A stretch of DNA of 30,491 nt from a virus: positions 1 to 30,491 of IMG/VR virus record IMGVR_UViG_3300010354_000373; one strand, given 5' to 3'. Positions within the stretch are counted from its first letter, which is position 1. Each line of letters begins with the position of its first letter. The position numbers were made by a program, and so were the translations under genes. Shown here in pieces: positions 1 through 30,491 of this stretch. A model generated the notes under the pieces. It did not search any database. It saw only the letters and a list, made by a program, of their open reading frames with translations, and was not told the origin of the DNA.

Positions 1-664
1 CACAGAAGTGATACACGTAGGCTTTGTCCATGGTAGGCCCGAGTAGTTCACCCGCTGTCCCCGCGTGGACGGCGTTCCACTTCGTGTCCAACTTTTGCAG
101 CGGGATCACTCCGTGGTTGCAGAGTATCGAGAGGATGGTCTGGTCGGACAGGCCGGTGAACTCGAAGCCGACCGTCTTCCCCCACTTCAGCACCTCTTTG
201 AACCATGGCTCTGCGAGCATTGGGTTGTAGAGCATGAACCCGCCGTTGACGTAGTCCTCGACACGCGGTGGGATCATCTGCATGCGAGCGGCCCAGAATC
301 CGACGTTGACACAGAACCCACCCCAGTTGCCGCACAGTGGCCACTGCCATCGTGCCGGAAAATCACCGAACTCAGGCTGCCACTCGGGCACCATGCCGAG
401 TTTTGTGTGGTCCCACTCTAGGAAGGGGCTCGGTGCGTCGTGCCGAATCTTCACGTCGGCGTCCAACTGGAGTATCCCGTCAAACCCCTTGTACGTCGTG
501 CCGGCGTGGACGAACTTGTTGAACCACTTGCACCTTGCCTTGATCCAGTTCTTGTTGATCTCGTGGTATTCGCACCCCCACCGCTCCGCCGCAGCCTGGA
601 TACTGTCGCGGGCGTCGGGGTCCAGGAACCCACCGATGTTCAGGACCGATATTGCGTACTTCAT
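1..664 (-). CDS. GT8-like glycosyltransferase, 3' end cut by window edge
   Basis: An open frame starts at the ATG at 664-662, which overlaps the TGA of the upstream gene (ATGA), and runs without a stop to base 1, giving 221 visible codons. The N-terminus MKYAISVLNIGG closely resembles the start of the neighbouring GT8-methyltransferase protein. Both carry a DAD motif at residues 68-70 (QLDADVKI here), the metal/nucleotide-sugar DxD of GT-A glycosyltransferases. Further on are YVNGGFMLYNP, the substrate-side NGG motif of GT8 enzymes, and a YHF motif near the cut end. Inference: it adds a sugar from a nucleotide donor in the cytoplasm and is a paralogue of its neighbour. Whether a methyltransferase domain follows cannot be seen. 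The plus-strand frames here are shadows. The GT-A call is strong; donor and acceptor are unknown. Confidence 0.8.
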   Translation of the reverse strand, partial: MKYAISVLNIGGFLDPDARDSIQAAAERWGCEYHEINKNWIKARCKWFNKFVHAGTTYKGFDGILQLDADVKIRHDAPSPFLEWDHTKLGMVPEWQPEFGDFPARWQWPLCGNWGGFCVNVGFWAARMQMIPPRVEDYVNGGFMLYNPMLAEPWFKEVLKWGKTVGFEFTGLSDQTILSILCNHGVIPLQKLDTKWNAVHAGTAGELLGPTMDKAYVYHFC

Positions 665-1875
665 ATTTTCACCCACCATGTTTTTCCTTCACCTGGAGAC
701 GCCCGCTTACCGAACCTCTCGTCGACCGCCTGCTTCACGCCCCACTTCGCCGCCCACTTCGGAGGTGCCTTGTAGTCATGTCCTCCGAGCCACCCGCCAG
801 GCTTGACCTTCGGCATCCAAGCCTCGATGTCTGCCTTCACGGCATCGTACGTGTGGTCAGCGTCGATGAATACGACGTCGCACGACTCGTCCGCCACTTT
901 CTTTGCCGCTTCGGTGGACAGGCTGTTCAAGACCCGCAGTTCGTCTACAGGGTACTGCGACACGAGGTGCATGGCCCTCGCGTAGTTCGCATCGTACACG
1001 CTCTGAGCGAGCCCCCCGTAGAGGTCGTTCTCTTTCGAGTACGAAGGCAGATGCTTGCCCCATGTGTCGACGAGGATGAGCGTCCCGATGTTGGCCCTCG
1101 CCAGCACGTTGCACGCGTTGTCCCCTCGCCAGACTCCGACCTCGCAGAACGTGCCGCCGTCCGGTATCCGCGAGGAGCACTCATCGCACTCCTGCTTCCA
1201 CCAGTCGACGCCGTTTATCCTCTTCTGCCGACGCTCCTGCCCCGTGAAGTGGTAGATGTAGTCGTTCATCCTCCACGTTGTCAGTTGCGGCCTGAAGTAC
1301 GTCGCCGCACCGACGGCGTTGAATGTGTGTGGGAGCCATGTTTGCGGGCACTTCTTGTTCCAGAGCAGCACCGACATGCTCGCCTGCTCCGGGAGGAACT
1401 TGCTCGTGAATCCCTGGCTCTCTCCGACCGCCCTGCACTCTGCCCACAACTTCGAGTGGTGCTTTGGGGAGTACAGGAAGAACCCGCCGTTCAGGTGCTT
1501 CTCGTCGGGGCATGCCTGCATACCCATGACCTTGGCCCAGTGCCCGACGCACTTCTGCCGGTGGTGGATGATCGGGCCGTTCTCGAACTGCCTGGCCGAC
1601 ACCACCCCGAAGGAGTCTACGGGGACGAGGTCGAACGGGCTCGGGCAGTCCCAGCGAATCATCATGTCGGCGTCTAGTTGCACGACGCGATCGTACTTCT
1701 CGAGGTGGTCGCAGACAAAGGTCTTTTGCCAGAAGTGGTGGACGCCCTCCTTGAGTGGATCGCGAATCTCTACGAGGTCGCACCCCCAGTTGTACGCTGC
1801 GGTACGGAATGAGTGCTTGGCCTTCACGGAGAGGCTCCGGCCACCGATGTTCAGAACTGCGATTGCCTTCTTCAC
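661..1875 (-). CDS. Fused GT8-like glycosyltransferase and SAM methyltransferase
   Basis: 404 residues with a GTG start, whose first bases overlap the upstream stop (GTGA), so translation is probably coupled. Residues 1 to about 215 are a GT-A domain of GT8 type: QLDADMMI with DxD at 68-70, HLNGGFFLYSP at 127-137 and YHF at 208-210. Residues about 235-404 are a class I SAM methyltransferase of the Methyltransf_24 type: CEVGVWRGD (motif I, 244-252), LVDTWG with an acidic D270, VVFIDADHTYD at 334-344 and GGHDY at 364-368. Inference: one polypeptide transfers a sugar and methylates that sugar or a neighbouring one. Domain assignments are motif-based; the acceptor is unknown. It sits between a GT25-sulfotransferase fusion and another GT8 gene, so it is part of a glycan-building set. 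Confidence 0.85.
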   Translation of the reverse strand: MKKAIAVLNIGGRSLSVKAKHSFRTAAYNWGCDLVEIRDPLKEGVHHFWQKTFVCDHLEKYDRVVQLDADMMIRWDCPSPFDLVPVDSFGVVSARQFENGPIIHHRQKCVGHWAKVMGMQACPDEKHLNGGFFLYSPKHHSKLWAECRAVGESQGFTSKFLPEQASMSVLLWNKKCPQTWLPHTFNAVGAATYFRPQLTTWRMNDYIYHFTGQERRQKRINGVDWWKQECDECSSRIPDGGTFCEVGVWRGDNACNVLARANIGTLILVDTWGKHLPSYSKENDLYGGLAQSVYDANYARAMHLVSQYPVDELRVLNSLSTEAAKKVADESCDVVFIDADHTYDAVKADIEAWMPKVKPGGWLGGHDYKAPPKWAAKWGVKQAVDERFGKRASPGEGKTWWVKI

Positions 1876-3173
1876 TGCTTCACTTCCTTCCGCACGTGGT
1901 TTATTGCGTCTTCGTACTGCTCATCGGTCGGCGTCAGGCCGAGCCATTCAATGAGCCCGTCTACGATCACTTTCGGGTTTGTCATTAGGGTGTCGAAGTC
2001 GACGTTGAACACGTGCGACTCGTCCATGTCCCTGAGGAACGCTTCCTTCTCTTCGTGGAGCCACTCCTGCACCTCCCGGCACTTGTCAGGCGGCTGGTCC
2101 AGCCATCCCTTGCAGACTGCCGACCTTCGGTTCAGGCTGTCGATGGAGTCCTCGAGCGGGCGAACACAGTTGACGACACGGAGCCTCTTGCCACACGTCC
2201 TCTTGAGGATGTCCCCCATCGCACAGAGGTGCGGGTACTTTCCTCCGACCATGTGGTCACCGGCACGACGCCATCGGCCGCGTATCCACTCGCCGAGGCG
2301 TTTCTGGGCGTGCCCCTTGTCCTTGATGCCAACGGTAGGGAACTTGGCGACCCCTTCGCAGATACGCGACAGGCCGACCGCCTCTCCGCCACCTCCGTTG
2401 CGGCCCTCGTACCCGCTGAGTTTGTCGCCCATGCTGACGCCGAGTTTGTGGAGGATCATCGCGGTGGCAGACGACCCCGAGCGGTGTACGCCCATGACTG
2501 CGACGAACGGACGTTCTTGGGCGGGCTCGCCAGGCTTCCGCATGGTCCACCATCTTTCCTTGACGGCCTTGCCGCACACGTCGCTATGCCCGTCCTCGGC
2601 CTGGCCGCAGACCCACTCGACGGGTGCATACACGTTGATGCGTCCGCTGCCGTGCAGTCGCCCCATGTGGTGGTCGATGTGGTGCCTGTTGTGCCAGTCG
2701 TTCGTCGTGTGGAGCCACTTGTAGAGTTTCCTGATGCCCAGCCCGCGGACACCGTACGCGTGCGTGCGGTTGATGTTGAGGCACCGCACCCAATGCTCGG
2801 TGATTTCCTGGGGGCGTCTGAGGTGCTGCCCGCCGAAGTAGATCTGCTCCCAGTCGTCCGGGACGTTCTCCATGAACGCGGCCACCCTGGCGGAGAAGTC
2901 GTCGGTGAACGTGGCGTCGTCCTCGAAGATCAGGACGCTATCGATCCCGTCGAGAAGGGCGTCTTCGAGTATCCGACAGTGTGAGCGATAGCAGCCCCAC
3001 GCCCCGCCGCCCTGCCGCCACCACTCTGGGTGCTTACACTTCTTCCCGTCGATCGCCCGGTACATCTCCGGCTGGGTGAACGGGAAGTCCGCTGGGATAC
3101 GCTGCTTGAAAGACTGCTCTCTGTCCGTGCGACGGTCGAGCGACACGCACACGACCCGGTCGAAGTTGAACAT
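1872..3173 (-). CDS. Fused GT25-like glycosyltransferase and sulfotransferase
   Basis: 433 residues. Residues 1 to about 215 look like a family GT25 (LPS/collagen-type) glycosyltransferase: the opening strand DRVVCVSLDRRTDR, the AWGCYRSH segment at 58-65 that is typical just before the acidic motif, and FEDDA with EDD at 84-86. From about residue 222 a sulfotransferase domain begins. VMGVHRSGSS (226-235) is the PAPS 5'-phosphosulfate loop, and RVVNCVRPLEDSIDS (332-346) fits the 3'-phosphate-binding segment with R338 and S343/S346. Inference: it attaches a sugar and a sulfate to the same glycan. The start follows a TATAAT-type promoter within the end of the preceding gene, with GAGG six bases before the ATG. 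Each family is well known separately; I do not recall this fusion as a standard phage gene. Confidence 0.82.
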   Translation of the reverse strand: MFNFDRVVCVSLDRRTDREQSFKQRIPADFPFTQPEMYRAIDGKKCKHPEWWRQGGGAWGCYRSHCRILEDALLDGIDSVLIFEDDATFTDDFSARVAAFMENVPDDWEQIYFGGQHLRRPQEITEHWVRCLNINRTHAYGVRGLGIRKLYKWLHTTNDWHNRHHIDHHMGRLHGSGRINVYAPVEWVCGQAEDGHSDVCGKAVKERWWTMRKPGEPAQERPFVAVMGVHRSGSSATAMILHKLGVSMGDKLSGYEGRNGGGGEAVGLSRICEGVAKFPTVGIKDKGHAQKRLGEWIRGRWRRAGDHMVGGKYPHLCAMGDILKRTCGKRLRVVNCVRPLEDSIDSLNRRSAVCKGWLDQPPDKCREVQEWLHEEKEAFLRDMDESHVFNVDFDTLMTNPKVIVDGLIEWLGLTPTDEQYEDAINHVRKEVKQ

Positions 3174-3175
3174 TG

Positions 3176-3592
3176 CTACCTCGCTTTCGCAAGCATTATA
3201 GCACGACGCACAAGCATCCTTCCGGCAGTCCGGAAAAATGGCAGGCGTCTCTTTCTCGCTTCCTCCTGTAACCAGTCAACGACCGTTTCGATGTTTTCTT
3301 CGGCCCACTGTGGACCCATCCTGTCGAGGTACGCGGCCCTCTTCGTACAGGAGCAATGCTGCGTCGCCCTGATGCCGAACTTTGCGAGCAGTGCCTTGAG
3401 GTGCCCGCCCACTCCGGACGTCGGCTTCTCAGTCTTCCACCTCGGGTAGGCGGGGTGCGTCTCGTCGACGCCGTAGACCGTCCCGCTCTTCTCAGTCTCT
3501 TGGATCGACACCACGCACGCCATGCACTCGGTCAGATCGTAGCCCCTTGTGGTGACGACGTCCTCGAATGCTTTCTTGGGGCAGTGAATCAT
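3176..3592 (-). CDS. Conserved-looking protein of unknown function
   Basis: 138 residues from the ATG at 3592, which overlaps the stop of the poly-Ser gene as ATGA. An in-frame ATG 27 bases upstream at 3619 would lie inside that gene and is less likely. The middle holds GGHLKALLAKFGI, then a Cys pair in HCSCTKRAAYLDRMG and a helical, basic C-terminus with alternating Arg and hydrophobic residues. I do not recognise a family with certainty. The Cys and His residues could bind a metal, but this is not shown. It sits between the Ser-rich virion proteins and the glycan enzymes, so it may belong to either group. Confidence 0.7.
   Translation of the reverse strand: MIHCPKKAFEDVVTTRGYDLTECMACVVSIQETEKSGTVYGVDETHPAYPRWKTEKPTSGVGGHLKALLAKFGIRATQHCSCTKRAAYLDRMGPQWAEENIETVVDWLQEEARKRRLPFFRTAGRMLVRRAIMLAKAR
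3195..3203 (-). promoter_or_regulatory. Extended -10 promoter for the glycan-enzyme run
   Basis: Read leftward the sequence is TGC-TATAAT, a perfect -10 hexamer with the extended TGn element. It lies inside the end of the 138-residue gene, about 22 bases before the ATG at 3173. No convincing -35 is visible, as is common for extended -10 promoters. It would give the glycosyltransferase-sulfotransferase gene and its coupled neighbours their own transcript. Confidence 0.55.
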
Positions 3593-3909
3593 GGCATCTC
3601 GTAGCAGTTCGTGAACCACGTCGTCGGGCCAGGTGGGTCTGGAGCGAAGTCAGGCTCGGCACATGAGCAACCTGGGCTGCATGAGTTGAAAAGCAAGACC
3701 CACTCTGTCCACTGCCCGAACGGTCCTCGCTCCCACCCGCAGCCGTTCTCGTTGCACAGCACAGGGGCAGTGCCGCTCCCTGAGTCCGACGACGAACTGC
3801 TCGCGGACGAACTGCTCGAGGACGAACTGCTCGAGGATGAACTGCTCGACGACGAACTGCTCGACGACGAACTGCTCGACGACTTCGATGATCCGTATGT
3901 TGGCGGCAT
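3589..3909 (-). CDS. Poly-serine protein with Cys/Trp-rich C-terminal module
   Basis: 106 residues. After MPPTYGSSK comes an almost unbroken run of about 30 serines, then DSGSGTAP and a compact Cys/Trp-rich module holding CNENGCGW, WTEWVL and a SCSPGCSC cluster, ending in a Pro-rich tail. The poly-Ser tract is encoded by a 15-base tandem repeat. The start codon overlaps the previous stop (TAATG), so it is coupled to the 378-residue gene, which also has a long Ser-rich linker. Function is unknown. It is likely virion-associated because of its place behind the tail genes. A poly-Ser tract next to glycosyltransferase genes makes it a candidate acceptor for O-linked sugars (inference). The module's Cys spacing suggests disulfides or metal binding. 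Confidence 0.75.
   Translation of the reverse strand: MPPTYGSSKSSSSSSSSSSSSSSSSSSSSSSSSSSASSSSSDSGSGTAPVLCNENGCGWERGPFGQWTEWVLLFNSCSPGCSCAEPDFAPDPPGPTTWFTNCYEMP
3791..3880 (-). repeat. 15-base tandem repeat encoding poly-Ser
   Basis: Six head-to-tail copies of a 15-base unit, gacgaactgctcgac on the plus strand, with only one or two substitutions in some copies. Each copy encodes five serines on the minus strand using mixed TCG, TCC, AGC and AGT codons. The tidy unit length implies growth by slippage or unequal exchange, so the number of serines may vary between relatives. Confidence 0.9.
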
Positions 3910-5045
3910 TAGGCTTCGTAGGCTGAGTTGATGAACCGCTCGTTCTGGATGAACTGCCTCTCGGTACGCGGCGTGAACCGGTCACCGAGGAATCCGCGTC
4001 GAATCGCTGACAGTCTCAGTGTAACTGTCAACTCAACGGACGGGTCCGGGTCAGCGAACTTCAACTCAACGTGGTCGTCGACGAACAGGGCACCGATCAC
4101 AACCGGCTCGCTCGGGCATGCCGAGACCACCGACATCGTCTCGACCTCGCAGACTTCGAGGAAGCGGGGGTCCACTGGAATGCAAGCGTACTCCTGCTTC
4201 ACGCGGACGGTCATCACTTCGTCGAACCGAACGTCTGGCATCTCGGCGATGAAGAGGGCCGCGTACCCTGTGTCGGTCCACGAGGCCGGGACGATCGCCG
4301 TGCTCTTGCTACTGTCGGACCCCGGCGGGTGCGAGCCACCGGAATCAGACCCACCAGAGGAGCCACCGGAATCAGACCCGCCAGAGCCGGAGCGTGAGTC
4401 GGAGGCGGAGTATGACTCGGAGTATGACTCGGAGGTAGAGTACGAGTCGGAGGCAGAGTGCGAGGTCGAGTACGAGGTCGAGTGGGAGGAGTACGAGTCG
4501 GAGGAGGGCGGGTTGGACGACTGAGACGACTGAGACGACTGTGACGACTGAGACTCTGAGCCTGACGACGACGATCCCCCCGACGAGGACTCGCACGAGC
4601 ACCCCATCACGGTGACGAGACGCCAGAAGCCGTAGTCGCTCTGGCCGACAGTCATCGGGTCGAGCGTGTTCTCCTGGATCGCCTGCACGTGCGTGTGGGC
4701 GGGGAGTGGCGTGTCAGGCGGGTTGCCCACGCTGACGTTGTAGCGTCGGACAGCCTGGTCGACGTCATAGACCTTTTCAGTCCCATGCCCGTCCTGCCCG
4801 ATGTTGACGCCGCCGATACCGTCGTTGACGTCTGCAAAGTCGGCACAGTCCGGGTGGACGAGTGCCGCCTCCAGGGCTCTCGCACTACCGCATGGGGGCA
4901 ACTCCTCCGTGATGCGGAAGTAGACGGGGACATCGACGTCGCGGCCAGCGGCATCGGATGCCTGGGGTCCTACACCATGCTCGCTCGCGGAGTTGAGGAG
5001 CCTCCGCAGGTCGGTAGCAGTCTTCTCTGACAGCGAGTACTTCAT
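3909..5045 (-). CDS. Putative distal tail/virion protein with Ser-rich linker
   Basis: 378 residues, started by an ATG overlapping the previous stop (TAATG). It has three parts: an N-terminal globular region (1 to about 148), a linker of about 100 residues (roughly 150-249) that is about half serine with Gly, Tyr, Gln, Asp and Glu, and a C-terminal region (about 250-378) rich in beta-type sequence. The linker contains (QSS)n, SYSTS-like and GGSDS-like repeats. I recognise no enzyme motif. Position after the tape measure and one other tail gene suggests a tail-tip or baseplate component (inference). The linker could be a flexible spacer or a carrier of O-glycans made by the downstream enzymes. 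Confidence 0.7.
   Translation of the reverse strand: MKYSLSEKTATDLRRLLNSASEHGVGPQASDAAGRDVDVPVYFRITEELPPCGSARALEAALVHPDCADFADVNDGIGGVNIGQDGHGTEKVYDVDQAVRRYNVSVGNPPDTPLPAHTHVQAIQENTLDPMTVGQSDYGFWRLVTVMGCSCESSSGGSSSSGSESQSSQSSQSSQSSNPPSSDSYSSHSTSYSTSHSASDSYSTSESYSESYSASDSRSGSGGSDSGGSSGGSDSGGSHPPGSDSSKSTAIVPASWTDTGYAALFIAEMPDVRFDEVMTVRVKQEYACIPVDPRFLEVCEVETMSVVSACPSEPVVIGALFVDDHVELKFADPDPSVELTVTLRLSAIRRGFLGDRFTPRTERQFIQNERFINSAYEA
4337..4551 (-). repeat. Short tandem repeats encoding the Ser-rich linker
   Basis: Within the 378-residue gene are several repeat families. A 9-base unit, gacgactga, occurs four times at 4516-4551 and encodes Q-S-S. A degenerate stretch of gagtacgagtcggagg-like units follows between about 4390 and 4500. 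Near 4337-4393 an imperfect unit containing ccaccggaatcagaccc appears twice and encodes the GGSDS motif. The pattern matches a low-complexity linker grown by repeat expansion. Confidence 0.75.
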
Positions 5046-6163
5046 TAGTTCCTCAAGCCAAGGGTGACTTTGAAGTTGATCTCCTTGTGGAAACCACGTC
5101 GGTGTACGATTGGCCTCAGCGTGCTCTTCCGCGGGGAGCCGTCGAGGTTGACCGGTCTGGGCTCAGAGGCAGGGACTTGTGTGAAACCACCCTTCACGGC
5201 AGGGATCGTGACCATTGCTCTGGCGAGGGTGTTCTGCACCGTGCCGCCGCCGCCGTTCGGGTCGGCTGCCCAGAAGTACTGGCCGTTGATCGGCCCGCTG
5301 CCATCATTGACGCTCTTGATGGCTCCGTTCTTGTTGTGCTCGAGCGGGAACGCCGTCAACTCAAGGAACTGGTTCCCGGCGGCCGTGCTGCACCAAACGT
5401 TGCGGCTTGACAGTGGGACTGCCTTGTCCCAGCCGATATTGACGAGGGACTGGTTGTCGTTGTTGATTGTCGTGTTTGAGTTGATCATCTGGAAGTTTTC
5501 GCGATACGCGAACTCGTACGTCACGTTCCAGCCGGCGTAGGTCTGCAAGTTGTACGTCTCCACGGCAGGCTGTGCGTCGATGCCGCGGAAGAGGAGCGTG
5601 CGTGCGATCGCCGAGAACGACCCCGCAGTGAAGAGACCGTCGTTGACTGTCCCCACGTACTCACAATACCCGGCCGGATCGCTGGTCACGAACTGCTTCA
5701 CTCTCAGCACGGCAGTGGCTTGCGGCTTCTCGAGCCCGGTGACGATCTCGCCGTTTGGCGTTGTGGCGGTCGCCCAGCCACCGTTTGCGACCGGGTCAGC
5801 GATCCACGACTGAGTCGCAACGTAGTCGAGCCCGAACTGAAAGGAGTAGTTCGGTGGTCGCACGTCAGGCGGCTGCTGCTGCTGCTGCGGCCCGCTCGTG
5901 TTCGCAACGGTCTTGTAGGTGTACGTGAAGTTGCGTACGAGCCTCGACTCTCCTTCCGGCGAGTCGTCAATCGAGACGCATGTGCAGTTCGCGTCTCCGG
6001 GATACGGGGCACCGACGTAGATGCCAGTGACGTTCGGGAGAGAGTACCCCTCACTCGGACTGCTCTTGATGTACTTGAACTTTCGGATGTACGTGTCTGC
6101 CACGCCACCCGAGCGGCCGTCCCGAGATGAACCGCCTGTTGCTAACTCGTATAGAGTTCCCAT
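5045..6163 (-). CDS. Putative tail protein downstream of the tape measure
   Basis: 372 residues beginning two bases after the tape-measure stop. Residues 1 to about 85 contain Gly, Tyr and Cys (DANCTCVSIDD). A short Gln/Pro run (GPQQQQQPP) then leads into a long beta-rich domain with many Asn, Thr and aromatic residues, ending in a basic segment RKSTLRPIVHRRGFHKEINF. In siphoviruses this position is usually taken by the distal tail (Dit) or another tail-tip protein, but I cannot see a diagnostic motif, so the assignment rests on gene order. No signal peptide or membrane segment is seen. It is coupled to the next gene by a TAATG overlap. Confidence 0.65.
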   Translation of the reverse strand: MGTLYELATGGSSRDGRSGGVADTYIRKFKYIKSSPSEGYSLPNVTGIYVGAPYPGDANCTCVSIDDSPEGESRLVRNFTYTYKTVANTSGPQQQQQPPDVRPPNYSFQFGLDYVATQSWIADPVANGGWATATTPNGEIVTGLEKPQATAVLRVKQFVTSDPAGYCEYVGTVNDGLFTAGSFSAIARTLLFRGIDAQPAVETYNLQTYAGWNVTYEFAYRENFQMINSNTTINNDNQSLVNIGWDKAVPLSSRNVWCSTAAGNQFLELTAFPLEHNKNGAIKSVNDGSGPINGQYFWAADPNGGGGTVQNTLARAMVTIPAVKGGFTQVPASEPRPVNLDGSPRKSTLRPIVHRRGFHKEINFKVTLGLRN

Positions 6164-6165
6164 GC

Positions 6166-8661
6166 TTACAGTATCCCCTCGTTCTCAGCCTGTTGTACCA
6201 GTTCACCGAGCAGTGCCGACTGCTTCCGGAGTTCAACCAAGTCCGCGTTCTTCGCCGAGTCTTCGCCCGACACCAGTCTAGCATACTCCGCAGCACCGCC
6301 GGACGTGCTGACGTCCTGCATCTGCAAAGGAGACATATTGGCCCCCTGGAGCAGCGAGTTTTCGCGTGCGTTGGCTAGTTGCAGTATAGCCGGTGCGAAC
6401 TCCCTCATCATCATGGAGAGGGTCTCTTCGCGAGCCTGGTCGTCGGTGACGCCGTCGGTCTGCCTGGCACCGAGGTTGAACTTCCGTACGCCCTCCATTG
6501 CCCGCTCCGTGGAGAACATATCCGACTGCTCGTAGAACTGCTTCTTGGCCTCCTGCTCGCGATTGAACGCGTCGATCTGCATGTCGGCCAGGAGGTTGCG
6601 AGCCTTCTTCTCGTTGGCGGCGTCAGCCGCCGCTTGCCTCGCGGTCGCTGAGACGTTCTCCAACTCGCCGTTCAGACGCTCCATCTCCGCGGCGGCTTGC
6701 TGTGCATTTATAGCACCGCTGGAGAGTTGCTCCCAGACGTGGTCCATCTCCAAGCCGATGTCCTCGATCGTGGCGAGGTACTGCTCGGGGATCATGTCAC
6801 CGAACGCCTGTCCGACGATGCCGCTTACGCGATTCAGATCATCCTCGGCACCGCGGAAGGTCGGGATCATGTCACCGATCCCCTGTGACCTCAGCCAGGC
6901 TTCCCGTGCTTCTCGGTTCTGCCCGATCGTGGCGGCTCTCTCCCCTTGGTTGAACAGCCTACCAGCGGTGAACGTGCCTTCGAGGTTCTGATTCTGTGAG
7001 GCCCACCTCTCCAGGAACTCACGGACCATCTCGTCGAACATTTCAGCCGGGACTTGGTCCCGTAGTCCGATGATGTTGTCGAGTTGCCCGCTGAGATCCC
7101 ACATGCCGCTGAACTCGCCGCCGGCGGCGATGATGTCGTTGAACTCTCTGACGAACCCGTCGAAAAGTTGCGTCGCCGTGACCGACTCCTGCTCGAGCAA
7201 CTGTTCCTCGCGGGACGCGATGCGTGGCTGGAGCCCACGCTGCTCTTGCTGGAGTTGGCGGCGTCTCGCGAGCGTCGTTTCCGGCTTGGCCAACTCTTGC
7301 TCGATCTGCTCGTTGCGGGCTCGCAGCCTGCGGAGTTCAGGGTCGGCGATGCCGATATTCGCCCTGGCCTCCTGCTCCGCCGCGGCCTGGAAGTCTTCCG
7401 CTTCTTTGTTTGCGGCCAACTCCTTCTTTTGCTGCTCACTGAGACCAGCACCCCTGAGTGCCTCGCTGATTGACTTGATGACGTCGAGTTGCTTCTGGCG
7501 TGCGGCTACGAGTTTTTGCTCCTCTGCCGCGACGACCTTCGTCACCGCAGCACTGTCATTCAGGGCGTCCAGATGCTTCATGTACGAGGCGTACAACTGA
7601 AGCATCGCCCCCATGAGCACGCCGCCGATCAAGCCTGCCGTCCCGCCAGCGATCAAGCCGAACTGTGAGATATTATTGCCCATCGCACGGATCTTCGCGT
7701 CCAGGCCACCAGTGGCGGACTGGAAGTCGTCGAACGCGAAGGTCAACTGCTGGATCGCGAGACCGGCCTTCGTCCCCCACTGAGAGTTGATTGAACCCTC
7801 GGCGGACTGGTCCACCATGTTGCGGATGCCGCCGGGTGTCCGAAGGTTCCTGGCCCCGCCGCCTTGCGTGCGTGCCATCGTCGCTGCGAGTTTCTCGAAC
7901 TCTCGGCGAGTCTTCTCGACCTCAGCCCTGGCGGCGGCCAACTTCTTCGTGTCGACCGGGTCGACTGCGGCGGCCTTCGCCTGAGCCTTCGCCATCTTCT
8001 CGAAGGCTGACCTGAGCGGCTTATCGTTCTCGGCCTTGAGTTGCCGCAGGATGCGTCGATACGCCTCCATCTGCTTGATTGCGACAGAGAGGTCTTGTGC
8101 CTGGAACCACTCGTTGGTGCTTTTGCGGCTGAAGTCGTCCCGCAGCGACGCGGCAGTGCCAAGCCGTGCGTCTTGCTGCGAGATGCCGGCGACTGACGCA
8201 CCTACACCGGCGATGCCCTCTCGGAGAGCCTTGAGAGCCTTGGGGGAGACCTGTCCAGTGCGGACGAGAATGTCGTTCAGTTTCGTGAACGCGGCAGCGA
8301 TCTTGTCGATATCGGCATTGGCGGCGTTCTCCCCCTGCGACGTCATCATGCCCATGGCACGCTTGCGGAGTTCGACGATCTTCGCCGCCTCGGCTTCCAG
8401 TGCCTTGGTGTCAGCGAACGAGCGGAGAACCTCGGGCTTCACACCGGCCTGCATGCCGGCCTGGAGTTGCCGCTGAATCTTCTGCTGGGCAGTCCAGATG
8501 TTCTCGAACGAACTCTGGATACGCTTCGACGTGTTCTGAAACGACGAATCGAGAGACTTCGCGTACTTCGTGGCGTCCCCAGCAAAGCCCGCCAACTGCT
8601 GACGGGCTTCCTGGGTGTTCACCGAGATGACTGCGGAGATTTTACTGAGGTTGCGTGCCAT
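6166..8661 (-). CDS. Tail tape measure protein
   Basis: 831 residues, by far the longest tail gene, placed right after the chaperone pair with a 20-base overlap, as expected for a siphovirus tape measure. The first 300 residues are mostly helical and rich in Ala, Gln, Lys and Glu. A hydrophobic stretch beginning FGLIAGGTAGLIGG with LMGAML nearby could cross a membrane during DNA delivery. Long charged coiled-coil regions follow (ELRRLRARNEQIEQELA and similar), with Gln-rich helices to the end. At roughly 0.15 nm per residue, a known rule for tape measures, the tail would be about 120 nm. No lysozyme or peptidase domain is visible. The start is the ATG opening MARNLSKISAVISV. Confidence 0.9.
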   Translation of the reverse strand: MARNLSKISAVISVNTQEARQQLAGFAGDATKYAKSLDSSFQNTSKRIQSSFENIWTAQQKIQRQLQAGMQAGVKPEVLRSFADTKALEAEAAKIVELRKRAMGMMTSQGENAANADIDKIAAAFTKLNDILVRTGQVSPKALKALREGIAGVGASVAGISQQDARLGTAASLRDDFSRKSTNEWFQAQDLSVAIKQMEAYRRILRQLKAENDKPLRSAFEKMAKAQAKAAAVDPVDTKKLAAARAEVEKTRREFEKLAATMARTQGGGARNLRTPGGIRNMVDQSAEGSINSQWGTKAGLAIQQLTFAFDDFQSATGGLDAKIRAMGNNISQFGLIAGGTAGLIGGVLMGAMLQLYASYMKHLDALNDSAAVTKVVAAEEQKLVAARQKQLDVIKSISEALRGAGLSEQQKKELAANKEAEDFQAAAEQEARANIGIADPELRRLRARNEQIEQELAKPETTLARRRQLQQEQRGLQPRIASREEQLLEQESVTATQLFDGFVREFNDIIAAGGEFSGMWDLSGQLDNIIGLRDQVPAEMFDEMVREFLERWASQNQNLEGTFTAGRLFNQGERAATIGQNREAREAWLRSQGIGDMIPTFRGAEDDLNRVSGIVGQAFGDMIPEQYLATIEDIGLEMDHVWEQLSSGAINAQQAAAEMERLNGELENVSATARQAAADAANEKKARNLLADMQIDAFNREQEAKKQFYEQSDMFSTERAMEGVRKFNLGARQTDGVTDDQAREETLSMMMREFAPAILQLANARENSLLQGANMSPLQMQDVSTSGGAAEYARLVSGEDSAKNADLVELRKQSALLGELVQQAENEGIL

Positions 8662-8980
8662 CTGGGCCCTTTACTGCTTTCGCACCGCCGAGTTTCGCCA
8701 ACTCGGCAACCATGTCTTCTGCCGTCTGGCTCTGGCGTATCGCAGTTGGGATGAAGTCCTTCTCCTGAGGGACACGCTTGAAGTTGCCGCTGGCAGCACA
8801 GACAACGCGACAGAGCCGAGCCGTCTGCTGCCACCCGTCGTCGAGTGGCCATCGCTGGTGGTACGCGTACCACTCCGCGAGTTCCTCCGAGTCAACCTCC
8901 CTCAGCAACCTCTTGACCGACATGCCGAGCGTCTTCGCTAGTACGAAGTAGAATCTTCGCTCGGGCCGGTCCTCTAGTCT
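8642..8980 (-). CDS. GT-type frameshift extension of tail assembly chaperone
   Basis: This frame is entered by a -1 slip at the GGGAAAA heptamer at the end of the preceding gene. It then reads RLEDRPERRFYF, LAKTLG and on through SEELAEWYAYHQRWPL, to a stop at 8642. The SxEELAEWxAY...P pattern is typical of the T part of G/GT tail chaperones (lambda gpT, DUF4035-like). The frame contains an ATG at 8923, but the open coding sequence before it matches the family and no good ribosome site precedes that ATG, so it is better read as the C-terminal half of a 223-residue fusion. The product would help load the tape measure and recruit tail-tube subunits and is not expected in the finished tail. Confidence 0.8.
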   Translation of the reverse strand, partial: RLEDRPERRFYFVLAKTLGMSVKRLLREVDSEELAEWYAYHQRWPLDDGWQQTARLCRVVCAASGNFKRVPQEKDFIPTAIRQSQTAEDMVAELAKLGGAKAVKGPDGTQPQ

Positions 8981-9312
8981 TTTCCCAGTTCTTCGACGGC
9001 CTCGCCTGTAAATGCACTGTGGGCGAACGCCATGCCGAAGAGACGGTTGATCACCAGGCTGGACTTCCGGCCGAGTTCCTCAACGTCCGCGTCGGTAAAA
9101 AGCCGTCCGCCGTTCTCGTCGCACAACGAAGCAGCCAGGAAACGAATGCGGAAGTTTCCCAGTTCCTTGTCGCTGAACGACTGCTCGAACTTGTCTCTGT
9201 CTAAACCGCTGATGACACGCAAGCCGACCGAGCCGCCCCACTCGGGCACCTCTACGGTCTTGATCTTGATGTCGTCCGCGGCGAGGATCGCACCCTTTGA
9301 AAGCATACCCAT
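8974..9312 (-). CDS. Tail assembly chaperone (G-type)
   Basis: 112 residues. The layout fits siphovirus G-like chaperones: an N-terminal beta segment (KIKTVEVPEWGGSVGLRVI), then helices with RIRFLAASLCDENG, LFTDADVEELG and VINRLFGMAFAHS. It lies directly between the tail-tube genes and the tape measure, and its last codons CTG GGA AAA GAC TAG include a -1 slippery heptamer. Two products are therefore expected: the short form ending EELGKD and a 223-residue fusion with the downstream frame. Both act in the cytoplasm during tail assembly. The start used is ATG-GGT-ATG; the second ATG two codons on is also possible. Confidence 0.85.
   Translation of the reverse strand: MGMLSKGAILAADDIKIKTVEVPEWGGSVGLRVISGLDRDKFEQSFSDKELGNFRIRFLAASLCDENGGRLFTDADVEELGRKSSLVINRLFGMAFAHSAFTGEAVEELGKD
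8980..8986 (-). other. Programmed -1 frameshift site (GGGAAAA)
   Basis: Read leftward, G GGA AAA sits in the zero frame four codons before the chaperone stop and fits X XXY YYZ. It differs from the lambda G/GT site (GGGAAAG) only in the last base. Slipping back one base after AAA gives AGA CTA GAG and continues into the T-like frame with no stop until 8642. Frame, position and both protein families agree. Confidence 0.85.
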
Positions 9313-9325
9313 GAAAAAACCTCGG

Positions 9326-9715
9326 TCAGGACCAGTTGTTCCCGCTGAACGCTGTCAGCACGAACTCAAGTGTACCTGTCACCACCGCCCCCGTCGCCAC
9401 ATTCTCAGTGCATGACACGAGAAGCATGTTCGTGCCGGCGAGCGTGTACCCCTTGTCGTCAGTGTAGATCCAAGGCGACGACTGCCCGACGAGCGAAGTC
9501 ATACTCCCGCTGCCGGGGTCTCTTGTGAACTCAACCGAGATCCCCCCTCCCTGAAAGTCGCCCGTCGGGACGACCGCAGGTGGAGTGTTTTTGGGACTGT
9601 GGAGCCATGGTATCGTCACGGTCTCAGCCGACGCTGAGTTGAACGAGATCGACCGGGGGGTGATGAAGGTACCACCCCAGTTGATCACGCCGCCGGTAGA
9701 CGTAAAGGCTGCCAT
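9326..9715 (-). CDS. Tail-tube-like or minor tail structural protein
   Basis: 129 residues, entirely beta-rich with many Thr, Ser and Gly. The opening GGVINWGGTFITPRSISF parallels the neighbour's opening FTFGGTTLSVTNVSV, and both end in a hydrophobic beta strand. It lies between the other tail-tube-like gene and the chaperone, where the major tail protein is normally found. Either this or its neighbour is the main tube subunit; the other may be a tube-associated or terminator-proximal protein. It has a Shine-Dalgarno-poor leader, unlike the TAGGAG leader of its neighbour, which may mean lower output. Confidence 0.5.
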   Translation of the reverse strand: MAAFTSTGGVINWGGTFITPRSISFNSASAETVTIPWLHSPKNTPPAVVPTGDFQGGGISVEFTRDPGSGSMTSLVGQSSPWIYTDDKGYTLAGTNMLLVSCTENVATGAVVTGTLEFVLTAFSGNNWS

Positions 9716-9738
9716 TGAGTTGCTTTCGCTGTGCTAGA

Positions 9739-10068
9739 CTAGACGACTCGGAAGGTCGCCGAGCCACGGACCAGGTCGCCAACCGAAGCCGAAACGGACG
9801 AACTCGAGATCGTTGCCGTGCCGGTGTAGGCGATCGGGCCAGCGATGACGAGAGCACCGCTCGTGCCGCTCGTGAGCAAGTCGCCGAAGTACTCGATCGT
9901 CACTTCCGCGTCGCTCGCGAAACCACCAACGTAAATGCGGCGGGAGTTCTGAGCCACGCCGAGGTCCGTGGCGTCGATGAGGTCTTGCGTCTCGTTGACG
10001 GAGACGTTCGTGACGGAGAGGGTCGTGCCACCGAAGGTGAAGGTGAGCCCCTGTGAGGAAACTGCCAT
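9739..10068 (-). CDS. Major tail tube protein (probable)
   Basis: 109 residues, beta-rich: LTFTFGGTTLSVTNVSV, LIDATDLG, then a Gly-rich loop and DAEVTIEYFGD, then strands around ITSS-type repeats and DLVRGSATFRVV. The pattern of an N-terminal strand, an ID(A/S)TD-like turn and a central VTIE(Y/F) strand is typical of siphovirus and myovirus tube proteins, although at 109 residues it is short for the family. The strong TAGGAG ribosome site and a candidate promoter inside the upstream gene would suit a highly made structural protein. The product would polymerise around the tape measure. Confidence 0.6.
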   Translation of the reverse strand: MAVSSQGLTFTFGGTTLSVTNVSVNETQDLIDATDLGVAQNSRRIYVGGFASDAEVTIEYFGDLLTSGTSGALVIAGPIAYTGTATISSSSVSASVGDLVRGSATFRVV

Positions 10069-10093
10069 TGAAAACTCCTAGAAGGTCTGGCTA

Positions 10094-10522
10094 CTACTGT
10101 TGCCAGCGTACTTGGTAAAGTTGCCGGACCTCGTAGGCGAGTGGGAGTTGAGCCCCCGCACCTTGAGGTTCCACGAAATCGTCAGCCTCCGAGACGAGGC
10201 GTATATCTACTATTGTAGCATCCCCCACAACGCCGGGGCGACCGTCGAGCACCTTGCGGACCAGGTCGCCGAGACGCCGGGCTTCCTCGGGATCTTCCGA
10301 CCACGAGGAGATTTGGAGGTGAGTCTGGGGGAGCCCGACAGGGCCACGCTGTAGGTTGTCCTCGCCGGAGGAGTTCTTGCGAGCGTAGACCACGAACGGG
10401 AGTTCGCCGCCCACCTTGGGGACGAAGATGGCGTAGTGCCGGTAGCCCGTCAGGGCCACGATGTCCGGGTCGGAGTTCAGCCGGTGGTTGACGAAGATTT
10501 CAGGCGTGGCTGGATGGCTCAC
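10094..10522 (-). CDS. Tail terminator/completion protein (DUF3168-like)
   Basis: 142 residues. The central HLQISSWSEDPEEARRLGDL followed by VRKVLDG and a C-terminal strand (YEVRQLYQVRW) match the DUF3168/tail-terminator pattern, in which W-S--...A--L---V---L is the signature. It sits between the HK97 gp10-like protein and the tail-tube genes, the standard place for the terminator that caps the tail tube and joins it to the head. The start overlaps the previous stop (ATGA). No unusual residues noted. Confidence 0.75.
   Translation of the reverse strand: MSHPATPEIFVNHRLNSDPDIVALTGYRHYAIFVPKVGGELPFVVYARKNSSGEDNLQRGPVGLPQTHLQISSWSEDPEEARRLGDLVRKVLDGRPGVVGDATIVDIRLVSEADDFVEPQGAGAQLPLAYEVRQLYQVRWQQ
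10212..10220 (-). promoter_or_regulatory. Possible extended -10 promoter for tail-tube gene
   Basis: TGC-TACAAT on the minus strand, inside the end of the tail-terminator gene and about 145 bases before the tail-tube start. It matches the element seen at other gene junctions. Being inside coding sequence, it may be chance, but extra transcription of the tube gene would make sense. Confidence 0.3.
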
Positions 10523-11262
10523 GGGGTGCCCCCTCTACTAGCGATGATTTTCTCGATCCCCTCGGCGATGATCTCTTGCGACCTGGATGTCTGTGCGGCG
10601 ATCACGTTCGCCATGAGCCCGAGGGCTGGCATCGCCCCGTAGGTGTCCCCAGGGCCGAGTGTCATCGGGTGCATCTCGCCGTCCTCGCCAACCATGAAGT
10701 CGTGCGAGTAGCCCTTCCCCATGCGTGCCTGGCGAGTCGGCTCGTTCTTCGAGCCCATCAGGAAGTAGACCCCTCGTGACTGGCTGGCGAACGTGCCCTC
10801 GTCCATCACCCGGTGACTCTGCATCCGGTTGTTGATCGACTTGTGCGTGTTGATGTAGGTGCGGCGGCCCTGTGTGCCAGGCTTGCGGCGGTCGCTACCG
10901 AACTCGACGAGCCAGGCGTGGTTGCCGGAGGGTCGGTCGGCCGAGGCCCCTTGCGTGCCCGTGTTCTCTGGCCCCGCGATCGCCACGGTGGCACGGTCAT
11001 ATGCCTTGACCTTGATCGTCGTGCTCGCCGCCAGGTTGCCCGTCTGGTCGTGTGGCTTCACGGCGTTCTTGTAGCCGTCGCGGACAGGGACCGCGGCCCG
11101 ACGCATCAGGTTCTTCAGCACGCGGGGGTCCAGGCTATCGTAGATCGCCCTCAACTCATCGACCCAGTCTTCCCACCCAACCATGTTGATGTGGATGAAC
11201 TGATTCGCACGGTCCTTGTTCGTCGTGACCGCTGCGGTGGGGAACTTAGGCGACGCCATCAT
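10519..11262 (-). CDS. HK97 gp10-like neck/tail completion protein
   Basis: 247 residues. The N-terminal half holds the gp10-type helix and core: GWEDWVDELRAIYDSL, LMRRAAVPVRDGYKNAV, TGNLAAST, then HAWLVEFGSDRRK. The HxxLVEFG segment is the recognisable signature. It is longer than many family members because of an insertion-like region (about 130-215) with YINTHKSINNR and GMxxG-type turns. It starts with two ATGs overlapping the stop of the head-closure gene. The product is expected at the head-tail interface, between the head-closure protein and the tail terminator. Confidence 0.8.
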   Translation of the reverse strand: MMASPKFPTAAVTTNKDRANQFIHINMVGWEDWVDELRAIYDSLDPRVLKNLMRRAAVPVRDGYKNAVKPHDQTGNLAASTTIKVKAYDRATVAIAGPENTGTQGASADRPSGNHAWLVEFGSDRRKPGTQGRRTYINTHKSINNRMQSHRVMDEGTFASQSRGVYFLMGSKNEPTRQARMGKGYSHDFMVGEDGEMHPMTLGPGDTYGAMPALGLMANVIAAQTSRSQEIIAEGIEKIIASRGGTP

Positions 11263-11576
11263 TCCACCTCTTTGCAGAGCACTTCGAGTTCGGACCTGTT
11301 GTTCTTCGGCAGTGCGACGACCACCTCGAGCGTCTGGCCACGCCAGGTGACGCGAGACTCGGGGTTCACGTCGCTGCGAAAACGCATGTAGAGCCGGTGA
11401 GTCACGATCACGTTCGCCTGCATCGACTGGAGCACCTCACGCCCCGAGAGCGAGGAGACCTTCGCCCACACGGTTGCTACATTCTTCCAGCCGAGGCGTG
11501 CAGCACCACCCGCAGCCCGCGTAGACGACGGGACTTGGATGGTGATCCGCTCTCGCATCTCGCCGGAGTGCAGCAT
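11259..11576 (-). CDS. Head closure / head-tail joining protein
   Basis: 105 residues. The pattern GEMRERITIQ at the start, followed by W-NVATVWAKVSSLSGRE and then a beta-rich end with MRFRSDV, is that of the phage head-tail joining family (HK97 gp7/SPP1 gp16 type). It lies after the adaptor gene and before the gp10-like gene, as expected for the stopper that closes the filled capsid. The ATG overlaps the preceding stop (TAATG). Length is normal for the family. Confidence 0.85.
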   Translation of the reverse strand: MLHSGEMRERITIQVPSSTRAAGGAARLGWKNVATVWAKVSSLSGREVLQSMQANVIVTHRLYMRFRSDVNPESRVTWRGQTLEVVVALPKNNRSELEVLCKEVE

Positions 11577-12079
11577 TAGAGAATGGTCCCTTCGCCGATA
11601 AACGTGATGCTACCGACGGCAGTCTTCGTGAATGGGCACGAGATCCGCACGGTGCGGTTCGTGGCGGACACTGGGCCGAAGGACTGAGCGTTGAGGAGCG
11701 TCAGCGAAGCAGGCCCGACAAGGTCGAACGGCCCGGTGGCTCCCTGCGGTGCTGAAGTCCACGGGTTGGTTGCGGCCTGATCGCCAACATCACACTCGCC
11801 CGAAGTCAAGTTGAAGACGATGCCGTGGATGTTGGCGAATCGGATCGACCCTCGATCGTCGTCGTCGCCGCCACCAGCGTTGGTATCGTAGAGGTCGAGG
11901 TCGAGCAGAGCCGGACCGGTGAGATTGAACGTCGTCGACCAGACCATGTTCACGCCGGTAGCCGAGGTCGTCATCGTGACCTGTGGGGCGACAGCGGTCG
12001 TGCGGTTCGAGGTAGCGATGCCAGAGCCACCTGACTCCGAGAACGAGATCGCCTGAGTGATTGAGGACGTGACTGCCAT
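11576..12079 (-). CDS. Beta-rich protein of unknown function in connector region
   Basis: 167 residues, low in Lys, Arg and His and rich in Ser, Thr, Gly and Ala, with alternating hydrophobic residues: a beta sandwich by appearance. A GGGDDDDRG acidic loop lies near residue 70, and the chain ends TFIGEGTIL. No family recognised. It sits between the adaptor and the head-closure genes, a place where some phages keep decoration or minor head proteins. A strong TAGGAG ribosome site precedes the ATG. It could be a head decoration protein, but that is a guess from composition and context. Confidence 0.6.
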   Translation of the reverse strand: MAVTSSITQAISFSESGGSGIATSNRTTAVAPQVTMTTSATGVNMVWSTTFNLTGPALLDLDLYDTNAGGGDDDDRGSIRFANIHGIVFNLTSGECDVGDQAATNPWTSAPQGATGPFDLVGPASLTLLNAQSFGPVSATNRTVRISCPFTKTAVGSITFIGEGTIL

Positions 12080-12089
12080 TCAAGGGCTC

Positions 12090-12821
12090 CTAGAAAGAGA
12101 TGTCTGTCGACGAGGCGAGCAGGACGTCGAGGGTGTACGGTACGGTGTTGTTCTGCGACGACAGGCCCGTGGTCACCGGCTCGCGGGCGGTGTACCAGTG
12201 GGCGACGAGCATCAGCACTGCGAGTTTGCACTGCGGGCTGGTGCTGAAGTACGTGCCGTTGGCGGAGGTGTAGTAGGTGAACCTGATGTAGGACGAGTCC
12301 GAGCCAGTGAACGTGTAGTCAGCCGGCCACGCACCAGACGTCGGCACGTACGGGGACGGGTTGGCGTCCGTTATGATGCCGAGCCCGCCTGTGCCGAGAG
12401 TGAGTATGTTCGTGCCGCCGTTGGTGGAGTTGTAGGAGATGAAGGTCTCCGACGGCAGCCCGTAGATCGTTGAGTTGGGGTACGGAGGGACGAGCGGATC
12501 CTTGCCGGGTGGGAATGACGAGTAGTACACAGTGTGCTTCGTGAGCCCGAGGCTCTTCCCCGTTCGCCCCGAGACGTAGTCCACCGCGGCGTTGATGTAC
12601 GCCTGAATGAGAGCGTCGTCGTCGCTGATGTCTACTCGGCAGTGCTGCTTCGCCTCTGCTAGGGTCACGATCGGGCTAGTGTCAGTCGTGAGCCCTCGAG
12701 TGCTCGAGGTCACTTTGACGTACGGCGTGACGCCGTAGAGGTAGTCAGAGCCGCCGCCGAGGACGGGGTCGTCTTTGCCGTTGCACCCACCGCAGTAGTA
12801 GTCGTCGCAGCAATCACACAT
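12090..12821 (-). CDS. Head-tail adaptor (gp6-like connector) with Cys-rich start
   Basis: 243 residues. The family core is clear: LAEAKQHCRVDISDDDALIQ (acidic loop after the first helix), then YINAAVDYVSGRTGKSL, and near the end LAVLMLVAHWYTARE with a VPYTLDVLL tail helix. This is the HK97 gp6 adaptor layout, forming a ring beneath the portal. Unusual is the N-terminus MCDCCDDYYCGGCNGKDDP, with five Cys in the first 13 residues, which could bind a metal or form disulfides. A beta-rich insertion lies in the middle (about 110-185), making the protein longer than usual. The start overlaps the preceding stop (TAATG). Confidence 0.8.
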   Translation of the reverse strand: MCDCCDDYYCGGCNGKDDPVLGGGSDYLYGVTPYVKVTSSTRGLTTDTSPIVTLAEAKQHCRVDISDDDALIQAYINAAVDYVSGRTGKSLGLTKHTVYYSSFPPGKDPLVPPYPNSTIYGLPSETFISYNSTNGGTNILTLGTGGLGIITDANPSPYVPTSGAWPADYTFTGSDSSYIRFTYYTSANGTYFSTSPQCKLAVLMLVAHWYTAREPVTTGLSSQNNTVPYTLDVLLASSTDISF

Positions 12822-13021
12822 TAGTCGCTTTTCCTCGTCCGCTTGGGCTTACTGACTGCCGTTTCGACTTTTTCTGGCGGGGCGACTGCTCGCTCCTCTT
12901 CGTAGACCTCGAGCATCCCCTTCTTGACGTAGTACCGCACGTCCAGACGGCGGATCTCAGCCGCATCCAGGATTTGACCGCGTCGGTGCCAGTGGAATGG
13001 AATCAGTACTCGGTATCGCAT
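12821..13021 (-). CDS. Small basic protein of unknown function
   Basis: 66 residues: RYRVLIPFHWHRRGQILDAA, then an IRRLDVRYYVKKGMLEVYEE helix-like segment, then a Lys/Arg-rich tail (KPKRTRKSD). The ATG is preceded by AAAGGAGAGG. It overlaps the adaptor gene by one base, so the two are coupled. Small proteins of this kind often precede the adaptor in siphoviruses, but I see no defined function. Confidence 0.65.
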   Translation of the reverse strand: MRYRVLIPFHWHRRGQILDAAEIRRLDVRYYVKKGMLEVYEEERAVAPPEKVETAVSKPKRTRKSD

Positions 13022-13030
13022 GCCTCTCCT

Positions 13031-13750
13031 TTATTGTAGCACGCCGTGAGCCTCGGGCGGTGCCGCACCACCCCAGAACTCATTCGGGTATTGGATCGTC
13101 TTGCCCGTGCCGGACGTCAGGGATGGCCACGTCACCATCAACTCAGCGTGCCCGACCGAGATGTTTGTCGCGACTCCCAGGCGGTTGCCGGCCTTCCGGA
13201 ACTGCTGCCAGAAGTGAATATCGTAGTCAATATGGTCTCCCCGCCAGCCACCGTCGTCCGCGGGGGTCGACAGAAACCACGGCTTCTTGGTCCGCTTGAG
13301 GGCGTCGGTGCGGATGACGGTACACCCGAAGTGTGCAGTGTCCGCCGGCTGGACCGGCTTCTTGAACCAGCCGTCGTCGACGGTTACCGTCTCCCCTGGG
13401 TTCACGCCAGGCTTCGAGAACATCACCGCATTCGACATCCGCTTCGACTGGAGCGGGGCGATGGCGTCATAGCCGGACTGGAGCAGTAGGGCAATCAGTG
13501 CCTCCACCGTCGAGGCCCGGAATACGCTGTCGTGGTCGACCGTCAGGATGACGTCGGAGTCCAGGCTGTCTTCCAGCCCTCCCTCCATGCACTGGTGCCA
13601 GAAGGCCCCCTGGACAATCGACGGGTGGATGCCCATCGCAGTGAGCGTTTGCGTCAGGGCCAGCACATTGTCGCTGAACATGAGGCGTGACACCGACATC
13701 ACGCACTTGACCTTCAGACCGGCAACTGCTCGCCCAACTTGCACGTCCAT
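13031..13750 (-). CDS. GT2-like glycosyltransferase in the head-gene cluster
   Basis: 239 residues. DVILTVDHDSVF with DHD at 72-74 is the GT-A metal/donor motif. A later acidic segment WRGDHIDYDIHFWQQ (169-183) and GVATNISVGH (H201) fit the acceptor-side acid and conserved His of GT2 enzymes. No membrane segment. It lies among head genes rather than with the glycan enzymes at the other end, so it could modify a capsid or tail protein. The leader has TAGGAGG, but that sequence lies in the 3' arm of an inverted repeat. Family confident, substrate unknown. Confidence 0.8.
   Translation of the reverse strand: MDVQVGRAVAGLKVKCVMSVSRLMFSDNVLALTQTLTAMGIHPSIVQGAFWHQCMEGGLEDSLDSDVILTVDHDSVFRASTVEALIALLLQSGYDAIAPLQSKRMSNAVMFSKPGVNPGETVTVDDGWFKKPVQPADTAHFGCTVIRTDALKRTKKPWFLSTPADDGGWRGDHIDYDIHFWQQFRKAGNRLGVATNISVGHAELMVTWPSLTSGTGKTIQYPNEFWGGAAPPEAHGVLQ
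13033..13041 (-). promoter_or_regulatory. Extended -10 element at gene junction
   Basis: TGC-TACAAT on the minus strand overlapping the TAA stop of the glycosyltransferase gene. It matches the window's recurrent element. The next ATG is only about 12 bases beyond the hexamer, so transcription would start inside the AAAGGAG site or give an almost leaderless message. It may be a chance match. Confidence 0.3.
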
Positions 13751-13757
13751 GCTGACC

Positions 13758-13774
13758 TCCTAGAGTGTCTAGGA
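13758..13774 (-). promoter_or_regulatory. Inverted repeat covering the glycosyltransferase ribosome site
   Basis: TCCTAGA and TCTAGGA form a perfect 7-base-pair hairpin with a 3-base loop between the HNH and glycosyltransferase genes. The 3' arm contains most of the TAGGAGG ribosome site, so pairing would hide it. The arms also span the stop of the upstream gene, so translating ribosomes could open it. Confidence 0.5.
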
Positions 13775-14077
13775 AAGTCTACCATGACGCTCAGAGAGAC
13801 ACTGGTATGTCACACGCTCGTTGACCTTCCGCCAGTTGCCGAGGTGTCCGACCCTGAAGTGGCAGTTGTGGCACATGGAGAGTAAGTTGTCGGGCTCCAA
13901 CTCGAGCGACGGGTCGACGTGGAATGGGACGATATGGTGGACCTCGATGTCATGGAACGACCCGCACGCGAAACACTGGGGGTGTTCCTCGACGTGAGCG
14001 TCCCTCACGGTACGCCACTGCGGGCTCCGTGGAGCACCGAACAGGTCGGGCTTGCGAAACCAGCCGAAAAGTTTCAT
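13769..14077 (-). CDS. HNH endonuclease
   Basis: 102 residues from the ATG at 14077, which has GGGAGGTGAGG in front; the upstream in-frame ATG at 14131 is less well placed. It has a CxxC at 35-38, the catalytic EVHHIV with H47/H48, N64 in EPDNLLSMC, and a second CxxC (69-72) plus H73/H78 that complete the zinc ribbon of the HNH fold. Small HNH nucleases of this kind lie beside packaging genes in many cos phages and act with terminase; others are homing enzymes. Here it is separated from the terminase by five genes, so either role is possible. Confidence 0.85.
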   Translation of the reverse strand: MKLFGWFRKPDLFGAPRSPQWRTVRDAHVEEHPQCFACGSFHDIEVHHIVPFHVDPSLELEPDNLLSMCHNCHFRVGHLGNWRKVNERVTYQCLSERHGRLS

Positions 14078-14144
14078 CGCCTCACCTCCCACCATCTGCC
14101 GAAATATTTTTGGGCATAGGTTCCGTAACACCCCCCCCGAAAAA

Positions 14145-14831
14145 TCATCGCGTCACCTCAGAGGCGTACTCCATTACTTCGAGCCTGGCGGTGCGAACGT
14201 CGATCGAGTCCTCGTCCACGTCTGTCGTGATGTCCCAGTTGCACACCACCACCCCTTGCAGGATCGTGCCCGGCTCGTCTGGGAGCGGCACGAAGAGGGC
14301 ATGCACGGTCGGGAAGTCTACGCCGCGGTGCTGCTCGAGCGGCTGCTTGCCGAAGGTCGGGTCGCCCTGCATGATCGCTGCGGCCACACGCATCGCGTCC
14401 CCCTCGTGGCCGAGGGCTGTCGAGATGAACGTGGTCCTGACGCCGGCCGTGCGGACAGCGTCAATCAGGGCACGGTCCCGACCGTCGACGGCGACGAGTT
14501 CGATCGTGTTAGCCTCGAGGTTGACCGCGTAGACCTGAACGGCGATGCACCCGAGGCGGTCGACCTTGTGCCACAAACGCGGCAGTGCCTCGGCGGCCTT
14601 CTGCACGTCCAAGTGAGGCCCGCGGTTCACGCTGACGATCTCTCTGACGATCTCATCTCGGTTCTGGTACGCCGTCCACGCTACGCCGATCACAAGAGCG
14701 GCGAGCGTGGCGATGGCAATGTCTTGCAACTTCCGCAGTGGCGGCTTGCTCATGAACCAGCCGATGGCCGTGGCGATGAGGGTGCCGCTGCTCACGGTTG
14801 GCTCGGGTGCTGGCTGGGGGGTATCAGGCAT
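14145..14831 (-). CDS. Membrane-anchored protein of unknown function
   Basis: 228 residues from the ATG at 14831, which has GGAG eight bases upstream. A Pro-rich N-terminus leads to one hydrophobic helix (IAIATLAALVIGVAWTA, about 38-54), preceded by a second weakly hydrophobic stretch. The soluble part (about 60-228) has alternating strands and helices with LFVPLPDEPGTILQGVVVCNW, which resembles the core strands of GAF-type sensor domains. That similarity is my impression only. The first basic residues lie before the helix, suggesting an N-in anchor. It is not clearly a holin or spanin. Confidence 0.55.
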   Translation of the reverse strand: MPDTPQPAPEPTVSSGTLIATAIGWFMSKPPLRKLQDIAIATLAALVIGVAWTAYQNRDEIVREIVSVNRGPHLDVQKAAEALPRLWHKVDRLGCIAVQVYAVNLEANTIELVAVDGRDRALIDAVRTAGVRTTFISTALGHEGDAMRVAAAIMQGDPTFGKQPLEQHRGVDFPTVHALFVPLPDEPGTILQGVVVCNWDITTDVDEDSIDVRTARLEVMEYASEVTR

Positions 14832-14850
14832 GCGAGGGTCTCCTACCCTC

Positions 14851-14859
14851 ATTCTAGCA
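14851..14859 (-). promoter_or_regulatory. Possible extended -10 promoter for membrane-protein gene
   Basis: TGC-TAGAAT on the minus strand, in the space between the PhoH-like and membrane-protein genes and about 20 bases before the ATG. No clear -35. It would give a short leader that still contains the GGAG ribosome site. Confidence 0.4.
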
Positions 14860-14862
14860 CGC

Positions 14863-15537
14863 CTATGCCTGCAACGCTCCCAGGACGGCTGCGATGATCT
14901 TGTTTCGCACAATGTCCTCGCCAGCCAACTCACAGACAGAGACGCCGGGGATGCCGCAGAGACGCTGGAGGCAGAAGTCGAGCCCGCCGGCCTGTCGGTA
15001 GTCGAGGTCGGTCTGCGAGGCGTCACCGTTCACCACCGCGGTCGAGCCGATGCCGATACGGGTCAGGAACATCTTGATCTGCTCGAGCGTGGCGTTCTGT
15101 GCCTCGTCGAGCAGCATGAAGGTATTGTGGAAGTTGCGGCCACGCATGTACTCCAGCGGGCACAGTTCGATGTTGGCTGCACCTCGCATCAGCCCGAAGT
15201 TGTCGAGCCCGAGGTACAACTTCATCTCCTCCATGACGGGGACGAGATACGGCATCACTTTCTCGGTCAACGTGCCAGGCAGGAACCCGAGCCCCTTGCC
15301 TGATTCGACGACTGGACGGGTGATGACGATCTTCTCGACCCTACCTTCCATCAGGTACTTGCAAGCCATGCCCACGGCGAGCGAGGTCTTGCCCGAGCCA
15401 GCGGGGCCGACACAGAACGTGATGTCGTTCTTGGTTATGGCTTCGAGATAGGCGGCTTGATTGGGTGACTTTGGCGAGAGTTGCTTCTTCGGTGGTTGCT
15501 GCGGCTTCAGTGGTGCTACCTTGCGTTTCTTCGCCAT
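14863..15537 (-). CDS. phoH: PhoH-like ATPase
   Basis: 224 residues. After a Lys/Pro-rich N-terminal tail (1-25), GPAGSGKT at 44-51 is the Walker A loop and FMLLDEAQN with D144/E145 is Walker B; ITRPVVESGKGLGFLPG between them is the highly conserved PhoH segment. PhoH-like proteins are common auxiliary genes in phages. They bind ATP and probably RNA or DNA, but their role in infection is not established. Here the gene lies between the major capsid and connector genes and has its own leader with promoter and TAGGAG ribosome site, so it may be expressed apart from the head genes. Confidence 0.9.
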   Translation of the reverse strand: MAKKRKVAPLKPQQPPKKQLSPKSPNQAAYLEAITKNDITFCVGPAGSGKTSLAVGMACKYLMEGRVEKIVITRPVVESGKGLGFLPGTLTEKVMPYLVPVMEEMKLYLGLDNFGLMRGAANIELCPLEYMRGRNFHNTFMLLDEAQNATLEQIKMFLTRIGIGSTAVVNGDASQTDLDYRQAGGLDFCLQRLCGIPGVSVCELAGEDIVRNKIIAAVLGALQA

Positions 15538-15576
15538 GTCAGGCTCCTAGAAGAGTAGTTGTCCGCCCATGCCTTT

Positions 15577-15582
15577 ATTGTA
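15577..15582 (-). promoter_or_regulatory. Promoter -10 for the PhoH gene and connector operon
   Basis: TACAAT on the minus strand (context GGG-TACAAT-AAAGG) in the space after the capsid terminator. The start of PhoH lies about 40 bases on, with TAGGAGCC before the ATG. A TTGCTT lies about 19 bases upstream and could be a poor -35. Position just after a terminator supports a restart of transcription. Confidence 0.5.
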
Positions 15583-15595
15583 CCCGGTCCCATGC

Positions 15596-15635
15596 CACAA
15601 AAAGCAAGAAGCCCCCAGGTTTCCCTGGAGGCTTC
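15596..15635 (-). terminator. Rho-independent terminator after the major capsid gene
   Basis: On the minus strand, a 12-base-pair stem (GAAGCCTCCAGG with CCTGGGGGCTTC, one G-U pair) closes a GAAA tetraloop and is followed by TTGCTTTTTG. It lies 28 bases after the capsid stop. The stem arms are at 15608-15619 and 15624-15635 on the plus strand. It would end the terminase-to-capsid transcript. Confidence 0.9.
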
Positions 15636-15662
15636 CGCTTTTCGTACTACAGAGACTCAGCC

Positions 15663-17027
15663 TTAGGAAGCCGCGGTCTCGAGGGCCACCACGGCACCAC
15701 TCTCGCTGGCCGAGCCAACGTCGTGGACCTTGATGTCGAAGCGGCACTTGCCCTGGAGGAGCAGTTCGTCCGTGGTCGCATAGACCTGGTCGAACATGCG
15801 AGCCGAGAACTCGCTGCGACGGCCGAGGATGGCAGCCTGCTTGAAGTTGCCGAACAGAGCCTTGGGCTTGCTGGGGTCAGCACCGAGCGTGCCGTCCATG
15901 CACTCGACGAGGTACACGGGGTAGCCGAGGAACGTGCCCACGCTGCCCTGCGACAGCGAGTCCTTGTCGTTCCCGCCACCGCTGTACTTCAGGCGAAGCA
16001 TAGCAGCGTGGTAGACCACTGGCGACACGAACCAAGCCGAGCCACCACGAGCGTAGGACTTCACCTTGCCGATGCAAGCGAGGAAGTCGTCGTTGTCGAG
16101 GGTCTCGACGCTGGTGTTGCCAGCCGCAGCCGTCACGACGCCGCCAGCATGAGCAGGCAGGCCGAGGAGGGGGATGACACCGGTCATGCTACCGAAGCCG
16201 GCCGAGCCGTCAGCGATGAACAGACACTCGTCGGTCTTCTTGGCGATCGCAGTCGCGAACTCGAGGGCGACCTGGTCGACCATGTTCACGATGCTGTCCG
16301 CAACGTACTCAGCACTCAGGCGAGTCGCCACGGTCAACTTCTGAGCCGTCAGTTGCACCTGAGCGTAGGTCGGGTCGCTCTGGCCAATCGCAGCCGACTC
16401 GGCAACGAAGTTAGCCACCACGCCACCGGTACGCTTCGGGATGTTGTAGACTTCGCGAGCCATGCTCACGTTGTCACACACCTTCGGGGCAACGCCGTGC
16501 TCGTCGACAAGACGCACGATCTTGGCAGCAAACTCGGCCGGCACAATGCCGGCGGTGTCGCCACCGACGGTCAGCGTACGGGCTTCGATCACGCCGTGAT
16601 CAACGCACCACCGCTTGTCGTCTTCGCGACCGTAGACCGTGGCACCGAGCCACTTGCCCATACGGTAGGCGAGTTCCACGTCGCGGTCGCTCTTGTTGAA
16701 CGCACGGAGTTCAGTGTGGTGTGGGAGGGCCGAACGGATTTCCACTTTTGCTTCTTCCTTTTCTTGGCGTACTTCGACAGCGGCGGGAGCCACTTCTGGG
16801 TCAGGCTTGGCGGGAGAGGCTGGTTCCACAACGGCACGCAGTTCCTCTTCCTTGGCGACGATCTTCTCTTCACGCACGATAGCCGCACGAACTTCGTCGG
16901 CTTCAGCGATCAGGTGGTCCAGGTCGGCGTCCTGCTCGGACGAACGATCTTCCAACGCGGTCAACTCGCCAAGGCGGGCTGCGACAGCGGCGGCTCGGTC
17001 TTGGAGAGACTTCAGTTTACGAGACAT
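15663..17027 (-). CDS. Major capsid protein (HK97 fold)
   Basis: 454 residues. Residues 1 to about 110 are a charged coiled-coil region (LKSLQDRAAAVAARLGELTA onward), the scaffold-like delta domain normally removed by the prohead protease. From about 115 the HK97-type coat follows: VELAYRMGKWLGATVYG, a Gly-rich GGDTAGIVPAEFA segment, then VATRLSAEYVADS and the spine-helix region ATAIAKKTDECLF, AGGVVTAAAGN, YHAAMLRLKYSGG and near the end RRSEFSARMFDQVYATTDELLLQGKCRF. Neighbours are portal and protease in standard order. The leader carries an extended -10 element and the gene is closed by a strong terminator, fitting very high expression. Confidence 0.92.
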   Translation of the reverse strand: MSRKLKSLQDRAAAVAARLGELTALEDRSSEQDADLDHLIAEADEVRAAIVREEKIVAKEEELRAVVEPASPAKPDPEVAPAAVEVRQEKEEAKVEIRSALPHHTELRAFNKSDRDVELAYRMGKWLGATVYGREDDKRWCVDHGVIEARTLTVGGDTAGIVPAEFAAKIVRLVDEHGVAPKVCDNVSMAREVYNIPKRTGGVVANFVAESAAIGQSDPTYAQVQLTAQKLTVATRLSAEYVADSIVNMVDQVALEFATAIAKKTDECLFIADGSAGFGSMTGVIPLLGLPAHAGGVVTAAAGNTSVETLDNDDFLACIGKVKSYARGGSAWFVSPVVYHAAMLRLKYSGGGNDKDSLSQGSVGTFLGYPVYLVECMDGTLGADPSKPKALFGNFKQAAILGRRSEFSARMFDQVYATTDELLLQGKCRFDIKVHDVGSASESGAVVALETAAS

Positions 17028-17080
17028 TCAAAAACCTCTTCTGGTTGAAGACTACCAGCGAGCCGCTGGCCGATATCTAT

Positions 17081-17089
17081 AGTGTAGCA
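17081..17089 (-). promoter_or_regulatory. Extended -10 promoter for the major capsid gene
   Basis: TGC-TACACT on the minus strand within the 85-base gap between protease and capsid genes, giving a leader of about 47 bases that contains AAGAGG before the ATG. Together with the downstream terminator it can make the capsid gene a separate transcription unit. No -35 is evident. Confidence 0.5.
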
Positions 17090-17112
17090 CAGTGCGAGAA
17101 GTCCGCGTCGCT

Positions 17113-17847
17113 TCAGGAGCCACGCAACTGCCCAATGAGTTCACGAACCTGACGATCTTTCTCGATCCGATCGAGCATCCTTACCGCGGCCTTGGCGGCG
17201 AGGGTCCGCTCGTCCACCGCAGGCTCCTCGGAGCGTGGCTCGGGGATCAGGGCGGCGTCCTCGGCCTCGATCTCCTCGGCGTCCGCGAGCACGGGGTGCT
17301 CACGCTGCTCGAACTCGGCCTTGGCGGCCTCGAGCGTGCGGGACGAGAGGTAGACCTTGTTGTCGGTCTCGGGATATGCCGGCGTGTGTACCACGCTCAC
17401 GTCCCCCAGGAACTCAATGTCGCTGATCGTCCGCACGGTCACGCCGTCGCTGCGACGCTCCCACTGGTCGCCACCCTTGGCGATACGGAAGGCGAAGGAC
17501 GATCCGCGGAGGTCGCCTCGCTCGAGGGCCTCCACAACATCGGCGTCGGCCTTCTTCGGGTGGATCACGTACTCGAGCCCACGCTCAGTCAGGCTGAGTT
17601 CTAGCGTGCCGCTGATCGACCGGCCGAGCACACGCTCGTGGTCCAACTTCGCGAACACGTCGAGTTTCGGGTCGGCCATCGCACGGTCGAAGGCACCGGG
17701 GAGGAGGACCTCCGTGAAGCCACCAAGGTCGCGGCTCTCGCTGTTGTAGAGGGCGGCCACGCCACGGATGACGGTCTTGCCGTTCTCGTCCGACCGCACT
17801 TCGAGGGTCGGTGCGGCTTCGACCATACGGATGTCAAGATCACTCAT
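17113..17847 (-). CDS. Prohead maturation protease (HK97 gp4-like)
   Basis: 244 residues from the ATG at 17847, which overlaps the portal stop by eight bases (ATGAGTGA). The open frame extends 59 codons further upstream into the portal gene, but that part is a shadow. Catalytic residues of the caudovirus prohead serine protease fit: H70 in AKLDHERVLGR, S117 in LRGSSFAF and E144 in SDIEFLGDVSVV, then HTPAYPE. The C-terminal 70 residues are acidic and helical, probably a scaffold-like tail. It cuts the delta domain from the capsid protein and then itself. Confidence 0.92.
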   Translation of the reverse strand: MSDLDIRMVEAAPTLEVRSDENGKTVIRGVAALYNSESRDLGGFTEVLLPGAFDRAMADPKLDVFAKLDHERVLGRSISGTLELSLTERGLEYVIHPKKADADVVEALERGDLRGSSFAFRIAKGGDQWERRSDGVTVRTISDIEFLGDVSVVHTPAYPETDNKVYLSSRTLEAAKAEFEQREHPVLADAEEIEAEDAALIPEPRSEEPAVDERTLAAKAAVRMLDRIEKDRQVRELIGQLRGS

Positions 17848-19162
17848 CGTCTGCCTCGCCTGGGACTGGTTGTTCGCTCTCAACTGGGTTCTCGTCGTGC
17901 GTGCCAGCCTGACCAGGGTCTGGGTTGGCGTGCATGACGTTTGCTTGTGCTGTAGGGTTCTCTTCAGTAAATGCCGAGAGCAACGCCATCGAGGTCTGAA
18001 CGAACCTCTTGTCGCCCTCTCCATCCGGAAGCGGATTGAGACCTTCGGCTGCTCGCACCTCGTCGACGCTCAGGACGCCGATATGGAATAGTTCCCGCAC
18101 CCACGCCGACCGGCTGGCGAAGTCGCCTTGCAGGAAGAGTGTGGTGTCGAAGTCAATGAAAAGGTCGTCCTGAGTCAGGATGTCGCGAGTAGCCGCGGCT
18201 GCAAACCGCTTGATTTCTGGCACCAGGCTGAACGTCATGAAGTCGCGTGCCTGTTGCTCCATCGAGCCGAACGACGACTTGTCGAGCAGCCCGATCATGT
18301 ACGGTGGGACTCGCATGGCCCGAGCGATGTCCTCGACGGCAAAGCGTCGAGTCTCGATCAGTTGCGAGGCCGCGGCCGCGTCGGTGGGCATCTCCTTCAG
18401 ATGAATGCCATGCGGGAGGACCGCGGTCTTGTTGAAGTTGTTCGCACCCTGGTGGATATCGTTGAACGTGTCCCGCAGCCGCTTCATCGTCTCGGGCTTC
18501 AGCGGGTTGTCCGACTCGAGCACAGTGCCGGCCCTGGCACCGTTCCCAAAGAACGCACCAGAGAAAATCTCAGCCGCTCGAGCGAGAGCGATCGTCTCCT
18601 GCGACAGCGACGACGGCACGTAGCCGAGGACACCGTCGGAGGAGAGCCAGCGGAGATGGAAGACCTGCGACTGCCGATACCGCTTCAGCGTGTCGTCGCT
18701 GGGGTCGTTGTAGACGTAGCGGAGGGAGCCGTTCTGGAGCCGCTCGACCGTTATGCGGGTCGGGTGGAGCGGGATGAGTTCGGTCACGGCACCGCTTCGT
18801 CCAGACTTCTGGAGAGCGTAGGCGTTCCCGTACAACATCATCCACGAGACCATCAGTTCGACGAACTCGAACGAGGTCTGCCACCCGTTGGGTTCGCGGT
18901 TTATGATCCGCTCGAGCGGAACCTCCGCGATCTCCTTCCCGCCCCCAGGGAGACGGCGATAGACATGAAGAGGCAACGACGCCATCGACTCGGCCTTCAC
19001 GCGAACGCAAGCCAGGACGGCGGAAGCCTTGAGACTGTTCTCCGGTGTGATCGCAATCTTCGAGGCGTTGTTGCAACGCATCGATTCCCAGAACGGCCCC
19101 CACACCGAGGTGCCGGCGAGCGAGCGGATGTCGAGTTCGAGTTCGGGATCGATGTCGGCCAT
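17840..19162 (-). CDS. Portal protein (HK97 type)
   Basis: 440 residues. The order of segments matches HK97-like portals: SLKASAVLACVRVKAESMASLPL with a helix that opens the wing, then LPLHVYRR, an FELVxxxLLYGNAY-like stretch (FVELMVSWMMLYGNAYALQ), LIPLHPTRITVE, RWLSSDGVLGYVPSS, then ETRRFAVEDIARAMRVPPYMIGL and SMEQQARDFM near the stem/crown, and GVLSVDEVRAAEGLNPLPDG at the end. The last 50 residues are acidic and Pro-rich. The ATG overlaps the terminase stop (TGATG). It forms the DNA-entry dodecamer at one capsid vertex. Confidence 0.95.
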   Translation of the reverse strand: MADIDPELELDIRSLAGTSVWGPFWESMRCNNASKIAITPENSLKASAVLACVRVKAESMASLPLHVYRRLPGGGKEIAEVPLERIINREPNGWQTSFEFVELMVSWMMLYGNAYALQKSGRSGAVTELIPLHPTRITVERLQNGSLRYVYNDPSDDTLKRYRQSQVFHLRWLSSDGVLGYVPSSLSQETIALARAAEIFSGAFFGNGARAGTVLESDNPLKPETMKRLRDTFNDIHQGANNFNKTAVLPHGIHLKEMPTDAAAASQLIETRRFAVEDIARAMRVPPYMIGLLDKSSFGSMEQQARDFMTFSLVPEIKRFAAAATRDILTQDDLFIDFDTTLFLQGDFASRSAWVRELFHIGVLSVDEVRAAEGLNPLPDGEGDKRFVQTSMALLSAFTEENPTAQANVMHANPDPGQAGTHDENPVESEQPVPGEADDE

Positions 19163-21735
19163 CAGATGATCTCTATGTTGTAGTCGATATCGTTCGGCAA
19201 CTCCGCGAGTGCCAGCCCAACGCCCATCACGGTGGCGACTGCCGCGTCAATGCGTACGGGACTCGAGTGGTCCTTCGGCTTGACGAGTTTCACGTTGCCC
19301 GCAGGGTCTTGCTTTACCGTAGCGTTGCTGAACTGCCACTCCAGGCTGCGATTGTCGCCGAAGCGAACCGCTTTCTTCAGTATAGCGGCTTCGAGTGCCT
19401 TGATGGGGGCGGACATCGACGCAAAGCCCTGGCCGAACGGCTTTACGGGCAGCCCCTCCGCCGCGAGCCTCGTGATCGTGCCGGTCGCATTCCAGCGGTC
19501 GATGGCAATCCCGCGAACATCCCACCGCTCGCAGAGGTCCACGATATGCCTGTAGACGACATCGTAGTCGATCACGTCGCCCTCAGTCATCGTCACCCAG
19601 CCCTTTTTCGCCCACTCTCGGTAGGGGACGCGGTCCTGACGCTCACGGCGAGCCGCACCCTCCTCGGGGATGAAAATGTGGTTCTCGACATCGTAGCCGC
19701 CCGAGAAGTCGGGCCAGACGATCGAGACCGCTGTCGTGTCGGACGTGGACGACAAGTCGACGCCAATGTAGGCCCCCATCTCGCCGCGGTCCTCATCGAG
19801 CGGGGCCATGCAGTCCCGGTAGGCACCGTGCCGGAGCCACTTGTCGGAGCCCGTACACCAGAGATTCAAGTGCAGCGTCTTGTAGGTCACCTCGTCGCTC
19901 GGAGACTCCTTCGCACGCTTGATCCAGTTCTCGAAGTACTCCGGCTTCGTCGTGATGCCGAAGTTCGGGTTGCATTTCTTGGCTGTCTCGATGTCGAACG
20001 GGTCGTCCTTGTCGTTCGCCTCCCAGATGCACGGGTAAAAGGCTGGGTCCGACACGATGCCGTCCTGGACATGCCGTGCCCTCTCCCACAGCCGGTGACA
20101 CGGACCGCCGATCGTGTTGCCCGCCGTCGTGATGTACGCCAGCAACGGCTGCGACCGGGCCCCCATTCCAGTTTCCAGAACGTCCACCAGTTCGCTGTCG
20201 CGGAAAACGTGGTACTCGTCGATCAGCACGACCGAGGGGTTCAAGCCGTGCTTCAAGCCGGCGTCGGACGACACAGTCATGAACGTAGAGTGGGTCTCGT
20301 CGACCACGATGCTGTTCCGGAAGACCTTGCACATTCTCCCGAGAGCCGGGCACGACTCTAGGAACTGCTTGGCGGCTGTGTGCAGGAGGGCTGCCTGGTT
20401 ACGGTCGCCGGCGGCAACGATGATCTCGGCACCAGCCTCGCCGTCGATGAGCAGCATGTAGAGCCCGAGAGCCGCCAGCATCGCCGAGTTGTGCGTGGGG
20501 ACGAATGTGTCGCAGAGGTAGTTGCCACCGACAACCTGAACGCACTGCATCGGCACCTTGCGGTCAGTCCTTCGGACGGCGACGATCTTGCGTGAGCCGT
20601 CTTCGTACGCCGGCTTGACGCGAGCGTTCTTCCGCGGGAGCCGAAACGGACGGGTGAGCCACGCCGGCGGCTTGAACTTGATGGAGCCGGCGGTGCCAAC
20701 GACGCGACCGTCGAACTTTGCGTCGTAATATCGGACCTTGGCGTAGATACCGAGAGACGCAAGGAGGGCACGGACATCCTCGATCAGCGGGCCCTTCTTC
20801 TGGTCGAACCTAATGCTACCGCGATTGCCGCACTGACCGTCGGTATCAAGGAGACCCTGCAACAGAGCGACTCGCTGCGAGACCGAGGCGTGCATGTACT
20901 GATCGGGGATCCGTTTCACTCGTCCGTCCGGAAAGCCCGCTTTTCGCCATAGGCCACGGACGCCGCGAATACGGACGAGGCAGAAGTCCGCCCTCTTGTG
21001 GCACTCCATGTTGTCCTTGACATCCCAGTCCCATCCAGTCTTCCCGAGTTCGTCAAGGAGTGGAGACAGATCGCCACGGAGACCGCAAATCTTTGGCTGG
21101 TCACTGAACCCATCTCCGAGCCACGACCCCAGGATGTACGGGGGCACTGGCAGGTCTCGCTCGGTGCCCTGGTAGATCACCGTCGGCAGCCTGAACCGCC
21201 AGTTCTGGCCGTAGCGGAGTTTGCTCTCGTGCAACTCGCGGGTGGACATCACGCGGTACTCGGGTGCGTCCCGCCATTTCCCCCAGTAGCGGCTGGTCAC
21301 CGTCCAGTCATGGTTGCCGTCGCACTCAATGACCTCACCGGACGACAACTCGATCTCGTAGGAGTCAGGGTTGTGGTCGACCTCGCTCTTCGCGACCACC
21401 TTGCAAGGCAGGCCGTCGAGGCCAACGAGGTCGTCGCCGACCTTCACCTCGCCCATCGTGGTCTTGCCCGTCGGGGTAATCAGCGTTGTATCAAGGGGGA
21501 CCTGCTTTCCAGACTTTCTGGGCAGGGCAACGAACGTCCGCCGGTACTGCCTGAGCCCGTCGTCGTTCTTCGTGCCGAGCAACTCGTCGAAGTACTTCGC
21601 CTGCCAGTCTTCCAGGTGGAACGGCTGGCCGGCGAAGTCTCCGCGAGCGTGCTTCAACATGGAGCAGAAGTCCGAGAAAATCTGCCCCTCTTCAGTTTTG
21701 CACTGGTACGCCATGAGGACATTGTACCAGTACAC
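19162..21735 (-). CDS. terL: Large terminase subunit interrupted by an intein
   Basis: 857 residues; removing the intein at residues 78-416 leaves a 518-residue HK97-type terminase, a normal length. Spliced, the Walker A loop reads LPRKSGK-SAMLAALG. Walker B is VVLIDEYHVF. The RNase H-type nuclease follows with its acids in YIGVDLSSTSDTTA, GIAIDRWNATG and VRIDAAVA. The protein packages and cuts DNA at the portal. The frame starts at a GTG at 21735, four bases after the fibre gene ends, with a weak ribosome site. An ATG at 21714 (MAYQCK) is an alternative; MAYQ is also how both fibre proteins begin. No small terminase is recognised in this window. Confidence 0.93.
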   Translation of the reverse strand: MYWYNVLMAYQCKTEEGQIFSDFCSMLKHARGDFAGQPFHLEDWQAKYFDELLGTKNDDGLRQYRRTFVALPRKSGKQVPLDTTLITPTGKTTMGEVKVGDDLVGLDGLPCKVVAKSEVDHNPDSYEIELSSGEVIECDGNHDWTVTSRYWGKWRDAPEYRVMSTRELHESKLRYGQNWRFRLPTVIYQGTERDLPVPPYILGSWLGDGFSDQPKICGLRGDLSPLLDELGKTGWDWDVKDNMECHKRADFCLVRIRGVRGLWRKAGFPDGRVKRIPDQYMHASVSQRVALLQGLLDTDGQCGNRGSIRFDQKKGPLIEDVRALLASLGIYAKVRYYDAKFDGRVVGTAGSIKFKPPAWLTRPFRLPRKNARVKPAYEDGSRKIVAVRRTDRKVPMQCVQVVGGNYLCDTFVPTHNSAMLAALGLYMLLIDGEAGAEIIVAAGDRNQAALLHTAAKQFLESCPALGRMCKVFRNSIVVDETHSTFMTVSSDAGLKHGLNPSVVLIDEYHVFRDSELVDVLETGMGARSQPLLAYITTAGNTIGGPCHRLWERARHVQDGIVSDPAFYPCIWEANDKDDPFDIETAKKCNPNFGITTKPEYFENWIKRAKESPSDEVTYKTLHLNLWCTGSDKWLRHGAYRDCMAPLDEDRGEMGAYIGVDLSSTSDTTAVSIVWPDFSGGYDVENHIFIPEEGAARRERQDRVPYREWAKKGWVTMTEGDVIDYDVVYRHIVDLCERWDVRGIAIDRWNATGTITRLAAEGLPVKPFGQGFASMSAPIKALEAAILKKAVRFGDNRSLEWQFSNATVKQDPAGNVKLVKPKDHSSPVRIDAAVATVMGVGLALAELPNDIDYNIEII
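20488..21504 (-). other. Class 3 intein with LAGLIDADG homing endonuclease
   Basis: 339 residues inserted between Lys and Ser of the terminase P-loop (SGK/S). Its first residue is Gln, not Cys or Ser, so it cannot use the standard first step. It carries the class 3 triad: H65 and W67 in block B (GNHDWTV), Cys321 in block F (MQCVQV) and Thr337 in block G (PTHN, ending in N339), followed by Ser as +1. LGSWLGDG (D131) and LLQGLLDTDG (D222) are the two LAGLIDADG motifs, with intact acids, so the endonuclease may be active. Boundaries follow from intact extein motifs. Known: class 3 inteins attack first from the block F Cys. Confidence 0.92.
21721..21729 (-). promoter_or_regulatory. Possible extended -10 just before a terminase ATG
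   Basis: TGG-TACAAT on the minus strand, six bases before the ATG at 21714. If used, the transcript would start at or next to that ATG, a leaderless message. It also lies inside the longer GTG-started frame. Weak evidence. Confidence 0.25.
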
Positions 21736-21738
21736 TCA

Positions 21739-23787
21739 TCACGCCTGTCCGCCGTCGCCGATCGTCCAGCCCTGGCTCACGAGGTAGGCACGGTCCACAG
21801 CACCAGCCGCGGTGTACTTGGCAGTCTTCGCACCGATGGTCAGCGGATTGGCGAAGTACCCAGAGTCATGCTGGTGACGCATCCACGCGAGAAACGAATC
21901 ATATGACGCCGGTTCGAGTATGCCGTTCACCGAGACCGCCGGATCTCCGAACAGGTTGGTGTAGTTCGTCCCGGCCGGATCGAGGTGGACCTTGCCGTAC
22001 AGGTTGCCAAAGATTCGCCCCTGCATGAACTGCCCCGAACCGAACGAAGAGCCAGCCGGTATCAGGAAGTCGAAAGGCGAGTCGTCGCCAAACGCGTCGA
22101 AGTCGATGGGCAGGGACATATTGTTGATCCCGGCGTTCCACGGGCCGACGACCTTGAGCCGCTGCCCCAACTCGTTCTTGACAGACAACCTCGTCAACTG
22201 TGCGGCTGCCCCGGCGGTGATCGTTCCGGCGTCGGCCGGAGTCTTGCCAGGCACGGTGATGAGAGCCTCAGTCAGCGGTGGAGTGCCGCCGGCCTTAAAC
22301 GGGGCTGCCGTAGCCATCGTCATATTCAGGTTGTTGGTGTCCTTGACCGTCCTTTTAAGCGTGACCTTCGACGGGAACGAATCTGACGTCGCGTACACGA
22401 GGCTCGGGAGGCCGTGTTGGTTAATGTCCAGCGTAACCGGCGGTGACCCCAGCGGGACGTCAAGGCAGAGGGCTCTGACCTGGAAAAAGCCGGTAACCTT
22501 GTTGTAAAGGTCCTGCATGAACTCCGGCTTGACTAGAGAACCGAACTTCAGCACGCCAATCGTGCCCAACGCGAGCAACCCACTCAGGTTGGGCGGCACA
22601 CTACTCAGCCCCTTGAACCCGTCGAAGGTCTCGATGTTGAAGTTATCGCCAGACAGCATCGTCCCGCCGTCAACGGACTCGCTAGCGATCGATGAGTCAA
22701 AGTCGCCCGCAGCGAAGTAGCGGAGACGAGCCTGCTTGTAGGTCTCGAAGTTGCCGGCGAAGTTGTCTACGAGCCACGTAGTCAAGGCATACGTGGTCAC
22801 CATCCTTCTGCGGTCAGTCGAGTTGGCCGTGGTGACCGGGGACTTCGTCCCGTGGAGCGGCGGGTAGTACGCTCTGCCTCGGATTCGGGCGTCGCCCGCT
22901 GCCCCGGCCGACCCGAACCTCATGTACGGAGCGTACTGGTAGAACTCGGTGTAGTTCGAGTTCGACACTCCTCCGGTTGGGTATTGGTGGAAGACACAGC
23001 ACGCCGAGAGGTTTACGGCACCACCGACGGTCAGGGTTGCGACCTTGCCGCCAGTGGAGTAGACGGCGGCGACGTGCTTCTTGAGCAGGAAGAGGGTCGA
23101 CTCGTTGTTCGTCGGCGAGTTGCCAAGGTCGAGCGACCCACCACCGACGCCGCCGGTCCACCGAACCTTCACGACGTAGTAGCCGGCGGTGGCGTATGTC
23201 TGCGACTTGGTTGCGACCCAGCCTCCACCGACACCGTAGTCGAACTCGACTGTGCCGCCAGTCAGGGCGTTCGTGCCGCTCATGCTGAGTGTCTGGCTCG
23301 CGGCCCCCGTCCAGTACAAGAAACAGGCTTCGCCCCTGTTGTAGGAGACGAGTGCTTGTGAGTCTGGATTGTAGGCGTACAGCACCCCGTCGCTCCAGTC
23401 GTCCACGGCATCTTGACCGAGTTTCATCTCGCCGTTGCTGTAGAACGTCTGTGCCCAGTGGATGCCGTCACGCATACGCTGTTCATCGGAATGATTGCCA
23501 CCGGGGGTCACGCTGTCCGAGCCGTAAAGCGTGCCGCTGAGGCCGTTCATAATCGCCTCGCCCTCGGTCGGAATCAGAGCCGCGGCCCGGAATCCCTCGG
23601 CTGAAGGGAAGACCGGGGACGAGGAGATGGCCCGTACGCCACCATCCGGAGCCCCGATGAAAATCTTGCCATCGTAGGAGTTCACGCCGATCTCGCCGTT
23701 GGCCAGCCCGCCTGGCGTTGGCTCTTCGCCGTGGACGGTGCTGGCCGTAGGGACGACGGGGTGCCTTGCTGGATTCTGGTATGCCAT
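21739..23787 (-). CDS. Fibre-like protein B with BspA-like C-terminus
   Basis: 682 residues from the ATG of MAYQNPARHP; 94 codons of open frame before it overlap the protease gene and are a shadow. Residues 29-45 hold NGEIGVNSYDGKIFIG, the entry motif seen at the start of many tail fibre and adhesin proteins. KLGQDAVDDWSDGVLYAYNP follows later and is also found in fibre A. The long middle is beta-rich and variable. The C-terminus DRAYLVSQGWTIGDGG is the end motif of BspA/DUF285-type repeats. Inference: a host-surface-binding fibre or tail-spike partner of the preceding protease. It ends three bases before the terminase gene. Confidence 0.7.
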   Translation of the reverse strand: MAYQNPARHPVVPTASTVHGEEPTPGGLANGEIGVNSYDGKIFIGAPDGGVRAISSSPVFPSAEGFRAAALIPTEGEAIMNGLSGTLYGSDSVTPGGNHSDEQRMRDGIHWAQTFYSNGEMKLGQDAVDDWSDGVLYAYNPDSQALVSYNRGEACFLYWTGAASQTLSMSGTNALTGGTVEFDYGVGGGWVATKSQTYATAGYYVVKVRWTGGVGGGSLDLGNSPTNNESTLFLLKKHVAAVYSTGGKVATLTVGGAVNLSACCVFHQYPTGGVSNSNYTEFYQYAPYMRFGSAGAAGDARIRGRAYYPPLHGTKSPVTTANSTDRRRMVTTYALTTWLVDNFAGNFETYKQARLRYFAAGDFDSSIASESVDGGTMLSGDNFNIETFDGFKGLSSVPPNLSGLLALGTIGVLKFGSLVKPEFMQDLYNKVTGFFQVRALCLDVPLGSPPVTLDINQHGLPSLVYATSDSFPSKVTLKRTVKDTNNLNMTMATAAPFKAGGTPPLTEALITVPGKTPADAGTITAGAAAQLTRLSVKNELGQRLKVVGPWNAGINNMSLPIDFDAFGDDSPFDFLIPAGSSFGSGQFMQGRIFGNLYGKVHLDPAGTNYTNLFGDPAVSVNGILEPASYDSFLAWMRHQHDSGYFANPLTIGAKTAKYTAAGAVDRAYLVSQGWTIGDGGQA
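21743..21821 (-). repeat. 79-base direct repeat, copy in fibre B
   Basis: The last 79 bases of coding sequence for the BspA-like end match the sequence at 25027-25105 in 74 of 79 positions without gaps (my manual alignment). Outside this stretch the two fibre genes have diverged much further. It is a likely trace of gene duplication or of exchange between the genes. Confidence 0.85.
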
Positions 23788-23797
23788 GTCTCTTGCC

Positions 23798-24994
23798 TTA
23801 GTAGGTGTTGAACGAGGAGTCGTCGAAGTAGGTGAGCGAGTGCCCAGTCTGAGAGAGGATCGCGTCGAAATCCCCAGCACCGAACGAAGGGCCGTCTCCA
23901 GACCACGTGGTGTTCTTGGTGACCGAGAGCAGTACCGGCTCTGAGCCCGAGATTCCGAAAACAACTGAGCCAGAGTCGCCGGAGACCGCAAGCCCCGCCG
24001 CGTTCGAGTACGCGGTCGTGGGGTACGTCGAGTATTCCGCTGGCTGCCCGAGTGAGTGGCGGAGGCCAAGGATCTTCAACTTGCCGTATTGGTCGACAAC
24101 GAAAGCCTGCACGAACGCATTCTGGGTCGTTGAGGCGGCACGCCTGATGGTAGGCATCTTCGCTGGCAGCGTCGACTGCCGGAGAACCTTCATCGGCTCA
24201 ATGTCGGTGACATCAGTAGCGAGGGCGGCTATGCACGCGTCGAACGAGCCGGAGGCAGTGGAAACGCTTGCAATCGTTCGTTCGACAACAGTGCCGTCTA
24301 GTTTCGCAAAACGCACCGTGTCCCCCGGCGACGGCTTGTAGTGTTCAGCGTACAGGACATGCCGCGGCGTGATCAGGACTCCGCCCTTGCGACGTGAGCC
24401 CGTGCTACTGTTGAGGACGGGGAGGCAGGAGAGTTTCCCAGAGACAGCGGTGTTGATGCTAGTCCCGCCGTAAGTGTAAGTCCCCGTGGCATGATTCTCC
24501 GCCGAGAGAAGCGACGTTGCCACCAATGCGTTCGTCGTGACCGCTGAGTCGGAAAGACTCTTGGCGAGAGAGCCCGACGCCCAGCCCGAGAAGACTGAGG
24601 TCGTCTGGCCTCCGGCGAGAGGGAACGGGACCGAGTAGAGTTGGCTCGACCTCGACACAGGATCGTAGATGGCTACCACCGCATCGCAAGGACCGTAGCA
24701 GTTGATATGCGAGCCGACGACCTCAATGTTGGACGGCCTGATCGGAGGCGTCGACGGCCATATGTGACGAACTGGCCCAACGAGGATGCGATAGTCCTCC
24801 TGCCCACCGTCGATGTCGACATCGTACTCAGGGACCGTCGTCGCGGCAGTGAACGTATTGAAGACCGCGTCGTCGGTCGTCGCCGAACCACCGGCCGTCC
24901 CCGACAACTGCTTGTCCGTGGACGTAAATGTCACCTTCGGCGACGACGGTGTAATCGGCGGGCTAATCGAAAGTCTCTTTGGACTGTGAGGCAT
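23798..24994 (-). CDS. Trypsin-like serine protease B
   Basis: 398 residues. The catalytic triad of the chymotrypsin fold fits: H212 in GVLITPRHVL (where trypsin has LTAAHC), D252 in GSFDACIAAL and S341 in VSGDSGSVVF (trypsin GDSGGP). After the catalytic part come further strands and a ...DDSSFNTY end. The first 200 residues are beta-rich and shared in outline with protease A, including an RLSISPP motif near the start. No signal peptide. Family known: S1-fold proteases in phages are rare; role inferred from pairing with a fibre gene: it could cut host surface protein, a virion precursor or itself. Confidence 0.78.
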   Translation of the reverse strand: MPHSPKRLSISPPITPSSPKVTFTSTDKQLSGTAGGSATTDDAVFNTFTAATTVPEYDVDIDGGQEDYRILVGPVRHIWPSTPPIRPSNIEVVGSHINCYGPCDAVVAIYDPVSRSSQLYSVPFPLAGGQTTSVFSGWASGSLAKSLSDSAVTTNALVATSLLSAENHATGTYTYGGTSINTAVSGKLSCLPVLNSSTGSRRKGGVLITPRHVLYAEHYKPSPGDTVRFAKLDGTVVERTIASVSTASGSFDACIAALATDVTDIEPMKVLRQSTLPAKMPTIRRAASTTQNAFVQAFVVDQYGKLKILGLRHSLGQPAEYSTYPTTAYSNAAGLAVSGDSGSVVFGISGSEPVLLSVTKNTTWSGDGPSFGAGDFDAILSQTGHSLTYFDDSSFNTY

Positions 24995-25022
24995 CGTGGA
25001 GTTCCTGGGATTGAATGGTAGT

Positions 25023-27197
25023 TTATGCCTGGCCGCCGTCGGTGATCGTCCAGCCCTGGCTCACAAGGTAGGCACGGTCCGCAGCACCAGCCGCGGTGTA
25101 CTTGGTCTTCGTCGACACGCCAAGGTTCACAGGGCCGCTGAAGTGGTCGGCCTCAACGAGACGGCGAAACATCGCCAGCCACTTGTCATAGCAGGCAGCA
25201 TCGAACTTCCCAGTGCCGGCAGAGCGGATGATCTGACTGAGGTCGAGGCAGTCCTTGTCGAACACGAACTTCCCCTCGGGGTCGCCGGAGAACGTGATAT
25301 GCGTCTCGCCGGCCGCAGACTGGAACATATACGGGCCGTTGGAGATCGGCACCCTGAGTTGAAACGCCTGAGTGCTGAAGTTGAAGGTGGTCGCCGAAGT
25401 GCGGTAGTACATATACGCCGTCGTCGCACTATTGAACGGGGCGTACTTCAGCGTGTTGCCGTCGAGGTCTACAGACTCGATCGCAACCTGAGACGAGGTG
25501 GTTTCGGTTGTTGCACCAGCCCAGTATGTCGGCGTCGGAGCGTTCGGAGCGTCCACAACCTGGCGAATGACATTCATTGGGGCGTACCCCTGAGCCGGCG
25601 TGCCCGGCGGCACTGTTGGGGTGGTAGTCTGCCAGTTGGCAGAGGACACTCCTCGAACCTCCTGAATAACCTCGGCCGGGATCGTGCAGTCGTGGAAGCC
25701 GATCGAATGGAACGGCATGCACATGCGTCCGTTCGCCATGCCGGTCACGTCGATGTCAAACTTCAGCGAGCCCCGCTCCTGGTTGTCGTCCACGAACACG
25801 CGTTGGAAGACGGTGGTCGGGTGAGACTGTTCGGGAATGTTCTTCGCCTTCGAGATCGCGGCCAGACAATCTTTGATGAAGGTGGTCTTCGTAAAGCAAT
25901 ATTCGCACGCATTCCAAGGCCCAAGGGTCTCGAACCAAGTCCGCAGACGCGGCGGGCAGGACTCTCGTCGGATGACTTCCCGCTGGTACTTCGGAGCGTT
26001 CCACCTCTTGTGGGCGATCTGTTCCTTGGCTGGTAGATCGTAGAGGTAGTCTTCGATGTCGCCCCACACTGTGGTATCCGCAAGCACCGCATAGAAATCG
26101 CTCACAGCCACCGGCAGCACGACAGGGTCCCGGAAAGGAGCCCCCCATGGAGGCGACGACGGTGAGAGTTCTTGGGCGAGCGGGAACGAATACTGATATC
26201 CATCCGAAGCGTCAACGTACGGTGCCCGCGACCCTGGAGGGACTGTGCGGTAAAAGACGTTGCCGCACGTCACCCCTTGCGGGTTCGGCCGAAAGCGGAC
26301 AGTGGAGTTGTCGACGAAGTATGGGGCAGAGCGGACGTTTCCGGGGATGATGTGCTTTGAGGTGATGCCCTGAGTCGCTGCACACGACGGAGCACACGAT
26401 GGGAAGTAGGGGACCGCGTCCCGGTTGCACAGCGGACCGATGTTGTAGTTGAATCGCGGCGGGAGCGAGAACACGGCGACCGTCCACTCCTCTGTCGTCC
26501 CGGTGATTATCTGCGGAGTGCCGGCCTCAAAGAACGCATCAGTGCCTATCGGATTGGCACGGAGTTTCACAATATGATAGCCGACGGAGGGGATTGTCCC
26601 GGAGGCACCGTTGACCCAGTTCTGTGCCCACGTAGTCCAGATTTGTTCAGTCCCGCCAGTTCCAGCGGAGAACTTGATGTTCAGGGACTCGCCGGCAGAC
26701 GGTGCGTAGTACAGAATCACGATCTCGTCGAGGGCGTATGACACCAGCGAAGAGTTCTGCGGATTGAACGCGTACATCGTGCCGCTCTTGTAGTCGTCCC
26801 ACGCGGCTTGCCCCAACTTCATGGTGCCGTCGGCATTGAACGTCTGCTGACACCAGAGCCCGTCGCGGACACGCTGCTCAATGCTGGCCGCTCCTCCGGA
26901 GGATGACTTGTCAGACGCGTACATAGCACCCGACTCTGAGTTGACGCAAACCTCGCCTGTAGCGGGGATGAAGTTTGCACCAAGAATGCCGTCAAACTCC
27001 CGGTGGTAGGCACCGCCTGTCGAGCCGGGGCCGCTCACCGCGACCACGGCTCCACCGAGCCCAGCGATGTAGAGCGTGCCGTCGACGTTGTACGCAATCT
27101 CTCCAGGCTTCAGGGAGCCAGGTGGGAGTACCTCGCCGGGGATGCCGGAGAACTTGTTGATGACGGCGGGGCCGTTTGACCTGTCTTGGTAAGCCAT
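25023..27197 (-). CDS. Fibre-like protein A with BspA-like C-terminus
   Basis: 724 residues from the ATG of MAYQDRSNGP, with GGAG about 10 bases upstream; 122 codons of open frame before it overlap protease A. PGEIAYNVDGTLYIAG at 31-46 aligns without gaps with the same place in fibre B, as do RDG, QTF and KLGQAAWDDYKSGTMYAFNP. The centre contains many Cys (CNRDA, SCAPSCAA) and is beta-rich. The end ADRAYLVSQGWTITDGG is the BspA/DUF285 motif. Probably a receptor-binding or baseplate-attached fibre and a diverged paralogue of fibre B, ready for a different receptor (inference). Confidence 0.72.
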   Translation of the reverse strand: MAYQDRSNGPAVINKFSGIPGEVLPPGSLKPGEIAYNVDGTLYIAGLGGAVVAVSGPGSTGGAYHREFDGILGANFIPATGEVCVNSESGAMYASDKSSSGGAASIEQRVRDGLWCQQTFNADGTMKLGQAAWDDYKSGTMYAFNPQNSSLVSYALDEIVILYYAPSAGESLNIKFSAGTGGTEQIWTTWAQNWVNGASGTIPSVGYHIVKLRANPIGTDAFFEAGTPQIITGTTEEWTVAVFSLPPRFNYNIGPLCNRDAVPYFPSCAPSCAATQGITSKHIIPGNVRSAPYFVDNSTVRFRPNPQGVTCGNVFYRTVPPGSRAPYVDASDGYQYSFPLAQELSPSSPPWGAPFRDPVVLPVAVSDFYAVLADTTVWGDIEDYLYDLPAKEQIAHKRWNAPKYQREVIRRESCPPRLRTWFETLGPWNACEYCFTKTTFIKDCLAAISKAKNIPEQSHPTTVFQRVFVDDNQERGSLKFDIDVTGMANGRMCMPFHSIGFHDCTIPAEVIQEVRGVSSANWQTTTPTVPPGTPAQGYAPMNVIRQVVDAPNAPTPTYWAGATTETTSSQVAIESVDLDGNTLKYAPFNSATTAYMYYRTSATTFNFSTQAFQLRVPISNGPYMFQSAAGETHITFSGDPEGKFVFDKDCLDLSQIIRSAGTGKFDAACYDKWLAMFRRLVEADHFSGPVNLGVSTKTKYTAAGAADRAYLVSQGWTITDGGQA
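25027..25105 (-). repeat. 79-base direct repeat, copy in fibre A
   Basis: Partner of the copy at 21743-21821, in the same orientation and 3.3 kb away, encoding the same end motif. Recombination between the two would delete fibre B, protease B and most of the spacing, leaving one intact protease-fibre pair. Confidence 0.85.
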
Positions 27198-27214
27198 GCT
27201 TATTCTGCTCCGGG

Positions 27215-28423
27215 CTAGTACGAGGGGAAGGCGGAAGTGTTTAGGTATGTGGGGGTCAGGCCGCGGTTGGCCGTGATCGCCTCGAAGTCGCCCCTGGCGG
27301 CGTGGGTGGCAGGACCACCGGACCACGTCGTGAAGGTGGTTGTGCCAATAAGTACCACGAAGCCGTCGAGCATCCAGAACGCAGGCGAGCCAGAGTCGCC
27401 TGCGACCGCGTCTGGAGCGGGGAACTGAGCCGAGCCGTCCGTGATGCGTCTCATCGAGGTAGCGACCCCGCCGCGGCCAGTCCGCAGCGTACGGCAGCGG
27501 GAACGCTGGTCGAGAACGAACGCCAGCGTGTCGCCCTCGGGGCTTGAAACCGGCGTATCCCACGACGAGAACGTCGGCATCTTCGAGACGGCGTCAGCAC
27601 GGCTGATCATCGGTATCGGGGAAATCGTCGTGATCGGCTCCGACAGCGTTGCGATGACTTGGTCGAAGCCGTCCGGCACGGCGTCAACGTACTGGATCGT
27701 GCGTGTCTGTACAGTGCCGTCGGCCTCGACGAACTTCACAGTGTTGCCTGGGGAAGGCTTGTAGTGCAACGTGTAGAGTACGTGCTCCGGCGTGATCAGC
27801 ACACCGCCCTTCGCCCGGCCTCCAGTGCTACTGTTCCACGCTGCGAACCCCGCCACCTTGTACCCAGACGCACCAGCGATGCTGTTCGGGTTGTAGACGA
27901 AGGTGTTCGTGGACGGGCTGTAGGTCGTCCAGAGATTCTCTGAAGTGACGAGGGCTGCGGCCGAGGTCGTCGATCCGTTGAGGGCGTGGGTCAGGCTGCC
28001 GTTGACCCACGATGAGAATGCGTCCACGGAAGCGGGGGACGTCATGTTGCACTCGAACGAGTACAACTGCGACTTCCTGGCAAAGCCATCGTAGATAGCG
28101 AGCGTGCCAGTCCCTGGGGCGGCTGCACGGATGTGCCAGCCCTCAAGGGAGAAGTTGGAGTACGCCGCAGCCGGCTTTGCTGGCCACTTGTGCTTGCATT
28201 GGCCGAGCAAGAGCCTGTAGTCGTCCTTGGCAAACGCGTCAGGCAGTTCAGCCGACCACTCGTCAATCACGCCAGCGTCGGTGTACCGCAGCACGTTCGC
28301 GTCCTTGACAACCTGAGCCGATGACGAGGAGCCCGATATAACACGGGAGTGCTTCGTGAATATTGGATCCGGAGTCGTCGCAACCTTCGGTGGGCTGATC
28401 GAGAGTCTTTGTGGAGGGGACAT
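27215..28423 (-). CDS. Trypsin-like serine protease A
   Basis: 402 residues. The triad is H214 in GVLITPEHVL, D254 in DGFDQVIATL and S344 in VAGDSGSPAFW; GDSGSP is a near-perfect S1 active-site motif. It shares with protease B the opening RLSISPP, the sequence KGGVLITP-HVLY--HYKPSPG-TV-F, and a DYR-L-G segment near residue 68. No signal peptide is visible, so it probably acts in the cell during assembly or as part of the virion. A TAGGAAA site lies before the ATG. The downstream fibre gene starts 17 bases on. S1-like chymotrypsin fold is well supported; target is unknown. Confidence 0.82.
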   Translation of the reverse strand: MSPPQRLSISPPKVATTPDPIFTKHSRVISGSSSSAQVVKDANVLRYTDAGVIDEWSAELPDAFAKDDYRLLLGQCKHKWPAKPAAAYSNFSLEGWHIRAAAPGTGTLAIYDGFARKSQLYSFECNMTSPASVDAFSSWVNGSLTHALNGSTTSAAALVTSENLWTTYSPSTNTFVYNPNSIAGASGYKVAGFAAWNSSTGGRAKGGVLITPEHVLYTLHYKPSPGNTVKFVEADGTVQTRTIQYVDAVPDGFDQVIATLSEPITTISPIPMISRADAVSKMPTFSSWDTPVSSPEGDTLAFVLDQRSRCRTLRTGRGGVATSMRRITDGSAQFPAPDAVAGDSGSPAFWMLDGFVVLIGTTTFTTWSGGPATHAARGDFEAITANRGLTPTYLNTSAFPSY

Positions 28424-28448
28424 CGAAGTTTCCTACGTGTACGAAGAG

Positions 28449-28479
28449 ACCCCCGCCGACCACGATGATCGGCGGGGGT
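28449..28479 (-). terminator. Hairpin terminator after the capsid-like gene
   Basis: A perfect 11-base-pair stem (ACCCCCGCCGA with TCGGCGGGGGT) and 9-base loop lies 12 bases after the stop of the 294-residue gene. The sequence after it, CTCTTCGT, is only moderately T-rich, so it could be a terminator or a stabilising 3' end. Confidence 0.65.
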
Positions 28480-28491
28480 GATGAAGGCTGG

Positions 28492-29376
28492 TTACGGACG
28501 GAAGCAGATGTATGCCTGGGCACCCGTGCCGGTCTGGGCGACCGTGTACACCGGGTCTTTCATATACAGCCCGTATCGCGTCCAGAGGTTGACTCTGACG
28601 AGCCCCTGGTTAGCGATATTCGGGCCGTCACGCTGCACCATGAGGTGAGTGGATGGCGAAATCCACACCTCGCCCATCAGGAGCGGGTTGCCGAGATAGG
28701 CACACGGAATGCCGAAGAAACTGTAGGGGAGAGCCACCGACGCCTTGCGGTTCAGCGTGAACTCGCCGAGGAGACGAACCGGGGCACCCATGTAGTAGCC
28801 CTTGTACCCCATGGAGATCCTCTGAGGGTCTCTCTCGCTCTCGAAGCCGGCGTACGTGCCGACATTCAGCCCGAAGAGAGCCTCTTGGCGGATCAAGAAC
28901 TCGACGTCGTTGTGGTACGCGGATGCGATGGTTGCAAAGCCCCGCCGAATCTCCGACTCTGTCACAGTGCCCGTGTCCGCGAAACCCGTGATGTTGTTGT
29001 CTGCGGTGCTGCGGACGGAAGACATGAAGTAGTCGTTGATGGTTGCGACCATCTCCTTGCGGTGACGTGCCAACGCCTTTTCAATGAAGGCCGCCTCGTC
29101 ATCGGCGACGAGGTCCGCAAAGAACTCTTCGGACATGATCCACGAAGAGGCCGCCTTTTCCATAGTCACAGTGGTGTCAGCGAACTCCTTGGAGTTCACG
29201 GACTTGTCGCCACCGACCTTGGCCGCGTAGACGAGCCTCTCGGGCGGTTTCGGAGTGCTGATGTGCTCCTTCACGACGAGGCCAAACGGTTCTGGAGTAT
29301 AGCATTCCAGAAAGCCACGCTCCGGCAGTTTCGTGGGGCGGGAGGGGCGGCTGAGTGCTCTGAGTTCTTCGGACAT
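28492..29376 (-). CDS. Protein with HK97-like capsid fold features
   Basis: 294 residues. Around 60-115 it has VTMEKAASSWIMSEEFF, an acidic stretch and AFIEKALARHRKEMVATIND, which resembles the coat P-domain with its long spine helix. In the second half, NDVEFLIRQEALFGL, GYYMGAPVRLLGEF and GEVWISPSTHLMVQRD, then VRVNLWTRYGLYMKDPVYTV, follow the order of A-domain and late strands in coat proteins. It lacks a delta domain. Because the phage also has a conventional capsid gene, this could be a second coat-fold protein, a decoration or a different structural protein. I have not aligned it, so the call is a pattern judgement. Confidence 0.45.
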   Translation of the reverse strand: MSEELRALSRPSRPTKLPERGFLECYTPEPFGLVVKEHISTPKPPERLVYAAKVGGDKSVNSKEFADTTVTMEKAASSWIMSEEFFADLVADDEAAFIEKALARHRKEMVATINDYFMSSVRSTADNNITGFADTGTVTESEIRRGFATIASAYHNDVEFLIRQEALFGLNVGTYAGFESERDPQRISMGYKGYYMGAPVRLLGEFTLNRKASVALPYSFFGIPCAYLGNPLLMGEVWISPSTHLMVQRDGPNIANQGLVRVNLWTRYGLYMKDPVYTVAQTGTGAQAYICFRP

Positions 29377-29406
29377 GGGGATGGAATCCTTGCAAGGGAG
29401 AGGTGT

Positions 29407-29416
29407 TGTCTAGACA
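29407..29416. promoter_or_regulatory. 10-base palindrome near transcription start
   Basis: TGTCTAGACA is a perfect palindrome located at the expected start of transcription from the TACACT promoter, just before the capsid-like gene. It has the form of a small operator, but ten-base palindromes also arise by chance. Confidence 0.3.
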
Positions 29417-29421
29417 CTCTC

Positions 29422-29430
29422 AGTGTACCA
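29422..29430 (-). promoter_or_regulatory. Extended -10 promoter for the capsid-like gene
   Basis: TGG-TACACT on the minus strand in the gap after the 121-residue gene. It gives a leader of about 40 bases with AAGGA about 11 bases before the ATG. The hexamer is the same as in the promoter of the major capsid gene. Confidence 0.5.
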
Positions 29431-29432
29431 TG

Positions 29433-29798
29433 CTACGGCTGCTCGCCGTTGCCAAGGACGCCAGGAAGGCGTTCCATTCTGTAGAGCCGGCTGTCAATAG
29501 CGTCGAGACGCTCCTGGATGACAACGTAACCCTTGAGCACGTCGCCAAGACGGTTGCGGATCGCGTCGGCCTTCTGAGTCAGGCGGACGTTCTCGTCAGC
29601 GAGGCGGTTGCTGGCCACCGCGGACTGCTCGAGGGCCGTGCGGGCCTCGGCGAGGATGATGTCCGTGCTACGCGTCTTCTCAACGAGGTACGGACGGTGA
29701 ACGCCGTGCCACGTCAAGATGATGACCGCAGTCACCGTGGTGGCTAGGAGCACAAGTCGGGCAACGAGAAGCCCGAGTTTCGTGAGGTGGACAGACAT
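29433..29798 (-). CDS. Small membrane protein with coiled coil
   Basis: 121 residues. One clear membrane helix near the start (LLVARLVLLATTVTAVIILTW, about 10-30; no more than 20 shown elsewhere), then a long coiled coil (about 42-110) with heptad-like Leu/Val/Ile spacing. It overlaps the upstream zinc-finger gene by 55 bases in another frame; the ATG is backed by GGAG six bases upstream and by a promoter of its own. The layout, anchor plus coiled coil, suits a spanin-like or membrane-signalling protein, but I see no lipobox or lysis partner, so the function is open. Confidence 0.65.
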   Translation of the reverse strand: MSVHLTKLGLLVARLVLLATTVTAVIILTWHGVHRPYLVEKTRSTDIILAEARTALEQSAVASNRLADENVRLTQKADAIRNRLGDVLKGYVVIQERLDAIDSRLYRMERLPGVLGNGEQP

Positions 29799-29992
29799 TC
29801 GGTCTCCGTTTCAGTGAGTTGGGTGCTTTCACGCATTCTATCACGCCGCACCCTCTCACGCTGCCACTTCGACCGACGAGCAACCGCTGTCTTCCTGGCG
29901 TTCCTACACTGGTAGCAGACACGTCGACCCTTCTCGAAGTCGAGGGTCGTCTTCATCACGCTGCACTCGTTGCACTTCCTTGCAGTGATCAC
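29744..29992 (-). CDS. Small zinc-finger protein
   Basis: 82 residues with a GTG start, preceded by GGAGG and overlapping the stop of the upstream gene (GTGA). Two CxxC pairs at 7-10 and 26-29 (KCNECS and VCYQCR) form a zinc ribbon, followed by a basic helix with many Arg. This resembles the zinc half of small phage HNH/endonuclease VII-like proteins, but the catalytic half is missing, so it may bind nucleic acid only. Its end overlaps the next gene by 55 bases in a different frame. Confidence 0.65.
   Translation of the reverse strand: MITARKCNECSVMKTTLDFEKGRRVCYQCRNARKTAVARRSKWQRERVRRDRMRESTQLTETETECLSTSRNSGFSLPDLCS
29835..29843 (-). promoter_or_regulatory. Extended -10 promoter for membrane-protein gene
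   Basis: TGA-TAGAAT on the minus strand, inside the zinc-finger gene and about 36 bases before the ATG of the 121-residue gene. It matches the TGN-TANAAT element seen elsewhere. No -35 is visible. Confidence 0.4.
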
Positions 29993-30372
29993 AGATCATC
30001 CTCCGCTGGAAAGTAGAGGTAGAGGTCATCGTACGCCTCAGGCACGAACGACTTCTTGATCTTCTTCGGCTTCGAGATGTAGCCGTAGCCGTAGTGGGGC
30101 GTGTACGTGCCGTCCGCCTCGAGGTAGTGCGTCTGGATCGGGGCTCGTAGAAAGACCCAGGCCACCAAGTCCTCGTGGATCACGTACCACCGACCGATGT
30201 CAATCATGTTGCCGTCGGGGTCCGACTCGGTGACCAGCCCGTCAGGCCGGAGGCACACGCCGCTCCACGAGCCAGTCTGCCAGCAACCGATGCACCAGTG
30301 ATCTTCAGCGAACGCCGATGAGACGGTGAGCAAAAGGCATGCCAAACTCACCCAAGTTTTTCTTGCGGTCAT
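29989..30372 (-). CDS. Exported protein of unknown function
   Basis: 127 residues with a clear Sec signal: MTARK, a hydrophobic core (WVSLACLLLTVSS) and a likely cut after AFA before EDHW. The mature part of about 104 residues is rich in Trp and Tyr, with CIGCWQTGSWSGVCLRPDG near its start and an acidic end (YFPAEDDL). No family recognised. It is the first gene of the visible transcription unit, with a strong GGGGAGG ribosome site and a consensus-like promoter. A secreted phage protein can alter the host surface, for example to block further infection, but nothing here shows that. Confidence 0.7.
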   Translation of the reverse strand: MTARKTWVSLACLLLTVSSAFAEDHWCIGCWQTGSWSGVCLRPDGLVTESDPDGNMIDIGRWYVIHEDLVAWVFLRAPIQTHYLEADGTYTPHYGYGYISKPKKIKKSFVPEAYDDLYLYFPAEDDL

Positions 30373-30379
30373 CTTTTCC

Positions 30380-30410
30380 TCCCCGCAGGACGATGGCGAA
30401 GCCTCGGGGA
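30380..30410 (-). other. Imperfect hairpin in the leader of the exported protein
   Basis: TCCCCGAGG and CCTGCGGGGA can pair over nine bases with one bulge. The 3' arm runs into the GGGGAGG ribosome site. The predicted transcription start falls within the 5' arm, so it may not form in the actual message. Confidence 0.3.
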
Positions 30411-30411
30411 C

Positions 30412-30440
30412 ATCATATACCGCAGGGCGAGCAGAGTCAA
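30412..30440 (-). promoter_or_regulatory. Consensus-like promoter (TTGACT-17-TATGAT)
   Basis: On the minus strand TTGACT (30435-30440) and TATGAT (30412-30417) are separated by exactly 17 bases. It is the best -35/-10 pair in the window, 40 bases before the ATG of the exported protein. The -35 overlaps the stop of the gene upstream. Confidence 0.75.
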
Positions 30441-30491
30441 CTCTTTTTTGCGACCTTGACCCTGGCGAGAAGTTTGGCCACGGGGTTCTCC
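30437..30491 (-). CDS. C-terminal end of an upstream gene (partial)
   Basis: An open frame enters from the right edge and ends at a TGA at 30437-30439. The visible end reads ENPVAKLLARVKVAKKS, a basic helix-like tail. Only about 17 residues can be seen, so neither the family nor certainty of coding can be given. Confidence 0.4.
   Translation of the reverse strand, partial: ENPVAKLLARVKVAKKS

Follow-up and report, generated by a model that had tools for sequence, protein, structure and literature searches.

A candidate virion-glycosylation cassette behind Ser-rich tail proteins in uncultured siphoviruses

We report a run of genes at the end of a siphovirus tail block that is probably a virion-protein glycosylation cassette, with which the phage would modify its own Ser-rich tail-tip proteins. 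The run lies at one end of a 30,491-base IMG/VR contig without end repeats, from an uncultured tailed virus of bacteria (the whole contig is referred to as "the window"). As the pairing of Ser-rich tail proteins with such enzymes recurs in many unrelated uncultured phages, the tail proteins of these phages are probably coated with decorated sugars.

The minus strand of the window encodes a siphovirus structural block comprising terminase, portal, protease, capsid, connectors, tail terminator and tail assembly chaperone (8974-9312; phrog_344, E 1.2e-25). Cultured phages gave no nucleotide match to the window, and the terminase is 28% identical to its best matches. An 831-aa protein (6166..8661, minus strand) without a family match of its own is a tape-measure candidate, based on its length and its position after the chaperone. 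The next gene encodes the tail protein "tail5" (5045..6163, minus strand), whose homologs precede the Ser-rich gene in relatives (27% identity over 376 aa in L040; others in G018, G004, and G007). We found tail5 in 18 loci, mostly those that also hold the N-domain of the Ser-linker protein. Following the tail genes on the same strand are a 378-aa Ser-linker protein, a 106-aa protein with a Ser run, a small protein defined here as "orf4," a GT25-sulfotransferase, a GT8-methyltransferase and a second GT8, with neighboring genes overlapping or abutting by a few bases. Because the contig stops within the cassette, any further genes past base 1 are unseen. Against the glycosylation reading, Ser-rich tail-tip proteins and glycosyltransferases could each have reasons of their own to lie at the end of the tail block.

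An earlier note on this DNA described two Ser-rich tail-region proteins, and both are borne out. The Ser-linker protein (3909..5045, minus strand) consists of an N-domain ending in FW(R/K)..C.C, a Ser-rich linker of 95 residues (4308..4592, minus strand; 52% Ser) and a C-terminal "KSTAIVP" domain (3912..4310, minus strand). The N-domain occurs in 18 loci, and in nearly all of them a Ser run begins right at its end. The C-terminal domain is 51% identical to that of L050 and 50% to that of L068. Its AlphaFold2 model (pLDDT 90.7) is a beta-sandwich with a C-terminal helix, and its best structural matches are the C-terminal domains of phage tailspikes and pyocin fibers (Z 5 to 7), headed in VIA by the tailspike C-termini of Pam1 and Sf6 (Z of 7.0 and 6.8). 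Matches among predicted viral structures include tail-fiber-like proteins; the domain had no match in cultured phages. The model is consistent with a fiber head, only moderately so, and we treat the "fiber-head-like" label as no more than a lead because Z is at most 7 and Foldseek returned no significant match in the PDB. As a whole, the Ser-linker protein probably forms part of the tail tip or of a fiber.

The second Ser-rich protein (106 aa; 3589..3909, minus strand) has an N-terminal YGSSKS motif, 26 uninterrupted Ser residues and a Cys-rich C-terminus, and it probably joins the Ser-linker protein. The Ser run lies on a 15-bp minisatellite and is written with five Ser codons (TCG, AGC, AGT, TCA, and TCC), which sets it apart from a simple trinucleotide repeat. 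The motif GSxKSxSSVSE was detected in 32 of 44 relatives of this protein (residue shuffles predict 0.04), most often at residues 3-9 or close to the C-terminus; the window's version reads YGSSKSSSSS. The motif is also similar to GSDKSTAIVPA, with which the head domain opens. Among the marine relatives, the long Ser run is shrunken or absent and GSxKSxSSVSE still sits beside GT25; some members of this group have only 12-20% Ser near GT25, which weighs against the glycosylation reading. Together with the poly-Thr of relatives that have a GT2-methyltransferase, the marine loci indicate that a long poly-Ser run is not an invariant feature.

The earlier note placed the enzymes directly behind the Ser-rich proteins. 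Their order and strand are as it stated; however, a separate conserved gene that it did not list, orf4 (138 aa; 3176..3592, minus strand), lies between, and encodes a "GxGxxLKxLL..CxC..RA..MD..GPxW" domain. We searched for relatives with a hand-made core pattern, CxC..RA..MD..GP.W, which matched 21 viral contigs, all true homologs, and one Gemmatales metagenome-assembled genome (MAG). In contrast, single-protein viral scans with 8-residue patterns from the GT25-sulfotransferase, tail5, terminase and orf4 confirmed nothing, as these patterns were too specific. The orf4 gene is present in 26 of 48 GT25 loci, and is fused to the GT25-sulfotransferase in L160 and to a GT2-methyltransferase in L027, L028, and L037. 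We rejected an assignment of orf4 to HEPN, given a Pfam E-value of 0.04 that falls below the cut-off and an orf4 model (pLDDT 83) that matched nothing in the PDB.

Three glycosyltransferase domains, a sulfotransferase and a methyltransferase had been read in three coupled genes, and all five domains hold up, GT25 and Methyltransf_24 by profile and the sulfotransferase and GT8 by homology and motifs. In detail, the first gene (1872..3173, minus strand) fuses a GT25 domain (PF01755, E 1.2e-8, 35.5 bits against a cut-off of 24; EDDA motif at residue 84) to a sulfotransferase. The latter matches PF13469 with E 3.7e-4 and 21.2 bits, below the Pfam cut-off of 27, so its assignment rests on the HRSGSS P-loop, kept in relatives, and on homology: this half and its counterpart in the L086 fusion share 43% identity over 219 aa, and the two whole proteins 43.6% over 438 aa. 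The second gene (661..1875, minus strand) fuses a GT8-like domain to Methyltransf_24 (PF13578, E 7.6e-19, 69 bits against a cut-off of 26.3). No library profile (GT8 is PF01501) calls this GT8-like domain directly; it retains the DAD and NGG motifs and shares 31% identity over 211 aa (E 4e-18) with the Pfam-called GT8 part of an L074 protein. The same fusion follows the GT25-sulfotransferase in L131, L156, and L176. When the GT8-methyltransferase was used for a viral scan, its methyltransferase half alone found matches, in cyanophage-like contigs. The third gene (2..679, minus strand) is open at the contig end and encodes another GT8-like domain, which shares 35% identity with the first (E 2e-24).

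The closest solved relatives of the GT25 domain are procollagen galactosyltransferase 1 (human COLGALT1) and mimivirus R655. Two PHROG families matched by this domain are named "glucosyltransferase," which could suggest that the enzymes glucosylate DNA and shield the phage genome. We reject this as extremely improbable, given that no gene for modified-nucleotide synthesis lies beside the enzymes and that both the sulfotransferase fusion and the similarity to procollagen galactosyltransferase point to proteins or glycans as substrates.

The earlier note had called for a search of related genomes for co-occurrence, which we ran in both directions. A viral scan with the KSTAIVP domain yielded 53 viral contigs in 21 clusters (75% identity). 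Nearly all of these loci have a Ser-rich or Ser/Asp/Gly linker directly before the domain, on very different N-terminal parts. Among the 18 clusters with downstream sequence, 16 have a glycosyltransferase gene in the roughly 5 kb that follow the KSTAIVP protein, compared with 1 of 18 upstream (Fisher p 6e-7); the single upstream glycosyltransferase is one of 59 proteins from 18 representatives, most of the rest being tail genes. The two loci without one downstream are L079, where the contig ends in the Ser-rich gene, and L084, with a GH130-like match only. Pfam matches among the 73 downstream proteins include GT25 (10 times), GT8, GT9, GT71-like, GT2, PLOD-type and stealth-type glycosyltransferases, as well as pyruvyl transferases, two sulfotransferase families and several methyltransferases. 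The families vary by locus (GT25, GT9, GT71, stealth-like, GT8 or GT2; MT24 or FkbM; Sulfotransfer_2 or _3), but the classes recur. A point against the association is that L085-type phages have their GT9 on the opposite strand.

The reverse survey started from an alignment of the GT25-sulfotransferase and was not conditioned on Ser; it gave 48 contigs in 26 clusters. Full-length fusions occur in 37 of the 48 loci, 36 of them with an H(R/S)SGSS P-loop. We defined a Ser-rich ORF as having at least 16 Ser in 40 residues. A same-strand Ser-rich ORF lies within 5 kb upstream of the GT25 (with or without sulfotransferase) in 23 of the 24 clusters with enough sequence, compared with 2 of 24 for the opposite strand (p 4e-10) and 4 of 20 for the downstream side (p 2e-7), with the reservation that the clusters of both surveys share ancestry and are not phylogenetically independent, and that the contigs are fragments. 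In the one exception, L156, a Ser-rich protein of 603 aa is encoded immediately after the GT8-methyltransferase. Thus, relatives in which the GT25-sulfotransferase regularly occurs without a Ser-rich protein, the pattern that the earlier note had set against its own reading, were not seen. Many loci share the window's order of tail5, N-domain with Ser run, orf4 in some, GT25-sulfotransferase, and GT8 with or without the methyltransferase. In the densest 40-aa stretches, residues are on average 71% Ser and 1% Thr, indicating that Ser is what is kept.

These counts bear on whether the two gene types could be neighbors by chance or position, both gathering at a hypervariable end of the tail block. 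Tail-tip ends do vary in gene content, and the clusters share ancestry; nevertheless, the result of the reverse survey, its bias to the same strand and the same gene order in a Gemmatales MAG (G022) with no phage structural genes seen nearby make this very unlikely.

The type of linker changes with the type of enzyme. GT25-sulfotransferases are paired with poly-Ser, GT2-methyltransferases with poly-Thr, and GT2/GT4 with collagen-like repeats. In the orf4 loci with the GT2-methyltransferase-orf4 fusion, the tail proteins have poly-Thr and no poly-Ser, and in ten orf4 loci that lack runs of Ser or Thr only 2-3 of 54 proteins are glycosyltransferases. One counter-example is L034, where a GT4 adjoins orf4 and no Ser- or Thr-rich run occurs. 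That linker and enzyme change together nevertheless favors an enzyme-acceptor relation over simple neighborhood. The glycan could instead be built on other virion proteins (tube, capsid or tail5), with the Ser runs acting as plain flexible spacers. Ser/Gly runs do make good spacers, and mycobacteriophage glycans are located on capsid and tail tube (cited in PMC12619734 and PMC11256854). However, the needs of a spacer leave unexplained both the 71% Ser against 1% Thr and the pairing of poly-Thr or collagen-like linkers with different enzymes, and we consider this explanation improbable.

Relatives of the cassette also occur in Planctomycetota. We searched 392 Planctomycetota genomes with the KSTAIVP domain of the Gemmatales MAG and found it in four, the MAG included; these four genomes are the sole basis for a host assignment. 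The Ser-linker protein of the MAG has a C-terminal domain 51% identical to the window's and is part of a run that also includes a Ser-rich protein of 555 aa, orf4, GT9, an FkbM methyltransferase, a mannosyltransferase-like glycosyltransferase, both halves of ADP-heptose synthase, and a P-loop protein that looks sulfotransferase-like and has no Pfam match. This contig is chromosomal, and no phage structural genes were seen in the adjacent stretches that we read. The second genome, G242 (L068), carries a prophage with connector and tail genes followed by a Ser-linker protein, a Ser-rich protein and a GT25-sulfotransferase that is 49% identical to the window's and disrupted within its sulfotransferase half. 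Gene order in both genomes is as in the window. In G387 a collagen-like linker replaces Ser in a protein split across two contigs, and the downstream genes encode a GT2-methyltransferase, a GT4 and a 1321-aa glycosyltransferase/methyltransferase protein. The G288 locus is chromosomal and has a collagen-like linker with a GT2 two genes away.

Alternatively, the enzymes may remodel host surface glycans, for superinfection exclusion or serotype change, and the Ser-rich tail proteins may be mere neighbors. This is a known role of phage glycosyltransferases; LPS synthesis, too, employs GT25, GT8, and GT9 enzymes, and the ADP-heptose synthesis genes that we identified in two lineages (L051 and L110) fit LPS core sugars; we also count such genes in favor of virion glycosylation. 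Against this, no transmembrane segment was predicted in the three enzymes, and no flippase, polymerase or Gtr-type gene was seen beside them (among profile matches in the window, whose contig ends within the cassette, there was no flippase or GtrA/GtrB gene). In dozens of phages, moreover, the enzyme genes come straight after virion genes, the linker type changes with the enzyme type, and a Ser-rich ORF accompanies nearly all GT25 clusters. We therefore regard host-glycan remodeling as unlikely.

The association in both directions, the change of linker with enzyme, and the motif make modification of the tail's own Ser residues the best reading. The enzymes appear soluble, their catalytic motifs are intact, and the nearest solved relative of GT25 glycosylates a protein, collagen; the candidate acceptor is encoded in the structural block, after the tail genes, and has a fiber-head-like C-domain. 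We infer covalent modification, a sulfated and methylated O-glycan chemistry, a role for orf4 and a benefit to the phage along the following lines. The Ser-linker protein would be held on the tail by its N-domain and present a flexible Ser-rich stalk with a small beta-sandwich head. During assembly in the cytoplasm of the infected cell, the soluble GT25 and the two GT8s would transfer sugars to the stalk serines and/or the GSxKS motif, perhaps guided by orf4, and the fused sulfotransferase and methyltransferase would cap the glycan. The outcome would be a mucin-like charged stalk that extends and protects the tail tip and can alter binding.

More broadly, and more tentatively, it is possible that uncultured aquatic and planctomycete phages share a widespread modular system of mucin- or proteoglycan-like stalks (Ser, Thr or collagen-like) with matching enzymes, in which orf4 is an acceptor-recognition adaptor and GSxKSxSSVSE a portable recognition or assembly tag; we rate this somewhat below an even chance. 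If the glycosylation reading is true, modular virion glycosylation is common in uncultured phages, sulfate is a possible cap, and the long Ser or Thr runs in the tail proteins of these phages are explained. The loci yield testable acceptor-enzyme pairs and a candidate recognition motif, and could supply tools with which to O-glycosylate Ser and sulfate glycans in E. coli.

To our knowledge, phage-encoded virion glycosylation has been shown for few phages. The phenomenon is thus known, and the module reported here appears undescribed in the open-access literature, where we found nothing on point for phage GT25, sulfotransferase or Ser-rich tail glycosylation. Bacterial Ser-rich repeat adhesins, exported by accessory Sec, have a long Ser-rich stalk that is glycosylated by adjacent glycosyltransferases. 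The window is similar in its Ser-rich stalk and adjacent glycosyltransferases, whereas the adhesin glycosyltransferases are different and no sulfotransferase is involved. The collagen-type GT25 enzymes (COLGALT1 and mimivirus R655) act on collagen; the window's linker lacks the Gly-X-Y repeat, which is found in G387 and G288. Mycobacteriophages of the Che8 type encode glycosyltransferases that glycosylate their own virion proteins (Freeman et al., 2023, as cited in PMC12619734 and PMC11256854), the same arrangement as is predicted here. The Che8-type acceptors are the C-termini of capsid and tail tube, whereas in the window they would be Ser-rich tail-tip proteins, and the window differs further in its GT25-sulfotransferase and GT8-methyltransferase fusions and orf4. 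The TibC/AAH autotransporter heptosyltransferases are cytosolic enzymes that place many heptoses on Ser, not Thr, of a surface adhesin (PMC4358343). Some of the phage cassettes resemble this system in carrying GT9 and ADP-heptose synthesis; the enzymes of the window, however, belong to GT25 and GT8 rather than the TibC family, and their predicted acceptor is a phage tail protein.

An 11-residue motif, GSxKSxSSVSE, is present in 32 of the 44 second Ser-rich ORFs (the short Ser-rich ORF of the window and its counterparts in relatives; loci L074–L125), and in most it lies at the N- or C-terminus. The second Ser-rich ORF of the window has a motif of this type at 3880–3909. The fibre-head-like KSTAIVP domain of the Ser-linker tail protein starts with a similar sequence, GSDKSTAIVPA.

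Glycosyltransferase (GT) genes also occur elsewhere. Within the head-connector block of the window is a GT2-like gene (13031–13750, minus strand; weak match, E 0.0067), which adjoins an HNH endonuclease (13769–14131). In loci L005–L018, relatives precede methyltransferases by ~700 bases. The 735 kb genome of an uncultured phage (LR756501) contains several GT and methyltransferase genes in series at 324–342 kb, including GT25 and Methyltransf_24 relatives. The structural block of the window also includes a PhoH-like ATPase gene (14863–15537, minus strand; phrog_170, E 5e-65) upstream of the connectors. Two long proteins encoded on the minus strand (21739–24069 and 25023–27563) share a C-terminal match to phrog_22899, and a trypsin-like Pfam match slightly below the cut-off lies within 27215–28423.

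In a Gemmatales MAG (L050, 12517–19770), a Ser-rich/GT cassette is flanked by host genes, and no phage structural genes were seen close to it. The cassette may be a prophage remnant or may have been co-opted by the host. rfaE domains I and II, which are the halves of ADP-heptose synthase, are encoded near Ser-rich/GT modules in two mutually unrelated lineages, a bacterial MAG (L051, 4160–5668) and a marine phage (L110, 10192–11411).

Five loci (L027, L028, L030, L031 and L037) encode a GT2, a methyltransferase and an orf4 domain (orf4 being the conserved gene between the Ser-rich proteins and the enzymes) as a single fusion, and the neighboring genes encode tail proteins that contain poly-Thr stretches and Cys-rich domains. 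These fusions and poly-Thr tail proteins are a Thr counterpart of the Ser module.
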